This document shows positions 1 to 64,000 of a stretch of 64,000 nt of DNA, piece after piece. Each line of letters begins with the position of its first letter. The first letter of the stretch is position 1. The notes below the pieces were generated by a model, which saw only the letters and a list, made by a program, of their open reading frames with translations, was not told the origin of the DNA and made no database searches. A program made the translations under genes and the position numbers. Origin of the DNA: Alcaligenes faecalis (GTDB taxonomy: Bacteria > Pseudomonadota > Gammaproteobacteria > Burkholderiales > Burkholderiaceae_B); NCBI RefSeq assembly GCF_009497775.1, contig NZ_CP031012.1:1-64000 (forward strand), given 5' to 3'.

Positions 1-7
1 ATGACCG

Positions 8-1405
8 ATGAATGAATTCTGGCAGTCCTGCGTTCAGAAATTGGAGCAGGAGCTTCCCCCCCAACAAATAAGTGCGTGGATACGTCCACTGGTTCCCCTG
101 GACTTCGACAGTGAAGCCGGGGTGTTGCGCGTTTCTGCTCCTAATCGTTTCAAACTGGATTGGGTCCGCAAGAATTTCGCCACTCGTATCGAGGAACTGG
201 CTTCGGATTTCTACGAATGTCCCGTTACGGTTCAGTTCGAGCTGCCTTCGGCCAGCGCGGCGCCACGTCGCGCCCTGGCCGATCGTGCCGCTCCTGTGCC
301 TGCAGGCAGCCCGGCCGGTGAAAACCTGGCCCCGCCCGTTGCCAACCCGGCCATGACGGCGGTGGTGGATGCGGTACAGGATCGTTCGCGCCTGAATGCC
401 GAACTGACCTTCGACAATTTCGTGACGGGTAAAGCCAACCAGCTGGCACGCGCAGCGGCCTTGCAGGTGGCCGAGAACCCCGGTGTCTCCTATAACCCAC
501 TCTTTCTGTATGGCGGCGTGGGTTTGGGCAAGACCCACCTGATTCATGCGATCGGCAATGCGCTGGTCGCCAATGGCAATGGTGTGCGGGTCCGCTATGT
601 CCATGCCGACCAATACGTGTCGGACGTGGTCAAGGCTTACCAGCGCAAGGCGTTTGACGAGTTCAAGCGCTACTACCATTCGCTGGACTTGCTGCTGATT
701 GACGATATTCAGTTTTTCGCTGGCAAGAACCGTACGCAGGAAGAGTTTTTCTACGCCTTTGAAGCGATGGTGGCTCAGCGCAAGCAGATCATCATCACCT
801 CGGATACCTATCCCAAAGAGCTGGCCAATATTGATAGCCGCCTGATCTCGCGCTTTGACTCCGGCCTGACTGTGGCGATCGAGCCGCCCGAGCTGGAAAT
901 GCGCGTGGCGATCTTGCTGCGCAAAGCCCAGGCTGAAGGCATTGCCATGCCCGAAGAAGTGGCCTTCTTTATTGCCAAGCATCTGCGCAGCAACGTGCGC
1001 GAGCTGGAAGGGGCGCTGCGCAAGGTTTCGGCCTACGCGCGTTTCCATGGCCGCGACGTCCTGACGGTGGAAGTGTGCAAGGACGCACTGAAGGATTTAC
1101 TGTCGGTCTCCAATGGGCAGATCACAGTGGAAAATATTCAGAAAACCGTGGCCGATTTTTATAAAATCAAGGTCGCGGATATGTACTCCAAGCGCCGCCC
1201 CGCCAATATCGCCATGCCGCGCCAGGTGGCCATGTATCTGGCCAAGGAACTGACCCAAAAGAGTTTGCCGGAAATTGGCGATCTTTTCGGTGGTAGGGAC
1301 CACACTACGGTGCTGCACGCGGTGCGCAAAATCTCGGATGCACGCACCAAGCAAGCCGAACTGAATCACGCATTACACGTACTGGAACAAACTCTCAAAG
1401 GATGA
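8..1405 (+). CDS. dnaA: Chromosomal replication initiator protein DnaA
   Basis: This is the AAA+ ATPase that binds DnaA boxes at oriC and opens the duplex. The protein has 465 residues, close to E. coli DnaA (467). It shows the N-terminal DnaB-interaction domain, a variable Ala/Pro-rich linker at about residues 85-120, Walker [10 protein letters not shown] and Walker [10 protein letters not shown]. The C-terminal DNA-binding domain IV carries the signature [11 protein letters not shown]. Only 7 bases precede the start, so the promoter and the origin expected upstream lie outside the window. An ATG at position 1 is closed by a stop after four codons and is not an alternative start. dnaN follows almost immediately, the usual dnaA-dnaN-gyrB order. 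Confidence 0.98.
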
Positions 1406-1407
1406 CC

Positions 1408-2517
1408 ATGCAACTCGTTCAAGCTACCCGCGACGCATTGCTAAAGCCCTTATCCACAGTAGTTGGCATTGTGGAGCGCCGCCATACTTTGCCGATTCTG
1501 GCCAACATCCTGCTGCGTAAAAACGGCTCTGATGTCTCTTTCCTGGCAACTGACCTGGAAGTGCAGATCACCACCAATGCCGATTTTGGCGTGGGTGAGG
1601 ACAATGCAGCCACCACCGTGGCGGCCCGCAAGCTGCTGGACATTCTGAAAGCCCTGCCCGACTTTGGCGATGTGCGCCTGGGCCTGGATAGCGGCAAGCT
1701 GACCATCCAGTCCGGCAAGAGCCGCTTTCAGTTGCAGACTCTGGAAGCCGCTGATTTTCCAGTGCTGAACCTGCCCGAGCAATGGGACGTGTCCCTGAGC
1801 CTGCCTCAGCGCACGCTCAAGCACCTGTTCAACACGGTGCATTTTGCCATGGCCCAGCAAGACATCCGCTACTACCTGAACGGTATGTTGCTGGTGTTTG
1901 AGCCCGGTCTGGTACGTACGGTTACCACGGACGGTCACCGTCTGGCCCATAATGCCACCGCGATTGAAGGTGTGCAGGAACGTCACGACATCATCGTGCC
2001 CCGCAAGACCGTGCTGGAAATGCAGCGCCTGCTGGGTGATACCGACGATCTGGTCAATATTGACGTGTCCAGCCGTCAGATCCGTTTCCGTTTTGGCGAT
2101 GTGGAGCTGGTCTCCAAACTGGTTGAAGGCAAATTCCCCGACTTTGCGCGTGTGATTCCTTCCAACTACACCCGCCACTTTGATGTGAGCCGTGAAGTGC
2201 TGCAAGGCAGCCTGCAACGTGCTGCCATTCTGACCACCGACAAACTGCGTGGCGTGCGACTGCAACTGTCGCAAAACCAGCTGAAGATTTCTGCTTCCAA
2301 CGCTGAACAGGAAGAAGCCGTCGAAGAGCTGGATATTGATTATGAACACGAAAGTCTGGACGTTGGCTTTAACGTCAGCTACCTGCTCGATGTGTTGGCC
2401 AGCATCAAGGACGAAACTGTCCGCTGGTCTGTGCAGCCCGATGCCAACGCTTCTGTGTTGATGACGCTGCCCGAGCAAGAAGACTTCAAGTACGTGGTCA
2501 TGCCGATGCGCATTTAA
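1408..2517 (+). CDS. dnaN: DNA polymerase III sliding clamp (beta subunit)
   Basis: This is the ring-shaped processivity clamp that tethers DNA polymerase III to DNA. I prefer the ATG at 1408 (369 residues, beginning MQLVQATRD). It sits about 6 bases after AAAGGA and matches the family's usual N-terminus. The ATG at 1402, overlapping the dnaA stop, would add two residues and sit directly on the ribosome-binding site. The sequence contains the clamp signatures LPILANILL near the N-terminus and VVMPMRI at the C-terminus. It is probably co-transcribed with dnaA. A consensus DnaA box is embedded in its 5' coding sequence. Confidence 0.97.
   Translation: MQLVQATRDALLKPLSTVVGIVERRHTLPILANILLRKNGSDVSFLATDLEVQITTNADFGVGEDNAATTVAARKLLDILKALPDFGDVRLGLDSGKLTIQSGKSRFQLQTLEAADFPVLNLPEQWDVSLSLPQRTLKHLFNTVHFAMAQQDIRYYLNGMLLVFEPGLVRTVTTDGHRLAHNATAIEGVQERHDIIVPRKTVLEMQRLLGDTDDLVNIDVSSRQIRFRFGDVELVSKLVEGKFPDFARVIPSNYTRHFDVSREVLQGSLQRAAILTTDKLRGVRLQLSQNQLKISASNAEQEEAVEELDIDYEHESLDVGFNVSYLLDVLASIKDETVRWSVQPDANASVLMTLPEQEDFKYVVMPMRI
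1450..1458 (+). promoter_or_regulatory. Consensus DnaA box inside dnaN
   Basis: The sequence TTATCCACA is an exact match to the strongest E. coli DnaA box. It falls in frame as Leu-Ser-Thr, using the TTA leucine codon, which is uncommon in this genome. It lies about 40 bases after the dnaN start. Whether DnaA binds here is an inference; no other exact copy was noticed nearby. Confidence 0.4.
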
Positions 2518-2533
2518 TGCGGCATGTTCGACC

Positions 2534-2556
2534 GGTATGGCCCGCCGGGCCATACC
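2534..2556 (+). terminator. Perfect hairpin between dnaN and gyrB (no T tract)
   Basis: Arms GGTATGGCCC and GGGCCATACC pair perfectly over 10 bp around a GCC loop. No run of T follows, so it is not a classical terminator. It could be an attenuator, pause or RNA-processing element separating dnaAN from gyrB, which starts about 40 bases later. Confidence 0.5.
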
Positions 2557-2563
2557 CGCTTGA

Positions 2564-5047
<2,484 letters not shown>

Positions 5048-5063
5048 GGCTGTCGGTGTTCAC

Positions 5064-5109
5064 AATTCCTGAAAGCTTTTCGGGCTGATGAAAACCGATT
5101 TCAGGAATT
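5064..5109. repeat. 11-bp perfect inverted repeat downstream of gyrB
   Basis: AATTCCTGAAA at 5064-5074 is the exact reverse complement of TTTCAGGAATT at 5099-5109, with 24 bases between. Flanking CAC and GTG can extend the stem past a one-base bulge. No T run follows the right arm, so an mRNA 3' structure or a protein-binding site are both possible. Confidence 0.5.
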
Positions 5110-5140
5110 CGTGAAAGACCTTGCAGTGATGTGGATACAC

Positions 5141-5179
5141 AAAATGGGCTCCGGCGTTCTTGCTGGGGCTCATTTTTTT
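5141..5179 (+). terminator. Rho-independent terminator of gyrB
   Basis: AAAATGGGCTCC (5141-5152) pairs with GGGGCTCATTTT through about 12 bp including two G-U pairs. The right arm runs into seven T residues. The position 95 bases after gyrB fits its transcription end. Confidence 0.7.
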
Positions 5180-5489
5180 GATGATGACTGATGCGCTTTG
5201 AGCCCTAAAGATTCAGCGTTTTCGGGCAGGCTCAATTAATCTTTGACAGCAAACACTGGCTGATCAATTACTAGGTAGGTTAGTGGCTATGAAGTCACGC
5301 GCTCTAGGAATGGAAAGGCGTGGAATCAAGCTGATGTGGTCTACTTGCAGTAATTCACCCCGCTTCAGAATGAACTAAAAGAAGGGGCGTGGGGATCTGG
5401 TGGTGAAACGAGGCCTTGGTCTTGCAAGGCACCTTGATCGATAGCAATGACGCTGTAAATTGTTCAATAACTCTTTGTTTGGAAATGAA

Positions 5490-6191
5490 ATGCGACTGGA
5501 CAAGTTTCTTGGTGAGAGTACGGATCTGAGTCGCTCAGACGCACGTAAAGTCCTTAAAAGCGGGGAAATCACGGTTAACGGCGAGGTGGTGACCAAGGGC
5601 ACCCACGTTATACAAGAGGGCGACGTAGTGTGCTGGGACGACGAGCCGCTTGCCCTGGTTGGTCTGCGTTACATCATGCTCAATAAGCCTGCTGGTTACG
5701 AGTGCAGCCTTAAAAATAGCGCCTACCCGTCCGTGATGATGCTGATTGATGTGGACAAGCGTGAGCGTTTGCACACCGTCGGTCGCTTGGACGTGGATAC
5801 CACCGGCCTGATTTTGATTACAGATGATGGCCAGTGGACGCATCGTATTATCTCGCCCCGCCATCAGTGCGATAAGGTCTACGTGGCCACACTGGCAGAG
5901 CCTTTGCCTGACAATGCAGAAGAACTGTTCAAGGCCGGTATCTTGTTGAATGGCGAGGACAAGCCAACGTTGCCAGCTGTGCTGGAACGCATTGATGAAC
6001 GCACCGCAAGGCTGACCATTCAGGAAGGGAAATACCATCAGGTGAAGCGTATGTTTGCCTCCTTGGGGAATCTGGTTCAGACCTTGCATCGTGAGCGCAT
6101 AGGCTCGCTTTCCCTGGACGATAGTCTGGAGCCGGGAGAGTCGCGCTACTTAACTCCTGCCGAGGTGCAGCAGTTTGTAGAAGAAGGCTAA
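5490..6191 (+). CDS. rsuA: 16S rRNA pseudouridine synthase RsuA
   Basis: This protein isomerises one uridine of 16S rRNA (U516 in E. coli) to pseudouridine during small-subunit assembly. The 233-residue protein starts with an S4 RNA-binding domain (RLDKFLGESTDLSRSDARK). The catalytic domain carries the conserved GRLDVDTTGLILITDDG segment with the nucleophilic Asp, then the C-terminal signature KYHQVKRMFASLGN. I chose the ATG at 5490 because MRLDKFL is the standard family start; an in-frame TTG at 5460 would add ten residues without family support. It appears monocistronic and ends at the bidirectional terminator at 6275-6315. Confidence 0.9.
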   Translation: MRLDKFLGESTDLSRSDARKVLKSGEITVNGEVVTKGTHVIQEGDVVCWDDEPLALVGLRYIMLNKPAGYECSLKNSAYPSVMMLIDVDKRERLHTVGRLDVDTTGLILITDDGQWTHRIISPRHQCDKVYVATLAEPLPDNAEELFKAGILLNGEDKPTLPAVLERIDERTARLTIQEGKYHQVKRMFASLGNLVQTLHRERIGSLSLDDSLEPGESRYLTPAEVQQFVEEG

Positions 6192-6274
6192 ACTCCTGGC
6201 CCTTGGTTCTGGCTTTGATAAGTCAAAGGTGTATCAAACCCAAGGCTTTGAGGTCCTGACTTTGGAAACCAGCC

Positions 6275-6315
6275 AAAAAAAGCGCTCAAACAGAATGTTT
6301 TTGAGCGCTTTTTTG
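6275..6315. terminator. Bidirectional terminator between rsuA and the convergent GNAT gene
   Basis: AGCGCTCAAA and TTTGAGCGCT form a strong stem flanked by an A run on the left and a T run on the right. It can therefore end transcription from both convergent genes. Confidence 0.85.
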
Positions 6316-6360
6316 TACCTGCATCAATCGTCAAAGGGGCTGGTGGCGCGGTGTCCTGCC

Positions 6361-6828
6361 TTATGTCAGCGTCTTGCGCATGATGCTGGTGTTGTGTTCA
6401 TAGCCCAGCTGCTCATACAGAGCGATAGCGCCCAGATTATTGCTCAAGACTCCCAGCTCGATGTAGTCCAGTCCACGCACTTGTGCCCACTCCTGGGCGG
6501 TCTGCATCAGCAGTTTGCCCAGCCCCATGCCTCGTGCCGATTCTGTCACGACAAGGTCAATCACATAAGCAAAGTCATGCGGCGTGATGCAGTTGTACGG
6601 CGGGGTCTTTTGCTGCTGAACAATAATGAAACCCAGCGCCTGATCGTTCTTCTCGGCCACAAACAAGGCTGCCTGATCCGACTCGATCATGGACTGAATA
6701 AAGCCTTCGTCCTGCCGTGCTTGCAGGTAGTAGTGCGGCTGCAAATGATGCATGTGGGCGAATAGCTCGGCGTACATATCTCCAATCGTGCCAATGTCAG
6801 CAAGTTGGGCGGGACGTAGGGTGGGCAT
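6361..6828 (-). CDS. GNAT family N-acetyltransferase
   Basis: This is a 155-residue single-domain acetyl-CoA-dependent acyltransferase. The acetyl-CoA-binding motif A is visible as VTESARGMGLGKLLMQTA at about residues 91-108. The C-terminal GAIALYEQLGYEHN is the usual motif B ending of the fold. The substrate cannot be told from sequence; GNAT proteins modify amines on small molecules, antibiotics or protein N-termini. It is convergent with rsuA and appears to be transcribed alone. Confidence 0.85.
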   Translation of the reverse strand: MPTLRPAQLADIGTIGDMYAELFAHMHHLQPHYYLQARQDEGFIQSMIESDQAALFVAEKNDQALGFIIVQQQKTPPYNCITPHDFAYVIDLVVTESARGMGLGKLLMQTAQEWAQVRGLDYIELGVLSNNLGAIALYEQLGYEHNTSIMRKTLT

Positions 6829-7043
6829 GGTTCGGGCTCTTGGTCAGTAATAAAGCGGAAGCGAAAACAGAAGCGTCTTGATGGTAGGCCGGGCACGGGG
6901 AGGAGGCAAATCTTCTGTTCAGAATATTCCTTCAATAACAAGGGGTAATCCACTTTCATGCACGCCTGAAGCCTGGGTCCGGCGTCGTTCTCTGTACACC
7001 TTTTCCCCCTGAAAGCCGCTTCTGTACATTTATCCCTGTTTTT

Positions 7044-7069
7044 GTAAAGTATTTGTGCACGTACTTTAC
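7044..7069. promoter_or_regulatory. Inverted-repeat operator candidate upstream of TRAP operon
   Basis: GTAAAGTA and TACTTTAC form a perfect 8-bp inverted repeat around a 10-base core containing GTGCAC. Bases 7043-7060 (TGTAAAGTATTTGTGCAC) match 16088-16105, in front of the XRE-cupin regulator gene, at 16 of 18 positions. This suggests a shared regulator. Confidence 0.55.
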
Positions 7070-7250
7070 GACCGTCTTTTTCCTGCAAGCTCTTTCCCTC
7101 TGTTTCGTCTTGAGGCTCTGAAACCCTTATGTTTTCAGGTTTTTTGTGGATATTTAATGGAAAACCCCAAGCTTATTTTTTTCAAAAAAATAGAGGTTTA
7201 AAGTAATATCACACTGTTTTTGGGCAAATTTTGTGTACATTTAATGCACG

Positions 7251-7280
7251 AAATTTACACGAGGCGCTGAAATTTACACG
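7251..7280. promoter_or_regulatory. Direct repeats AAATTTACACG before the TRAP operon
   Basis: Two identical 11-base copies lie at 7251-7261 and 7270-7280, spaced 19 bp apart (about two helical turns) and ending 26 bases before dctQ. Their reverse complement begins CGTGTAAA, a word also present twice (16086 and 16107) in the XRE-cupin promoter. They are probably operator half-sites. Confidence 0.5.
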
Positions 7281-7306
7281 CAATGCCTATAGAGGGGAGG
7301 AGATTG

Positions 7307-7789
7307 ATGCAGACCCGTTTCTTGCGTCATGTTTGTAGTTGGATGTTCGGGCTGTCCGCACTGGCCATTCTGGCCTTGATGGCGGTGGCCTTTGCCGATG
7401 TCATGATGCGCAGTTTTGTGCGGCCGCTGTCTGGCGCTTTTGAATTAACCGAGGTGCTGGTCGGGGTGATGGTGTTTGCTGCCCTGCCCTTTGTCACCTT
7501 GAGTGGCAAGCACGTCAAAGTGTCCTTGCTGCGCTCCCTGGTGGGCAAGAACGTGCTGGTGCAAGGTTTGTTGCGCTGGTGCAGCCGTGTGGCGACGGGC
7601 GTGCTGATGGGCTTTCTGGCTTATCACCTGTGGGCCCTGGGTGTGCAGTTTGCACAGACCAATTCCCGCGCTGTTTTTGCGGACCTGCCCCTGGCGCCTT
7701 TTGCCTACTTTGCAGCGGCAATGTGCGCCCTGTCCACGCTGGCCGCACTGTTCAGTGCCGACGGCGACGAGCTCGCTGAGGAAAAATAA
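7307..7789 (+). CDS. dctQ: TRAP transporter small permease (DctQ family)
   Basis: This is the four-helix small membrane subunit of a sodium-driven TRAP importer for organic acids; it pairs with the large permease encoded next. The protein has 160 residues with four hydrophobic segments and the conserved ELTEVLVGVMVF stretch of the family. I chose the ATG at 7307, 4 bases after GGGGAGGAG; an in-frame ATG at 7283 has no ribosome-binding site. The stop codon overlaps the dctM start by one base, indicating coupling. It is the first gene of dctQ-dctM-dctP-hydrolase, behind operator-like repeats. Confidence 0.88.
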   Translation: MQTRFLRHVCSWMFGLSALAILALMAVAFADVMMRSFVRPLSGAFELTEVLVGVMVFAALPFVTLSGKHVKVSLLRSLVGKNVLVQGLLRWCSRVATGVLMGFLAYHLWALGVQFAQTNSRAVFADLPLAPFAYFAAAMCALSTLAALFSADGDELAEEK

Positions 7790-9078
7790 TGACTGTCGTT
7801 GTCACTGGCATGATCATCCTGATCGTGCTCATGATTCTGGAAGTACCCATCGCTGTGGCGATGGCTCTGGTTGGTATTGGTGGCTTTGCCTATGTGGTCG
7901 ATTGGGGCCCGGCCGCCTATATGGCTGCGGAAACCTCGTATCGCCTGGTTCATAACTACAACTTGTCCGTTATCCCGCTGTTCATCCTGATGGGCAATCT
8001 GGTGACACGGGCGGATGTCTCTAAAGATCTGTTCGATCTGGCCTATCGCTTTGTCGGTCATCGTCGCGGCGGTCTGGCCATTGCAACGGTGCTGTCAGGC
8101 GGCATGTTCTCGGCTGTATGCGGCTCCAGCTTTGCGACGACGGCCACCATGGCTCGGGTCGCTTACCCCTCCATGAAGCGCTATGGCTATGCCGATTCCC
8201 TGGCAGGTGGAGCTATTGCATCGGCCGGCACCCTGGGTGCCATGATCCCGCCCAGCGTGCCCCTGATTGTCTATGGCGTGCTGACCAGCAATGACATCGG
8301 CAAGCTGTTCATTGCAGCCGTCTTGCCCGGCATTCTGGGCATGGTGCTGTACATAGCTGCGGTCATGGTGGCCACTCGCATGACACCCGGTTTGGCCGGT
8401 GCGGGCGAGCGCAGCTCCTGGATGGAACGAATCCGCGGTTTGAAGAGTGTTGGCTCGGTCTTGCTGCTGTTCCTGCTGGTCATCGGCGGGATTTACGGCA
8501 ACTTGTTCACGCCAACTGAAGCGGCTGGTATCGGTGCGGTCGGTGCCCTGCTCATCATGATCGCGCGCCGCAAGTTCTCCTGGCAGAGCTTGATGGGTGC
8601 CCTGCGTGAAACCGCCATGACCAGTGCCGCCATCTTCGTGATTATGGTGGGCGCACAAATCTTCACCACCTTTGTAAACGTGGCCGGCTTTACCGCCATG
8701 TTGTCTGACGCGGTCCAGCAATGGGACTTGCCGGGTTGGGGGATTTTGCTGGGCATCGTGGTGCTGTACCTGGTCCTGGGCTGCATGCTGGAAGGCATGT
8801 CCATGCTCTTGCTGACACTGCCCATTGTTTACCCGCTGATCATCAACCAGGGTCTGGACCCGATCTGGTTCGGCATTCTGGTGGTGACCTTGATCGAAGT
8901 GGGCCTGATCACACCGCCCTTGGGGATGAACGTGTTTGTGCTCAATTCAGTGGTGCCGTCCATGTCGCTGGGCACCATTTACCGAGGCGTTATCTATTTT
9001 GTATTGGCTGATCTGTTGCGCCTGGCGCTCTTGATTGGCATCCCTGGCATTGCTTTGTTTCTGCCCTCATTGATGTAA
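7789..9078 (+). CDS. dctM: TRAP transporter large permease (DctM family)
   Basis: This is the 12-helix transport subunit of the TRAP importer. The 429-residue length is typical. Family features are the N-terminal PIAVAMALVG helix, CGSSFATTATMARVAYPSM, GTLGAMIPPSVPLIVYG and LFTPTEAAGIGAVGALL. The C-terminal half has LEGMSMLLLTLPIVYPLI and LITPPLGMNVFVLN. The start overlaps the dctQ stop (TAATG). The partner receptor gene follows 39 bases later, so this is a complete three-component system. Confidence 0.93.
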   Translation: MTVVVTGMIILIVLMILEVPIAVAMALVGIGGFAYVVDWGPAAYMAAETSYRLVHNYNLSVIPLFILMGNLVTRADVSKDLFDLAYRFVGHRRGGLAIATVLSGGMFSAVCGSSFATTATMARVAYPSMKRYGYADSLAGGAIASAGTLGAMIPPSVPLIVYGVLTSNDIGKLFIAAVLPGILGMVLYIAAVMVATRMTPGLAGAGERSSWMERIRGLKSVGSVLLLFLLVIGGIYGNLFTPTEAAGIGAVGALLIMIARRKFSWQSLMGALRETAMTSAAIFVIMVGAQIFTTFVNVAGFTAMLSDAVQQWDLPGWGILLGIVVLYLVLGCMLEGMSMLLLTLPIVYPLIINQGLDPIWFGILVVTLIEVGLITPPLGMNVFVLNSVVPSMSLGTIYRGVIYFVLADLLRLALLIGIPGIALFLPSLM

Positions 9079-9117
9079 GCCATTTTTATTGAATCTGATT
9101 TTCTCGAAGGAATAAGC

Positions 9118-10152
9118 ATGATTAAGCAAGTTAGCAAATGGGTGGGGGTAGCTGCAGTCGCCCTGGCAGCCAGCACCAGCGTGCAGGCACAAAACGTCAC
9201 GCTGCGTTTTTCCAACTGGTTGCCACCTACCCATCCCATGGTGACCGAGATGTTGAACCCCTGGGCCAAGGATGTGGAACAGGCCACGGAAGGACGGGTG
9301 AAGATTCAGGTTCTGCCACCCCTGGGCACCCCTGCTTCGCACTACGATCTGGTGCGCAATGGCGTGGCGGACATGACGATTGGCGTGCACTCCTATACCC
9401 CGGAGCGTTTCAAGCTGACGGAAATGGTTGAACTGCCCATGACGGCCGAGAACGCTCAGGTGAATTCGCTGGCCTACTGGCGCACCTACCAGAAGTACTT
9501 CATGGGCAAGAACGAGCACGCTGGCACCAAGTTGCTGGGCGCGTGGGTTCCCGGTTCTTACCAGTTGTGGACGGCTGCCAAGGTGGACAGCCTGGACAAG
9601 CTGGATGGCACCAAGATCCGTATTCCCGGCGTGCTGGTGGAGCGTATCGCCAAGCTGCTGGGTCTGGTGTCGATTTCCTCGACGCTGACCGAAGCCTATG
9701 ACCAGATTTCGCGCGGCATTATTGATGGCATGTTCCAGAACTACACCACGGTGATCGACTTCAATCTGGCGCGCTTCATGCCGAATCTGTTTGTCCTGCC
9801 CGGTGGTTTCTCCGCTTCCAGCCAGTTCATGGTGGTTAACGAGCGCAGCTGGCAGCGTATCAGCGAGGCCGACCGTGCCGCGATTGATGCCTTGTCGGGT
9901 GAAGCACTGGTCAAGCGTTTCTCGGGTATCTGGCAAAAGAACAATATGGCGGCTTTTGATCGCTTGAGCGCTGAAGGCATCAAGGTGCATCGCATTGAAG
10001 GCGAGCAGCTGGAAGCCATGAAGACCAAGCTGGCGGTGATTGAGCAGCAATGGTTGAGCGAAGCCAAGGGTGTGGAGGCTCAGGAAGCGCTGAACTTCTA
10101 CCGTGCCGAACTGGATCGCGTGGCTGCTGAACTGGGCGTTTCCAAGGACTAA
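9118..10152 (+). CDS. dctP: TRAP transporter periplasmic solute receptor (DctP family)
   Basis: This is the extracytoplasmic binding protein that delivers a carboxylate-containing ligand to the TRAP permeases. It has 344 residues with a Sec signal peptide ending near SVQA (residue 24). The ligand-carboxylate arginine region is seen as LDGTKIRIPG, followed by AYDQISRGIIDGMFQNY, both standard in the family. AAGGAATAAGC precedes the ATG. It is the third gene of the operon. The ligand is unknown; promoter similarity to the 16-kb dehydrogenase module hints at a shared substrate (inference). Confidence 0.9.
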   Translation: MIKQVSKWVGVAAVALAASTSVQAQNVTLRFSNWLPPTHPMVTEMLNPWAKDVEQATEGRVKIQVLPPLGTPASHYDLVRNGVADMTIGVHSYTPERFKLTEMVELPMTAENAQVNSLAYWRTYQKYFMGKNEHAGTKLLGAWVPGSYQLWTAAKVDSLDKLDGTKIRIPGVLVERIAKLLGLVSISSTLTEAYDQISRGIIDGMFQNYTTVIDFNLARFMPNLFVLPGGFSASSQFMVVNERSWQRISEADRAAIDALSGEALVKRFSGIWQKNNMAAFDRLSAEGIKVHRIEGEQLEAMKTKLAVIEQQWLSEAKGVEAQEALNFYRAELDRVAAELGVSKD

Positions 10153-10159
10153 GCCCGTC

Positions 10160-10990
10160 ATGACACAGCATCTGGAAAGTGAATACAACGCCAGTTGGCA
10201 TGTGCCCGATCATAAGGAGATTGTGGCCTCGTGGTCGGGGCTGGCCGAGCAGTTTCGGGCTGGTTCACGCCATGAAGCCAATCAGCCCTATGGCCCGGAA
10301 ACGCGTAATGTCATGGACATTCACTTTCCGGCTGTGGAGCGTCCGGATGCGGCGGTGCTGATGTTTATTCATGGTGGCTATTGGCAATCCATGGACCAGC
10401 GTCGTTTCAGCCATCTGGCACAAGGCAGCGTGGATAACGGCCTGATTACGGTCTTGCCCACTTATACCTTGTGTCCCCAGGCCAGCATGGCGCAGATCAT
10501 TGATGAACTGCGCCTGGCTTGTGCGACGGTCTGGCGACGTTTCAAGCGCCCGATCGTGGTGGCAGGACACTCGGCAGGAGGGCATTTGGCAGCCTGCCTG
10601 CTAGCCACCGACTGGCCCGGTTTTGCCCCGGACCTGCCCGGCGATATGTTGCAGGCGGGCCTGGGCTTGTCCGGCCTGTATGACTTGGAACCGCTGACGC
10701 ATATCGGCATTAATGATGCCTTGCAGCTCAATGCCGAAACCGCCCGAGCCTCCAGCCCCTTGTTTTGGCCTGCCCCTGCACATGGCCAGCCTTTCGAGGC
10801 CTGGGTAGGGGGGGATGAAACCTCGGAGTTTCATCGTCAAAGCCAGGAACTGGCCAAGGCCTGGTCCAGGCAAGGAGTGGATGCGGTGTACCGCAGCTTG
10901 CCGGGAACGAATCACTACAACGTGATCGCGGCCTTGGCCGATAAAGAATCCGTACTGTCAGCGCGTCTGGTTGCGCTGGCAAGGAATTGA
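10160..10990 (+). CDS. Alpha/beta hydrolase of the HGGYW / arylformamidase-like family
   Basis: This 276-residue serine hydrolase has an oxyanion-hole motif HGGYW, a nucleophile elbow GHSAGG and a C-terminal GTNHYN segment holding the probable catalytic His. The HGGYW form is seen in kynurenine formamidases and related esterases/amidases, so hydrolysis of an N-formyl, amide or ester bond is likely; no tryptophan-pathway gene is nearby. I chose the ATG at 10160, 8 bases after the dctP stop. It is the last gene of the TRAP operon and ends at a strong terminator. It may open the imported substrate. Confidence 0.8.
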   Translation: MTQHLESEYNASWHVPDHKEIVASWSGLAEQFRAGSRHEANQPYGPETRNVMDIHFPAVERPDAAVLMFIHGGYWQSMDQRRFSHLAQGSVDNGLITVLPTYTLCPQASMAQIIDELRLACATVWRRFKRPIVVAGHSAGGHLAACLLATDWPGFAPDLPGDMLQAGLGLSGLYDLEPLTHIGINDALQLNAETARASSPLFWPAPAHGQPFEAWVGGDETSEFHRQSQELAKAWSRQGVDAVYRSLPGTNHYNVIAALADKESVLSARLVALARN

Positions 10991-11023
10991 GTTATCTCTG
11001 TCTTTCATTAGACACACCACTTT

Positions 11024-11049
11024 TACCGGGCCTTTGGCCCGGTTTTTTT
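11024..11049 (+). terminator. Rho-independent terminator of the TRAP-hydrolase operon
   Basis: ACCGGGCC and GGCCCGGT form a perfect 8-bp GC-rich stem with a TTT loop, followed by a run of seven T. Confidence 0.9.
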
Positions 11050-11122
11050 GTGCCTCCTGCTTAACAGTCTTTAGTTGAGCCTTGTTGTTCAGTGCTGTGT
11101 TCCAGCTTAGGGGGGACATTCA

Positions 11123-11142
11123 TGTCACGCTGAGCCGTGACA
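11123..11142. promoter_or_regulatory. Inverted repeat upstream of the toxin-antitoxin pair
   Basis: TGTCACG and CGTGACA are separated by 6 bases, about 130 bases before the toxin gene. It may be an autoregulatory operator of the TA pair, or unrelated. The rest of 11050-11270 shows nothing else recognisable. Confidence 0.35.
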
Positions 11143-11270
11143 CACCACGTATTTGGCGAAGATACTGATGTTTCGGATATGGGGAGTGTGCAGAGGCATC
11201 ATGGTCTTTGTACAAGTGCCCAAGTTTTTGCCTTCTTCTACTATTGCTTTGTATTCGTCTATAAACGAAA

Positions 11271-11621
11271 ATGACTCAATATCGTATTGAACATTACTTG
11301 ACGGCTGGTACGCAGGAAGATGTGTACATGAAGTGGCTTGGCCGTTTACGTGATCGGAAAACGCAGGTGGCCTTGATCCGACGTGTGAACCGGATGGAAC
11401 ATGGCAATTTTGGCGATCACAGGTTTTGTCGGGACGGTGTTTGGGAGCTTCGCCTGGATGTAGGGCCAGGGCTGCGTGTCTATTACGCTCAAGCCGGACA
11501 GCGGATTGTGCTGTTGCTGTGTGGTGGCAGCAAACGAACGCAGCAGGCGGATATTGATCGGGCGCTTATTTATTGGCAGGACTGGCAGGAGAGAAAAGAC
11601 CATGAGAAGCAGATCACATGA
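11271..11621 (+). CDS. Addiction-module toxin, RelE/HigB-like (phage Gp49-like family)
   Basis: This 116-residue protein belongs to the family of small ribosome-dependent mRNA interferases typified by the Haemophilus HI1419 upstream protein. Supporting features are the conserved FRDR-like positions WLGRLRDRKTQVALIRRVNRM and GVWELRLDVGPGLRVYY, and a C-terminal LLLCGGSKRTQQADI. The toxin gene precedes the antitoxin and overlaps it by 20 bases, the usual order for this family. The C-terminal tail (WQDWQERKDHEKQIT) is somewhat extended. Activity is inferred from family, not shown. Confidence 0.85.
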   Translation: MTQYRIEHYLTAGTQEDVYMKWLGRLRDRKTQVALIRRVNRMEHGNFGDHRFCRDGVWELRLDVGPGLRVYYAQAGQRIVLLLCGGSKRTQQADIDRALIYWQDWQERKDHEKQIT

Positions 11622-11892
11622 TGAGGCTATGGCCGATCTGTATCGCAGTGATCCGGCCTTGGCATTAGAGACTATCAATCAGATTTTGGAGGACGGGGAT
11701 CAGGCCGAACTCCTGATCGTGTTGCGTCAATTGGCACAGGCTTTTGGTGGTGTGCAGGCAGTTGCCGAGCAGGCGCAGTTAAATCCGACGCAGCTTTACA
11801 GGACCTTGTCACCCAAGGGGAATCCGGCCTTGAGCAGCCTGACGGCCATTTTGAAGGCAATGGGCCTGCGTCTTGCGGTGCAGCCTTTGTAG
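11602..11892 (+). CDS. Addiction-module antitoxin (HI1420-type HTH protein)
   Basis: This 96-residue HTH protein pairs with the toxin ahead of it. It shows the family pattern: acidic N-terminal region (HDEAMADLYRSDPALA), then an HTH (AVAEQAQLNPTQLYRTLSPKG) and the tail LTAILKAMGLRLAV. I chose the ATG at 11602, inside the end of the toxin gene, which matches the typical overlap. It is expected to neutralise the toxin and repress the shared promoter. Confidence 0.85.
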   Translation: MRSRSHDEAMADLYRSDPALALETINQILEDGDQAELLIVLRQLAQAFGGVQAVAEQAQLNPTQLYRTLSPKGNPALSSLTAILKAMGLRLAVQPL

Positions 11893-11959
11893 GCTTCTGG
11901 CGGATCATGATTTAGCATGACATTTCCCGCCCTGGACTTATTGTGATTCAAAGCCATTC

Positions 11960-12415
11960 ATGACTGAAAACACCCCTGATACTCGCCCTGTGCATAAAGC
12001 GGCCTGCCATTGCGGAGCCGTTCGTTTCAATGTGAAGCTGACAGACGGCCTGCGTTCGGCGCGCCGTTGCAATTGCTCGTATTGCCGCATGCGCGGGGCG
12101 GTGGCGGTGTCGGCCAACCTGGCAGATATTCAGGTAGAGCAAGGGCAGGATGCTCTGACCCTTTATCAGTTCAACACCGGGCAGGCCCGGCATTATTTCT
12201 GTTCGCATTGCGGGATTTATACCTTCCATCAGCGCCGCTCCAACCCGGAGCAGTATGGTGTGAATGTGGCCTGTATTGAAGGCATGAGCCCCTTTGATTT
12301 TGAAGAGGTGCCAGTCAGTGAAGGCCGCAGTCATCCCAAGGATCGTCCAGGTGGTGGCAGTGTGATTGCCGGTTGGGTGCGCTATCAGGCAAATCCCCAG
12401 GCGCAGGGTGACTGA
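11960..12415 (+). CDS. GFA family zinc protein (glutathione-dependent formaldehyde-activating enzyme/CENP-V fold)
   Basis: This 151-residue protein has the conserved zinc cysteines of the GFA fold: CHCGAVRF near residue 17, CNCSYCR near residue 38 and CSHCGIYTFHQ near residue 75. Family members were first linked to S-hydroxymethylglutathione formation, but many have unknown function. No formaldehyde-oxidation gene is adjacent, so the role is unassigned. It is probably transcribed alone or weakly coupled with the TA pair 67 bases upstream. Confidence 0.85.
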   Translation: MTENTPDTRPVHKAACHCGAVRFNVKLTDGLRSARRCNCSYCRMRGAVAVSANLADIQVEQGQDALTLYQFNTGQARHYFCSHCGIYTFHQRRSNPEQYGVNVACIEGMSPFDFEEVPVSEGRSHPKDRPGGGSVIAGWVRYQANPQAQGD

Positions 12416-12533
12416 CGTTACCTGCCTGCTTTGTGCTACGACCAATAAGAAATACCCCCAAGCTGTACCTTCGGCTTGCAGCCCCCTCGAGAGGAGTTTT
12501 TTTTAACCACCGAGTCTTGGGACGGTCAGGCGG

Positions 12534-12570
12534 TAAAAAAACGCCCCTTACGGCTAGCGTAGAGGGGCGT
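12534..12570 (-). terminator. Terminator of the porin gene (minus strand)
   Basis: On the minus strand ACGCCCCT pairs with AGGGGCGT and is followed by a T run (A run at 12535-12541 on plus). The interval to the GFA gene also holds short GC-rich palindromes, for example GCCCCCGAGGGGGC near 12644. Confidence 0.75.
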
Positions 12571-12659
12571 ATAAAAACAGATATCGCGGAACAGAATCGC
12601 GTATCTACGGAAAAACAGTACAGCGAGTTACGGCATGGCCCCCGAGGGGGCATCCCGCT

Positions 12660-13844
12660 TTAGAACTTGTGGTTAAAGGCCACGTACAGCTGCGTAGCAC
12701 GTGCGTCTGGCAAGAAGGTCAGGTTCTGTGCATAGCCGCCGTATACGTACACCATGGTGCGCTTGGACAGGTCGTACTGGTAACCCACCGAGTACACGTG
12801 CTGACGTTTGGTTTGCGCATTGGGGCCGGTAATGCTCTCTGGCAAGCTGCGTGGATCAGCCATGTTCCAGCCCAGCGAGAAGCGCCCACCGGCCAGGGGT
12901 GTGGTCACCCCAAAGGAGTAGGAGTTGATCCGCAAGCCTGGAACGGCCGCAAAGGATGGCAGCGGGTTGGTGACGTTGCTCAGGCCAAAGACCTGGGTGG
13001 CGAACAGACCATCGCGAGTCTGGCCGATACCGGCAAACACTTTGACGACATCAAAGTCGTAGCTGGCCGCACCCGCCCAGGCGCTGACACGGGTGGAGTC
13101 GGCAGCAGGACGTGCACCGCTGGCAGACTGTTTATTGATGTGCAGTTGGTCGTACACCAGAGCGGCACTCAAGGGGCCGTTGTTGTAGCGCAGGCCGGTG
13201 GTCACTGCACGGATATTGTTGTCCTTGCTGTTGGTGCCATCCGGGTGCTCGCTATCCCAGTGCTGCTTGCCGTTGATGTTGAAGGAATAGCCAATACCGA
13301 ACTGAAAGCCGTTCAGCGTGGGCGATTGGTATTGGATCTGGTTGTCGTAACGCACCGTGTTGGCCACGCTGAAGGTCGATCCAAAGCCTACAATCCCGCC
13401 GCCGCCACCCAAGGGGTGAGCCATGCTGAAGTATTCGGTCGGCATATTGTTTTTCAGGCCGAAATCCACCTGCCCCCAGTCCTCGCCTGCCAGACCCAGT
13501 GTGGCCTGACGGCCGAACAGGCGACCACCCTGGATGGATTGGCCGGTGGGCACATCAAAGCCGCTTTCCAGCACAAACTTGGCTTGCAGCCCGTTGCCCA
13601 GATCTTCCGTGCCACGGATACCCCAGCGGCTGCCAAAGTGCACCCCGCTGTTGGGGCCCAGACGCGAGGTCTTGAACTCGGTAGCATCGGTTCGATCACG
13701 GCTGTAGCTGCTATTGCCTTTGTTCATGTCGTAGCCAACACCCGTGTCCAGAATCCCGTACAGGGTGATGGATGCGTGGGCTGCCGAGCTGGCCATCAGT
13801 AAAAACAGGGCCGTACCGACAGCGGTTTTATTTCTTGTTTTCAA
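12660..13844 (-). CDS. Gram-negative general porin
   Basis: This is a 394-residue outer-membrane trimeric beta-barrel porin of the betaproteobacterial type. A signal peptide ends at AAHA, after which the mature protein begins SITLYGILDTGVGYD, the family hallmark. FLESGFD-like, GLKNNMPTEYF and the C-terminal AFNHKF with terminal Phe fit barrel insertion. I chose the TTG at 13844 because it follows AGGAGAAGAGGA; the in-frame ATG at 13928 would add an implausible hydrophobic leader before the signal peptide. It lies downstream of the DapA-family gene on the same strand with hairpins between, so expression may be partly separate. Confidence 0.9.
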   Translation of the reverse strand: MKTRNKTAVGTALFLLMASSAAHASITLYGILDTGVGYDMNKGNSSYSRDRTDATEFKTSRLGPNSGVHFGSRWGIRGTEDLGNGLQAKFVLESGFDVPTGQSIQGGRLFGRQATLGLAGEDWGQVDFGLKNNMPTEYFSMAHPLGGGGGIVGFGSTFSVANTVRYDNQIQYQSPTLNGFQFGIGYSFNINGKQHWDSEHPDGTNSKDNNIRAVTTGLRYNNGPLSAALVYDQLHINKQSASGARPAADSTRVSAWAGAASYDFDVVKVFAGIGQTRDGLFATQVFGLSNVTNPLPSFAAVPGLRINSYSFGVTTPLAGGRFSLGWNMADPRSLPESITGPNAQTKRQHVYSVGYQYDLSKRTMVYVYGGYAQNLTFLPDARATQLYVAFNHKF

Positions 13845-13929
13845 TTCCTCTTCTCCTTCGTGGTAGATAAAAAAAGCGTGCAGCAATCCCCCTACCGCAA
13901 GTGATGCAGCAAGAAACAGGCGCAACAAA

Positions 13930-14000
13930 GCAGGCAGGGCAAAGTGCCTGCGCCGTGTATCAGCGAAGGGGGTGTGGGGGCGAGTACCGGCGGTACTCGC
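13930..14000. repeat. Two hairpins between the DapA-family gene and the porin
   Basis: GCGAGTACC/GGTACTCGC (13980-14000) is a perfect 9-bp stem with a 3-base loop. GCAGGCA/TGCCTGC (13930-13951) is a second stem. Neither has a following T run on the minus strand. They may cause partial termination or mRNA processing between the two genes. Confidence 0.5.
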
Positions 14001-14010
14001 AACAGGGGTC

Positions 14011-14934
14011 TTAGATCAGCTCAAGCTCGACCAAAGTTTGGCGTATCACTTCTATCTCGGTGTCCTCGACCTCCAGAATGGGGCGGCGTACATAGGGCTG
14101 CACGGGTACGCCGCGCATCTTGAATGCAACTTTCAGCACCGAAGGTGAAGAGCCGTAGCGGCCGATCAGCTCGGGTGTGTACCAGCGTTGCAGAATCTGT
14201 ATGTCTTTCTGGCCGCAGGCGCGGGCAGCGTCTATATCGCCGCGCCAGATGTGGTTGTAAAAATCGGGCTGATAACGGCCCAGCACACCGCCTGCGCCAA
14301 TCGTGCCATCGCCATCCACACTTTGCAGCAGGGACAGGCCGTGCTCATCCATGCGAAAGCCGTACACGCGGACCTTGTCTTTCAGGCGGAACAGCGTCTT
14401 GATGAATTGTTCAATGCTGGGGCTGGATTGCTTGATGCCGACGACACCATCGATATCGCTTAACTGCTCCAGCAAATCAACGGACAGGTCGATCCCGGTT
14501 CCGGCAGGCCAGTTGTAAATCACGATAGGCAGGGTGATTTCTTTGGCGATCTGCTGGTAAAAGGCCAGGATTTCCTTGTCATTGGGGCGTACATACGGGG
14601 GCGGCGCAATCACGACCCCTTCATAGCCCAGTGCCTGGGCCTCTTGAGCAAGAGCGACCACTTCGGCGGGTGTGTAGCCGGTACAGCCCGCCAGCAAAGG
14701 CAGCTTGCCGCGCATGGCGTCGGCACTGGCGCGGAACAGGTCTACTCGCTCCTGGTTGGACAGGCTGGTCCATTCGCTGGTGGTGCCGCCTACAAACAGA
14801 CCGTGCATGCCCTCGGCATGCAGCCATTCCAGCATGCTGTGCAGTGCCGGTACATCCAGCTGTCGTGCTTCATCAAAAGGGGTGATGATGGTCGGGATAT
14901 AGCCCTTCCAGTTCACCCTGTGTTTCTTGCTCAT
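14011..14934 (-). CDS. DapA-family lyase/deaminase (dihydrodipicolinate synthase-like)
   Basis: This 307-residue TIM-barrel enzyme forms a Schiff base with 2-oxo acids or imino acids. The fold signature GGTTSEW lies at residues 49-55, the catalytic Tyr140 in VIYNWPAGTG and the Schiff-base Lys168 in GVVGIKQSS. It is not expected to be the biosynthetic DapA, given its catabolic context. A neighbouring dehydrogenase of the D-hydroxyproline type makes 1-pyrroline-4-hydroxy-2-carboxylate deaminase one hypothesis. I chose the ATG at 14934; a GTG at 14943 adds three residues. It is transcribed after the VOC-RidA gene (43-base gap). Confidence 0.85.
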   Translation of the reverse strand: MSKKHRVNWKGYIPTIITPFDEARQLDVPALHSMLEWLHAEGMHGLFVGGTTSEWTSLSNQERVDLFRASADAMRGKLPLLAGCTGYTPAEVVALAQEAQALGYEGVVIAPPPYVRPNDKEILAFYQQIAKEITLPIVIYNWPAGTGIDLSVDLLEQLSDIDGVVGIKQSSPSIEQFIKTLFRLKDKVRVYGFRMDEHGLSLLQSVDGDGTIGAGGVLGRYQPDFYNHIWRGDIDAARACGQKDIQILQRWYTPELIGRYGSSPSVLKVAFKMRGVPVQPYVRRPILEVEDTEIEVIRQTLVELELI

Positions 14935-14977
14935 GTGTGTCACTTGTATGGGTTGAAGAAAAGAGGAGGCCTCTGGC

Positions 14978-15892
14978 TCAGGGCAGACGTGCAGTGGCTT
15001 CGATCTCGACCAGCATGTCTGGCAGCGCCAGATTGGCGACTCCCAGCAAGGTGTTGGCAGCCGGTTCGGCCCCCTCGTAAAACTCGTTGATCAGTGCGCA
15101 GATCGGGCCCAGCTCTTCAGGTGTGTGGCCGACCAGGTAGGTGCGCAAACGCACGACATCGCGCGGGCTGGCACCGGCTTCTTTCAGGACGGTTTTCAGG
15201 TTCTGCAAAGCCTGGCGGGTTTGTGCGATGCGATCGCCTGCGCCCACCAACTGCCCTTCACCGTTCCAGGCGACTTGTCCGGCCAGATGCACGGTGCGGC
15301 TGTTGTCCTGCACGACCGCGTGCGAGAAACCGAAGTTGGTGCTGTTGTAGAGCGATGCCGGATTCACGCACTCACGGCCCTGGGGGGCGTTCAGTGGCTG
15401 ACTGCGTTGGACCAGTTCAAAAATATTGCCCCAGGGGTCGGTGAAGTACTGGAATTGAGCCCCGGCGGTCGGGCCGGTATCAAAGGCGATGCGGTCCAAT
15501 ACTGTGCAGCCGTGCTGTTCAAGTTGTGCAACTGCCTGATCCAGATCGGCCACCAGAAAACCCAGGTGATGTGCACCCACATGGTTGGACTTCAAGGCTT
15601 TTTGGGTGTCGCTGGCAGGTTGCGCGTAGGCAAACAGTTCGATATGAAAGCCATTGGGCAGCACCATAAAGGCCAATTCCAGCTTGGCATCAGGTACGTC
15701 CAGGTGGGCGTGGGTCCAGTCTTTGCCTTGAGCAGAACGGGGCAGCTCGGCACTGTTGATGGGCCCCAGACGGTAGAGCTGGCGGGCACCAAACAGGCGT
15801 TCATAAAAAGCAATGGCCGCATCCAGATCGGGTACGGTCCAGGCGGCGTGATCAATTTGTTCAATAGCCAATGGCAAAACAGGCGATGTCAT
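14978..15892 (-). CDS. VOC (glyoxalase/dioxygenase fold) - RidA fusion protein
   Basis: This 304-residue protein joins two domains. Residues about 10-155 form a vicinal-oxygen-chelate module (IEQIDHAAWTVPDLDAAIAFY, GAHHLGFLVADLDQAV, FQYFTDPWGNIFELV). Residues about 180-304 are a RidA/YjgF domain (VVQDNSRTVHLAGQVAWNG, DVVRLRTYLV, ALPDMLVEIEATARLP). RidA proteins hydrolyse reactive enamines/imines; VOC proteins act on activated C-C or C-O substrates with a metal. RidA's conserved Arg (RLRTYLV) and the C-terminal Glu are present. I chose the ATG at 15892 over one at 15940 because the domain starts right after. It is first gene of an operon with the DapA-family lyase. Confidence 0.85.
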   Translation of the reverse strand: MTSPVLPLAIEQIDHAAWTVPDLDAAIAFYERLFGARQLYRLGPINSAELPRSAQGKDWTHAHLDVPDAKLELAFMVLPNGFHIELFAYAQPASDTQKALKSNHVGAHHLGFLVADLDQAVAQLEQHGCTVLDRIAFDTGPTAGAQFQYFTDPWGNIFELVQRSQPLNAPQGRECVNPASLYNSTNFGFSHAVVQDNSRTVHLAGQVAWNGEGQLVGAGDRIAQTRQALQNLKTVLKEAGASPRDVVRLRTYLVGHTPEELGPICALINEFYEGAEPAANTLLGVANLALPDMLVEIEATARLP

Positions 15893-15920
15893 GAAGTCTC
15901 CGTTTATGCCCGTACAGGGG

Positions 15921-15930
15921 CTGTATACAA
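15921..15930. promoter_or_regulatory. GntR/FCD-type operator candidate CTGTATACAA
   Basis: This TATAC-centred palindrome lies about 30 bases before the VOC-RidA start. GntR/FCD regulators commonly bind TTGTATACAA-like sites. It resembles the 12-bp palindrome at 26771-26782. Confidence 0.45.
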
Positions 15931-15933
15931 GAT

Positions 15934-15952
15934 TGTGCAATAAAACTGCACA
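15934..15952. promoter_or_regulatory. TGTGCA-N7-TGCACA inverted repeat
   Basis: The arms lie at 15934-15939 and 15947-15952. The core word AAACTGCAC recurs in the palindrome at 16135-16159. TGCACATAATTTAC at 15947-15960 also loosely resembles the reverse of the shared 18-base element. Confidence 0.4.
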
Positions 15953-16085
15953 TAATTTACGGTTAAATAATACTTTAGGCCTGTAGTTTTTTGTTGAAAA
16001 ACCGGACTACGTATTTTCCCTAGGTTAAATATTGTTTAAAAACAATAGCTTGTGATTGCCATTTGTGGCGTTCATATCGGTGCTG

Positions 16086-16115
16086 CGTGTAAAGTGCTTG
16101 TGCACACGTGTAAAG
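16086..16115. promoter_or_regulatory. Direct repeats CGTGTAAAG flanking GTGCAC
   Basis: CGTGTAAAG occurs at 16086-16094 and 16107-16115, 21 bp apart, with GTGCACA between. Bases 16088-16105 match 7043-7060 before the TRAP operon at 16 of 18 positions. Confidence 0.55.
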
Positions 16116-16134
16116 TCTGGAAGAATTCAGCACT

Positions 16135-16159
16135 GAAACTGCACGGTTTGTGCAGTTTC
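16135..16159. promoter_or_regulatory. 25-base perfect palindrome, likely operator
   Basis: Arms GAAACTGCAC and GTGCAGTTTC are perfect 10-bp inverted copies around GGTTT, about 95 bases before the XRE-cupin gene. It is the best candidate for the autoregulatory site of that regulator. Confidence 0.6.
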
Positions 16160-16252
16160 GGAACATGCATTTGCACACCATTAGGCTGCCTCTCTTACCC
16201 TATAATTCGTGAAGTTCGGCTACACATAACTACACGAACATAGGACTTCAGA

Positions 16253-16789
16253 ATGATAGGCAAACGACTTCATGAGCTGCGCGTGGCCAAGGGTCTGTCC
16301 CTGCGGGAGCTGGGTCAGATGGTCAAGCTCTCGCCCACGCTGCTCAGTCAGGTAGAACGCGGTGTCACCACACCCAGTTTGACGACCCTGCGCAAGCTCA
16401 GCGGGATCTTTGGGGAATCCATGTCTTCCTTGTTCATGGATACCAGCAAGGGGCCGTCGGTATGGATCAGCCGCCCAGGTGAACGCATGTTGTTGCGTGG
16501 CCCGCGTGGGGGCGTCGTCTATGAACGGCTCACCCGTGGCAATGGCGAGATGGAAGTGTTCCGGGCTGTTTACGAAGTTGGTCAACAGTCCATGGACGAT
16601 ATGTCGCACCCGTCCCTGGAAAGTGTCTATGTGGTCCGGGGTGTCATTACTGCAGAGATTGATAAGGTAAGTTTTGACGTCAAAGCTGGCGAGAACATCA
16701 GCTTTGATGCACGCCAAAGCCACCGTTACCTGAACCGGGGAACGGAGGAAGCGGAAATCATCATGTCGATTACCCCGCCCGTCCCCTGA
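16253..16789 (+). CDS. XRE-family regulator with C-terminal cupin sensor
   Basis: This is a 178-residue transcription regulator. Residues about 1-60 form an HTH_XRE domain (RLHELRVAKGLSLRELGQMV, LSPTLLSQVERGVTTPSLTTL). Residues about 105-178 form a small cupin (HPSLESVYVVRGVITAEID, GENISFDARQSHRYLNRG). This architecture is known for regulators of amine, polyamine and amino-acid catabolism (PuuR/MuuR-like), where the cupin senses a small ligand. It heads the dehydrogenase operon (43 bases to the next gene) and faces the VOC-RidA/DapA genes. Strong palindromes lie in its promoter. Confidence 0.9.
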   Translation: MIGKRLHELRVAKGLSLRELGQMVKLSPTLLSQVERGVTTPSLTTLRKLSGIFGESMSSLFMDTSKGPSVWISRPGERMLLRGPRGGVVYERLTRGNGEMEVFRAVYEVGQQSMDDMSHPSLESVYVVRGVITAEIDKVSFDVKAGENISFDARQSHRYLNRGTEEAEIIMSITPPVP

Positions 16790-16832
16790 TTTGTCTTGAT
16801 CCGGGGCGAACGGTGTACCGCATCACTACACT

Positions 16833-18062
16833 ATGAGCCCCAAGCCTGATTCTCTTTCCCCCCTACCTGCCTGTGCCCCTGGCTCCCTGCCCGCCCGGAC
16901 GGATGTCCTGATCATTGGCGGCGGGCTGCTGGGCTGTGCCGCTGCCTATTATCTGAGCCTGGCAGGGGTGCCTGTGACCTTGATCGAACAAGGTGAGCTG
17001 GGCCTGCAGGCATCCAGCCAGAATGCGGGCAGCCTGCATTTCCAGATGGAATACCGCATGATCGAGGCGGGCCTGGAGGCCAGCAAACGCGCCTTGCAAG
17101 CCATGCCCTTGCATGTGGACGCCATTGCCCGCTGGCGGGCTCTGGAAGATCAGTTGGGTGTGTCGGTGGGTGTGCGCCAGAAAGGTGGTTTCATGCTGGC
17201 GGAAACGGCACAGCAAGCCCAGGTTCTGGAACAAAAAAGCCGTCTGGAAAACCAGGCCGGGCTGAAGGTGGAGCTACTGGACCGGGCCGCATTACAAGCC
17301 AAAGCGCCCTATTTGTCGGACTCCGTGCTGATGGGGGCTTTTTGTGCTGACGAAGGCAAGGCCGACCCGCGCCGTGCCAGTCTGGCCCTGGCCGCCGCCG
17401 CACGTGCTCTGGGGGCACAGATCGTCAGCCAATGCCAGGTTGTGGACTTGAAGCGTGTGGGTTCTGACTGGCAGGCCCAAGTGCTCAGTGGCGAGCAATG
17501 TCGCAGCAAGCAGGTTCTGATTGCTGCCGGTGTCTGGTCCGGGCGCATTGCGCAAATGACAGGTTCGCAGTTACCCGTCAGCCCGATTGCTCTGACCATG
17601 ACGGCCACCGCGCGCACCGCTCCCTTCATGGATTACCTGTTCCAGCACGTGGGGCGACGCCTCTCCTTGAAGCAAACGGCAGAAGGCACGGTGCTGATTG
17701 GCGGCGGTTGGCCTTCCAAACTGCATCATCGTAATGGGATCGCGGATCTGGAACGCAAACCCAGCCTGAACCTGGATTCTTTGCAACGCAGCGTGCATAC
17801 CGCCTGCAGCGTGGTCCCCCAACTGGCCTCCTTGCCCGTGTTGCGCTCCTGGACCGGGGTGACCTCTTTGGTGTCGGACCAATTGCCTTTGCTAGGTCAG
17901 GTGCCGCACCGCCCCGGTTTGTTCATTGCCACCGGCGGAGCCGCATTCACCCTGGGTTTGACCTACGCCCATTTGCTGGTGGCGCAGATGCTGGGCCAGC
18001 CGCCCAGTCTGGATATCTCTGCCTATGATCCTGATCGCTTTAGGAGTTTGACCTTTGCCTGA
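16833..18062 (+). CDS. FAD-dependent D-amino-acid oxidase-type subunit (HcnC/OoxB/D-hydroxyproline dehydrogenase beta-like)
   Basis: This 409-residue DAO-family flavoprotein has a Rossmann FAD motif near residue 25 (VLIIGGGLLGCAAAYYLS) and the conserved LIEQGELGLQASSQNAG stretch. The C-terminal ATGGAAFTLGLTYA closes the FAD site. Together with the next two genes it makes the alpha-beta-gamma set of HcnABC, opine oxidase or D-hydroxyproline dehydrogenase, in which this subunit oxidises the amine. Operon position: after the XRE-cupin regulator, with the [2Fe-2S] gene overlapping by 8 bases. The neighbouring DapA-family lyase and RidA fit an imine-producing dehydrogenase. Confidence 0.85.
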   Translation: MSPKPDSLSPLPACAPGSLPARTDVLIIGGGLLGCAAAYYLSLAGVPVTLIEQGELGLQASSQNAGSLHFQMEYRMIEAGLEASKRALQAMPLHVDAIARWRALEDQLGVSVGVRQKGGFMLAETAQQAQVLEQKSRLENQAGLKVELLDRAALQAKAPYLSDSVLMGAFCADEGKADPRRASLALAAAARALGAQIVSQCQVVDLKRVGSDWQAQVLSGEQCRSKQVLIAAGVWSGRIAQMTGSQLPVSPIALTMTATARTAPFMDYLFQHVGRRLSLKQTAEGTVLIGGGWPSKLHHRNGIADLERKPSLNLDSLQRSVHTACSVVPQLASLPVLRSWTGVTSLVSDQLPLLGQVPHRPGLFIATGGAAFTLGLTYAHLLVAQMLGQPPSLDISAYDPDRFRSLTFA

Positions 18063-18345
18063 CGCACAACGCTTGCTGCACAAACGCCAGCGCTTCGAGC
18101 CTGCCGTGGTGACTATTAATGGTCATGAGACCGCCTGTTATCTCGGTGAAACGGTGGCGACAGTCTTGCTGGCGGCTGGAGTCGGTGCCTTTCGCCGTAC
18201 CGCCAGTGGTGCACCCCGTCGCCCGGTGTGCAATATGGGTGTGTGCTTTGACTGCATTGTGACCATTGACGGTATGCAGGGGCAGCGCAGTTGCATGACC
18301 ACGGTGCGTAGCGGTATGCAGATCGAGGTAGCCGACCATGTCTGA
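18055..18345 (+). CDS. [2Fe-2S] small subunit (HcnA/gamma-like)
   Basis: This 96-residue ferredoxin-like protein has cluster ligands Cys59, Cys64, Cys67 and Cys80 (CNMGVCFDC, then QRSC). It is the electron-transfer subunit of a three-part dehydrogenase with the FAD proteins on either side. The start is a TTG at 18055, with AGGAG about 8 bases upstream. It overlaps the previous stop, and its end overlaps the next gene by 8 bases, so translation of all three is coupled. Confidence 0.88.
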   Translation: MPDAQRLLHKRQRFEPAVVTINGHETACYLGETVATVLLAAGVGAFRRTASGAPRRPVCNMGVCFDCIVTIDGMQGQRSCMTTVRSGMQIEVADHV

Positions 18346-19774
18346 CATTCTGGATTTATTGATTGTGGGGGCAGGTCCGGCAGGACTGTCTGCGGCCCGT
18401 ATTGCCAGCTCACAGGGTTTAAGCGTGGCCGTGCTGGACGAGCAGCCGCGCTTTGGCGGGCAGGTGTTCAGGCAGGCGCCCGAGGAGTTTGCAGCGGCGG
18501 ATCCGGACTCCATGCACACCTATCCTTTTTCACACAGCTTGTTTGAATGGGCGCGTGGTACCACGGCCGTGCAGTGGCATTCCAGTACCCTGGTGTGGGG
18601 GATTTTTGACGATCCGCAGGATGAGCATGTGCGTCAGATCGGCATTGCTGGCCCACAGGGGGCTTCCGTGCTGAAAGCCCGCCGAGTGCTGATTGCGACC
18701 GGGGCCTATGACTTGCCCGTGGCCTTTCCCGGCTGGACCTTGCCGGGCGTGCTGAGCGCGGGTGGGGTGCAAACCATGATCAAGAGCCAAAGCCTGATGC
18801 CGGGGCAACGTTTTTTGCTGGTGGGCGGCCATCCCTTGCTGCTTTTGGTCGCAGAGCTGTTGCTGGATGCCGGTGCACAGATTGCCGAAGTTGCCATTGC
18901 TCGCAGCTTGCCGTCCATGAAGGAAATGCTGCGCGCTACACGTGCTCTACCGGGACAGTCCAGACTGGTTAAGCAACTGCTGGCGATTTTGCTGAAACTG
19001 CGTCGTCATGGCGTGCCTTTGCGCTTTGCAACGGGTATAGAGCGTGCCCATGGGGACGAGTCCGTTCAGGCTGCCACGCTATGTAAAGTGGATCAAAACT
19101 GGCACGCCATCGCGGGTACACAAAGACGTGTAGAGGTAGACACGGTGGTCGTGGGTTATGGCCTGCTCGCCAGTACGGAACTGGCACGTCAGGCTGGCTG
19201 TGCCGTGAGGTGGGACAGCGCTGCTGGCGGCTGGCTGGTACAGCATGATGACAGGCTGCACAGTACTCAGTCAGGCGTGCTGGTTGCTGGAGAGCAGACG
19301 GGCATTGCAGGGGCATTCAATGCTCATCTGCAAGGTGAACTGGCCGCGTGGCAATGTGTGCTGGAATTGCAGCCGCCAACTGCCGTGACAGAGATAGAAA
19401 AAACCATTGCTGACCTGCAACTGCGCCTGGGTCGTAATCGTCGTTTTACTGACACCGTTATTACCTTGTCGGCCCCCAAGCTGGAGGCATTGGCCCAGGC
19501 GATCACCCCGGATACCGTGGTGTGCCGCTGCGAGGAAGTCACGGCACAGGAGGTGAACCAGTTTCTGGACGCCCATCCTTATGTGGCGGACATCAACAGC
19601 ATCAAACTGGCCTGCCGTACCGGAATGGGGATGTGTCAGGGGCGCTATTGCCAGCACACCGTGGCGCAGATGCTGGCCAGCCGTTTGGGTAGGGGCATAG
19701 ATCAGGTTGGAATTTACAAGGCCCAGGCGCCTGTGAAGCCTGTGCCGGTAGCGGCGCTGGCGGGAATGGAGTAA
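18338..19774 (+). CDS. FAD/NAD(P)-binding oxidoreductase with BFD-like iron-sulfur domain (HcnB/OoxA/alpha-like)
   Basis: This 478-residue subunit has an N-terminal FAD motif (LLIVGAGPAGLSAARIA), a second nucleotide-binding fold in the middle and the C-terminal FAD loop LVAGEQTGIAGAF. It ends with a BFD-type [2Fe-2S] segment (VVCRCEEVT, then CRTGMGMCQGRYC). This layout is the large subunit of HcnABC, opine oxidases and heteromeric D-hydroxyproline dehydrogenases. No hydroxyproline epimerase or semialdehyde dehydrogenase is nearby, so the substrate could equally be an opine or another secondary amine. It is the last gene before the terminator. Confidence 0.86.
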   Translation: MSDILDLLIVGAGPAGLSAARIASSQGLSVAVLDEQPRFGGQVFRQAPEEFAAADPDSMHTYPFSHSLFEWARGTTAVQWHSSTLVWGIFDDPQDEHVRQIGIAGPQGASVLKARRVLIATGAYDLPVAFPGWTLPGVLSAGGVQTMIKSQSLMPGQRFLLVGGHPLLLLVAELLLDAGAQIAEVAIARSLPSMKEMLRATRALPGQSRLVKQLLAILLKLRRHGVPLRFATGIERAHGDESVQAATLCKVDQNWHAIAGTQRRVEVDTVVVGYGLLASTELARQAGCAVRWDSAAGGWLVQHDDRLHSTQSGVLVAGEQTGIAGAFNAHLQGELAAWQCVLELQPPTAVTEIEKTIADLQLRLGRNRRFTDTVITLSAPKLEALAQAITPDTVVCRCEEVTAQEVNQFLDAHPYVADINSIKLACRTGMGMCQGRYCQHTVAQMLASRLGRGIDQVGIYKAQAPVKPVPVAALAGME

Positions 19775-19810
19775 GGGGAGTCCTCCTGATAAAGGACGTA
19801 CAGTGGAATG

Positions 19811-19842
19811 AAGAACGCCCCTTTAACAGGGGCGTTCTTTTG
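19811..19842 (+). terminator. Terminator of the dehydrogenase operon
   Basis: AAGAACGCCCC pairs perfectly with GGGGCGTTCTT and runs into TTTT. It lies between convergent genes. Confidence 0.88.
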
Positions 19843-19850
19843 TATTGTCC

Positions 19851-20525
19851 TCAGGCCGGCTGTTCCAGTATTTCCTGCAGGCGGCTCAGCAGTTTTTCAC
19901 TGGCGTTGTGCATATGTCGCTCGCAGATGGCGAGTGCCCCAGCTTCGTCGCCAGAGGAAATGGCCGCAGCCAGTTCTTCATGTTCGTCCCAGATGGACAG
20001 ACGCTGTTCTGCCGATTGCAGTACCGCCCCCATGACACGCCGCAGGTGTACCCAATGAACCTGTGCACTCTCGGCGATCATGGGGTTGCCCGACGCTTCG
20101 TAAATCGCTTTGTGAAAGGCTTCATCGGCTTCGATCATGGCGCGTACGTCATGACCACGAGCAACCTTGCGACCCAGACGGATCAGGTCCGGGTCCAGTA
20201 CGGCACTTTGGCGTGCCGCCAGCTTGGTTGCCAACGCTTCCAAGGCGCCCCGCACCTGGTACAGATGCCCGATATGTTCCAGATCCAGCGGGGCCACCAT
20301 GACGCCCCGCCCTTCGGCGTCTTGCAGCAATCCATCTTTCTTCAGGAGCTGGATGGCTTGCAACACGGGCGAGCGTGACACTTTGAGCTGCTCGGCAATG
20401 TCTTCCTGAGTGATTCGCGAGCCGGGGGCCAGGGAGCCGTCGCTGATGGCATCGAGCAGGATGCGGTAGACCTCGTCTACATAGTGTGGACGGGCCTGCA
20501 ACTTACCGGAAAGCTTGGCATGCAT
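19851..20525 (-). CDS. GntR family regulator, FCD subfamily
   Basis: This 224-residue repressor has an N-terminal winged helix (VDEVYRILLDAISDGSLAPG, EDIAEQLKVSRSPVLQAIQLL). Its C-terminal all-helical FCD ligand domain carries the metal/ligand residues DEAFHKAIYEASGN and HEELAAAISSGD. I chose the ATG at 20525 rather than 20558. It is the last gene of the minus-strand block behind the TRAP permeases. FCD regulators often bind GTATAC-centred palindromes; such sites precede the KARI/Rieske operon and the VOC-RidA gene, so it may control one or both (inference). Confidence 0.88.
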   Translation of the reverse strand: MHAKLSGKLQARPHYVDEVYRILLDAISDGSLAPGSRITQEDIAEQLKVSRSPVLQAIQLLKKDGLLQDAEGRGVMVAPLDLEHIGHLYQVRGALEALATKLAARQSAVLDPDLIRLGRKVARGHDVRAMIEADEAFHKAIYEASGNPMIAESAQVHWVHLRRVMGAVLQSAEQRLSIWDEHEELAAAISSGDEAGALAICERHMHNASEKLLSRLQEILEQPA

Positions 20526-20547
20526 GAGGTCTGGAACTCCGCTACAA

Positions 20548-20584
20548 ACAAAAAACAAGTTAAGGCCGCAGCCTGACTGCGGCC
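20548..20584 (-). terminator. Hairpin between TRAP large permease and GntR gene
   Basis: GGCCGCAG pairs with CTGCGGCC around CCTGA. On the minus strand it is followed by a T-rich stretch (TTAACTTGTTTTTTG), consistent with full or partial termination. Confidence 0.6.
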
Positions 20585-20595
20585 CTGGGTTTACA

Positions 20596-22365
20596 TCAGG
20601 GCGTGGTCCGCATGGATTGCAAGAGCGCCGCCATGGGGTCCTGGTCTGACGTCGCTTGTACCTCGAACGGGTTGCTTAGCGGGTCGTCTGCCTGTATTGC
20701 TCCTGGGCTGAGCATGGGGGCGGGACGGTTCAGCTGGAGCAGGATTTCTTCATCGCTCAGGCTGACTGTTTTATGCAAGCCTCCCGTTACCAGTTGCGGA
20801 TAGGCAATCACAATACCCACCACCAGCAATTGTAGTACGACGAAGTAGGCTGAGCCCTTCCAGATCTGCTGGGTACGAACCCTTGGAATAGTTTGCTGGC
20901 TAACGGAATCTACATAGTCGGATCGAGGTGCCACGCTGCGCAAATACAACAAGGCAAAACCGAACGGGGGTGTCAGAAAGGAGGTTTGCAGGACCAGAGC
21001 AATCACGATACCGAACCAGATCAGATCAATGCCCAGGCTGTTGGCGACGGGTGCCAGTAAGGGGACCACAATGAATGCAATTTCAAAAAAGTCCAGGAAC
21101 ATGCCCAGCACAAAGATGATGGCGCTGACGGCAATGACAAAACCCAGTTCGCCGCCGGGAATGGCATCAAACAGGTGCTCTACCCACAAGTGGCCGTCTG
21201 CGGCACTGAATGTGAAGCTGAAGACGGTGGAGCCGATTAGGATGAACATCACGAAAATAGCCAGCTTGGCGGTATTTTCCAGAGCTTGATTGAGCAAGGA
21301 CCAGTTCAGGCGTTTGCGTATCAAGGCCAGTATCAGCGCGCCAATTGCACCCATGGCCCCGCCTTCTGTTGGTGTGGCAATTCCCAGGAATATGGTGCCA
21401 AGGACCAGAAAGATCAGGATGACTGGTGGGATCAGGGCGAAGACAAAGCGTTCGGCCAGTTGCGAGAGCAGTCCCCAGCCTGTCACGCGATTTACCGTCG
21501 CAAACAGCAGCGCACTCAGGGAGGCGACAACCAGGGCGGTGATGGCCACTTGATCCGTGGGGGCCTGAGCCGGCTGGGAAAAGACCTGGGCCATGACTTC
21601 GTTGTGCAGGCCTGCCCAGGTAAACCCGATGAAGGCGCACAGCAGGACCAACATGCCCAGCGACCGTCGTCCGCTTGCACCAGTGGCCGTCACCTGACTT
21701 CTGGCCTGTTCTGGCAGTGCTGGCATCCAGGAGGGGCGGAACAAGGCCAGAACAATGACGAATGTAATGTAGATCACCAGCAGCAAGAGACCGGGGCCCA
21801 GTGCCGCTGCGTACATGTCTCCGACTGATCGACCCAATTGATCGGCCATCACAATCAGGACCAGAGACGGCGGCAACGCCTGTACCAGAGCACCGGAGGC
21901 GGTGATGACGCCCGTAGCAATTTCCGGCTTGTAGCCGTAGCGCAGCATGACGGGCAAGGAGATCAGGCCCATGGAGATCACCACCGCCGATGTGACGCCG
22001 GTGGAGGCGGCCAGCAGGGCCCCTACCAGGACAACCGAAACGGCCAGGCCACCACGGACAGCACCAAAGAGCTGGCCCATGGTTTCAAGCAGGTCTTCTG
22101 CCATGCCCGACCGTTCCAGGATGATGCCCATTAGCGTGAAAAAGGGGATGGCCAGCATGGTTTCGTTTTGCATGATGCCAAAGATGCGCAGCGGCAAAAC
22201 CTGGAACAGATTGGTCGGAAACAGGTCCAGTGCAATGCCTAGTACGCCAAATACCAGGCCGGTGGCGGCCAGCCCGAAGGCCACAGGAAAGCCGGTCAGC
22301 AAGAGCACGATCAGGCTCAGGAACATGATGGGGACGAAGTAGTCCGTGATAAAGGTGGCAATCAT
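20596..22365 (-). CDS. TRAP large permease, FcbT3/TakM-like (long form)
   Basis: This 589-residue permease belongs to the large-insert subfamily of TRAP transporters known for chloroaromatic, mannitol-type or 2-oxoacid uptake. Normal DctM proteins are about 425-430 residues. The extra length is an insert around residues 215-290 and a hydrophilic tail of about 80 residues after the last membrane helix (from roughly GGLHKTVSLSDEEI). Family features are LLAASTGVTSAVVISMGLISLP, GIATPTEGGAMGAIGAL and SFLTPPFGFALLYLRS. It overlaps the small permease by 4 bases. The matching receptor is encoded at 28852 on the other strand. Confidence 0.88.
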   Translation of the reverse strand: MIATFITDYFVPIMFLSLIVLLLTGFPVAFGLAATGLVFGVLGIALDLFPTNLFQVLPLRIFGIMQNETMLAIPFFTLMGIILERSGMAEDLLETMGQLFGAVRGGLAVSVVLVGALLAASTGVTSAVVISMGLISLPVMLRYGYKPEIATGVITASGALVQALPPSLVLIVMADQLGRSVGDMYAAALGPGLLLLVIYITFVIVLALFRPSWMPALPEQARSQVTATGASGRRSLGMLVLLCAFIGFTWAGLHNEVMAQVFSQPAQAPTDQVAITALVVASLSALLFATVNRVTGWGLLSQLAERFVFALIPPVILIFLVLGTIFLGIATPTEGGAMGAIGALILALIRKRLNWSLLNQALENTAKLAIFVMFILIGSTVFSFTFSAADGHLWVEHLFDAIPGGELGFVIAVSAIIFVLGMFLDFFEIAFIVVPLLAPVANSLGIDLIWFGIVIALVLQTSFLTPPFGFALLYLRSVAPRSDYVDSVSQQTIPRVRTQQIWKGSAYFVVLQLLVVGIVIAYPQLVTGGLHKTVSLSDEEILLQLNRPAPMLSPGAIQADDPLSNPFEVQATSDQDPMAALLQSMRTTP

Positions 22366-22955
22366 CGTGCACCCTCCTGTGCGGTCGATAGTGCTTGGGC
22401 GGGCACCTGAATAGGCGTGTCCTGGGCATTATCTTCAGCAATGCAGTCCGGCCCTTTGCCTGTCAGGAACAGAATACGTTTGACCAGCTCGGCCAAGCCC
22501 TGAAGCAACAGCAGGCTAAAGCCGGCAGGAATCAGCAGATAGGCGGGCCAGCGTACAAGCCCGCCGGCATTGCCGGACATTTCACCCGAATGCCAGGCGG
22601 CGGTGAAGAAGCCCCAGCTCAGGTTGATGACAAAAATACAGAACGGGATCAGGACGACAACAATCCCGGCGATGTCGACCAGGTTGCGTCCCCGCGCCCC
22701 CAGGCGGGTGGAAACAAAGTCGATACGCACATGGCTGTTATGCAGAAATGCGTAGCCTCCTCCCAAGAGAAAGACAGCCGCATACAGGTACCACTGAGCT
22801 TCCAGCATGCCGTTGGAGCTCAGGTCAAAGGCCTTGCGAGTGATGGCGTTGCTGGCGCTCAGAATGGTGGTGGCCAGCAATAGCCATTTGATGATGAATC
22901 CGATACAGCGGTTCAGGTGGTCTATTCCCCCCACCATGGTTTTCAATGCAGTCAT
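22362..22955 (-). CDS. TRAP small permease, FcbT2-like
   Basis: This 197-residue small TRAP subunit has four hydrophobic segments, the conserved EAQWYLYAAVFLLGGGYAF and HNSHVRIDFVSTRLGARG. A 30-residue hydrophilic tail follows the last helix. I chose the ATG at 22955; upstream in-frame codons to 23066 lack a membrane or ribosome-binding signal. It is translationally coupled to the large permease (ATGA overlap). It sits 169 bases after the reductase gene, in an interval holding a short CCTGGC/GCCAGG hairpin near 23095. Confidence 0.86.
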   Translation of the reverse strand: MTALKTMVGGIDHLNRCIGFIIKWLLLATTILSASNAITRKAFDLSSNGMLEAQWYLYAAVFLLGGGYAFLHNSHVRIDFVSTRLGARGRNLVDIAGIVVVLIPFCIFVINLSWGFFTAAWHSGEMSGNAGGLVRWPAYLLIPAGFSLLLLQGLAELVKRILFLTGKGPDCIAEDNAQDTPIQVPAQALSTAQEGAR

Positions 22956-23124
22956 GTTTGTCTCCGCGAATATTGTTGTGTTCGTCGTTGTGCTGCCGGG
23001 GAGTGTTTGATGGCGGCCGTGTGCCAGCCGCGTTGTAGCAGGTGCTGTGGTGACTCCTTGGGCCATGAGCGTGCCCGAAGTAAATGGGGTGTGCCCTGGC
23101 GGGAGCCAGGACCAGGAGATGGCC

Positions 23125-24135
23125 TTACAGGTCCAGAACCAGTACGCCCGAGCGTGCGCGCGAAACGCAGGCGGTCAGGCAATGGCTTTGCTCGTCGGGA
23201 CTGAGGATGTAGTCCTGGTGATCAACATCCCCTTGCAGGTAGTTGATGCGGCATGTGCCACACAGGCCCGATACGCAGGAGGTGGCAATAGGCACACCGG
23301 CTTGCGTCAAGGCATCGCTCAGGGATTGATCGGGAGCAACCTCAATGCACTGGCCGGTACTGGCAATTTGCGCCACGAAGGCACCGGGAGGCAGGGTATT
23401 GGCATTAGGGGCAGGTTCAGGTGCCTTGAAGTGTTCGCAATGCACGGAACCGGCAGGCCAGTGCGAGCTGGCCTGCGCACAGGCCTGCATGAAGCCGGCT
23501 GGGCCGCAGTAATACACGTGGGTGCCTTCAGCTGCATTGGCAAGCAAGTCCTGCAGGTTCAGACCTTGTGCGGGATTGCCGTTGTCCAGATGCAGATGCA
23601 GGCGGCCTTGCTCTTGCCATGTGAGCAGTTCGGAGCCAAAGGCGGCCGTATCGTGGCTGCGAGTGCAGTAATGCAATTCAAAGGGCTGGCCCTGCGATTC
23701 CAGAAAGTGGGCCATCGCCTTGATGGGGGTGATGCCTATCCCCCCGGCCAGCAGGATCGAGCGGCGTGCGTTCGGGTCCAGTCGGAAATGATTTCGAGGC
23801 GTGCTGACGGTGACTTGCTGCTGGACCTGCAGGGCGTCGTGCAAGGTGCGTGAGCCGCCTCGTCCATTGACATCGCGCAGGACAGCAATGACGTAACGGT
23901 GACGCTCATGAGGCGGGTTGCACAGCGAGTATTGGCGGATCAAGCCGGGTTGAATATGTACGTCTATATGGGCACCGGCCTCGAAGGCGGGCAACTCGCC
24001 ACCCTGAGGACAGCTGAGTTCATAAGAATTGATGCCTTGTGCTTCGTAGCGGATTTGCCGGATCCGCAGTGACAGCAGCCCGTCCGGGTTGGTAGCCGCC
24101 TGGACGGGAGTGGCGGGTTCTGCAATGGCGTTCAT
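23125..24135 (-). CDS. Phthalate dioxygenase reductase-like oxidoreductase (FMN/NAD/[2Fe-2S])
   Basis: This 336-residue electron-transfer partner has a flavin-binding RQYSLCNPP motif, an NAD-binding domain (SILLAGGIGITPIKAMAH, YYCGPAGFMQA) and a C-terminal plant-type [2Fe-2S] domain. The cluster cysteines are seen in TSCVSGLCGTC with a later CLTAC. This order (FMN-NAD-FeS) is that of phthalate dioxygenase reductase and VanB. I chose the ATG at 24135, preceded by CGGAG. It follows the Rieske oxygenase gene by 51 bases and surely feeds electrons to it. Confidence 0.93.
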   Translation of the reverse strand: MNAIAEPATPVQAATNPDGLLSLRIRQIRYEAQGINSYELSCPQGGELPAFEAGAHIDVHIQPGLIRQYSLCNPPHERHRYVIAVLRDVNGRGGSRTLHDALQVQQQVTVSTPRNHFRLDPNARRSILLAGGIGITPIKAMAHFLESQGQPFELHYCTRSHDTAAFGSELLTWQEQGRLHLHLDNGNPAQGLNLQDLLANAAEGTHVYYCGPAGFMQACAQASSHWPAGSVHCEHFKAPEPAPNANTLPPGAFVAQIASTGQCIEVAPDQSLSDALTQAGVPIATSCVSGLCGTCRINYLQGDVDHQDYILSPDEQSHCLTACVSRARSGVLVLDL

Positions 24136-24186
24136 GGCGCTCTCCGTATGGGGCACCCGCCCCTTTGGAGCGGGTGCGACAGGCGA

Positions 24187-25692
24187 TCAGGATTCAGCAG
24201 CAACAGCGCTGAGCGATTGTTGAAGTTCCTGCATGCTCTGTTTGACGAAAGCCTCGCGCTCCGAGCCTTTCAGATTGTCGGCCGAGGTCAGGATGCGCAC
24301 GATTTCGCGCGTGGCATGTCGGCGGCGTGCGACTTCCTGGGCCAAATCCTCGGACTCGGGAATCGCCAGGACATTGCCGGAGCAATAGCTGTTGGGGGCG
24401 CCACCACAATCTTTCAGCCATTGGGCAAAGCCTTCGGGGGTCGCGGCAGGGTTGGAGCCACGCAAGGCATCGCGCAACATCTTGCGGAACATGTACAGCC
24501 CGGCGTCGAACTTGGTCGGGTTCTCCAGAGCATGGACGGCAATCGGGCGTTGGCTGATGATGGCCTCGTAATCGCCTGGTGCCTGTTGGCATTCCTTGTA
24601 GTTGTGGCGGGCACGATGGTCGGACGGGATGGGTGGCAGATCTTCCAGCTTGTATTGTCCAAAGCGCTCGGGACGGCGCATCGCAACCTGCCCTTCCAGA
24701 AAGTCGATGGTCTCGTAGCCCACCATCTCCTTGTTACCCACTCCGCGTGTATCAATGCCAGGGCCCATGACGCGCCAGCCAATCATCTTGCTGTTCTGGT
24801 CGTCCACGGGAACGGTCCAGCGCACGATGTGAAAGCGGCTGAAAAACTTTTGCTGGGCACCGTCTTCGGAGGTGTAGGCATGCAGGCTCAGATTGGGCAG
24901 GACCTGGTGCTGAACACGGATAAACAGATTGTCCTTGCTGGCACGACGTGCACCCGCGCAGGCCAGGCTGCGGCCATTGTGTACAGGGATGAACTGCATG
25001 TCGGGCGCCACTTCCATGGAGGCCGCGCCTACTTCGTCAAAGGTGGTGCCCTGGTAGTTGCCGCCTACCACGTTCTTGGCGGCATGCAAGGCAGTGGGGT
25101 GGAAGTTGTCAGCGGCATTATCTTGTACTTGCAGCCAGTTGCAGTGCTGGAAATTGCTGAAAGCCACCAGCTCATCGCCGGGCATGACGGTGAAGTTTTC
25201 CTCCCATTCGGGGAAAGGAGGTTCGGCATCGGGTGGGCCCATATAGGCAAAAATCAGGCCATGGCGCTCGAAGGCCTTGTAAGCACCCTGACGGATGGAG
25301 CAGGCGTATTTCTCGCCCTCGGCCTCTTCGCCTTTTGGATAAGGGACATGCAGACAGGTTCCGTCTACGTCGAACACCATGCCGTGATAGCAACACATAA
25401 TGCCCTTTTCCTGGATGGCACCGTACTCCAGGGAGGCACCACGGTGGGCGCAATGGGCGTGCAGCAGGCCGATCTGACCGCTTTTGTCGCGGAAGGCGAC
25501 CAGCTCTTCCCCCATGATTTTCAGAAAACGTGGGGTATCGGTCAGTTCCGCTGCCATGCAGACGGGATGCCAGAAGCGGCGCATGTACTCGCCCATGGGC
25601 GTGCCAGGACCGACTTCGGTCAATTCAGGGTCGTGATCAGGAATGCGGTTGGTGTAATAGCCGCCGTAGGGAATCAGTTTCTTTTCGGTCAT
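24187..25692 (-). CDS. Rieske non-heme iron oxygenase, large subunit
   Basis: This 501-residue oxygenase is unusually long for the group. Rieske cluster ligands are Cys81/His83 (CAHRGASL) and Cys100/His103 (CCYHGMVFD). The mononuclear iron site has His198 and His203, with the bridging Asp195 in DNAADNFHPTALH. The sequence resembles the phthalate-oxygenase-type aromatic-ring dioxygenases/demethylases that use a single alpha subunit, matching the two-component system with the adjacent PDR-like reductase. The substrate is probably an aromatic or cyclic acid imported by the FcbT-like TRAP system (inference). It is second in the operon, 34 bases after the KARI gene. Confidence 0.92.
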   Translation of the reverse strand: MTEKKLIPYGGYYTNRIPDHDPELTEVGPGTPMGEYMRRFWHPVCMAAELTDTPRFLKIMGEELVAFRDKSGQIGLLHAHCAHRGASLEYGAIQEKGIMCCYHGMVFDVDGTCLHVPYPKGEEAEGEKYACSIRQGAYKAFERHGLIFAYMGPPDAEPPFPEWEENFTVMPGDELVAFSNFQHCNWLQVQDNAADNFHPTALHAAKNVVGGNYQGTTFDEVGAASMEVAPDMQFIPVHNGRSLACAGARRASKDNLFIRVQHQVLPNLSLHAYTSEDGAQQKFFSRFHIVRWTVPVDDQNSKMIGWRVMGPGIDTRGVGNKEMVGYETIDFLEGQVAMRRPERFGQYKLEDLPPIPSDHRARHNYKECQQAPGDYEAIISQRPIAVHALENPTKFDAGLYMFRKMLRDALRGSNPAATPEGFAQWLKDCGGAPNSYCSGNVLAIPESEDLAQEVARRRHATREIVRILTSADNLKGSEREAFVKQSMQELQQSLSAVAAES

Positions 25693-25726
25693 GTCGTCCT
25701 CGTGTACAGATCAATGGTGGAAAGGG

Positions 25727-26743
25727 TCAGGCTACTTTTCGGTCGACCAGCGCCTGGGCGCTGATCCAGGGCATCATGGCGCGCAGCTGCTCGCCGACGA
25801 TTTCAAGGCGGTGGCGCTGGTTCAGGCGTCGATGGGCATTCAAGGAAGGTTGGCCGGCACGGCTTTCCAGGATGAAATTCTTGGCATAGGTGCCGTCCTG
25901 GATGTCGCGCAGCAAGGCTTTCATGGCCTGGCGTGTGTTTTCGGTCACGATGCGTGGACCGGCCTGGTATTCGCCAAACTCGGCATTGTTGGAGATGCTG
26001 TAGTTCAGGTTGGCGATGCCGCCCTCGTAGAGCAGGTCCACAATCAGTTTCAGTTCATGCAGGCATTCGAAATAGGCCATTTCTTCGGCATAGCCCGCCT
26101 CGACCAAGGTTTCGAAGCCACACTTGACCAGATCCACCATGCCGCCACAGAGCACCGCCTGTTCGCCAAATAAATCTGTTTCAGTTTCTTCACGAAAATC
26201 GGTTTCGATGACACCAGAGCGCCCGCCGCCATTGGCGATGGCGTAGGACAAGGCCAAGTCACGAGCCTGGCCGGAGCGGTCGGCCTGAATGGCGATCAGG
26301 TGTGGAACCCCGCCGCCTTCCACATAGGTGGAGCGCACCGTATGGCCGGGTGCCTTGGGGGCGACCATGATGACGTCCAGATCGTCGCGGGGCTGGATCT
26401 GGCCGTAATGGATGTTGAAACCGTGGGCAAAGCCCAGTGTGGCGCCGGGGCGGATGTGGGGGGCGACTTCCTGCTCGTAGACTCGGGCAATGTCCTCGTC
26501 AGGCAGCAGCATCATCACGATGTCGGCTTGTTGAACGGCAGACGGGATATCAGCCACAGCCAGACGGGCAATGGCGGCCTTTTGACGCGATGCACTGTTG
26601 GGGCGCAAACCCACGACCACTTCCACGCCAGAATCACGCAGATTCAATGCATGTGCGTGGCCTTGAGAGCCGTAGCCGATGATGGCAACCCGGCGTTGCT
26701 GCACCAGGGCCAGATCGCCGTCCTTGTCATAAAACACCTTCAT
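25727..26743 (-). CDS. Ketol-acid reductoisomerase (IlvC), class I, in a catabolic operon
   Basis: The 338-residue protein keeps every class I KARI active-site residue: His107, Asp190 and Glu194 (DLFGE), Glu226, Glu230 (ECLHE) and Ser251 ([11 protein letters not shown]), plus [17 protein letters not shown] for NADPH. It should reduce and isomerise acetohydroxy acids or reduce a related 2-oxo/hydroxy acid. Biosynthetic ilvC is normally linked to ilvBH; none are here. Instead it leads a Rieske oxygenase/reductase/TRAP operon behind a GntR-type palindrome. It may be a second, catabolic paralogue. AAGGAGGCAGT precedes the ATG. Confidence 0.88.
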
Positions 26744-26770
26744 ACTGCCTCCTTTTTGTGAGTTCTGTGT

Positions 26771-26782
26771 TCTGTATACAGA
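26771..26782. promoter_or_regulatory. GntR-type operator TCTGTATACAGA before the KARI/Rieske operon
   Basis: This perfect 12-bp palindrome lies 28 bases before the KARI start, a typical repressor position. It shares the CTGTATACA core with the site at 15921-15930. Confidence 0.6.
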
Positions 26783-26862
26783 GTTCAGTATTGTGGGGCG
26801 ATATTCGAGGTGTCAAGGAAAAATTGGCAGGTCGGGGGAAATCCCTAGGGCAGAAATTTTGC

Positions 26863-27768
26863 TTAGCGCATCGGGGTCAGGCTGGCCTCGCGCAGCAGCC
26901 ATTCACGCAGGTGTTCCACGCGTTTGAGCGTGTCGCGGTGATTGCGGTAGTAGAGAAAATGCATCTCGCGTTGCAGGCTGCGACCATTGGGGGCGGGCAA
27001 GACGATCAGTTCCCGATTATCCAGTTCGCGTTCGGCAAAGCGCTGTGTTTCCAGGCAGACACCCAACTGATCCACCGCTGCTGCAACTGCCATGGCACCG
27101 CGGTCAAAGGACAGACGTGGACCGGGGGAGGCCGCCATGCCATTGCTGCCAAACCAGTCGGCCCAACTGACCGGACTGATGGTGGAGTCGATCAAGGGCA
27201 AATGCAGGTACCAGGGCTGATGAAGAGCCAGACTGGCATAGAGTTTGGGCGAGCATAAAGGCAACAGGGGTTCAGGGTGCAGCGATTCCACCACTAGTCG
27301 AGGGTCGTGGCTGGGAGCATGTCCGTAGCTGATCACGCAGTCAATGTCGGTGGACTGATGCAGATCGGGTGGTGTGGCGTCCGTGCGTAGATGGATGGCC
27401 AGGCCGGGATGTTCCCGCATGAAGGCATGCAGACGCGGCCCCAGCCATTTCACCGCCAGGCTGGGTGCGCAATGCACAGTCAAGGCGTGCGCACTTGCGT
27501 TCTCGCCCTGCGTGTCCTCGCAAAGTCGGGCCAGCTTGTCCAGCAAGGGCGTCAGTTCCCGATAGAACTCCTGGCCCTGGCTGTTCAAGCTGACACGCCG
27601 GTTGTGACGTACGAACAGGCTACGTCCCAGATGAGTTTCCAGGCTTTTGACCTGATGGCTGATCGCAGAAGGAGTCAGGTGCAGCTCATCGGCCGCCAGG
27701 CTGAAACTCTCCAGCCGGGCGGCCGACTCAAAGGCTCGTAGCCAGGCGAAATTAGGGATGGCTCGCAT
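26863..27768 (-). CDS. LysR family transcriptional regulator (GcvA-like)
   Basis: This 301-residue protein has an N-terminal winged HTH (LRAFESAARLESFSLAADEL, TPSAISHQVKSLETHLGRSLF) and a periplasmic-binding-like effector domain. The HTH and the sequence W-L-R-A-F are typical of the GcvA/AmpR branch of LysR. It is divergent from the class II aldolase gene with 169 bases between, so those genes are the likely targets. It also lies just upstream of the KARI/Rieske operon on the same strand. Confidence 0.9.
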   Translation of the reverse strand: MRAIPNFAWLRAFESAARLESFSLAADELHLTPSAISHQVKSLETHLGRSLFVRHNRRVSLNSQGQEFYRELTPLLDKLARLCEDTQGENASAHALTVHCAPSLAVKWLGPRLHAFMREHPGLAIHLRTDATPPDLHQSTDIDCVISYGHAPSHDPRLVVESLHPEPLLPLCSPKLYASLALHQPWYLHLPLIDSTISPVSWADWFGSNGMAASPGPRLSFDRGAMAVAAAVDQLGVCLETQRFAERELDNRELIVLPAPNGRSLQREMHFLYYRNHRDTLKRVEHLREWLLREASLTPMR

Positions 27769-27829
27769 AAGGGCGCCTTAAACAGGTGAATATTTTTAAT
27801 CAATAGCTGAAAAAGCTTCGTTTGTCATT

Positions 27830-27857
27830 CATGGTTTTCGACCTCTACCATGGTTTT
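27830..27857. promoter_or_regulatory. Direct repeat CATGGTTTT in LysR/aldolase intergenic region
   Basis: Copies lie at 27830-27838 and 27849-27857, spaced 19 bp. The spacing of about two turns fits regulator half-sites, but no LysR consensus (T-N11-A) stands out clearly. Confidence 0.3.
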
Positions 27858-27937
27858 ACGTTTCACCCGTACGCTGCGCTGGATGGGCTGGCGTGCGGGC
27901 AACGCAACATCTTGCCGAACCCGAAGGAGACCTTCCC

Positions 27938-28777
27938 ATGAACGCTAAACCCGATATCAATGAAATTTTGGCCATGACGGGCCGAAAGTCGATTTATCAG
28001 CCCGAGCAGCAAGGCCTGATCTACCCGGAAGAGCCCCAGTTTGATTCTTTTGAAGAGGCGCGCACGCATTTGAAGCAGCGCCTGGTGGCCGCCTGCCGTG
28101 CCTTTGCCCTGCATGGTCTGGACTATGGTTTTGCAGGCCATCTGACCATTCGCGATCCCGAGCATCCCAGCCTGTACTGGACCAATCCCATGGCCGTGCA
28201 CTTTGCTGACGTGAAGGTTTCGAACCTGATCCTGGCTGACCATGAAGGCAAGGTGGTGGAAGGGGATTACGCCCTGAACCGCGCAGGTTTCGTACTGCAT
28301 GCCGCCGTGCACGAGGCTCATCCTGACATTGTGGCCATGTGTCATGCGCATACCGTCTATGGCACTGCCTTTGCCTCGCTGGGTCAGGAAATCCTGCCCA
28401 TTACGCAGGATGCTGCCGCTTTTTTTGAAGACCATGTTGTCATTCGCGAAGAAGCCGGCCAGGTGGCGGTGGAAACCAAGGCCGGTCACAAAGTGGCTAA
28501 CGCCTTTGCTGGCGTCAAGGCGGCGATCCACCAGAACCATGGCTTGCTGACGGCCAGCCGCCACAGCATTGAAGCCGCCGCTTTCTGGTTCATTGCGCTG
28601 GAACGCTGCTGCCAGCAGCAATTGATGATCGCTGCAACCGGCATGACGCCCACATTAGTGACCCCCGAACGTGCCCGTTACAGCCGTGAGCACGTAGGGA
28701 GCGAATACATTGGCTGGCTGCACTTTCAGCCTATCTGGGAAAACCTGTTGCGCACCCAGCCCGATATGTTTGATTGA
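27938..28777 (+). CDS. Class II aldolase/adducin family protein
   Basis: This 279-residue protein has the zinc-dependent class II aldolase fold: GLDYGFAGHLTIRDPEHP, HAAVHEAHPDIVAMCHAHTVYGTAFA with the metal histidines, and AIHQNHGLLTASRHSIEAAAF. Members cleave sugar phosphates, decarboxylate or act as hydroxyacid lyases; the actual reaction is open. The ATG at 27938 follows GAAGGAGA. It is followed 74 bases later by the TRAP receptor gene, so import and cleavage of one substrate are probably linked. Confidence 0.87.
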   Translation: MNAKPDINEILAMTGRKSIYQPEQQGLIYPEEPQFDSFEEARTHLKQRLVAACRAFALHGLDYGFAGHLTIRDPEHPSLYWTNPMAVHFADVKVSNLILADHEGKVVEGDYALNRAGFVLHAAVHEAHPDIVAMCHAHTVYGTAFASLGQEILPITQDAAAFFEDHVVIREEAGQVAVETKAGHKVANAFAGVKAAIHQNHGLLTASRHSIEAAAFWFIALERCCQQQLMIAATGMTPTLVTPERARYSREHVGSEYIGWLHFQPIWENLLRTQPDMFD

Positions 28778-28851
28778 TCCGTCCCGCAGGCAGCTTGATC
28801 CGTTGGGGGCAAGCTGCTGACTTTGCATAAATAAAACGAGGAGAGACAAGC

Positions 28852-29934
28852 GTGGAACGACGAGCAATGCTGAAACTGACCGGCCTGGCCGGCATTGTGG
28901 CCAGTGGCATGGCCCCTGCGGTGGTCAAGGCGCAAGAGAATTTGCGCTGGCGACTGGCATCCAGCTTCCCCAAGCACCTGGATACGATTTATGGCGGAGG
29001 GGAAGTCTTTGCGCAGAAAGTGCGTGAGCTTAGCGATGGCAAGTTCAATATCTCCGTGCATGCGGGCGGGGAACTGATGCCGGCCATGGGTGTGGTCGAT
29101 GCGCTGGAACAGAACTCGGTGGAGGCGGCCCACACAGCGCCCTACTATTTCTTTGGCAAGAATGAAGCGTTTGCCTTGAGCTGTGCCATTCCATTTGGCA
29201 TGAACTCTCGTCAGCTGACGGCCTGGATGTACCACGGCAATGGTTTGAAGCTGACGCGCGACTTTTATGCCAACTACAACATCGTCAACTTCCCCTGTGG
29301 CAACAGCGGTGTGCAGATGGGCGGCTGGTTTCGCAAGCAGATCAATACCCCGGAAGATATACGGGGCCTGAAGATCCGGATTGGTGGTTTGCCCGGTAAA
29401 GTCATCGAGAAGCTGGGTGGCATTCCACAAAATATTGCCGGTGGCGAGGTGTACCAGGCACTGGAAAAAGGCGTTATTGATGCCGCCGAGTGGGTGGGGC
29501 CGTATGACGATTTGCGACTGGGCTTTCACAAGGTCGCACCCTATTACTATTACCCAGGATGGTGGGAAGGTTCAGTAGGGCTGGATCTGCTGGTCAACAA
29601 GAAAGCGTATGACGGTTTGTCGCAGCACTACAAAGATATTGTCTCGGCAGCCAGCACGTATGCGCATCTGGATATGCAGGCCAAATACGATGCCCGCAAC
29701 CCAGGTGCCTTGAAAGAACTGGTCGGTCAGGGAGCCAAGGTCTTGCCTTTTTCCAAGGAAGTGCTGGATGCCTCATTCAAGGCGAGTGAGGAACTGTATG
29801 CCGAATTGAATGCAAGCAATCCGCAGTGGCGAACGATTTATGCGGATTACCGGGCGTTCCAAAAGGACGAGCTGCTGTGGTTCCGCTTCGCGGAAGCTCG
29901 CTTTGATCAGTACATGCAGTCCGTGTCTTTATGA
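28852..29934 (+). CDS. TRAP solute receptor, FcbT1/TakP-like, with Tat-type signal
   Basis: This 360-residue receptor fits the FcbT2/FcbT3-like permeases at 20596-22955. The start is a GTG at 28852, 8 bases after GAGGAGAG. It retains an RRAMLK twin-arginine motif and a hydrophobic segment ending at VVKA; the ATG at 28867 would delete the arginines. Family features include LKIRIGGLPGKVIEKLGG, the segment VYQALEKGVIDAAEWVGPYDD and PYYYYPGWWEG, typical of receptors for 2-oxoacids and lactate/pyruvate-like ligands. It overlaps the convergent GntR gene by 6 bases. Confidence 0.9.
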   Translation: MERRAMLKLTGLAGIVASGMAPAVVKAQENLRWRLASSFPKHLDTIYGGGEVFAQKVRELSDGKFNISVHAGGELMPAMGVVDALEQNSVEAAHTAPYYFFGKNEAFALSCAIPFGMNSRQLTAWMYHGNGLKLTRDFYANYNIVNFPCGNSGVQMGGWFRKQINTPEDIRGLKIRIGGLPGKVIEKLGGIPQNIAGGEVYQALEKGVIDAAEWVGPYDDLRLGFHKVAPYYYYPGWWEGSVGLDLLVNKKAYDGLSQHYKDIVSAASTYAHLDMQAKYDARNPGALKELVGQGAKVLPFSKEVLDASFKASEELYAELNASNPQWRTIYADYRAFQKDELLWFRFAEARFDQYMQSVSL

Positions 29935-30630
29935 TCCGAAGGCGGGGGCTGAATCGATTTGCTGCCTACGCAAGAAATACGAAGCCTCCGCCAGCTTCAG
30001 GAACCCTACCATTTCAGTACGCGCATACTCCGGGTCTCCACTGGTCAGGGCCTTGCCCAGCTTTTCCAGTGCCTCTACCGTGACCTGGTAGTTATCGGTG
30101 TCGCTGGTATTGGCAAAGCGAACCTGGTTGGCGTGGTCGGCGGACATGGCGATGGCGTCCAGCAGGCGCTCGTTGTGTACGCATTGCAGCCAGGCCTGAC
30201 GAAAGCTGGCGTTGGCGCTGAACATCAGGGCGGCGTCTTTGTGCACCATGGCCACTTTGGCCAGATCAATGGCTTTGCTAAGACCGGCATGTAACTGATC
30301 GCGGTCGGCAATGTTGACGGCCAGGGCGGCGGCAGCCGGTTCCAGAATGCGGCGTAATTCAAAGATGTCGCGCACCATGGCGTCGGTCAGCACGGGGACC
30401 TGAAATCCCCGTGTGGTGCTGTTCAATAAACCTTCGTTGACCAGTCGCAGCAGGGCCTGGCGTACGGGCATGCGGGTACAACCAAAGCGCTCGGCCAATT
30501 CGTAATCCAGCAGGCGGTCGCCGGGGTGCCAGTCGCCCGCGTTCAAACGCTTGCGAGTGTCCCGGTAAATGGTGTCTACCAGCGTTTCTGCTTTGCTTGC
30601 CTGTGTGGATTTACCAGTCGAAGTCGCCAT
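29929..30630 (-). CDS. GntR family regulator, FCD subfamily
   Basis: This 233-residue regulator shows the winged HTH (NAGDWHPGDRLLDYELAERF, TRMPVRQALLRLVNEGLL) and an FCD ligand domain of divergent sequence. Its 3' end overlaps the TRAP receptor gene tail to tail. A TGTA-TCG-TACA half-palindrome at 30660-30670 just upstream may be its own operator. Possible targets are the TRAP/aldolase genes or the porin/MFS genes on its other side. Confidence 0.88.
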   Translation of the reverse strand: MATSTGKSTQASKAETLVDTIYRDTRKRLNAGDWHPGDRLLDYELAERFGCTRMPVRQALLRLVNEGLLNSTTRGFQVPVLTDAMVRDIFELRRILEPAAAALAVNIADRDQLHAGLSKAIDLAKVAMVHKDAALMFSANASFRQAWLQCVHNERLLDAIAMSADHANQVRFANTSDTDNYQVTVEALEKLGKALTSGDPEYARTEMVGFLKLAEASYFLRRQQIDSAPAFGS

Positions 30631-30659
30631 ACGAAACCGATCAGAAAAGAATGGATGAT

Positions 30660-30670
30660 TGTATCGTACA
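30660..30670. promoter_or_regulatory. TGTA-N3-TACA operator candidate upstream of GntR gene
   Basis: The site is TGTATCGTACA, about 30 bases before the gntR start. It fits the general GntR/FCD pattern of GT and AC half-sites. Confidence 0.4.
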
Positions 30671-30698
30671 GACCCCGCTGCGCTGATCGGGTTTGTGC

Positions 30699-31796
30699 CT
30701 AGAACTTGGTTCGTATCCCCACCCTGAACAAGGTCTGGTTACGCCCCGTGGAGCTGGGCATGCTGATCACGTTGGCCGTTGCGCCCTCGCCTTGCGCGTG
30801 CTGGATGATGGCCTGAGTATAGATATCCGTGCGCTTGGACAGGAAGTAGTCGGCCGTCAGGTTCAGCTGATGGTATTTGTTCGATCCCAGGGTGGTCAGC
30901 CCATAGCCCGGTCCCAGTACCAGATTGGGTGCTGCGCGCCAGGCAAAACCCAGCTGGTAGTTGCGGAAGGTATGGTTCTTTTGCTGGCCATCGGGAGCCA
31001 CGTACAGGGCTTGTGAAAACACACCGTAGATGGTCACTTTATCGAAGGCGTAGTTTGCTCCTATACCCCAGTCGCGCAGGTAACGGCCACCGACTCGATT
31101 GGCTGCGCCACCGCCAGTCAGTGGGCTGATGTCCAGGCTGGCTTCCTGCACTTCGGTATAAGCAGCACCCGTCGCAAAATTGCCGTTTTTATAGTTGGCC
31201 GTAAAGCTGATGGTGCGCCCGGTTTGGGCCTGCCCTTCGCGCCGTTCCGGAAAGCCGTACATGGCACCCAGCTCAACACCGGCAAAGGATGGCGTCACGT
31301 ATTTCACCGACTGATTGACCCGCTGGCCGCTCATGCGGTCGTTGTCCAAGGGGCTGTTGGAATAGCCGCCCGCCGACCAGGTGGGGGTGTAGAACGCCTG
31401 CAAGGTGTCGGTGAAGAAATCGTATTGTCTGCCCAGCTTGATGCTGCCCAGATAATCGGATTTCAGGCCCACCCAGGCCTGGCGGCCCCACAGTGCGCCG
31501 CCCTGTCCCATTTCGCCGGTCGCCATGGAGAAACCGTTTTCCAGCTGGAAGATGGCGCTCATGCCATTACCCAGGGATTCCGAGCCGCGCAGACCCAGAC
31601 GGTTGCCCTGCATGACGCCGGTATCTAGCGTGGTTTTGGAGGGGCCGTTGGCGTTGCTGATCCAGGTCAGGCCCGCATCCAGAATGCCGTACAAGGTGAC
31701 GTTGTTGCCGGTTTGCGCTGTGGCGCTGGAGCTGGCGATCAGCGTGGCCAGCCCAACACAGCCAGCCAACGCGATTTTTACGTGACGGCGCATCAT
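30699..31796 (-). CDS. Gram-negative general porin
   Basis: This 365-residue outer-membrane porin has a signal peptide ending near SATAQ. The mature start NNVTLYGILDAGLTWISN is the same family as the porin at 12660, and the sequence ends GIRTKF with a terminal Phe. The start ATG at 31796 overlaps the stop of the MFS gene by 4 bases, so the two are translated together. A second ATG directly follows. Coupling with the MFS permease suggests an outer/inner-membrane uptake pair. Confidence 0.9.
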   Translation of the reverse strand: MMRRHVKIALAGCVGLATLIASSSATAQTGNNVTLYGILDAGLTWISNANGPSKTTLDTGVMQGNRLGLRGSESLGNGMSAIFQLENGFSMATGEMGQGGALWGRQAWVGLKSDYLGSIKLGRQYDFFTDTLQAFYTPTWSAGGYSNSPLDNDRMSGQRVNQSVKYVTPSFAGVELGAMYGFPERREGQAQTGRTISFTANYKNGNFATGAAYTEVQEASLDISPLTGGGAANRVGGRYLRDWGIGANYAFDKVTIYGVFSQALYVAPDGQQKNHTFRNYQLGFAWRAAPNLVLGPGYGLTTLGSNKYHQLNLTADYFLSKRTDIYTQAIIQHAQGEGATANVISMPSSTGRNQTLFRVGIRTKF

Positions 31797-33151
31797 TGGG
31801 CACCGCCTTTGCTGGGAACAGCGTGCAATTTGGCGGCCTGATCCAGGGCGTTTTGCTGGCGGGCAGATGGCAGGGCAAAGACGCACAAACCACCCAGCAC
31901 AGCCAGGCCGGCAATGGTCAGCACAGCAGTGCTGGTGTTGCCGCTCATCTCTTGTGCCAGACCCATGGCGTAGGGGCCAAACAAGCCACCCAACGCGGCT
32001 ACCGCATTGATCAGGGCATAGCCGGTTGCAGCGGCGCGGCCACTCATGAAATTACCGCCCAAGGCCCAGACCAGTGGCGTGCCACCAATGAACATGGCGG
32101 TGGCGATGATGACGCCAATAATGCGCACGGTTGGGTCCGGTGCCAAGGCCGTCATCAGTAGGCCGATAGCACCACCTGCGCAAGCAATGGCTAAGTGCCA
32201 GCGACGTTCCCCAAAGTAGTCGGAGGAGCGGCCCAGAATCAGCATGGCCAGAGCCGATGCGGCATAGGGCAAGGCGGCAATATAGCCAATGTGCGTCAGG
32301 TTCTTGATACCGGCTTCCTGAATGATGGTGGGCGTCCAGAAGATCACCGCATAAATGCCCAGGTTCAGGGACAGCAGCACGCAGGCTAGCCACCACACAT
32401 TGGGTTTGCCCAGCACTTCAGCAATTTTGTCCTTGCGCGGCAGCTCGCGTTGCGCGTCCTGGTTCAGGGTGTGCAGCAAGGTTTTTTCTTCCTGACTCAG
32501 CCATTTGGCGTCTTCAGGACGGTTGGGCAAGGTCGCCCACAGCAAGGCGGCCACGAACACAGCAGGCAGACCCTGCAAGAGGAACAGCCATTGCCAGTTA
32601 TGCAGGTGCTGGGATTCGGAAAATACATCCATGATCCAGCCCGACAGCGGGCCCACGATCATGCCACCTGCGGCAGCGGCGGTGACCAAAGTCGCCATGA
32701 CGCGGCCCTGGCGTTGTGGGGGGAACCATTGCGCCAGGTAATACACCACGCCAGGCAGAAAACCGGCTTCAGCCACGCCCAGCAGGAAGCGGACGATATA
32801 GAACTGTGTGGGGGTGGTGACGAACATGGTCATCACGGACAGGATGCCCCAGGTGACCATGATGCGTGTCAGCCAGGCGCGTGCGCCAAAGCGGTACAGC
32901 AAGAGGTTGCTGGGGATCTCGAACAACAAAAAGCCCACGAAGAAAATGCCCGAACCCAGGCCATAGACCTCGGCCGAAAAATTCAGGTCTTGCAGCATTT
33001 GCAGCTTGGCAAAGCCCACATTGACGCGGTCGATGTAGGCAACGATGTAGCTGATGAACAGGATGGGCATCAGCCGCCAGAGGATTTTGCCGAAAAGCAG
33101 ATCCTCGGCCTTGGAGGGGACCGAGTCTGCGGGGCGCGATTGTTGTCTCAT
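31793..33151 (-). CDS. MFS transporter, anion:cation symporter (ACS) family
   Basis: This 452-residue permease has about 12 membrane helices and clear ACS signatures: YIVAYIDRVNVGFAKLQM in helix 1, RFLLGVAEAGFLPGVVYYLAQWF and WIMD after helix 5. The family imports organic anions such as phthalate, glucarate or tartrate. It is first gene of an operon with the porin and is divergent from an ArgE-like deacylase and aminotransferase, pointing to uptake of an N-acyl or amino-acid-like anion (inference). Confidence 0.9.
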   Translation of the reverse strand: MRQQSRPADSVPSKAEDLLFGKILWRLMPILFISYIVAYIDRVNVGFAKLQMLQDLNFSAEVYGLGSGIFFVGFLLFEIPSNLLLYRFGARAWLTRIMVTWGILSVMTMFVTTPTQFYIVRFLLGVAEAGFLPGVVYYLAQWFPPQRQGRVMATLVTAAAAGGMIVGPLSGWIMDVFSESQHLHNWQWLFLLQGLPAVFVAALLWATLPNRPEDAKWLSQEEKTLLHTLNQDAQRELPRKDKIAEVLGKPNVWWLACVLLSLNLGIYAVIFWTPTIIQEAGIKNLTHIGYIAALPYAASALAMLILGRSSDYFGERRWHLAIACAGGAIGLLMTALAPDPTVRIIGVIIATAMFIGGTPLVWALGGNFMSGRAAATGYALINAVAALGGLFGPYAMGLAQEMSGNTSTAVLTIAGLAVLGGLCVFALPSARQQNALDQAAKLHAVPSKGGAQ

Positions 33152-33180
33152 GATAGTCCTTATTGGTAATCGCAGTAAGT

Positions 33181-33190
33181 GAATTCAGTT
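33181..33190. promoter_or_regulatory. GAATTCAGTT operator copy near the MFS gene
   Basis: This is identical to the right half of the palindrome at 33366-33381 near the argE-like gene. A 12-bp palindrome TGAATATATTCA lies close by at 33205-33216. Confidence 0.45.
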
Positions 33191-33365
33191 GAACTCATTT
33201 TTTGTGAATATATTCATTTTCATACTTGATGGTCAATAAGTGCTATAGGTATAAAACAACTTTGTAATTCATTAATTTATTGAAATTAAACAGATTTATA
33301 AAAAACAAAAAGCGAATTTCTAGTACAAACACCTAGACTCGTTGACAGCGATATACCTGCTATAT

Positions 33366-33381
33366 AAACTGAATTCAGTTT
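33366..33381. promoter_or_regulatory. 16-bp palindrome before the argE-like gene
   Basis: AAACTGAATTCAGTTT is perfectly symmetric, 28 bases before the start codon and overlapping a TATATA-like -10. It is a good repressor site. Confidence 0.5.
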
Positions 33382-33408
33382 TTAATAATAGCAATAAGGA
33401 GCTGGCAT

Positions 33409-34578
33409 ATGAGCAGGCAGGAGGCCCCTTCGGCCCAGGTGATCGAGCATGTTTCGTCCCTGATTGGCTTTGATACGGTAAGCAGAAACTCCAATCTGGC
33501 ATTGATTGAATGGGCCGCCAACCGGCTCGAATCGGCGGGCGCCCAAGTGCGTTTTGATTACAACGAATCGCGCTCCAAAGCCAATCTGCTGGCGACCTTC
33601 GGGCAGGGGCCGGGGGGCGTGGTTTTGTCTGGCCATACAGACGTGGTGCCGGTGGATGGGCAGGCGTGGTCCAGCGATCCTTTTCAGGCTCAGATTCGTG
33701 ATGGCCGCTTGTTTGGTCGTGGCGCTTGCGACATGAAAGGGTTTATCGGCGTGGCCATGGCACAGGCGCAACGCCTGGGTTCCATGACACTGCGCGAGCC
33801 CGTGCATCTGGCCTTGAGCTACGACGAAGAAGTGGGCTGTCTGGGCATTCCCGGCCTGATCGAGGAAATGCGTAAAGCCGGTATTCAGCCCAGCGGCTGC
33901 ATTGTGGGTGAACCCACCAGCATGCGCGTTGTGGCGGCCCATAAAGGCGGCCGCATTTATCGCTGCCGCGTCAAAGGCTGCGCCGCCCATTCGTCTTTGA
34001 CACCACACGGTCTGAACGCAATCGAGTACGCCGCCAATCTGGTTTCGCACATTCAGCATCTGGCGGATGAAGAGGCCCAGGTCGGCAAGCGCATTGAAGG
34101 CTTTGATGTGCCCTTTTCCACCATTTCCACCAACACGATTTCCGGTGGCAATGGCATGAATATTATCCCGGCCCATTGCGAGTTCTCCTTTGAATACCGC
34201 TATCTGCCTGGCGTGGACCCGGATGGCTTCATCGGCAATTTGCGCCGCTTTGCCTATGAGCAGGTCTTGCCGCGCATGCAGGCACGCCATGGTGATGCGG
34301 CTATCGAATTCGAATGTCTGGGCAGCATCCCTGCCCTGGATGATGAAGACAGCCAGGAGCTGAAAAAAATGGCGTTGGCCTTGCTGGGTGAGTCCGCCGC
34401 ACAACGTGTGGCCTATGGCACCGAAGCCTCGTTTTTCCAGGAAGCGGGCGTGCCCAGCATTGTCTGCGGGCCTGGCTCCATCACCGTGGCGCACAAGGCC
34501 GATGAGTACGTCAGCCTGGAGCAGTTGGCCGCCTGCGAGTCCTTTCTGGGCAAAGTGATCCAGTCCTTGGCTGCTTAG
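33409..34578 (+). CDS. M20 family N-acyl-amino-acid deacetylase, ArgE-like
   Basis: This 389-residue di-zinc peptidase-fold amidohydrolase resembles acetylornithine deacetylase. Metal and catalytic residues are visible in SGHTDVVPVDGQAW, the segment GRGACDMKG, SYDEEVGCLG and the C-terminal AHKADEYVSLEQL. It would hydrolyse an N-acyl amino acid. Context is catabolic rather than arginine biosynthesis: it is followed by an aminotransferase and faces an ACS permease. The order fits import, deacylation, then deamination of an N-acyl amino acid (inference). The ATG follows AAGGAG. Confidence 0.88.
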   Translation: MSRQEAPSAQVIEHVSSLIGFDTVSRNSNLALIEWAANRLESAGAQVRFDYNESRSKANLLATFGQGPGGVVLSGHTDVVPVDGQAWSSDPFQAQIRDGRLFGRGACDMKGFIGVAMAQAQRLGSMTLREPVHLALSYDEEVGCLGIPGLIEEMRKAGIQPSGCIVGEPTSMRVVAAHKGGRIYRCRVKGCAAHSSLTPHGLNAIEYAANLVSHIQHLADEEAQVGKRIEGFDVPFSTISTNTISGGNGMNIIPAHCEFSFEYRYLPGVDPDGFIGNLRRFAYEQVLPRMQARHGDAAIEFECLGSIPALDDEDSQELKKMALALLGESAAQRVAYGTEASFFQEAGVPSIVCGPGSITVAHKADEYVSLEQLAACESFLGKVIQSLAA

Positions 34579-34636
34579 GGCGGGATGGTTTCCGGCAGGT
34601 CTTGGGGCCTGTCTTATTCTGAAGGAACAATTTTTC

Positions 34637-35830
34637 ATGAAGCTAGCAAAACGCATTACCGGTACCTCCCAAAAATCCTTTGGCATGTACGAGCAGGCGG
34701 CTCGTTTGCAAGGCGATACCTCCGATCTGATTCATCTGGAAGTCGGCCGCCCGGACGCGGATACGCCGGTGGCGATCAAGCAGGCGGCAGCCGATGCCCT
34801 GATGCGCGGCGAGGTGCACTATAGCGATCTGCGTGGTGTGCCCGCCTTGCGCGAGGCCCTGGCCGCCAAGCTGCGCAAGCAAAACAAGCTGGATGTCGGG
34901 CCGGATGATGTGCTGGTTACCAATGGGCTGACGCACGCCTCCTTTGCCGCTTTCTTCGCCATTCTGGACGAGGGTGATGAGGTGATTCTGCTCTCGCCAC
35001 ACTACCCGCAGCACATAGGCAAAATCGAGCTGGCCGGGGCGCATCCGGTGCTGGTGCCGCTGAACAAGGAACAGGGTTTCGCCATTGATGCGCAGGCCAT
35101 CGAAGCGGCGATTACGCCCCGTACTCGTATGGTGGTGCTGGTGAATCCGGCCAATCCTACGGGCCGTGTGTACCGCCGCAGCGAGCTGGAAGCATTGGCG
35201 CAATTGGCCATCAAGCATGACCTTGTCGTGGTCTCGGACGAAGTCTACGAGGACATTACCTACGACGATGCCGAGCACATCAGCATTGCCTCCCTGCCCG
35301 GCATGCAGGAGCGTACCGTGTCCATGTTTGCCTTCACCAAGTCCTACGCCATGGACGGCTGGCGCATTGGTTATCTGGCCGCGCCTGCCTGGTTGATGCC
35401 CGGCTTGTTGAAGATCACTGCCAACGATGTCACCCATGTGAATACCTTTATTCAGGCGGGCGCGCTGGAAGCGGTGGTCGGGCAGCAAGAAGCCCTGCGC
35501 GAGATGATCGCAGACGACGACGCCAAGCGCCGCCTGATGCTGCAACGCCTGAATGCCATGGCGAATGTCAGTTGCGCCCATGTGGAAGGCACGATTTACG
35601 CCTTTGCCGATGTGCGCGCCACGGGTGTGCCTTCGCAGGAACTGGCCGAGCGCTTGCTGAACGAGGCCCGCGTGGTGGTGGAGGCAGGCAGCTTCTACGG
35701 CCCGCAGGGGGAAGGCTTCTTGCGCCTGTGTTTTGGTTCTGCCTCGTATGAGCAGATCGAGCAGGCCATGGATCGCTTGCAGCTGTTCTTTGCTCAATTG
35801 GAGGCTCAGGCCAGCCAAACCGCCGCCTGA
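34637..35830 (+). CDS. Class I/II pyridoxal-phosphate aminotransferase
   Basis: This 397-residue fold-type I aminotransferase has the PLP lysine at about residue 235 in AFTKSYAMDGWRIGY. Other family features are VLVNPANPTGRVYRRSELE, VSDEVYEDITYDD and the C-terminal LRLCFGSASYEQIEQAM carrying the carboxylate Arg. It lies 58 bases after the argE-like gene in the same direction, so the pair is probably an operon. The product would be a 2-oxo acid. The specific amino acid is unknown. Confidence 0.9.
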   Translation: MKLAKRITGTSQKSFGMYEQAARLQGDTSDLIHLEVGRPDADTPVAIKQAAADALMRGEVHYSDLRGVPALREALAAKLRKQNKLDVGPDDVLVTNGLTHASFAAFFAILDEGDEVILLSPHYPQHIGKIELAGAHPVLVPLNKEQGFAIDAQAIEAAITPRTRMVVLVNPANPTGRVYRRSELEALAQLAIKHDLVVVSDEVYEDITYDDAEHISIASLPGMQERTVSMFAFTKSYAMDGWRIGYLAAPAWLMPGLLKITANDVTHVNTFIQAGALEAVVGQQEALREMIADDDAKRRLMLQRLNAMANVSCAHVEGTIYAFADVRATGVPSQELAERLLNEARVVVEAGSFYGPQGEGFLRLCFGSASYEQIEQAMDRLQLFFAQLEAQASQTAA

Positions 35831-35853
35831 TGGCGTGAACCGGCAGGACCTCA

Positions 35854-35890
35854 AGGCCGCTTTCTGTCATGGAAAGCGGCCTGTTTGTGT
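35854..35890 (+). terminator. Terminator of the deacylase-aminotransferase operon
   Basis: AGGCCGCTTTC pairs perfectly with GAAAGCGGCCT and is followed by GTTTGTGT. The T tract is imperfect. A weaker ACCGAC/GTCGGT hairpin with TGTTTT lies at 35988-36011. Confidence 0.7.
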
Positions 35891-36154
35891 CTGTCAGCAG
35901 GTAGTTTCAACCCGGCTATCTAGCGAAATACATGCCCAGGCCATGACTTTTCCATATAAATATATAGACTAAAGTCCGTACAAATAAACCGACAATCCAC
36001 GTCGGTGTTTTCCCTTAAATTGGTGCGTATCCCCCTGTAGGTGCTGGTTATAAGGTCATTATCAATCCATATTTCCATAGACAAGTATCGGCTCCTTATT
36101 ATATTGTTCGTATCAAACAACAATTATGTCCGGTCAATTAATAGGAGCAGGTCC
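35891..36154. other. AT-rich intergenic region upstream of the liv-type operon
   Basis: There is no gene. It contains a small hairpin at 35988-36011 and TTATTATATT (about 36096-36105) as a possible -10. A TTGTT/AACAA inverted repeat at 36104-36120 could bind the GntR/UTRA regulator of the operon. The promoter of livK must lie here. Confidence 0.45.
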
Positions 36155-37312
36155 ATGAAAAACGGGATACGGGGTGTACTGGCAGCAGCAGGGATGGTGG
36201 CTGCGCTGGGCGCGCAGGCTCAAACGCTCAAGCTGGGTGTGGTAGGAGGCATGACAGGTCCAGGCGCGCCCTGGGGTCTGGCTATTGATGGTGGCGTGAA
36301 AATCGCCGTGGATGAAATCAATCAGGCCGGTGGCCTGGAAGTGGGCGACAAGAAGTACAAGGTTGAAGTGCTGACCTACGACGACCACTACAAGGCAGCG
36401 GATGCAGTAACCGCCACCAATCGTCTGATCGATCAGGACGAAGTGAAATACATCATCGGTCCTATTGGCTCGGCTTCGGTCATGGCCATGAAGCCGATTA
36501 CCGAGCGCAACAAGGTCATCATGCTGTCCAACAGCTACTCGACCGAAGTGCTGGATGCGAACACGCAATACATGTTCCGCGTGCTGCCTACGCAGTACGA
36601 ATACAACCGTCAGTTGATCGGCTGGTTGAAGCAGGAACGCCCCGAGCTGAAGCGTCTGGCGATCTTGTCGCCTAACGATGCGACCGGCTGGAGCACGCAG
36701 AAGATCCAGACCGCTGCTTACAAGGACGCCGGTTACGACGTGGCTGAAACCAAGTTCTTCGAGCGCTCGCAAAACGATTTCCGCACCTTGCTGACCAGCA
36801 TTCTGGCCAAGAACGTGGACTTCATCGAACTGGATACGGTGCCACCTGGCCCGGCCGGTATTGTGATACGTCAGGCACGTGAAATGGGCTTCAAAGGCCA
36901 GTTCACCAAGTTTGGCGGCAATAACGTGGCTGAAACCGTGAAGTCTGCCGGTGCAGAAAACGCTCAGGGCACCCTGGTGTACCTGTCGGCCGACCCATCC
37001 AGTGAGCCCTACCAGAAGCTGAGCCAGGCTTACGCCAAGGTCCACAGCAACAGCATGGATGACTTCGTTTTCTACTTCTACGATGCCACCCGCCTGCTGT
37101 TCAAAGCCATTAACGAAGCTGGCACCGTGGACGATACCGATGCCGTGCGTGCCCGCATTGAAGCCAATAGCAGCTTTGACGGCATTCAAGGCGCGATTGT
37201 CTGGGGCGGCAAGGATGTCTATGGCGTGAACCACCAGATCGCAACCCCGGCCTACCTGGGCGTGATCGAGGATGGCAAGGCCAAGGTCATCAACAAGTTC
37301 GACGCCCGCTAA
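36155..37312 (+). CDS. ABC transporter branched-chain amino acid-type substrate-binding protein
   Basis: This 385-residue periplasmic receptor of the LivK/type I fold family has a signal peptide ending near GAQAQ. Residues such as YIIGPIGSASVMAM and FRVLPTQYEYNRQL are typical. I chose the ATG at 36155 (AGGAG 8 bases upstream); upstream in-frame ATG codons lack a signal peptide and ribosome-binding site. It heads a nine-gene operon with permeases, fused ATPases and acyl-CoA enzymes, so the ligand is more likely an aromatic or branched carboxylate than an amino acid (inference). Confidence 0.9.
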   Translation: MKNGIRGVLAAAGMVAALGAQAQTLKLGVVGGMTGPGAPWGLAIDGGVKIAVDEINQAGGLEVGDKKYKVEVLTYDDHYKAADAVTATNRLIDQDEVKYIIGPIGSASVMAMKPITERNKVIMLSNSYSTEVLDANTQYMFRVLPTQYEYNRQLIGWLKQERPELKRLAILSPNDATGWSTQKIQTAAYKDAGYDVAETKFFERSQNDFRTLLTSILAKNVDFIELDTVPPGPAGIVIRQAREMGFKGQFTKFGGNNVAETVKSAGAENAQGTLVYLSADPSSEPYQKLSQAYAKVHSNSMDDFVFYFYDATRLLFKAINEAGTVDDTDAVRARIEANSSFDGIQGAIVWGGKDVYGVNHQIATPAYLGVIEDGKAKVINKFDAR

Positions 37313-37379
37313 TTACCGGTTTTGTTTCAGTACGCACTCCGCCACGGCGGTGGAGTGCACCTTGATACGGTTAGCAATT

Positions 37380-38237
37380 ATGCAGATCGCAATGCAAATC
37401 GCCATCATCGCCCTGATGTCCACTTTCGTGTACGCCCTGGTAGCCCTGGGTTTCACGCTGGTGTTTGGCATCTTGCGGGTGGTGAACTTCGCTCACGGCG
37501 AGTTCTACATGCTGGGCGCTTACGCCATGTATGTGTTTTATGGTCAGTTTGGCTGGCCCTACCTGCCCTCTATCGCGGCCGCTGCCGTGCTGGTGGGATT
37601 CCTGGGTTTACTGGCTGAACGTGGCCTGTTCCGTCGCTTTGTGGGCGACGAGATGGGCGGCATGATCATGTCCCTGGCTTTGGCGATTACCTTGCAGGCC
37701 GGGATCTCGCTGCTGTTCTCGGTGGACGAGCAATCGGTACGCCGTCCGGTGGAAGGTGCCTGGCAAATTGGCCAAGCCTTTTTCGCCAAGGACCAATTGC
37801 TGATCGTAGGCATGAGTGTGCTGGCGCTGGCTGCCTTCTATTTTCTGATCGAGCGTACCCGTATCGGCATGACGATACGTGCGGTGGCGCAGGACCGGGA
37901 AGTGGCACGTCTGCAAGGCGTCAGTTCCTGGAAGATCATGGCCTTCACCTTTGCCTTGAGCTGCGGCCTGGCCGGTTTGTCGGGTGCCCTGATGGCGCCG
38001 GTCTACACCGTGCACCCCTATATGGGCGAAGCCGTGGTGGTGAAAGCCTTCATTATTGTGGTTCTGGGTGGTCTGGGCAGCTTGCCCGGTGCAGTGGTTG
38101 CCGCCCTGATTCTGAGTGTCACCGAGGCCGTGGCGTCCACCTTCTATAACGCGACCGTAGCCACCATGTTGTCCTTCCTGATCGTGATGGCCGTGTTGCT
38201 GGTCAAACCCAGCGGTTTGATGGGGAAATCGTCATGA
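37380..38237 (+). CDS. ABC transporter permease, LivH type
   Basis: This 285-residue inner-membrane permease has the conserved TLVFGILRVVNFAHGEFYMLGAY and AQDREVARLQGVSSWKIMAFTFALSCGLAG of LivH. The exact start is uncertain. The ATG at 37380 has no clear ribosome-binding site, while an in-frame TTG at 37362 follows TGGAG with 6-base spacing and would add six residues. It overlaps livM by 4 bases. Confidence 0.9.
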   Translation: MQIAMQIAIIALMSTFVYALVALGFTLVFGILRVVNFAHGEFYMLGAYAMYVFYGQFGWPYLPSIAAAAVLVGFLGLLAERGLFRRFVGDEMGGMIMSLALAITLQAGISLLFSVDEQSVRRPVEGAWQIGQAFFAKDQLLIVGMSVLALAAFYFLIERTRIGMTIRAVAQDREVARLQGVSSWKIMAFTFALSCGLAGLSGALMAPVYTVHPYMGEAVVVKAFIIVVLGGLGSLPGAVVAALILSVTEAVASTFYNATVATMLSFLIVMAVLLVKPSGLMGKSS

Positions 38238-39214
38238 GCGCGATCAAAACTGCTTCTTTCTATCCGCGCGATGGCGCCCTGCAATGGGTCTGGCATGCCG
38301 TCGTGGTCGCGGTGCTGCTGGGCTGGCCCGTGTGGGCCGGACAGCCTCGCTTTGCCCTGCATCTGGCCATCATGGTGTCGCTGTACGCCTGCCTGGCCAT
38401 GAGCATGAATCTGGTTTTGCGTATCGGCCAGCTCTCGCTGGCGCATGGTGCCTTGTTCGGGCTGGGGGCGTATGCCTCGGCCATTTTGAGTCGAGATTAT
38501 GGCTGGTCCTTTCCAGCCGCGTTTTTGGGCGCCGGAGTACTGACGGCAGCATTAGCTGTGATCACCGGTCCCATTTTTATGCGTATCAAGGGTGTGCATT
38601 TCGCGCTCTTGACCTTCGCTCTGGGCGAAGCCGTGGTGCTGTGCTTTATCGAGTTCCACGAACTGTTTGGCGGCAATAACGGCTTTGGGCAGATTCCGTC
38701 CCTGCAAGCCAGCTTGCCGATTCCTGAAGGGCGTTACGGCGTTTATCTGGTGACGGTCAGCTTTGCCTTGGTGGTGTATTTCGTGCTGCGGGCCTTGTAT
38801 CGCCGCGAATGGGGCATGGTGGCGGACTCCCTGCATCAGAACGAGCAACTGGTGCGTTCCGGTGGTTTGAATGTGCTGCGCTTTCGGGTCAGTGTGTTTG
38901 TCCTCAGTGCCTTGATTGCCGGTTGGACGGGCAGCTTGTACGCCCACTATCAAGGCTATATCTCGCCCGATTCCTTCGGGTTCTGGACAGCGGTGAACGC
39001 CGTCATCATGAATGTGCTGGGTGGCGTGGGTGCCCTGGCTGGAGCCGTGGTGGGGGCTGCCATCCTGATCCCTTTGCCCGAATTACTGCGCGACTTGCAG
39101 CAGTACCAGCGCCTGATCTATGGCCTGACGTTGATTCTGCTGCTCTTGTTCATGCCGCAAGGTTTGGCGGGTCTGTGGCGTAAGTGGCGCGGCGCGCGCA
39201 AGGAGGCAGCATGA
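38234..39214 (+). CDS. ABC transporter permease, LivM type
   Basis: This 326-residue second membrane subunit has the LivM signature MNLVLRIGQLSLAHGALFGLGAYASAIL and the C-terminal GGVGALAGAVVGAAILIPLPE. It overlaps the genes on both sides by 4 bases, showing tight coupling in the order binding protein, LivH, LivM, ATPases. Confidence 0.92.
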   Translation: MSAIKTASFYPRDGALQWVWHAVVVAVLLGWPVWAGQPRFALHLAIMVSLYACLAMSMNLVLRIGQLSLAHGALFGLGAYASAILSRDYGWSFPAAFLGAGVLTAALAVITGPIFMRIKGVHFALLTFALGEAVVLCFIEFHELFGGNNGFGQIPSLQASLPIPEGRYGVYLVTVSFALVVYFVLRALYRREWGMVADSLHQNEQLVRSGGLNVLRFRVSVFVLSALIAGWTGSLYAHYQGYISPDSFGFWTAVNAVIMNVLGGVGALAGAVVGAAILIPLPELLRDLQQYQRLIYGLTLILLLLFMPQGLAGLWRKWRGARKEAA

Positions 39215-40818
39215 GCGTGCAATTGAATGTTCAGGGTCTTAGCCGACATTTTGGTGGTATCCGTGCGGTGGACGAGGTGTCCTTCAGCACGGCTCCCGGC
39301 CAGATTACCGGCGTGATTGGCCCCAACGGCGCCGGTAAAACCACGCTGTTCAATCTGATTGCCGGTACGACCAAGCCCAGCGCGGGTGCTGTCACCATGG
39401 ATGGTGCCGCCATTACGGGTCGCCCGGCCGCGGCCTTGGCGCGCCAGGGTCTGGTGCGTACCTTCCAGATGACGCATGTATTTGCAGGCCACACGGTCTT
39501 TGAAAACCTGTACCGTGCGGCCCTGTTCCGTCAGTTTCCTTCACCCTGGTCGCTGTTCAACCCCTGGGGTGTGCGCCGTGGCCGCCAGGAAGCGGCGCGA
39601 CAGGCAGAACACGCTTTGGCCTTGATTGGCCTGGAGTCTGTAGCCAATGAGCAGGCCGATTCGCTGGCCTACGGCTTACAGAAGATTTTGGGTGTGGGCA
39701 TGGCCCTGACAGCCATGCCCCGCCTTCTTTTAATGGATGAGCCCGCTGCTGGCCTGAACCCGGTGGAAACCGTGGCCATGGCTGACCTGATTGAACGCAT
39801 CCACGCCAGTGGCATTGATGTGGTGGTGGTCGAGCACGATATGGGCCTGGTGATGCGTCTGTGCCAAAAGCTGGTGGTGCTGGTCAACGGTCGTTTGCTG
39901 GCCGAAGGCCCGACCGCGCAAGTGCGTCAGGACCCGCGGGTGATTGAAGCTTATCTGGGTGCGGATCTGGACAAGGAACCTGGGCTGGAACCGCCTGTGG
40001 ATGCCCGCGCATTGCAAAATGGCATGGGCCGCCCGGCCTCGGTCTCTACAGCTGCTCAGGGAGCGCCCAAGGCCAGCAAGCCTGCTCCCATGCTGGAAAT
40101 CAAGGATTTGAGTGTGTCCTATGGCGCAGTGCGAGCCTTGGACAAGGTCAGTTTTGCGGTGGAAGAAGCCAGTGTGTGCGCCGTGATCGGGGCTAATGGC
40201 GCGGGTAAATCTACCCTGATGAAAGCCATTAGCGGTCTGGTACCGGTTGCCGGAGGAGAAATCCTGCTGGAAGGCCAGCCTATCCAGAACCTGAGCGCAG
40301 AGCGCCGTGTGAATCTGGGTATCGCCCTGTCGCCGGAAGGCCGTCGCTTGTTCCCTGAACTGACCGTGCGCGAGAACCTCTTGATGGGGGCGTATCTGCG
40401 CCGCGATCAGGCCGACATTACGGTGGATCTGGAACGTATTTACGGTTACTTCCCGCGCCTGCTGGAGCGTGAGCAAAGCCAGGGGCGTCACCTCTCGGGT
40501 GGCGAGCAGCAAATGTGCGCGATTGGCCGTGCCCTGATGTCCCGGCCTCGTCTGCTCTTGCTGGATGAGCCCTCTTTGGGTCTGGCCCCGGCGGTCACGT
40601 TGGAAGTGGCCCGCGCGATTCGCCAGATCAGCCAGGACGGCACCACGATTGTGCTGGTGGAGCAAAACGCTCGTCTGGCCTTGAAGCTGTCCAACCATGC
40701 CGTTGTGCTGGAAACCGGGCGCTTGAGCCTGGCGGGCGACAGCAAAGACATCATGAATAACCCACAAATTGCAGCGGCCTATCTGGGTCACGCTGCAGAG
40801 GCTTCGCATCATGCCTAA
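39211..40818 (+). CDS. Fused LivG-LivF ABC ATPase (two nucleotide-binding domains in one chain)
   Basis: This 535-residue protein carries both ATPases of a Liv-type importer in one polypeptide. Domain 1 (about 1-255) is LivG-like with Walker A GPNGAGKTT at 37-45 and LLLMDEPAAGLN. Its signature region reads LAYGLQKILGVG instead of LSGGQ, as is common in LivG. A linker of about 35 residues rich in Ala/Pro/Ser follows. Domain 2 (about 292-535) is LivF-like with GANGAGKST near 327, a canonical LSGGEQQM and LLLLDEPSLGLAP. These are usually two genes. I chose the ATG at 39211 after AAGGAGG; it overlaps livM. Confidence 0.92.
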   Translation: MSVQLNVQGLSRHFGGIRAVDEVSFSTAPGQITGVIGPNGAGKTTLFNLIAGTTKPSAGAVTMDGAAITGRPAAALARQGLVRTFQMTHVFAGHTVFENLYRAALFRQFPSPWSLFNPWGVRRGRQEAARQAEHALALIGLESVANEQADSLAYGLQKILGVGMALTAMPRLLLMDEPAAGLNPVETVAMADLIERIHASGIDVVVVEHDMGLVMRLCQKLVVLVNGRLLAEGPTAQVRQDPRVIEAYLGADLDKEPGLEPPVDARALQNGMGRPASVSTAAQGAPKASKPAPMLEIKDLSVSYGAVRALDKVSFAVEEASVCAVIGANGAGKSTLMKAISGLVPVAGGEILLEGQPIQNLSAERRVNLGIALSPEGRRLFPELTVRENLLMGAYLRRDQADITVDLERIYGYFPRLLEREQSQGRHLSGGEQQMCAIGRALMSRPRLLLLDEPSLGLAPAVTLEVARAIRQISQDGTTIVLVEQNARLALKLSNHAVVLETGRLSLAGDSKDIMNNPQIAAAYLGHAAEASHHA

Positions 40819-42328
40819 TATTTACCAGGTCGCCATGTTTAATGCCGAGCGCTACCCAGACAAGGTAGCGGTCTCGGACGAGCGCCAGGCCCTGTCCTTT
40901 GGCCAGTTTTGCGCCCGTGCGCGCGCCTTGTCGGCCTATTTGAAAGGCTTGGGTGTACAGCCAGGGGATCGGGTGGCCATCATGACGCCCAATTCCATCG
41001 ACTACCTGGCCTTGCTGCATGCCACGGCCGTAGGCGGTTTTTCTCTGGTGCCGGTGAACACCCGTTATGGCGCTGCCGAACTGCGTTACTTGCTGGACGA
41101 TGCCCAGCCTACCGTGTGCATTGTGGACCCGGCCTACCGTCCCTTGCGCGAGCAGATCGAGGCTGAAGGCGGCTTGAACAGTGCCGTGCAGTGGCTGGAA
41201 CACCTGCCTGAGTCCTTGCCCGATCACCGTGCGGATGACCCGGTGCAGCATCGCTTTGGCCGTGTGGGGGATGAGGATGTTGCCATCATCATGTACACCT
41301 CCGGTACGACCTCGGCACCCAAGGGAGCCATGCTGACGCACGGCAATTTGTCGGCCAATGCCGTGAACTACATCATGGAGCTGGGCATTGATGCCAACAG
41401 CCGCTCCTTGCTGGCGACGCCCTTGTTTCACATTGGTGGTTTCGGGGTGGTGAATGGCCCCATTTTGTATGCCGGTGGCAGCTTGCATGTGGTGCCGCGC
41501 TTCGAGGCCGATGCGGTCATGGACGCGCTGCGTCTGTACCAGCCTACGCATGTGTTTTTGTTGTCGGCCATGTGGGTGGGTTTGACCGATCACCCTGAGT
41601 TCAAAGCGCTGTCCCTGCCCGGTGCCCAGTTTGTGCAAACCGCGGCTGCGCCTTTGGGTCAGTGGCGTCAGGATTTGATCCGTACCGTGTTTCCCAATGC
41701 TGAATTCAGCTGGGGCTTTGGCATGACGGAAAGCTGTGTCACCACCATCAAGAATCGCTACACGCAGGAGATTCTGGAGCACCCTGGTTCCATCGGTTAC
41801 CTGTGGCGGCATGTGCAGTATCGACTGGTCGATGCCGACGGCAAGGTGCTGCCCGATCAGCGCGGACCGGGCGAAATGCAGGTGCGTGGCCCGACTGTGT
41901 TTAAAGGCTATTGGCGGCAGCCCGAGCTGACCGCCCAGGTGCTGGATGCGGATGGCTGGTTGCACACGGGTGATTTGATTCGGGTGGACGATGAAGGCTT
42001 TGCCTATTTCATGGGCCGCAGCAAAGATATGATCAAGACAGGTGGCGAAAACGTGGCCGCGCTGGAAGTGGAAAACTGTCTGGCCAGCCACACCGATGTA
42101 CGCGAGGCCGCCGCCTTTGGCCTGCCCCACGAGTATTGGGGCGAAGAGCTGGTTGCTGCGATTGTGCCTGCCAATGGCCGTGAGCCGGATGTGGAAGTCT
42201 TGCGCGAGTTTTGCCGGGAAAAACTGTCCAGCTTTAAAGTACCCAAACGCATCTTTATTGTGGATTCCCTGCCCCAGTCCTCTTCGGGCAAAGTGCAGAA
42301 GTTCCTTCTTCGACAAAGGTATGTCTGA
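40811..42328 (+). CDS. AMP-dependent acyl-CoA ligase
   Basis: This 505-residue ANL-superfamily enzyme activates a carboxylic acid to its CoA thioester via an acyl-adenylate. Motifs in order: MYTSGTTSAPKGAMLTHGNL (P-loop-like A3), WGFGMTESC (A5), HTGDLIRVDDEGFAYFMGR (A7/A8) and SSSGKVQK with the catalytic Lys (A10). It overlaps the fused ATPase gene by 8 bases, so the imported acid is probably activated at once. The chain class (aryl, aryl-alkanoic, medium-chain) cannot be told here. Confidence 0.92.
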   Translation: MPNIYQVAMFNAERYPDKVAVSDERQALSFGQFCARARALSAYLKGLGVQPGDRVAIMTPNSIDYLALLHATAVGGFSLVPVNTRYGAAELRYLLDDAQPTVCIVDPAYRPLREQIEAEGGLNSAVQWLEHLPESLPDHRADDPVQHRFGRVGDEDVAIIMYTSGTTSAPKGAMLTHGNLSANAVNYIMELGIDANSRSLLATPLFHIGGFGVVNGPILYAGGSLHVVPRFEADAVMDALRLYQPTHVFLLSAMWVGLTDHPEFKALSLPGAQFVQTAAAPLGQWRQDLIRTVFPNAEFSWGFGMTESCVTTIKNRYTQEILEHPGSIGYLWRHVQYRLVDADGKVLPDQRGPGEMQVRGPTVFKGYWRQPELTAQVLDADGWLHTGDLIRVDDEGFAYFMGRSKDMIKTGGENVAALEVENCLASHTDVREAAAFGLPHEYWGEELVAAIVPANGREPDVEVLREFCREKLSSFKVPKRIFIVDSLPQSSSGKVQKFLLRQRYV

Positions 42329-42699
42329 TGCTGACTTCTTTATCTCTGTTTGACCCTGTTGTGCTGGCTGCATGGGCCAAGCGCGCCCGCGCCGATGATT
42401 TTGTACGGCAGCACAGTGTTCTGGCCGATGTTTGCGTGGCGCTGCGCAATACCGACACCGGCGAGCATATTTGGCTGGCCGTGTCAGAACAGGATGTGCA
42501 GGTGGGCACAGGCCCGCGCGAGGTGCCGTTCTGGCTGGAAGGCGATAGTGCCGCCTTTGCGGATCTGGCCCAGGGCTTTCCATTTAACCGGCTGGTGCGT
42601 CAGCACCGACTGGTTGTGGGCGGCGATTTGCGCGCCTGCGTGCAGAACTGGATGTTGTTGTACGCCCTGACCCGTCTGACGGGCGAGCTGGAGGTCTGA
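42328..42699 (+). CDS. Small protein of unknown function in the acyl-CoA operon
   Basis: This 123-residue protein is not recognised. It is predicted soluble, without a signal peptide. The central part (VPFWLEGDSAAFADLAQGFPFN followed by RLVRQHRLVVGGD) faintly resembles the SCP-2 sterol-carrier fold, which binds acyl chains, but I would not name it on this. It overlaps the CoA ligase stop by one base and precedes the hydrolase by 2 bases, so it is firmly in the operon. Codon use looks like its neighbours. Confidence 0.7.
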   Translation: MLTSLSLFDPVVLAAWAKRARADDFVRQHSVLADVCVALRNTDTGEHIWLAVSEQDVQVGTGPREVPFWLEGDSAAFADLAQGFPFNRLVRQHRLVVGGDLRACVQNWMLLYALTRLTGELEV

Positions 42700-42701
42700 T
42701 C

Positions 42702-43502
42702 ATGCCTTATGTGACAACTGCGGACGGTATCCGCGCTTATTACGATCTGGCCGGTTCCGGTCCGGCCTTGGTGATGGTGCATGGTGCCAGTCAGGACAGC
42801 CTGTCCTGGCAATATGTGCTGGACCACTTTGCGCCTTTTTACACGGTGTATGCCCTGGATTTGCCCGGTCACGGCAAGAGCGGCATGCCAGTGGGTGGCC
42901 CTCATACTGCCACCCCGCAAAACGCCCAGTATCTGCTGCAATTTCTGGATGCGGCGGGTATTCAGGACCCGGTCCTGATGGGCCATTCCATGGGCGGGGG
43001 CGTTGTCGCCCAGGCCGCTGCCCTGGCACCCGAGCGTATTCGTGGCCTGGTGCTGGTCGATGGCGCTTCAGTGAATGTGGTGAAGTCCTCCGGCTATAAC
43101 CCGCGCATTCTGGAGATGGCGCGTATCAATCCGGGTGACTGGTTTGAAGTGACCTTCCGCACCTTGATGGGCACCCTGTCCGACCCGGCCCGCGCGCTGG
43201 AAGTGGTGACGGACGCCCGACGTTGCATTCCGGCGGTAGCCTTTGCGGATATCTGCGCCTTTGGCGGTTTCCGCATGGAGCAGATTCTGGACGATATTCG
43301 CTGCCCGGTGGTGATTGTGGAGGGGGGCGAGGACTGGTCCGTGCCGCCAGAGTCCGCCAGAGAGGTCGAACGCTTGCTGCGAGAAGGCAAAGTTCCGGTG
43401 GAATATATAGAATGGCCGGGCATCGGGCATTTTCCCCAAAGTGAATGTCCTGAGCAGTTCACCCGCGACACCCTGGCTGCGATGCGCCGCCTGTCTCTTT
43501 AA
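42702..43502 (+). CDS. Alpha/beta hydrolase
   Basis: This 266-residue serine hydrolase has HGASQDSLSW at the oxyanion hole, GHSMGGG as nucleophile elbow, VVEGGEDWSVPP with the acidic residue and PGIGHFPQSE with the catalytic His. It resembles C-C bond and ester hydrolases of aromatic degradation, but also thioesterases and lactonases. In this operon a ring-opened or lactone intermediate or CoA ester are possible substrates. Confidence 0.88.
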   Translation: MPYVTTADGIRAYYDLAGSGPALVMVHGASQDSLSWQYVLDHFAPFYTVYALDLPGHGKSGMPVGGPHTATPQNAQYLLQFLDAAGIQDPVLMGHSMGGGVVAQAAALAPERIRGLVLVDGASVNVVKSSGYNPRILEMARINPGDWFEVTFRTLMGTLSDPARALEVVTDARRCIPAVAFADICAFGGFRMEQILDDIRCPVVIVEGGEDWSVPPESAREVERLLREGKVPVEYIEWPGIGHFPQSECPEQFTRDTLAAMRRLSL

Positions 43503-43514
43503 GCTGAAAACCGT

Positions 43515-44282
43515 ATGGCAAACACCGAATCCCAGTCCAGCGCCAAGCCAACCCTGTATCAGAACATGAGCGATCGCTTGTTGGAGCTGATCCGTTCGGG
43601 CCATTATCCCGTCGGTTCCAAGCTGCCCACCGAGATGGAGTTGTGCGAGATGTACGGGGTAGGTCGGCACACGGCGCGTGAAGCCATACGCAAGCTGACC
43701 GATCTGGGTTTGATCGAGCGGCGTCGCCGTGCCGGTACGACCGTCATTCGCCAGCATCCCAAGCCGCAGTTTGGCCTGGCGCTGGACACCACGGACCAGT
43801 TGCAGCGCTATCTGGAATTTACCGATCTGCACGTGCATAAAAAGGCGGTCTGTTTGGACAAGCAGCCGCCTGAAACCGCGCTGGACGGTGATCCGGCGGA
43901 TTGGGTGAAGGTGGAAACCTATCGCAGTGTGCCGGGCAGCAAGCGCGGTATTTCCTGGACAGATATTTATCTGCGCAAGGAATACCAGGCGGTGGCGGAG
44001 TTGATTTCGACTCAGCCCGGCGGTGTGTATCCGCTGCTGGAAGAGCATTGTGGCGAAGTGGTGGAGACCATCGAAATGGAAATTTCCGCTTCGCGTTTTC
44101 CGCCACATGTTGCCCGCTTTCTGGGTTACGAGGACTCCGATCCTGCGTTGCTGATTATCCGTACCTTCCGCAATCTGGCGGGCAAGGTCATGGAAGTGGC
44201 CGTCAGCTTTTACCCACCTTATGAATTCCGCTACGTCACGCGCTTGTCGCGCAGTGATGGGAGCCACCGCTCGCAGAGCTGA
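43515..44282 (+). CDS. GntR family regulator, UTRA (HutC) subfamily
   Basis: This 255-residue regulator has an N-terminal winged helix (LYQNMSDRLLELIRSGHYPVG, GVGRHTAREAIRKLTDLGLIE) and a C-terminal UTRA ligand-binding domain of chorismate-lyase fold. UTRA proteins usually sense a pathway substrate or product. It is embedded in the operon, between hydrolase and enoyl-CoA hydratase genes, implying autoregulation of the whole set. Confidence 0.88.
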   Translation: MANTESQSSAKPTLYQNMSDRLLELIRSGHYPVGSKLPTEMELCEMYGVGRHTAREAIRKLTDLGLIERRRRAGTTVIRQHPKPQFGLALDTTDQLQRYLEFTDLHVHKKAVCLDKQPPETALDGDPADWVKVETYRSVPGSKRGISWTDIYLRKEYQAVAELISTQPGGVYPLLEEHCGEVVETIEMEISASRFPPHVARFLGYEDSDPALLIIRTFRNLAGKVMEVAVSFYPPYEFRYVTRLSRSDGSHRSQS

Positions 44283-44309
44283 TTTTTCCGAACCTTTGGG
44301 GAGACATTC

Positions 44310-45098
44310 ATGAAACGCAAATATGGCCGCAGTGTGACGGTCAAGGTGACGGGCGACCATGCGCTGGTGCGCTTTGATCGCGGCGTTAATCGTAATGCTA
44401 TTGATCAGGACACTTTGCTGGCCCTGACGCAGGTGGCGCAGGATCTGGCCTTGTCGCTGGAGATTCACACCGTGGTGCTGACCGGGGCCAAGGATATTTT
44501 CTCGGCCGGGATTGATCTGAAAGACCCGCAAAAGTGGAACGATGAGCAGGCTGGCTTGCTGGAGCGTCGGGATGTGGCCCAGCGTGGTGCGCGTTTGTGC
44601 CGTTTGTGGGAAGAGCTGCCACAGCTGACCATTGCCGCGATTGAAGGTGCCGCTGTAGGTGGCTCGGTGGCCTTGGCACTGGCTTGCGATTGGCGTGTGG
44701 CCTCGCAGACATCCTTCCTGTATCTGCCTGAAGCCAAGGTGGGCCTGAACATGGGCTGGGGTGCCATTCCACGCATGGTGAACATGCTGGGTGCGGCCCG
44801 TACCAAACGTGCCATCTTGCTGGCCGAACGCTTCGGTGCTGAACAGGCGCTGGACTGGGGCTTGCTGGATGAAGTCTGTGAACCCGGTCAGGCCGTGGCA
44901 GTGGCGCAGTCTTTGGCCGCGCGTGCTTCGGAGTCGCCTGCGGCGATTATTCGCATGACCAAAGAGTCGGTGAATCAGGTAGCCAATGCCATGAACCGTC
45001 TGGGCATTTATATGGATGCCGATCAGGCGCTGGTGTGTCGCGACAGCGTAGAGGGAGCCCAGGCGCGTGCGGGTTTTTTGTCCGCGGGTCGGGCCTAG
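44310..45098 (+). CDS. Enoyl-CoA hydratase/isomerase family protein
   Basis: This 262-residue crotonase-fold enzyme has the oxyanion-hole segments TGAKDIFSAGIDLKD and IEGAAVGGSVALALACDWRVAS, followed by FLYLPEAKVGLNMGWG. Crotonase members hydrate, isomerise, cleave or decarboxylate acyl-CoAs. Where enoyl-CoA hydratases have a first catalytic Glu in the second segment this protein has GGSVALALACD, so the exact reaction is open. It is the last gene of the operon and would act after the CoA ligase. Confidence 0.88.
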   Translation: MKRKYGRSVTVKVTGDHALVRFDRGVNRNAIDQDTLLALTQVAQDLALSLEIHTVVLTGAKDIFSAGIDLKDPQKWNDEQAGLLERRDVAQRGARLCRLWEELPQLTIAAIEGAAVGGSVALALACDWRVASQTSFLYLPEAKVGLNMGWGAIPRMVNMLGAARTKRAILLAERFGAEQALDWGLLDEVCEPGQAVAVAQSLAARASESPAAIIRMTKESVNQVANAMNRLGIYMDADQALVCRDSVEGAQARAGFLSAGRA

Positions 45099-45221
45099 AT
45101 AAAACAGCCCCCCTTGGTAGTGTCCAGCGGGCCAGCGAGCATACCAGGAAACGGCATTTTGCCGGGCCGCGTTTGAGTGCGCTGCGGGCGCATCGTTTTT
45201 GATGTGTCAGAGAGTTCAATA

Positions 45222-45266
45222 AAAAGCCCCAGGACCGGAATAATGTGCCGGTCCTGGGGCTTTTGT
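45222..45266. terminator. Strong bidirectional terminator
   Basis: AAAAGCCCCAGGACCGG pairs perfectly with CCGGTCCTGGGGCTTTT, a 17-bp stem with flanking A and T runs. It separates the liv/acyl-CoA operon from the convergent autotransporter. Confidence 0.92.
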
Positions 45267-45308
45267 TTTGTCGTGTGCTGTGATGCACAGGGCTTGCTTT
45301 ACGCCGCC

Positions 45309-45336
45309 GAGCAGGTGCTGAAACTGACACCTGCTC
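45309..45336. repeat. Hairpin downstream of the autotransporter gene
   Basis: GAGCAGGTG pairs with CACCTGCTC around a 10-base loop, 22 bases after the autotransporter stop on the minus strand. There is no T run. Confidence 0.5.
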
Positions 45337-45357
45337 GTGCCATGGTTGCCGCCTTCA

Positions 45358-48300
45358 TCAGAAGATAAAGCGATACCCTCCATTCACGTTGACGGTATCG
45401 AAGTTGTGGCCACGGTTGGTATCCACTTCCAGATAGAAGTCGTGGCGCTGGTTGATACGGGCATTGATACCCAGGCCATTGTTCCACCAGTTACCGCGGA
45501 AATAATGGTTCTCTTTTTCGCCGTTCAGATAGTAGTGACCGCGCCCGGAAAATTCGCGTACAAAGGCGGTTTTCCAGTACAGGTTGTACTCGGTGCTGCC
45601 ATTACTCATCTCGTAGCCTAGCGAGAAGCCGTAGCGCCCCACATTGGAGTTGTAGCTGTCCAGCCGGATGTTCAAACCGTTGGAGGCCGTGAACTCCGTG
45701 CTGCCTACGCGGCTGTAGGTGTGCTGCATTTGCGGCTGGATATACCAGCCCTGCTTGGGCTGCTGAAAATGGAAGCGCTTGCCCACTTCCAGCGAGGCGC
45801 TCATGCCGTTGTTATTGGTGTCGCCCTCCACCATGTTTTTCTGCGTGTCCTCCACCGTGAAGCTGTGCTTGTAGCGGTTGAACTTCAGCACGCCATCCAC
45901 ATAAATGCCGCTGTCCTCGTGGATATAGGTGGCGTACAAACCGCCGAAGTAGGACTTGGCCTTGGCGCTGCCGCCGGTGGGTTTGGGATCGCCATAGGTA
46001 TGGCCAATAAACAGACCCGTGTAGATGGGCAGATCGCCCAGGCGACGGTCCAGACCCATTTGTGCGCCGTAGTACTTCATCTTGAAGCCATCCAGCTTTT
46101 CACGCGCAAAACCGCTGTAGCGGCCACCATAGCCACGTATCCAGAAGTTGTGCAGCTTCTCGCCGTTCAGGCGCAGGTCGCCCATGCGTTGCATCAGGGT
46201 TTGCTGCTCGGCAATGTTCATCAGGTAGCCAATGCTGAACATATTGGCGGCGGCCTTGGCGGTGGTGGTAATCGGTACGTGCGGGTCAGGGCCAGGCTTG
46301 GGGGTCACCTCGGGGTCCACAGGCGGGGTGACGGGCGGCTCGATGGGCGGCACAACCGGGGGTTCAACTGGCGGGTCCGGGTCTACCGGCGGTTCCACTG
46401 GAGGATCGACAGGTGGGTCGATCGGTGGCGGCTGCCAGGGGTCGATAGGTGGTTCCGGGTCCAGCGGTTCGTAGAAGGAATCTTCGTCCGGTTTGGGTGG
46501 TAATGGATCATCACCCAGCGACGTTACTTGCCAGTCCTTGCCATTGGCGTGCGGGGCAACTTTGTACAGATAACCGCCCAGCTCAATGGCGTAAGGGGTA
46601 TAGAAGGACAGCTTGCTGGGTGGCTGGCCGCTTGTGTTCACAATGGTCCAGGCGGAGTTCGACTGCGCATCAAACGCGCCGTTATTGGCAATCTGTACCT
46701 GGAATACACCCTGGGAATTGCCAGCGCTATTGTCCACAAACAGGCGCGTGTCGAAGTTGCCGGAATCGCTTGGGCTGATGCGGGGGCGGAACAGTAAAAC
46801 TGGGTCACCCGTTCCTTGCAAACGCCCTTCTACCGCCACAATGCTGTCAACAGGCAGCTCGCGCAGGTCCAGCGAGGCTCCATTGAGCATGGCCAGCTCG
46901 TTCAGGTTGGAACTGCGGCTGGGCGTCCAGCGGCTTTGTGCCATGGTCAGGTCGATCTTTCCCTGCGTGCTTTGCAGGGCCGCGCCGTTCCAGGTGGAAC
47001 CGGGGACCATATCCAGTCGAATATGTCCGTTGCTTTGCGCAATGGCGGTGCCGTAAATCCCCATCAGGCCTTTGGCATTGATCAGGCTGTTCGTGCCTTG
47101 AGCGGTCAGCGCCGTGTCGGCGGTGTTGCTCATGATGGTGGAGAGCTCGCCTGTGGCGTCCACGCGTCCGCCGGAGGTGGCCACAATGCCGTTGATCTGT
47201 GCCTGATCGCTGCTGCCTACCGTATTCAAGGTGAAGTTGTGCAGGATGACCTGACCGTTGTTGGAATACACCCCGTAGTTGGGCTGGGCGCTTTCCTGGC
47301 TGTTGTAGAACACGGCGCTGTCTCTGGCCTCGATCCGTCCGCCTGACGTTGCCACCAGGGCGGCCGAAACGCCGGTGCTGGAACCTGCCGCCCGGTCAAT
47401 CCCAATGCTGGTGTTATCCAGCTCGATCTTGCCTTTGTTGACGGCATAGGCGCCGATGCGCTCGCCCAGCAGGAAGTTGGCCTGGGTGTCGCTGCCCTTG
47501 AACAGGATCTGGCCGGAGTCATCCGCGTACAGCGCGATGCCCTGGTCCACTTGAACCCGGCTACCGGCATCGACACGGGCGGTCGCGTTACCGCGCACGT
47601 CCAGCCCCACCGTGCTGCTGCCTTTACCGCGTATATCCAGCTCCTTGGCCTGCATGGTGATGACAGAGCCAGAGTCCAGCCTGCGGTTGGAGATCAGCCA
47701 GATGCCCGCCATGCTATTGCTTTCAATCGTGGAGCCGGTACCCAGATCCAGATTCACCCGGCCTTGAATATTCAGGCCGTAGCTGCCGGATTTGATGTGA
47801 ACCTGATCAAACTTCAGTTCGGTGGCGTTGCCCGCATAGGAGTTGCCGGTACGCACGCCATAAATGAAGCCGCCCATGCCAGTGCTGCTCAGGTGGGTAA
47901 CGCCTTTGAACTCGGACCTGTTGTCCAGACCGTTCATGCGCAAGCCAATCCCGCTGGCATTGGTGGCGGGGGCGCGGCTTTCCATCGTCAGGTTATTGGC
48001 CGTGAATTGAGTTTGTCCGCTCAGGTTCAAGGCATAGGCAAAACCATTGCCCACGGCACTCAGGACACTGTTATTGCCCAGGTCGATATGGCTGTGCCCA
48101 TTGGAGCTTTGTACATCCAGTGCCGAAGCTCCAGCTCCCTCTGCCTTGATGGTGAGCTGGTCGGCTTTCAGGCTGGGTTCTGCGGTGGTGGCATTGTTGA
48201 TATTGCTCTCTATCCTCATGCCATAGGCCGCATTACCGGCTTTCACATCAATCCGGGATTTCGAGCCCAGGTCGATATTGTGAGTTCTATTATTTCCGAC

Positions 48301-48918
48301 TGCCTTGCTGATGCCATAGGCATCGGAGTTTTTTGACTGGACGTCGATTTTCAATTCGCTGGCTTGCAGGCTGACATCTCGATTCCATAGCCCAATTCCC
48401 AGTGCGAAATTATTGTCGCCTGCAATATTGGGAATGGTGGAGCCGGGGGGATTATCCCCAGTGCCGCTGACATTGATTTGGCTACCCGTACCCAGATTCA
48501 GATTGACGGCGCCGGTGGTATTGGGGTTGCTGAGCGCGCCTTGGGAAATACCGGCGGCCTTACCCGTTTCTTGTCGATTAACGGTGATATTGACGGCCTG
48601 GCCGATAACGTTCAGGGCAGACTGATCAGCGGCAATACCGTAGGAGCGTTTGGAGACGGGATCGCTGTCAATCCTGATGTTGACGCCATTTTTCAGATCA
48701 AAGCTGGACGGATTATTAGGGTCGGCATGCAGACTGTAAAAAGTGCCACTGGGCGTAATGTCTGTTGCCCGAATGGTGTCACTATTATTCAGGATCAGTG
48801 CAGAACCATCTCCGAGATGACTATTTAATACCGCCGCAAAGGCGGCTGGCGGGCATGTCAGCGCATGTAAACCTAAAATGCTTACCCAGATTGAAAGCGG
48901 GTGTTTCGGCCTTGCCAT
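45358..48918 (-). CDS. Classical (type Va) autotransporter, pertactin-like passenger
   Basis: This 1186-residue secreted/outer-membrane protein has a signal peptide (about 1-28, ending AAFA) and a long passenger rich in short beta-helix-like repeats with DLGTGS/IDLG units (about 30-780). A proline-rich linker of PPVDPP/PPIDPP type follows at about 810-880. The C-terminal autotransporter barrel (about 905-1186) contains LRLNGEKLHNFWIRGYGGRYSG-like start sequence, GLFIGHTYGDPK and the terminal GGYRFIF. The pertactin-type linker and barrel resemble Bordetella adhesins. I saw no RGD motif and no protease triad. It may be an adhesin (inference). Confidence 0.93.
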   Translation of the reverse strand: MARPKHPLSIWVSILGLHALTCPPAAFAAVLNSHLGDGSALILNNSDTIRATDITPSGTFYSLHADPNNPSSFDLKNGVNIRIDSDPVSKRSYGIAADQSALNVIGQAVNITVNRQETGKAAGISQGALSNPNTTGAVNLNLGTGSQINVSGTGDNPPGSTIPNIAGDNNFALGIGLWNRDVSLQASELKIDVQSKNSDAYGISKAVGNNRTHNIDLGSKSRIDVKAGNAAYGMRIESNINNATTAEPSLKADQLTIKAEGAGASALDVQSSNGHSHIDLGNNSVLSAVGNGFAYALNLSGQTQFTANNLTMESRAPATNASGIGLRMNGLDNRSEFKGVTHLSSTGMGGFIYGVRTGNSYAGNATELKFDQVHIKSGSYGLNIQGRVNLDLGTGSTIESNSMAGIWLISNRRLDSGSVITMQAKELDIRGKGSSTVGLDVRGNATARVDAGSRVQVDQGIALYADDSGQILFKGSDTQANFLLGERIGAYAVNKGKIELDNTSIGIDRAAGSSTGVSAALVATSGGRIEARDSAVFYNSQESAQPNYGVYSNNGQVILHNFTLNTVGSSDQAQINGIVATSGGRVDATGELSTIMSNTADTALTAQGTNSLINAKGLMGIYGTAIAQSNGHIRLDMVPGSTWNGAALQSTQGKIDLTMAQSRWTPSRSSNLNELAMLNGASLDLRELPVDSIVAVEGRLQGTGDPVLLFRPRISPSDSGNFDTRLFVDNSAGNSQGVFQVQIANNGAFDAQSNSAWTIVNTSGQPPSKLSFYTPYAIELGGYLYKVAPHANGKDWQVTSLGDDPLPPKPDEDSFYEPLDPEPPIDPWQPPPIDPPVDPPVEPPVDPDPPVEPPVVPPIEPPVTPPVDPEVTPKPGPDPHVPITTTAKAAANMFSIGYLMNIAEQQTLMQRMGDLRLNGEKLHNFWIRGYGGRYSGFAREKLDGFKMKYYGAQMGLDRRLGDLPIYTGLFIGHTYGDPKPTGGSAKAKSYFGGLYATYIHEDSGIYVDGVLKFNRYKHSFTVEDTQKNMVEGDTNNNGMSASLEVGKRFHFQQPKQGWYIQPQMQHTYSRVGSTEFTASNGLNIRLDSYNSNVGRYGFSLGYEMSNGSTEYNLYWKTAFVREFSGRGHYYLNGEKENHYFRGNWWNNGLGINARINQRHDFYLEVDTNRGHNFDTVNVNGGYRFIF

Positions 48919-49130
48919 TGGACTCCCCCTGCAAGTTTATAAAAATATAGTGTTGCGACTAATTTTTTATGACTGCATTTATTTCCAACTGTGCAAATCC
49001 TAACATTTTTTATGTTTTTTTCTATTTTCGTGAATTTTTTAATCTTCTTTTGTGATTTTTAAATCAATTATCACTTTTGATTTTTTGTTATTTATTTTGA
49101 TTTATTTCGAAAATCGTTATGAAATTTAGT
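48919..49130. other. Very AT-rich promoter region of the autotransporter
   Basis: About 200 bases of mostly T/A-rich sequence with many T runs lie between the autotransporter start and the terminator of the next gene. There is no ORF of interest. It contrasts sharply with the GC-rich surroundings and should contain the autotransporter promoter; it may be bent or bound by a nucleoid protein. Confidence 0.55.
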
Positions 49131-49150
49131 GCTTTCCTCTATGGCGGGGC

Positions 49151-49182
49151 AAAAAAAAAGAGCAGCTCAAAAGCTGCTCTTG
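49151..49182 (-). terminator. Terminator of the gntR-bug-arylmalonate decarboxylase operon
   Basis: On the minus strand AAGAGCAGCT pairs with AGCTGCTCTT and is followed by a run of about nine T (A run at 49151-49159 on plus). Confidence 0.88.
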
Positions 49183-49243
49183 AAAATCTGCGCGGGGAAA
49201 TTTGGCAGCCGGTTCAGGGGCCGCCCTTTGCGCAGACCAATGC

Positions 49244-49999
49244 TCAGACCATTTGGCGCTCGCGTGCCAAACGGCCGGCTTGTTGTGGAAATAAATCCAG
49301 GCCAGCGGTTGCCACCAGATCCCAGAAACCGGCGGGGGAACTGGACACGACGGTGACACCCAACTTGTCCTCGACCTGACGCACAGCTTCCAGCGATACC
49401 AGACCACCGCAAGACAGCAGCAAACCTTGTGCCTGACCGGGAGCCTGCTCCTGGGCGATGTCCCAGGTTTTCAGGCACAGATCGACCAGCTCTTGCGTGC
49501 TGATTTTTGCCATGGCCGTGACGTCATTGACGCCCAAACCATAGGCGCAGACGGCCTGAATCTGGTTCTGGGCCAGAAAGCGGACCAGACGCTGGTTTAC
49601 GTCATCAATATAGGAGGACGCGACCGCCACCCGTTCAATGCCGCTGACACGCAGGCCGCGCAAGATGGCATGGCTCATGGTGGAGCATGGCAGGCCCGTG
49701 GATTCACGCAGGCGGGCCACCAGTTCCTCGTTAAAGTCCGAGCCACGGTAAAAGCTCAGCGAGGTACCCATCAGGGACACGGCCTGGGCACCCCGGGCGG
49801 CCAGTTTCCGGGCGGCTTCCACCACCTGGTCGATGACCTGGTCATAGCCTTCCTTGTCCACCGAACTTAGGGCCAGACCTTGGGCGATGAAGTCAATTTC
49901 CGGGTACATTTCCGGGCCTTCCGGAGGCACCAGACCGGCGGCGGGAGGCACGATCAAGCCCAGAACGGGGCGCTGGGCGCCAGAGTTGTCAGTCGTCAT
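49244..49999 (-). CDS. Arylmalonate decarboxylase family protein (Asp/Glu racemase superfamily)
   Basis: This 251-residue protein closely resembles the Bordetella/Alcaligenes bronchiseptica arylmalonate decarboxylase (EC 4.1.1.76). Shared elements are GLIVPPAAGLVPPEG at the N-terminus, SLMGTSLSFYRG (dioxyanion hole Gly78/Ser80), TGLPCSTMS, a Tyr at 130, LLLSCGGL with the proton-donating Cys197, and VVSSSPAGFWD. The racemase-type first cysteine is absent (Gly78), as in the decarboxylase. It should remove CO2 from an alpha-aryl or related disubstituted malonate. It is downstream of a Bug receptor and GntR regulator. Confidence 0.88.
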   Translation of the reverse strand: MTTDNSGAQRPVLGLIVPPAAGLVPPEGPEMYPEIDFIAQGLALSSVDKEGYDQVIDQVVEAARKLAARGAQAVSLMGTSLSFYRGSDFNEELVARLRESTGLPCSTMSHAILRGLRVSGIERVAVASSYIDDVNQRLVRFLAQNQIQAVCAYGLGVNDVTAMAKISTQELVDLCLKTWDIAQEQAPGQAQGLLLSCGGLVSLEAVRQVEDKLGVTVVSSSPAGFWDLVATAGLDLFPQQAGRLARERQMV

Positions 50000-50016
50000 A
50001 ACAGTAGCTGCTTATT

Positions 50017-50985
50017 TCATTGTTTAAAGTCGAGTTGGGCGGTCTTGATGACGTTGGCCCAGCGTTCTGTTTCTTCACCCAGCCATTTTTCGGTGGCCTG
50101 GGCATCCTGATAGCCCGCTACCGAACCCTGGGCCAGGAAGGCCTCCTGCACCTGTTTTTGCTGCATGCTGTTTTCCAGCGCCTTGCTGACGGTGGCGATC
50201 AGGGCTGGGTCCACGTTTTGTGGGGCCAGCATGAATAGCGACGGTGTCACGCTATAGCCGGGCAGTGTTTCCGAGACGCTGGGCAGGTCGGGCATGCCGG
50301 GGAAGCGGCGCTCGGACAAGGTGGCCAGCAAGCGGATGCGGCCGGAGTTGGCCAGGCCAATCGAAGAGGCCAGGCTGGCAAAGGACATGGACACTTCACC
50401 TGCAGCCAGAGCCTGGCTGGCCGGTGCGCCACCGCGATACGGTACGTGAACCAGCTCGGTTTTGGTCTGCAAGGCAAACAGCTCGCCACCCAGATGGTGC
50501 ACCGAGCCTACGCCCACCGAGGCAAAGGTTTCGGTTTGAGGAGGCGCCTTGCGGATGGCTTCGATCAATTCGGCCACGGTTTTGACAGGGCTGTCACCCG
50601 GAACGGCCAGAGCCAGATCAGACTGGCCCACCATGCCGATAGGGGCGAAGTCACGCTGCAAGTCGTAGCGCAGCGCCGGGTAAATATAAGGGGCGACCAG
50701 CAAGGAGGTATCGGCAAACAGCAGCGTGTTGCCATCGGCCTGGGATTTGGACACGTAGTCGGCCGAAATGGTGCCGCCTGCGCCGGATTTGTTTTCCACA
50801 ATCACGGTGCGGTCCAGCTCTTTGCTCAAGGCCTGGGCGGTGACGCGGGCCAGGGTGTCGACCCCGCCGCCGGGCGCAAAACCCACGACCAGGCGAATGG
50901 GTTCGGCAGCGTGTAGGGCGGCCACAGGGCTTAATGTCAGGGCGAGCGCAGCCAGCGCACGCCGTGTGAAACGGCTTGCAAACAT
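50017..50985 (-). CDS. Bug/TctC-type periplasmic receptor
   Basis: This 322-residue extracytoplasmic binding protein of the tripartite tricarboxylate family has a signal peptide ending LHAAE. Typical family segments are IRLVVGFAPGGGVDTLAR, VIVENKSGAGGTISADYV and VHHLGGELF...VPYRGGAPA. No TctA/TctB membrane partners occur in the window. Lying 17 bases before the arylmalonate decarboxylase gene on the same strand, it may bind or sense a malonate-type acid. Confidence 0.9.
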   Translation of the reverse strand: MFASRFTRRALAALALTLSPVAALHAAEPIRLVVGFAPGGGVDTLARVTAQALSKELDRTVIVENKSGAGGTISADYVSKSQADGNTLLFADTSLLVAPYIYPALRYDLQRDFAPIGMVGQSDLALAVPGDSPVKTVAELIEAIRKAPPQTETFASVGVGSVHHLGGELFALQTKTELVHVPYRGGAPASQALAAGEVSMSFASLASSIGLANSGRIRLLATLSERRFPGMPDLPSVSETLPGYSVTPSLFMLAPQNVDPALIATVSKALENSMQQKQVQEAFLAQGSVAGYQDAQATEKWLGEETERWANVIKTAQLDFKQ

Positions 50986-51033
50986 GAGAAAGTCTCCTCG
51001 GTATGAGTGGTAGTTTTTTAGCTAATTATTAAT

Positions 51034-51762
51034 TCAGTGCCGCATATAAAACCCGGCTAAAGGGTTGAGCTGGGCATTTAGCCAGCTATAGCGCTCGCGC
51101 TTGTCGAACTCCCATTTCTCGGGATGGGCTTGGGCGACACGGCGCAGGGATTCGGCCCCGGACAGCACATGGCTGGCCGCTGCCTGCATGGCGCTGGGGC
51201 CGTCGCGCTGGGCCAGGGCCTGGGTCAGTGCCTGATGTTCATGCCAGGACTGCTCCATGCGGTTTTCCTGATCCAGATGGCGGTGGCGGTAAGGGTTGGT
51301 CAGACGGCGCAGGTGTTCAATTTGCTGCACCATGAAGGTATTGCCGGCAATGCTGTGAATCAGGGCGTGCAGTTCGGCGTTGTACGTGGCGTAGTCAGCC
51401 AGGCTTTTTTCCTGCAGGGCCTTGGCACCACGCTTTTGCAAACGCTCCAGTTCGCGAATCTGGGCATTGCTGATGCGGTAGGCCGCCAGCTGGGTACAGG
51501 CGCCTTCCAGCAAGGCCAGGGTTTCCAGCATTTCTTCCAGCTCTTCAATCGTGTGCTGGGTGACAAAAATCCCGGCACGCGGGGCGATGCGCACTTGCCC
51601 GGTAGCCGCCAGCTGCAGCAAGGCTTCGCGCACCGGGGTGCGTGATACCCGGAAAAACGTGCACAGCAAGGATTCATCAATGGCGCTGCCCGGCGGCAGA
51701 TCACCGCTGGCAATGCGGTGCTCCAGTTCGATTCGTACCCGGTCGGTATTGCTAAGCGTCAT
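51034..51762 (-). CDS. GntR family regulator, FCD subfamily
   Basis: This 242-residue regulator has an N-terminal winged HTH (IELEHRIASGDLPPGSAIDE, FFRVSRTPVREALLQLAATGQV) and an FCD domain (YNAELHALIHSIAGN, HEHQALTQALAQRD). It is the first gene of the operon with the Bug receptor (48-base gap) and the decarboxylase. A perfect palindrome TTGATATATCAA lies about 60 bases upstream of its start, fitting autoregulation. Confidence 0.9.
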   Translation of the reverse strand: MTLSNTDRVRIELEHRIASGDLPPGSAIDESLLCTFFRVSRTPVREALLQLAATGQVRIAPRAGIFVTQHTIEELEEMLETLALLEGACTQLAAYRISNAQIRELERLQKRGAKALQEKSLADYATYNAELHALIHSIAGNTFMVQQIEHLRRLTNPYRHRHLDQENRMEQSWHEHQALTQALAQRDGPSAMQAAASHVLSGAESLRRVAQAHPEKWEFDKRERYSWLNAQLNPLAGFYMRH

Positions 51763-51820
51763 GTCTGTCTCCCAAGCCCTTTCCTATTTTTTAGGCTTAA
51801 ATGATTCTAGGGAGAGCTTT

Positions 51821-51832
51821 TTGATATATCAA
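51821..51832. promoter_or_regulatory. Palindrome TTGATATATCAA, GntR operator candidate
   Basis: This is a perfect 12-bp palindrome in the divergent region between gntR (minus) and the EamA gene (plus). Confidence 0.5.
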
Positions 51833-51969
51833 TTAAGGCTTATCCGAGGGTAAAGAAATTTCTGCCCCGTTTGGATTCGGGGAAATTTCACGGATAATCA
51901 ATTTTTGCGACCCCCTCTGACCCTGTTCGGTCATAGGGGAACGCACGCTATTTTTCGGATAAAAAAACC

Positions 51970-52896
51970 ATGAGCGAAGAACGTAAACCGCTGGATGCGC
52001 TGGCCAGCAGTGCCATGCTGGTCTTGTGCCTGATCTGGAGCTTTCAGCAGATCTTGCTCAAGGCCACGGCCAATGACATGGCACCTATTTTTCAGATCGG
52101 TTTGCGCTCGGGCGTGGCCTGTGTGCTGGTGGCCCTGCTGGTTCTGGTGCGCACGCACAAGCTGGCCTTTACGGAAGGGGCCTGGAAGCCGGGGCTGATG
52201 GCCGGTTTGCTGTTTGCGCTGGAGTATTTGCTGCTGGGTGAGAGCCTGCGCTTTACCTCGGCAGCGCACGTAGTGGTGTTTTTATATACCGCGCCCGTGT
52301 TTGCGGCTTTGGGCCTGCATATACTCCTGCCGTCCGAGCGTCTGGCCCGCCTGCAATGGGTGGGGATCGGGCTGGCGGTGGCCGGTATTGCCATTACTTT
52401 TTTGGGGCCGGCCAGTATGGATGGGGCCAATCTGGGCCGCATGTTGATTGGGGATTTGATGGCCTTGGCGGCCGGAGCCTTGTGGGGCTTTACTACCGTG
52501 CTGATCCGTAGCACGCGCCTGTCTGCCGTCCCGCCTTCGGAAGCCTTGCTCTATCAGCTGTTCAGCGCTTTTGTGATTCTGATGGTGGCCGCGGGCCTGA
52601 CCGGGCAAACCGAGATACATTGGTCAGGTTTGCTGGGCGCCAGCCTGGTATTCCAGTCCGTGGTGGTGGCGTTCTTGAGCTTTCTGGTCTGGTTCTGGTT
52701 GCTGCGCCAGTATCAGGCATCGCGTCTGGGGGTGTTTTCCTTTGCCACTCCCCTGTTCGGGGTGCTGTTCGGTGCGTTCTTGCTGGGTGAAACAATCGAG
52801 CCGCGCTTTGTCACCGGGGCCTTGCTGGTGCTGATGGGCATTACGCTGGTCAGTGCTTATAGCTGGCTCAATCAATGGCGCAAACGCGTGCGTTGA
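51970..52896 (+). CDS. EamA/DMT superfamily transporter
   Basis: This 308-residue inner-membrane protein has about ten helices and duplicated EamA domains: first half LVLCLIWSFQQILLKATANDM and LRFTSAAHVVVFLYTAPVFAAL, second half MALAAGALWGFTTVLIRSTRL and GVFSFATPLFGVLFGAFLLGE. Members export metabolites or amino acids. It is followed by the CobW-type GTPase after 34 bases in the same direction, possibly co-transcribed. Confidence 0.9.
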   Translation: MSEERKPLDALASSAMLVLCLIWSFQQILLKATANDMAPIFQIGLRSGVACVLVALLVLVRTHKLAFTEGAWKPGLMAGLLFALEYLLLGESLRFTSAAHVVVFLYTAPVFAALGLHILLPSERLARLQWVGIGLAVAGIAITFLGPASMDGANLGRMLIGDLMALAAGALWGFTTVLIRSTRLSAVPPSEALLYQLFSAFVILMVAAGLTGQTEIHWSGLLGASLVFQSVVVAFLSFLVWFWLLRQYQASRLGVFSFATPLFGVLFGAFLLGETIEPRFVTGALLVLMGITLVSAYSWLNQWRKRVR

Positions 52897-52930
52897 TCAT
52901 GGGCGTTCATGTTTTACAGGTAGCAGGAGT

Positions 52931-54202
<1,272 letters not shown>

Positions 54203-54210
54203 AACTTGAT

Positions 54211-54288
54211 GAGTCAGGGCCTCTCTTGGCCGGATTTTCTTGAGCCATTGAGTCAGAGCCTTTCTTGATCGGGCTCTCTTGAGTCGTC
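54211..54288. repeat. Imperfect 39-base tandem duplication
   Basis: Two copies begin GAGTCAG at 54211 and 54250 and share GAGTCAG-GCC-TCTTG and CTTGAG blocks. They lie in the non-coding interval after the GTPase gene, before the terminator. Confidence 0.5.
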
Positions 54289-54363
54289 GGGAGCCTGACG
54301 AGGCATTATTTTTTCGTCATCCGAGCAGGCGACTCACTGCTACGACAGGCAATTCCGCTAGTC

Positions 54364-54392
54364 GAAAAAAAGGACGCCTAAGCGTCCTTTTC
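54364..54392 (-). terminator. Terminator of the Bug receptor gene (minus strand)
   Basis: On the minus strand AAGGACGC pairs with GCGTCCTT, followed by seven T. An opposite T run makes it possibly bidirectional. Confidence 0.85.
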
Positions 54393-54415
54393 AAAAGCCT
54401 TTGGGCTAACAGGTT

Positions 54416-55393
54416 TTATTGGGGCTCTACGCCCACTTTCTTGAACAATGCGGCCCATTGGGGCACTTGTTGCTCCACCTTGGCCTGCAAGGCGGCCGGG
54501 TTGGCTTCTTTTTCCATGACCGTTGCTCCCAGGGTGGCCATGCGGCTCTGGAAGTCCTTGTCGGCCATGCCCGCTTGCAACGCTTTCACCAGGGTGTCCA
54601 CGACAGGCTGGGGTGTGTCTTTCGGTGCCCACATGCCGTGCCAGATACCGACTTCAAAGTCCTTGAAACCGGACTCCTGCATGGTGGGTACGTCCGGGAA
54701 GGTCGGGACGCGTTCGCGGCTGGTCACCGCATAGACTTTGACCTTGCCGGATTTGATTTGCTGGGTGGTGTTGGTGGTTTGGTCACACATGATGTCCACC
54801 TGCTTGCCCATCAGATCCGCAATGGCCGGGGCCGTGCCTTTGTAGGGCACGGTCAGCAGTTCAATACCCAGTGCTTCGGTGAACATGGTGCCGCACAGGT
54901 GGCTGGCTGCGCCAATCCCGGCGTTAGCTAGCGAAACCTTGTCCTGGTTGTCCTTCAGGTACTGCACCAGTTCCTGGATGTTGTTGGGCGGGAAGTCCTC
55001 GCGGGCAATGATGGTCATGGGAACGTCCACCACCAGACCGATGGGGGACATGCCATTGATGGCGTCGTAGCCGGGCTTTTTGTACAGCGAAGGAGCGGTG
55101 GAAAAGCCGATGTGCATCAGCAGTATGTTGTAGCCATCCGGTTTGGCGCGGGCAACCTGGGCGGTGCCAATGGAGCCACCTGCCCCGCCCTTGTTTTCCA
55201 CCACGATGGTCTCGCCCAAAACGGGACGCATGGCCTCGGCCAGCGCACGGGCCACGTTGTCCGTGGGGCCGCCTGCCGCAAAGGGCACAACCATATTGAT
55301 GGGGTGATCCGGGTAATCTGCTGCCTGTGCGGTGACCGAGCAGGCCAGAGCCGCAGTAAGACTGACCAACAGCTTGTTTAATGCAACAGCCAT
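54416..55393 (-). CDS. Bug/TctC-type periplasmic receptor
   Basis: This 325-residue tripartite tricarboxylate-family receptor has a signal peptide ending VTAQAAD. It shows INMVVPFAAGGPTDNVARALA, VVENKGGAGGSIGTAQVARAKPDG and LTVPYKGTAPAIADLMGKQVD. I chose the ATG at 55393, preceded by AAGGAGG; an ATG at 55462 would place a hydrophilic leader before the signal. It appears monocistronic with its own terminator, without TctA/TctB nearby. The ligand is unknown. Confidence 0.91.
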   Translation of the reverse strand: MAVALNKLLVSLTAALACSVTAQAADYPDHPINMVVPFAAGGPTDNVARALAEAMRPVLGETIVVENKGGAGGSIGTAQVARAKPDGYNILLMHIGFSTAPSLYKKPGYDAINGMSPIGLVVDVPMTIIAREDFPPNNIQELVQYLKDNQDKVSLANAGIGAASHLCGTMFTEALGIELLTVPYKGTAPAIADLMGKQVDIMCDQTTNTTQQIKSGKVKVYAVTSRERVPTFPDVPTMQESGFKDFEVGIWHGMWAPKDTPQPVVDTLVKALQAGMADKDFQSRMATLGATVMEKEANPAALQAKVEQQVPQWAALFKKVGVEPQ

Positions 55394-55563
55394 GATGCCT
55401 CCTTGATAAGGATTACTTATTCTTGTGGGCAATACTTTGGTCCGGTCGCTAATTACTGCCAAGCGTGTGGAGCGGCTTTTATTCTACTGAGGGTAGGGGC
55501 GTTTCTTTTTCAGGTCTAACCCTAGTTCGGGGCTGAAATTGACTAGGGGAATATACGGGGACG

Positions 55564-55592
55564 GCAAGCCGCGGCCAGGGGCGGCGGCTTGC
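55564..55592. repeat. GC-rich hairpin downstream of the ABM-MFS gene
   Basis: GCAAGCCGC pairs perfectly with GCGGCTTGC, 12 bases past the stop on the minus strand. There is no T run, so termination would be weak or Rho-assisted. Confidence 0.5.
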
Positions 55593-55604
55593 TGGAGAGT
55601 CTGC

Positions 55605-57128
55605 TCAGGCCGCGGTGGCGGGCTTGTGCAGGACGGGTGTCAGGTAGGCGATGATGGAAATTATCAGCGCGGCAGTGGCGATCAGGCTGCAGAAGATCAT
55701 CAGGCCCTGGTCCAGACCCAAGTGGTCGGCCAGCCAGCCCAGGCCCAAAATAGGCAGAATGGCGCCCAGATAGCCGGTGATCAGGTAGGTGGACGTCAGA
55801 CCGGCACGTTGATGCGGAGGTGAGACACGCTGCACGATGGACATGCCGCCGTACATGCACAGGCCATGACCAAAGGCGGTCAGCAGCACGCACAGAATGA
55901 ACAGCAGCGAGGAGCTGGCCCACAGATTGATCAGCAAGGCGATACAGGCCAGGGTGAAGGACAGCAGCCCCACAATGACGCTACGCTTGGCGGGCCAGCG
56001 GCGGATCAGCAGTTGGAAGCCCGAGGACAGGAACAGAATGATCCCGATGGAAAAGCCGCTGGTGGCCGGGCCGTGCCAAGGCACCATTTGTGCCATGAAG
56101 CTGGGTGCCAGCGAGGCAAACAGACTGAACATGGCAAAGGCGCAACAGGCAGACAGACAGCCAATCAGATAGGGCCGGCGCAGATGGGTAGCCGGCAGCG
56201 TCAGGCGCGGCATCCAGGTGCGCCAGCTGGTCTTTTGTGGCACAGGCTGCTTGCTGGCAATGGGCTTGATCTGAAACAGGGCATAGATGGCCAGCACGCC
56301 CAGCGCCATGGAGGGGATGTAGCTGGAGAACAGCGGATTCGGGACCCATTGTGCAATCAGGCCGCCTACGACCGGGCCCAGGCCAAAACCAAAGGCCAGC
56401 ATCAGCGAGGTGGTGGCCGCCGCGCGTTGTACGTCTCCGCCCCGGTTGAATTGCCCCAGGCCGATGGAGGCCGAGGTCACAATCATGCTGGAGGCCATCC
56501 CGATCATGATGCGGCTGAACAGGAAGCTGCCCACGTCCCAGGCAAAGGCGGACAGGGTCACGCCGCTGGTTACCAGAATCAGGCCGGTACGCAGCACGGG
56601 CATAAAGCCTTTCATGTCGCTCAGGCGGCCCAGGAACAGCAGGCCCGTCAAACCGGCGGCCATATAGGCTACATACAGCTGGGTGATATGGCTGGCGTTC
56701 AGTTCCCAACGGTCCTGGTACAACGGGTACAAGGGGCTGGCCAAGGCCGTGCCCATCACCCCGATACACATGGCGATACTGATCCACACGTACGGGTCCC
56801 ACTTGCTTTTCTTGCCCGACGGGCGTGCAGCCGCCGGCTTGTCAGCGCCCGCTTGCTGGGCCGGATGGTTCAGATTTTGTTCGACCCGTGCTTTTTGCAG
56901 GGTCTGGGCGGGGGCGCTGGCGTGAAAGTCCTTGCAGCTTTGGGAGTCTCGCCAGCTTTCATGCAGCACCCATTGTCCTGGGGGCTGGTCTTTGCGCAAT
57001 ACATCGAAGCGTAAACAGGCGCTGTTGGCTCGGGCTTGTTCAGCCAGCGAGCCTACATAGGCGTCCTGTGCCTGAGGGTCCAGATCGGTGAAATGGTAGT
57101 TTGTAGTGCGAAAGTACGTATCGCCCAT
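55605..57128 (-). CDS. MFS transporter fused to an N-terminal ABM-like domain
   Basis: This 507-residue protein has an unusual layout. Residues about 1-90 are a soluble module resembling the antibiotic biosynthesis monooxygenase (ABM) fold: Y-HFTDLDPQAQDAYVG, CLRFDVLRKDQPPGQWVLHE, FHASAPAQTL. After a charged linker (about 95-112), about 12 membrane helices of the major facilitator type follow, with GRLSDMKGFMPVLRTGL and FLFSRIMIGMASSMIVTSAS. The MFS half resembles drug/solute exporters. I chose the ATG at 57128 (AAGGA 9 bases upstream); a TTG at 57137 would add three residues. It is monocistronic. Confidence 0.88.
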   Translation of the reverse strand: MGDTYFRTTNYHFTDLDPQAQDAYVGSLAEQARANSACLRFDVLRKDQPPGQWVLHESWRDSQSCKDFHASAPAQTLQKARVEQNLNHPAQQAGADKPAAARPSGKKSKWDPYVWISIAMCIGVMGTALASPLYPLYQDRWELNASHITQLYVAYMAAGLTGLLFLGRLSDMKGFMPVLRTGLILVTSGVTLSAFAWDVGSFLFSRIMIGMASSMIVTSASIGLGQFNRGGDVQRAAATTSLMLAFGFGLGPVVGGLIAQWVPNPLFSSYIPSMALGVLAIYALFQIKPIASKQPVPQKTSWRTWMPRLTLPATHLRRPYLIGCLSACCAFAMFSLFASLAPSFMAQMVPWHGPATSGFSIGIILFLSSGFQLLIRRWPAKRSVIVGLLSFTLACIALLINLWASSSLLFILCVLLTAFGHGLCMYGGMSIVQRVSPPHQRAGLTSTYLITGYLGAILPILGLGWLADHLGLDQGLMIFCSLIATAALIISIIAYLTPVLHKPATAA

Positions 57129-57212
57129 GCGGCGCAATCCTTGACAGCGAAATCATTCGGGACCATCAAGGATACTCTTTCGTGCCTGCACTGACATGGC
57201 AATTCGCTGACA

Positions 57213-57914
57213 CTAGGCTGGCTGGCGTAAATCCAGATGTATATCAGCCACACGCAGGATTTCGGCTTCGTGGTCCGGGTCGCGCCAGGTGTCCTGACAG
57301 GCCATCTGGTGCCAGCGCTGCATGGCAGGCAGTTCCAGTATGCGGTTCATGTAGTCCTGACAGGCCTCGTCCAGCTTCAGACCATAGGTTTGCAGGCGAA
57401 ACACCACGGGGGCGTAAAAGGCATCGACTGCGCTGAATCGCTCTCCGGCCAGGAAAGGGCCACCAAAACGGCTCAAGCCTTCTTGCCAGATGGTTTGCAG
57501 ACGCTCCAGCTCGCCTTGCAGGCGCATGTCGTGCTGATGGTGGTGGGCACGCAGGGCGACGGCAAAGGGGCAAAGATTTCGCAGCGAGGAAAAGTTGGCG
57601 TGCATTTCCGCGCTGGCGCTGCGAGCCCAGGCACGGGCCACGGGGTCAATCGGCCAGACGCCGGGATGCTGTTCAGCCAGGTATTCGGCAATGGCCAGGC
57701 TGTCCCAAATGATTTGCCCATTGGCATGCAGCACGGGTACCTGACCGGCCGGGGCCATTTCGTGAAAAGCCAGGGTGCTGAAGGGAGGGCCGAAATTGAA
57801 CCATCGCACATCAAAGTCCATGCCCAGGTGGCTCATCAGTAGCCAAGGGCGTAGGGACCAGGACGAATAGTGGGGATTGCCCAGGACAAGGGTATAGCGT
57901 TTGGAGGCTTGCAT
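57213..57914 (-). CDS. Glutathione S-transferase family protein
   Basis: This 233-residue protein has a thioredoxin-fold N-terminal domain (LVLGNPHYSSWSLRPWLLMSHLG, PAGQVPVLHANGQIIWDSLAI) with the cis-Pro and the ES/DS glutathione-binding turn. A helical C-terminal domain follows (FLAGERFSAVDAFYAPVVFRL with the N-capping box). The Ser-Ser-Trp-Ser motif is that of zeta/beta-like bacterial GSTs with a serine rather than tyrosine/cysteine catalytic residue. The substrate is unknown. Confidence 0.88.
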   Translation of the reverse strand: MQASKRYTLVLGNPHYSSWSLRPWLLMSHLGMDFDVRWFNFGPPFSTLAFHEMAPAGQVPVLHANGQIIWDSLAIAEYLAEQHPGVWPIDPVARAWARSASAEMHANFSSLRNLCPFAVALRAHHHQHDMRLQGELERLQTIWQEGLSRFGGPFLAGERFSAVDAFYAPVVFRLQTYGLKLDEACQDYMNRILELPAMQRWHQMACQDTWRDPDHEAEILRVADIHLDLRQPA

Positions 57915-58038
57915 GGTGGCACGATTTCACGAAGGTGATAGTGTTTGCACTTTAGTAGGCTTTGTTCTGCTTGGGTAGTACCAGAACTGGCTTGTCGTTT
58001 TGGTATGCTGTTTTTTTTGCGGATTTGGGGAGCGGTGC

Positions 58039-59034
58039 ATGGCGTATGACCTGGAGAAACGGCTGGTGATTGGGTTGGCTTCCAGCGCTTTGTTTGATCT
58101 GAGCCAGTCCCATCAGGTCTTTCTGGAGCAAGGTGAGGCGGCTTATCGCGATTACCAGCTGGCGCGCGAGCACGAGCCCCTGAAGCCAGGTGTGGCCTTT
58201 TCCTTCATCCGGCGCTTGCTGGCCCTGAATGATCTGTCGCCCGACGATCCCTTGGTCGAGGTGGTGCTGCTGTCCCGTAACGATCCCAATACGGGTTTGC
58301 GGGTGATGAATTCCATTCGCCATCATGATCTGGACATTACGCGGGCGGTGTTTTTGCAAGGGGGCGACCCCAGCCCTTATATTCAGCCGCTATCCATCAG
58401 CCTGTTCCTGTCGGCCAATCAGGAGGATGTGCATCGGGCGGTGCAGCAAGGCTATCCCGCAGGTCAGGTGCTGAATTCCTCTTACGAGGATGCTTACGAC
58501 GACCAGCCCATCCGCGTGGCCTTCGACTTTGATGGGGTGATTGCGGACGACGAGTCCGAACGTGTGTATCAGCAGGAAGGCGGCTTGCCGGCTTTTTTCG
58601 AGCATGAAGTGCGTTTGGTGCAAAAACCGCATAATCCGGGCCTGTTACAGGCGTTTTTGCTGAAATTGGCGCATATTCAGGAAGTGGAGCAGCAGCGTCA
58701 GGAGCAGGATGCCAGCTATGTGCCGCGCCTGCGGATTGCGATTGTGACGGCGCGCAATGCCCCGGCTCACGAGCGCGTCATCAATACCATCCGTAGCTGG
58801 GGTATTGAGGTGAATGAGGCTTTCTTTCTGGGCGGCATCGAAAAACGGCGGGTGCTGGAAGTCTTGCAGCCGCATATCTTCTTTGATGACCAGACCACGC
58901 ACCTGATTCCTACCGCGCAGACTTTGCCTTCCGTGCATATTCCGTTTGGAGTGGTGAACCACCCGCCGGTGAAAGCGACGGAGCCGGAGAAAAAGAAAGG
59001 TCGGAAACAGGAGCAGCGGAAATCAAAGCCGTAG
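58039..59034 (+). CDS. 5'-nucleotidase (cytosolic IA-like, HAD-fold)
   Basis: This 331-residue protein resembles the bacterial homologues of cytosolic 5'-nucleotidase IA. The N-terminal part has KRLVIGLASSALFDLS, a segment typical of the family. The HAD-like catalytic motif is AFDFDGVIADDESE, followed by IAIVTARNAPAHERVI and an FFDDQ motif IV. It would dephosphorylate nucleoside monophosphates. A Lys-rich tail (EKKKGRKQEQRKSK) ends the protein. I chose the ATG at 58039 with GGGGAG upstream. It is monocistronic. Confidence 0.88.
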   Translation: MAYDLEKRLVIGLASSALFDLSQSHQVFLEQGEAAYRDYQLAREHEPLKPGVAFSFIRRLLALNDLSPDDPLVEVVLLSRNDPNTGLRVMNSIRHHDLDITRAVFLQGGDPSPYIQPLSISLFLSANQEDVHRAVQQGYPAGQVLNSSYEDAYDDQPIRVAFDFDGVIADDESERVYQQEGGLPAFFEHEVRLVQKPHNPGLLQAFLLKLAHIQEVEQQRQEQDASYVPRLRIAIVTARNAPAHERVINTIRSWGIEVNEAFFLGGIEKRRVLEVLQPHIFFDDQTTHLIPTAQTLPSVHIPFGVVNHPPVKATEPEKKKGRKQEQRKSKP

Positions 59035-59111
59035 ACAGGGTGTGTGATCGGCTGGTGCGGCTGCAGCGGGCTTAGTGCTAAATCCGTTCGGTTCTAAACC
59101 CGCCCAAGACA

Positions 59112-59145
59112 AAGCCGCGTACTGATGCTTGATCAGGCGCGGCTT
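59112..59145. terminator. Long hairpin between convergent genes
   Basis: AAGCCGCG pairs with CGCGGCTT, with an inner CTGAT/ATCAG stem. It sits between the nucleotidase gene and the convergent IclR gene. There is no clear T run. Confidence 0.55.
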
Positions 59146-59167
59146 GGTCCTTGTGGGCACCCAGTCC

Positions 59168-59908
59168 TCAGACTTGTGCCAGAGCGCGGCTAACGGCGCG
59201 TGCAGCGGGTTGGATCAGGCTGGCCAGTGCCTCGGGGTTGATGGCCTCAAAGCGTTCCAGCGTGCCCAGCAAGGTCAGGCTGCCGAAAATCCGTTTGGCA
59301 TCGTCAAAAATAGGCGCGGAAATGCCGCCTATGCCCGGATTGATCTGCTCCTTGGTGATGCAATAGCCTGCACGGCGCAGCTCCTGCATATGGGCGGAGA
59401 AGGCTGGCCATTCCTTGCCCAGGCGCTGTACATAATCAATTTCCTGATTCTTCTCGTACAGACGGCGCAGATGGCGGGTGGGCAGGTAAGCCGTGACGAT
59501 ACGTGCCGTGGAACTGCGGAACATATCCATGGTGCGGCCCCGGCCAAACAGCAGCTCGAAACGCTCCGGCCCGGTTTCCTGATGGGTGGTCAAAATGCGT
59601 TCGCCATATTGCTGGCCAATCAGGACGTCCAGCCCGGTCTGCTCGACCAGCGAGCGCAACAGGGGACGACAGCGGCTGACCAGCGGATCAAATTCGCGGA
59701 TCAGTAAATCCATTTCTATAAACCGGGGCCCGGGAGCGTAGCCTTCTGGGCTGCGGATCAACAGGCCGCTATTGCATAGCTCTTTCAGATAGCGATAGGT
59801 GGTGGCGGGAGGGTAGCTCAGGCGGGTGCAGATGGTCTCCACATCCAGAACCGGCGTGTGTGCACCGTACAAGTCCAGAATTTGCAGCATGCGTCTTAGA
59901 CTATTCAT
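59168..59908 (-). CDS. IclR family transcriptional regulator
   Basis: This 246-residue regulator has an N-terminal winged HTH (LRRMLQILDLYGAHTPVLDVE, LSYPPATTYRYLKELCNSGLL) and the IclR effector domain (GLDVLIGQQYGERILTTHQ, GRGRTMDMFRSSTARIVTAYL and GGISAPIFDDAKRIFGSLTLLG). It is divergent from the sulfatase-Bug operon with about 250 bases between; that operon is its likely target. Confidence 0.9.
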   Translation of the reverse strand: MNSLRRMLQILDLYGAHTPVLDVETICTRLSYPPATTYRYLKELCNSGLLIRSPEGYAPGPRFIEMDLLIREFDPLVSRCRPLLRSLVEQTGLDVLIGQQYGERILTTHQETGPERFELLFGRGRTMDMFRSSTARIVTAYLPTRHLRRLYEKNQEIDYVQRLGKEWPAFSAHMQELRRAGYCITKEQINPGIGGISAPIFDDAKRIFGSLTLLGTLERFEAINPEALASLIQPAARAVSRALAQV

Positions 59909-60130
59909 GTGCCCTCGTAAAAACGGAGTTGTTGGTTCTCTATTCTAACCACGCTCTGGCCTGTCAGTGGCGAGCAACAGCGGGCATGGCTCCGGTCTAC
60001 TGGTTTATACCTAAACCATCAGATTATTCAAAAATTATTCTCAGACTACGGTAATAATCTGGAACATAAGCGGGTCTGTTATGCATTTGCTTACACATGG
60101 CCTACTCCTTTTGTGATGCCGGGTTATACA

Positions 60131-60150
60131 CGGGCCCGGCCCGGTTTTTT
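60131..60150 (+). promoter_or_regulatory. Terminator-like hairpin just before the sulfatase start
   Basis: CGGGC and GCCCG form a GC-rich stem, followed by G and six T, ending 2 bases before the ribosome-binding sequence GAGGCGG. It could act as an attenuator, or be coding if translation starts at 60116. Confidence 0.35.
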
Positions 60151-60160
60151 CGAGGCGGAC

Positions 60161-61756
60161 ATGGATCAGGCTCATCCCAGCCAGGTGTCTTTAGAGATCA
60201 AGAATGTGCTGTTCATCATGTGTGATCAGTTACGTGCGGACCACCTGTCCTGTTATGCCCCTGGCGGTGCATTGAAGACGCCCAATCTGGATCGTCTGGC
60301 CGCCATGGGTGTGCGCTTTGATCGCGCCTATGTGAACTCTGCCGTCTGTGGCCCCTCGCGGGCCTCGTATTACACCGGCCGCTATCCCTTGTCGCACCGG
60401 GTTAGCTGGAACCGCGTCCCTCATCCTATCGACGAGCTGTATCTGGGCGATTATCTGGCCCAGTCCGGGCGAGACTGCCATCTGCTGGGCAAGACTCACC
60501 ACGTGCCGGACCCGGCCGGGGCCAATGCCCGGCGCTTTCAGGTGCAGCCCGAGGGGGCCGAGCGTTTCTGGCAAGGCGGCTTTACCGCGATTGAGCGCTA
60601 CGACGGTCACTTTGAAATGGGCCCGGATAGCGAGTACCGCCAGTATTTGCAGGCTCAGGGTTACGACAGCGAGCGTCCCTGGGAAGACTATGTGATTGGC
60701 AGTCAGGATGCCCAGGGCCAGTTCGCCTCCGGTTGGTACATGCGCAATGCCAGCCTGCCTGCACGAGTGCAGGCGCAGGACTCGGAAACCGCCTACTTCA
60801 CCCAGCGGGCCATGGATTTCATCACGGACAAAGGTGAAGAGCCCTGGGCCCTGCACCTGTCTTTCATCAAACCGCACTGGCCTTACAAAGCGCCCGCGCC
60901 CTACCACGACCGCTTTGGCGCGGAAGATGCCTGTACGCCCTTGCGTGCGGAGCACGAGCGCCAGAATGCACACCCGGTGCACGCGGCCTATCAGCAGCAC
61001 GAAGAGTCACAGTCCTTTGCCCAGGATGAGGTCTGGCGCACGCTCAAGCCTGTCTATATGGGCCTGGTGCAGCAGATTGACGATGAAGTCGGCCGTTTGC
61101 TGAACATGCTGGAGCAGCAGGACCGCCTGAAAGACACCCTGATTATTTTCAGCTCCGATCATGGCGATTTGCTGGGCGATCACTGGCTGGGCGAAAAAGA
61201 GTACTTCTTTGAAAACGCCATTCGCGTTCCGCTGATCGTGGTTGACCCACGGGCCTCAGCGAATGCCACACGTGGCCAAAGCAGCGATGCCTTTGTGGAG
61301 TGCGTGGATGTCACCCCCACGATTCTGGATGCCTTGCACCTGCCTGCCCAGGAACACCGGGTGGAAGGTCGTTCCCTGATTCCCCTTTTGCACGGCCAGT
61401 CCGACTGGGCGCGTGAGTACACCGTGGCCAGCCTGGATTACGCCTATCGGGAAGCCCGCCAGATTCTGGGTCGTGGCGTGGATGAATGCCGGGGCCTGAT
61501 GTTGCGCGATGGCGAGTATAAATACATGCACTGGCAGGGTTACCGGCCACAACTGTTCGATTTGAAGCAAGACCCTGACGAGCTGCACGACCTGGGCGCA
61601 GACCCGGCGTATGCAGCGGTTTGTCGGCGTATGAAAGAAGGCCTGCTGGACTGGCATGACACCCTGAAAGGGCGTGCCAGCGAGAGCTGGGCCGCGGTAG
61701 AGGATCGTACCAATGCGCATGAGCGCATGATGAATATCTTGATTGGACGATGGTAG
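60161..61756 (+). CDS. Sulfatase / phosphonate monoester hydrolase-like enzyme
   Basis: This 531-residue alkaline-phosphatase-superfamily enzyme has a Cys63-type formylglycine site, AVCGPSRASYYTGRYP (CxPSR). Metal residues appear in NVLFIMCDQLRAD and LIIFSSDHGDLLGDH, and substrate-domain features include LGKTHHVPDP and LSFIKPHWPYKAPAPYHD. The overall pattern (FVECVDVTPTILDAL, YKYMHWQGYRPQLFDLKQDPDE) resembles Rhizobium phosphonate monoester hydrolase and related aryl/alkyl sulfatases, so either activity is possible. I chose the ATG at 60161; ATG 60116 and GTG 60113 add a leader without signal-peptide character. It forms an operon with a Bug receptor. Confidence 0.9.
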   Translation: MDQAHPSQVSLEIKNVLFIMCDQLRADHLSCYAPGGALKTPNLDRLAAMGVRFDRAYVNSAVCGPSRASYYTGRYPLSHRVSWNRVPHPIDELYLGDYLAQSGRDCHLLGKTHHVPDPAGANARRFQVQPEGAERFWQGGFTAIERYDGHFEMGPDSEYRQYLQAQGYDSERPWEDYVIGSQDAQGQFASGWYMRNASLPARVQAQDSETAYFTQRAMDFITDKGEEPWALHLSFIKPHWPYKAPAPYHDRFGAEDACTPLRAEHERQNAHPVHAAYQQHEESQSFAQDEVWRTLKPVYMGLVQQIDDEVGRLLNMLEQQDRLKDTLIIFSSDHGDLLGDHWLGEKEYFFENAIRVPLIVVDPRASANATRGQSSDAFVECVDVTPTILDALHLPAQEHRVEGRSLIPLLHGQSDWAREYTVASLDYAYREARQILGRGVDECRGLMLRDGEYKYMHWQGYRPQLFDLKQDPDELHDLGADPAYAAVCRRMKEGLLDWHDTLKGRASESWAAVEDRTNAHERMMNILIGRW

Positions 61757-61819
61757 ATGCGCTGCGGGGGGCTACCAATCGGTGGCGGGCCGCAATCAAT
61801 AACGATAAGGAGTGGACAA

Positions 61820-62803
61820 ATGAAGCAGCTTAAAAATACGACGCTGGCCCTGTTGTTGGCAGGCGTAGGTGCTTTGGCCCCGATGATGGCTCAGGCCGCC
61901 TGGCCGACCACGGATCAGGTTCGTATTGTGGTCCCTTACCCACCCGGCACCGAGCCGGACATTCTGGCCCGCGATCTGGGTGTGCATCTGAACAAGGCCA
62001 CCGGCAAGGTCTTTGTGATCGAGAACCGTCCGGGCGCCAACGCCATTATCGGCACCGACAATATCGCCAAAGCCAAGGGCGACGGTGCTTCCCTGCTGAT
62101 GGTCGATAGCCTGGCAGTCTCCACCAACCCGCTGCTGTACAACAACCTGCCCTACAAATGGGAAAAGGACCTGAAGCCGGTCACAACGGTAGCCGGTGTG
62201 AACCTGTACCTGCTGGTGCGTAATGATTTCCCGGCCAAGGACTACAAGGAATTCATCGCCCAGGCCAAGAAAGCCAATGGCGACACCAATGTGGGCACAG
62301 GCGGCCGTGGACACGTCACGCACCTGGGCATGGGCTTGCTGGCCCGTGAAGAAGGGGTGAATTTCACCTACATCCCGTACAAGGGCATGGCCCCGGCCAC
62401 TAATGCCATTCTGGGCGGTGAGACGGATGCCATGCTGGTCGGCGGTATTCTGGCGTCCCAGCACGTGGATGGCGGCAAAGTGCGCATCCTGGCCGTAGGC
62501 TCGGACAAACGTACCGAATTGCTGCCCAATGTGCCGACCGTGCAGGAAGCAGGCGGCCATGCCAACAGCATTCCAACCACGACGTTTGCGCTGTTTGCCC
62601 CCGGCACCACGCCCGATGACACTGTGAAAGAGATTCAGGAACAGGTCGATGCCGCCCTGAAGACGCCCGAGATGCAGGCCGCCTTCAAGAGCCGGGGTCT
62701 GGCCCAGTTCTTCACCACCCCTGCCCAGACGCTGGAGCGCGTGCAGAACGACTCCAAAGTCTATTCCGAGTTGATTCCTACCTTGGGTATCCAGCCTGAA
62801 TAA
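61820..62803 (+). CDS. Bug/TctC-type periplasmic receptor
   Basis: This 327-residue receptor has a signal peptide ending MAQAAW. The family segments are VRIVVPYPPGTEPDILARDLG, VIENRPGANAIIGTDNIAKAKGDG and FTYIPYKGMAPATNAILGGETD. It lies 63 bases after the sulfatase gene, with AAGGAG upstream, and ends at a strong terminator. It probably captures the sulfatase/hydrolase substrate or product. Confidence 0.92.
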   Translation: MKQLKNTTLALLLAGVGALAPMMAQAAWPTTDQVRIVVPYPPGTEPDILARDLGVHLNKATGKVFVIENRPGANAIIGTDNIAKAKGDGASLLMVDSLAVSTNPLLYNNLPYKWEKDLKPVTTVAGVNLYLLVRNDFPAKDYKEFIAQAKKANGDTNVGTGGRGHVTHLGMGLLAREEGVNFTYIPYKGMAPATNAILGGETDAMLVGGILASQHVDGGKVRILAVGSDKRTELLPNVPTVQEAGGHANSIPTTTFALFAPGTTPDDTVKEIQEQVDAALKTPEMQAAFKSRGLAQFFTTPAQTLERVQNDSKVYSELIPTLGIQPE

Positions 62804-62824
62804 GGCTTTGGTATCCCCCGGCGG

Positions 62825-62870
62825 GCACACCTGCCTGTAGCTGGATCACAGGCGGGTGTGCTGCTTTTTT
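62825..62870 (+). terminator. Terminator of the sulfatase-Bug operon
   Basis: GCACACCTGCCTGT pairs with ACAGGCGGGTGTGC (one G-U pair), followed by TGCTTTTTT. Confidence 0.93.
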
Positions 62871-62882
62871 AAAACCGGCTGC

Positions 62883-62908
62883 GGTTCAAACCAAGCAGGG
62901 TTTGAACC
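62883..62908. repeat. Perfect 10-bp inverted repeat near the MarR gene end
   Basis: GGTTCAAACC and GGTTTGAACC are separated by 6 bases, downstream of the MarR stop on the minus strand. It may help end that transcript. Confidence 0.6.
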
Positions 62909-62934
62909 AATAGTGCGACGGGATTCGCTGCGTT

Positions 62935-63408
62935 TTACTGATCGTTGTAGTCGTGCTGCTCGGAGATCAGGCGCCGCAAGGTGGTCTTGAGGGCATTGAC
63001 GTCCAGTGGTTGCAGGCGCTGCACCACTTCCTGTTCGTGCAGGCGAGCCTTGGCAATCAGACCTGAGATCAGGGTTTGGCCTTCCTCGGTAATGCGCACC
63101 AGCGTGATGCGGCGGTCCACATCGTGGGCCACGCGACGCAGCAAGCCCTGTTTTTCCAGCCGGTCCAGCAAACGGGTCACGGTGGGTTGTTTGGTGGTGG
63201 CAATACGAGCCAGGTGGCCGATGCTGACCTCGCCCGCGCCGGACAGGGTGGACAGGACACGCCATTCGGAAATGGACAAACCGTTGCTCAGCACCACTTC
63301 GTGGAACTCGGCAGAGATCAGCTGGCTGGCCTGGGCCAACAAGGCGGGCAGGTAGTTTTCGACAAAGACGGTGTCGTGTTCGGTGGGGCTCATGGTGCTT
63401 ATTGTCAT
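62935..63408 (-). CDS. MarR family transcriptional regulator
   Basis: This 157-residue winged-helix regulator is of standard length. The HTH is LSISEWRVLSTLSGAGEVSIGH and IATTKQPTVTRLLDRLEKQGLL, with the wing RRITLVRITEEG. An ATG at 63393 would be an alternative start. It is divergent from the indolepyruvate oxidoreductase-like gene with 185 bases between, containing an inverted repeat at 63519-63540, and likely regulates it. Confidence 0.92.
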   Translation of the reverse strand: MTISTMSPTEHDTVFVENYLPALLAQASQLISAEFHEVVLSNGLSISEWRVLSTLSGAGEVSIGHLARIATTKQPTVTRLLDRLEKQGLLRRVAHDVDRRITLVRITEEGQTLISGLIAKARLHEQEVVQRLQPLDVNALKTTLRRLISEQHDYNDQ

Positions 63409-63518
63409 TACAGGCTAATGGGTGCCGCAAGGCGGCAACAGGGCTCACTATAACCAAGCTGTTCGTTTGCGTGTCGCAAATAATTTGCTGACTTTACTAG
63501 GGAAAACCATGAGGATGG

Positions 63519-63540
63519 ATATGTTGAGATATAAACATAT
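63519..63540. promoter_or_regulatory. Inverted repeat ATATGTT-N8-AACATAT
   Basis: The arms lie at 63519-63525 and 63534-63540, 54 bases before the start of the oxidoreductase gene. The AT-rich, symmetric form fits a MarR-type operator. Confidence 0.5.
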
Positions 63541-63593
63541 TCAGATGAAAATAAATACCATGTTCACAATGAGCGGTAAGTAAGGAAAGAAAA

Positions 63594-64000
63594 ATGGCTG
63601 AGCGATCGTTTGTCGAAGAAGTCAAAAAGCTGCGCCTGGGTGATGGAGACGTATTCAGTGGCGAAGGCATCCTGGCAGTGACCAAAGCCCTGCTGGAATC
63701 GGGCGTGTCCTACGTGGCCGGCTACCAGGGTGCGCCTATCTCGCACTTGATGGACGTGCTGGCGGATGCCCAGGACATCCTGCAAGAAAACGGTATCCGT
63801 TTTGAAAACAGTGCCAGCGAGGCAACGGCGGCGGCAACGCTGGCCGCGTCGGTTAACTACCCGCTGCGTGGCGCCATCACTTTTAAAGCAACCGTGGGTA
63901 CCAACGTGGCCTCGGACGCGCTGGCCAACCTGGCCTCCGGTGGGGTCAAGGGCGGTGCGCTGATCATTGTGGGCGAAGACTACGGTGAAGGCTCGTCCAT
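63594..64000 (+). CDS. Indolepyruvate/2-oxoacid ferredoxin oxidoreductase, N-terminal part (runs off window)
   Basis: Only the first 135 or so residues are visible. They match the start of indolepyruvate ferredoxin oxidoreductase alpha-type proteins: GDGDVFSGEGILAVTKALLE, SYVAGYQGAPISHLMDVLAD and FENSASEATAAATLAASVNYP, then TFKATVGTNVASDALANLAS. These TPP enzymes oxidatively decarboxylate arylpyruvates to aryl-acyl-CoA. The ATG follows AAGGAAAG. The gene is open at base 64000, so whether alpha and gamma/beta parts are fused is unknown. Confidence 0.85.
   Translation, partial: MAERSFVEEVKKLRLGDGDVFSGEGILAVTKALLESGVSYVAGYQGAPISHLMDVLADAQDILQENGIRFENSASEATAAATLAASVNYPLRGAITFKATVGTNVASDALANLASGGVKGGALIIVGEDYGEGSS

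Follow-up and report, generated by a model that had tools for sequence, protein, structure and literature searches.

Regulators that combine an XRE-type domain with a cupin domain are described in Pseudomonas mostly as repressors of neighbouring uptake or catabolic genes, acting through palindromic sites (PMC7901475, PMC12724383). ErfA, PsdR, and PauR of Pseudomonas aeruginosa have the same domain order as the Alcaligenes XRE-cupin protein considered here and, as published, mostly small local regulons of uptake or catabolic genes, palindromic sites, and autoregulation; for PauR, which has a site upstream of its own gene, autoregulation is reported to be likely (PMC7901475, PMC10965056). PsdR has sites on both sides of its own gene, as is the case here, but its described palindrome is TTAAG-N5-CTTAA, whereas here it is GTRNA-N7-TGCAC in at least five copies, with one target 9 kb away (PMC7901475, PMC10965056). 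PsdR is also reported to bind a non-palindromic site at the distant lasR gene (PMC7901475, PMC10965056), and therefore such regulators need not be purely local.

The dbu operon of Pseudomonas putida is similar in content, as the XRE-cupin-type repressor DbuR is described over a D-amino-acid oxidase, a Rid2 protein, and a transporter, with its palindrome overlying the predicted −10 box (PMC12724383). The DbuR palindrome is 20 bp long, has another sequence, and is reported as one protected stretch, whereas a different palindrome with at least five sites is present here, and the genes are those for a three-subunit dehydrogenase, a VOC-RidA fusion, a DapA homologue, and a TRAP importer (PMC12724383). 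In the account of DbuR no effector was identified, and D-amino acids appeared to induce independently of this regulator (PMC12724383), so that release by a pathway metabolite cannot be taken for granted. NceR of Neisseria gonorrhoeae, termed an XRE-cupin regulator in PMC12724383, is similar in having several bound stretches, three being protected at one promoter, but unlike the repressor proposed here it is reported as an activator of ompA, linked to iron through Fur (PMC10470515). The exceptions seen in DbuR, PsdR, and NceR make the direction of control and the inducer less certain. PuuR (NF007408) is the best NCBIfam model for the XRE-cupin protein and matches residues 2-175, but with 56.8 bits against a cutoff of 211 it is not the same protein. 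The regulator and its candidate operator probably belong to a kind already known, the XRE-cupin local repressors. No paper on this particular regulator or operator was among the matches listed from open-licence literature.

The window, i.e., the whole 64-kb stretch of DNA that was analysed, starts with dnaA. Three transcription units are relevant: 7307-10990 on the plus strand, 15892-12660 on the minus strand, and 16253-19774 on the plus strand. Their genes and the candidate sites before them are as follows, with matrix ranks referring to the Achromobacter matrix described below.

7043..7061, plus strand: TRAP distal candidate operator TGTAAA-GTATTTG-TGCACG (first 18-mer), core kept in 5/5 carriers, matrix rank 2
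7062..7069, plus strand: TACTTTAC, right arm of the symmetric context, TACTTTAC in 3/5 carriers and TAGTTTAC in 2/5
7232..7250, plus strand: TRAP proximal candidate operator TGTGTA-CATTTAA-TGCACG, core kept in 5/5 carriers, matrix rank 4
7307..7789, plus strand: dctQ, small TRAP membrane subunit, Pfam PF04290, ORF listed from 7283
7789..9078, plus strand: dctM, large TRAP membrane subunit, Pfam PF06808, TIGR00786 above cutoff
9118..10152, plus strand: dctP, TRAP substrate-binding protein, Pfam PF03480, nearest solved chain 4p56
10103..10990, plus strand: alpha/beta hydrolase at the end of the TRAP operon, Pfam PF07859 and PF20434, ORF as listed
12660..13928, minus strand: outer-membrane porin, downstream of DapA on the same strand, Pfam PF13609
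14011..14943, minus strand: DapA-family lyase or aldolase, Pfam PF00701
14978..15892, minus strand: VOC-RidA fusion protein, Pfam PF00903 and PF01042, ORF listed to 15940
15934..15952, no strand assigned: VOC-RidA promoter candidate operator TGTGCA-ATAAAAC-TGCACA, matrix rank 1, 16/17 core columns invariant
16088..16106, plus strand: XRE distal candidate operator TGTAAA-GTGCTTG-TGCACA (second 18-mer), in 4/5 carriers, matrix rank 6
16135..16159, no strand assigned: second palindrome GAAACTGCAC-GGTTT-GTGCAGTTTC, 19/19 core columns invariant in 5/5 carriers
16209..16225, plus strand: XRE proximal (autoregulatory) candidate operator GTGAA-GTTCGGC-TACAC, matrix rank 3, 17/17 columns invariant
16253..16789, plus strand: XRE-cupin regulator of 178 aa, the proposed binder, Pfam HTH_3 and Cupin_2
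16833..18062, plus strand: FAD-dependent amine or amino-acid dehydrogenase subunit (DAO), Pfam PF01266
18055..18345, plus strand: small subunit, probably of [2Fe-2S] type, named from its position and cysteine pattern, start not fixed
18338..19774, plus strand: second dehydrogenase subunit, OoxA/SoxA-like with Fer2_BFD, Pfam PF07992, PF17806, and PF04324

The likely dctQ start, ATG 7307, preceded by the RBS-like GGGGAGGAG, and the VOC-RidA start, ATG at 15892, were picked by eye. In the XRE-cupin protein, PF01381 covers residues 6-58 and PF07883 residues 105-171, both above cutoff. PDB matches of the DAO subunit are glycine oxidase, L-amino acid deaminase, and dimethylglycine dehydrogenase, and those of the hydrolase include kynurenine formamidase; the small dehydrogenase subunit had no match in the NCBIfam search. 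The families present, such a dehydrogenase together with RidA and a DapA homologue, suggest that the module breaks down an amino- or imino-acid-like compound. The chain nearest to DctP, 4p56, we take to be a mandelate-binding protein; no paper in support of mandelate as the DctP ligand was among those listed in a literature search. The VOC-RidA fusion seems to be rare, with six protein clusters at E<=1e-40 among 6344 candidates and both domains in four of them. Overlapping genes of Gp49-like and HI1420-type antidote proteins, likely a toxin-antitoxin pair, lie at 11271-11892 between the hydrolase and GFA-family genes.

According to the original prediction, the TRAP and XRE-cupin promoters share an 18-bp element. 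The elements TGTAAAGTATTTGTGCAC (7043-7060) and TGTAAAGTGCTTGTGCAC (16088-16105) lie where it had placed them, agree at 16 of 18 positions, and are probably real. The whole window holds 734 pairs of 18-mers matching at this level (overlapping runs and true repeats counted), so the agreement alone proves little. Between the two intergenic stretches such a match is unusual: one was observed, and first-order-Markov re-draws of both stretches gave at least one in 3 of 200 cases. In the 4.16-Mb genome TGTAAAGTRYTTGTGCAC has three places at up to three mismatches, namely both window copies with none and a third elsewhere with three; the reversed control has five places at up to three mismatches and none at up to two. 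The word CGTGTAAA, said to occur twice at each locus, does so (7254 and 7273 on the minus strand, 16086 and 16107 on the plus strand, and one more place at 42838), but at TRAP the pair is separated from the shared element by about 200 bp, and its copy at 7273 is altered in three of five species.

The conserved unit proved to be other than expected. The symmetric context described around the elements is not the conserved part, as the right arm of the 27-bp symmetry varies between genomes and the XRE copy carries a direct repeat instead, the first copy of which is missing in G009. The symmetric 27-mer, poorly kept across the five Alcaligenes genomes with the module (carriers), was rejected as the functional unit; TACTTTAC at 7062..7069 is possibly an extra half-site. 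As judged from sequence comparison, what is conserved is a 17-bp imperfect palindrome, GTRNA-N7-TGCAC, whose half-sites are spaced by 12 bp. Such spacing suits a dimer of Cro/CI-type helix-turn-helix domains. Two sites had been proposed, and both are present, but there are at least five copies of the unit in the two gene-free stretches, at 7044, 7233, 15935, 16089, and 16209; a weaker dyad match at 15912 was left out of this count. The TRAP proximal site ends about 57 bp upstream of the likely DctQ ATG, and the XRE proximal site lies 44 bp upstream of the XRE ATG, directly after a TATAAT box (16201-16206) seen by eye.

In the alignment of the five carriers, the 7044 dyad GTAAA-N7-TGCAC is invariant in 17/17 columns, with 21/40 and 20/40 in its flanks. 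Invariant core columns number 17/17 at 7233 and 16209, 16/17 at 15935, and 12/17 at 16089, and the flanks of these four copies are partly well conserved as well. The 16089 copy is decayed in G009, where just its right part is left. The distance between 7044 and 7233 is 189 bp in all five carriers, though the intervening DNA has diverged. The palindrome at 16135-16159 has N5 between TGCAC and GTGCA, a half-site spacing unlike that of the operator, and may be a second binding mode or the site of another regulator. TGCAC-N5-GTGCA was rejected as the common operator because it suits this palindrome and misfits the other sites; at up to two mismatches in 14 genomes, it had 6-15 places per genome among the matches listed, against 5-15 for the reversed control, which is mostly background.

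The same dyad recurs in four genomes of one genus (G064, G077, G085, and G102), which we take to be Achromobacter. Their XRE-cupin protein is 55-58% identical and is followed on one strand by VOC, RidA, DapA, DAO, and OoxA matches; VOC and RidA are not encoded in a single open frame there, with one internal stop in three genomes and two separate matches in G085. Within 260 bp upstream of the regulator, the dyad GT..A-N7-T..AC lies at about −223, −190, and −48, and additionally at −81 in G085; three of these loci also have a match at −134, with other half-sites. The −48 site, present in all four loci, is the positional counterpart of 16209 in the window. A matrix was made of ten distinct sites of the four loci, leaving out the −134 and −81 matches. 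On the 64-kb window it placed 15935, 7044, 16209, and 7233 at ranks 1-4 and 16089 at rank 6. Six of its ten best places are in the two stretches (one, 16128, outside the five), which 1 of 300 column-permuted matrices equalled; the matrix sites were chosen with a template seen in both genera, and therefore this is not a blind test and part of the agreement is built in. When 13,312 combinations of half-site and spacer were searched without bias, GTACA-N7-TGTAC was first and GTGCA-N7-TGCAC third in three Achromobacter stretches; in the two Alcaligenes stretches alone the operator dyad was not in the top 12, and A/T-rich dyads led.

On two Embleya plasmids (L107 and L108), genes of an XRE-cupin protein (40% identity), DapA, DAO, and OoxA stand in a row, with no tblastn match to VOC-RidA and no listed annotation. 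In both plasmids GTTCA-N7-TGAAC stands at −87, and the 300 bp upstream of the regulator contain no other perfect N7 dyad; spacers of 5-8 were tried, and L107 has also one perfect N5 dyad at −271. Alcaligenes and Achromobacter share an identical recognition-helix stretch, TLLSQVER, in a region that is almost the same, while the Embleya sequence differs (AGMLSQLE). The same dyad geometry with both letters and helix changed fits a co-evolving pair of regulator and operator. Homologues of the XRE-cupin protein exist also in Massilia, Duganella, and Serratia, at 64-69% identity, and in actinobacteria, and at E<=1e-35 no orthologue besides its own was found among 399 sampled genomes of the order.

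The 18-mer is likely an operator of the XRE-cupin protein (16253-16789), which would repress the importer, the pathway, and itself until an inducer binds. The prediction that one regulator, the XRE-cupin protein, controls both the TRAP importer with its hydrolase and the dehydrogenase/VOC-RidA/DapA genes is supported, as the element is rare and is kept with the module. The operator copies, at least five, would serve three units: the TRAP importer and hydrolase; VOC-RidA, DapA, and porin; and XRE-cupin with the three-subunit dehydrogenase. When substrate is lacking, an XRE-cupin dimer would sit on the promoter-proximal copies (16209, 7233, and 15935) and block RNA polymerase, while the distal copies (7044 and 16089) would strengthen repression cooperatively. 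A pathway metabolite would then bind the cupin domain, the protein would release the DNA, and importer and enzymes would be switched on together. Repression with release by a metabolite is judged the most likely mode because the proximal copies sit where polymerase should bind. Scans for sigma-70 promoters found no consensus promoter, and therefore the overlap with promoters rests on boxes seen by eye.

Activation by the same protein, in the manner of NceR on ompA in Neisseria, is unlikely. It would agree with the distal copies 7044 and 16089 lying upstream of the expected polymerase position, with the outcome of the promoter scans, and with the reported activity of NceR (PMC10470515), but the position of proximal copy 16209 after TATAAT, and of the two Embleya copies after −10-like boxes also seen by eye, argues against it, and the Pseudomonas members studied genome-wide are described as inhibitors (PMC7901475). 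A looped form of co-repression is given equally little weight: cupin-linked oligomers would hold the TRAP pair together, and the same protein could connect the TRAP promoter with the XRE/VOC promoters over 9 kb, silencing importer and pathway as a single unit, with the operator array as the inherited part and the SSF or TRAP transporter as the swappable one. The 189 bp between 7044 and 7233 equal 18 turns at 10.5 bp, a spacing that would suit looping and is only suggestive.

The spread of the sites within and between genomes was assessed with two patterns. GTAAAGTN5TGCAC has 12 exact matches in 24 genomes, all at XRE-cupin or TRAP promoters; it is present in eight of nine carriers (all except G085) and in none of 15 genomes without a regulator orthologue, and its reversed control has three matches. 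TGTRHAN7TGCACR, written from four of the window's sites, has four exact matches in its own genome, all in two stretches within 10 kb of each other, a count that applies to one fixed pattern. The element is thus not common in the genome. In ten Alcaligenes genomes this second pattern marks 19 distinct module sites in the five carriers, and outside the module three sites in carriers (none in the own genome) and five in non-carriers; the reversed control has 20 matches, about two per genome, and therefore single matches elsewhere mean little. In 14 Achromobacter genomes it finds nine distinct sites in the regulator's intergenic region of the four carriers (2, 2, 3, and 2). Elsewhere there are 11 in these carriers (11 of 20) and 17 in the ten non-carriers, with five for the reversed control, so the pattern is not specific in Achromobacter, though the intergenic region was recovered in 4/4 carriers. 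Eleven of those 28 sites are TGTGCACTTTTAGTGCACG, which occurs in seven of the 14 Achromobacter genomes, carriers and non-carriers (e.g., G077:C2:433383, 1748461, 1754489, and 4578687), and may belong to a mobile element.

A global regulator encoded elsewhere, or a nucleoid protein, binding all the sites would fit the A/T-rich flanks and the many other places of the pattern in Achromobacter. Such a regulator would be expected to have other targets, and so the exclusivity counts against it: the own-genome consensus has zero exact matches outside the two stretches, and GTAAAGTN5TGCAC is absent in 15/15 genomes without a regulator orthologue. This explanation is considered very unlikely.

The distribution of the module points to the XRE-cupin protein as well. 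Orthologues of XRE-cupin (99-100% identity), DctP (97-100%), and VOC-RidA (93-100%) are carried by the same five of ten Alcaligenes genomes (G000, G004, G007, G008, and G009), and the XRE-cupin protein is 99-100% identical in three Alcaligenes records. Of 61 relatives, five have a DctP match at 97-100% identity, and the rest reach at most 46%. In three non-carriers the XRE-cupin matches are paralogues of 33-34%, which are present in carriers too. The exact 18-mer pattern has two copies in four carriers and one in G009; outside carriers there are 14 matches with two mismatches, one in the non-carrier G006 and 13 in other genera. Conservation in related species, on which the original prediction also depended, was found: the element is kept in Alcaligenes carrying the module and recurs in another genus beside the same regulator. 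The GntR/FCD regulator (19851-20558, minus strand), whose gene adjoins the module in the window, is a highly improbable binder. TGTGCACA-like cores (TGTGCA) resemble operators of the GntR/FCD family, but the gene is present at 96-97% identity in three of five Alcaligenes non-carriers without the element and, at E<=1e-30, in just one of four Achromobacter carriers, on another contig. It was rejected because its distribution does not follow that of the element. That the 18-mer match is chance or a functionless remnant of a duplication is hardly credible: 734 equally good pairs in the window speak for it, but the TRAP copy is invariant in 5/5 species within diverged sequence, GTAAAGTN5TGCAC is exclusive genome-wide, and the element recurs in Achromobacter.

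The module place was read in three of the five Alcaligenes non-carriers (G001, G002, and G003). The flanking genes adjoin in G003, other DNA with a GFA-family gene occupies the place in G002, and in G001 (L104 6157-6545) fragments of DAO and OoxA lie between pseudouridine synthase and GntR genes, so that the block was lost at least there. TRAP operon and pathway lie in one block, absent in the three non-carriers read, and therefore finding them together does not count as separate evidence that they function jointly. The strongest reason to assign the TRAP operon to the pathway is that the transporter differs while the operator stays. In Achromobacter locus L099 (G077) the element occupies 8904-8920, 11 bp upstream of where a divergent gene pair has its start codon; the pair codes for a small, probably membrane, protein and an SSF-family (sodium:solute) symporter unrelated to the TRAP importer, the nearest NCBIfam model being MctP, below cutoff. 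The annotation of the pair covers L099; in the other three loci the element has the same distance from the regulator and the sequence is alignable. No DctP match at E<=1e-30 was found in the four Achromobacter carrier genomes. The importer beside the regulator thus appears to be of SSF type in Achromobacter and of TRAP type in Alcaligenes, while regulator and enzymes keep the operator.

The pathway had been described as showing no transport of its own. This holds in part: a porin (12660-13928) follows DapA, and a second TRAP system (20596-23066) is next door, though it is found without the module. The region 19851-25692 of the window codes for the GntR regulator, this second TRAP (DctM and DctQ), a reductase, and a Rieske protein; no DctP was found among the neighbouring ORFs tested. 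Three Alcaligenes genomes lacking the module retain GntR, DctM, DctQ, and reductase of this region. The second TRAP was rejected as the module's transporter, since it and the GntR gene are kept in these three non-carriers.

With these results, a catabolic module of Alcaligenes and Achromobacter gains a candidate regulator and a defined operator, and in Alcaligenes also a candidate importer. A route to the substrate of the module is opened, as the compound bound by DctP is expected to be the inducer or a precursor of it. The locus is a clean case in which the operator stayed and the transporter gene behind it differs between genera. If the reading of the regulator is true, a nutrient importer and a probable digestion pathway would be switched on together.
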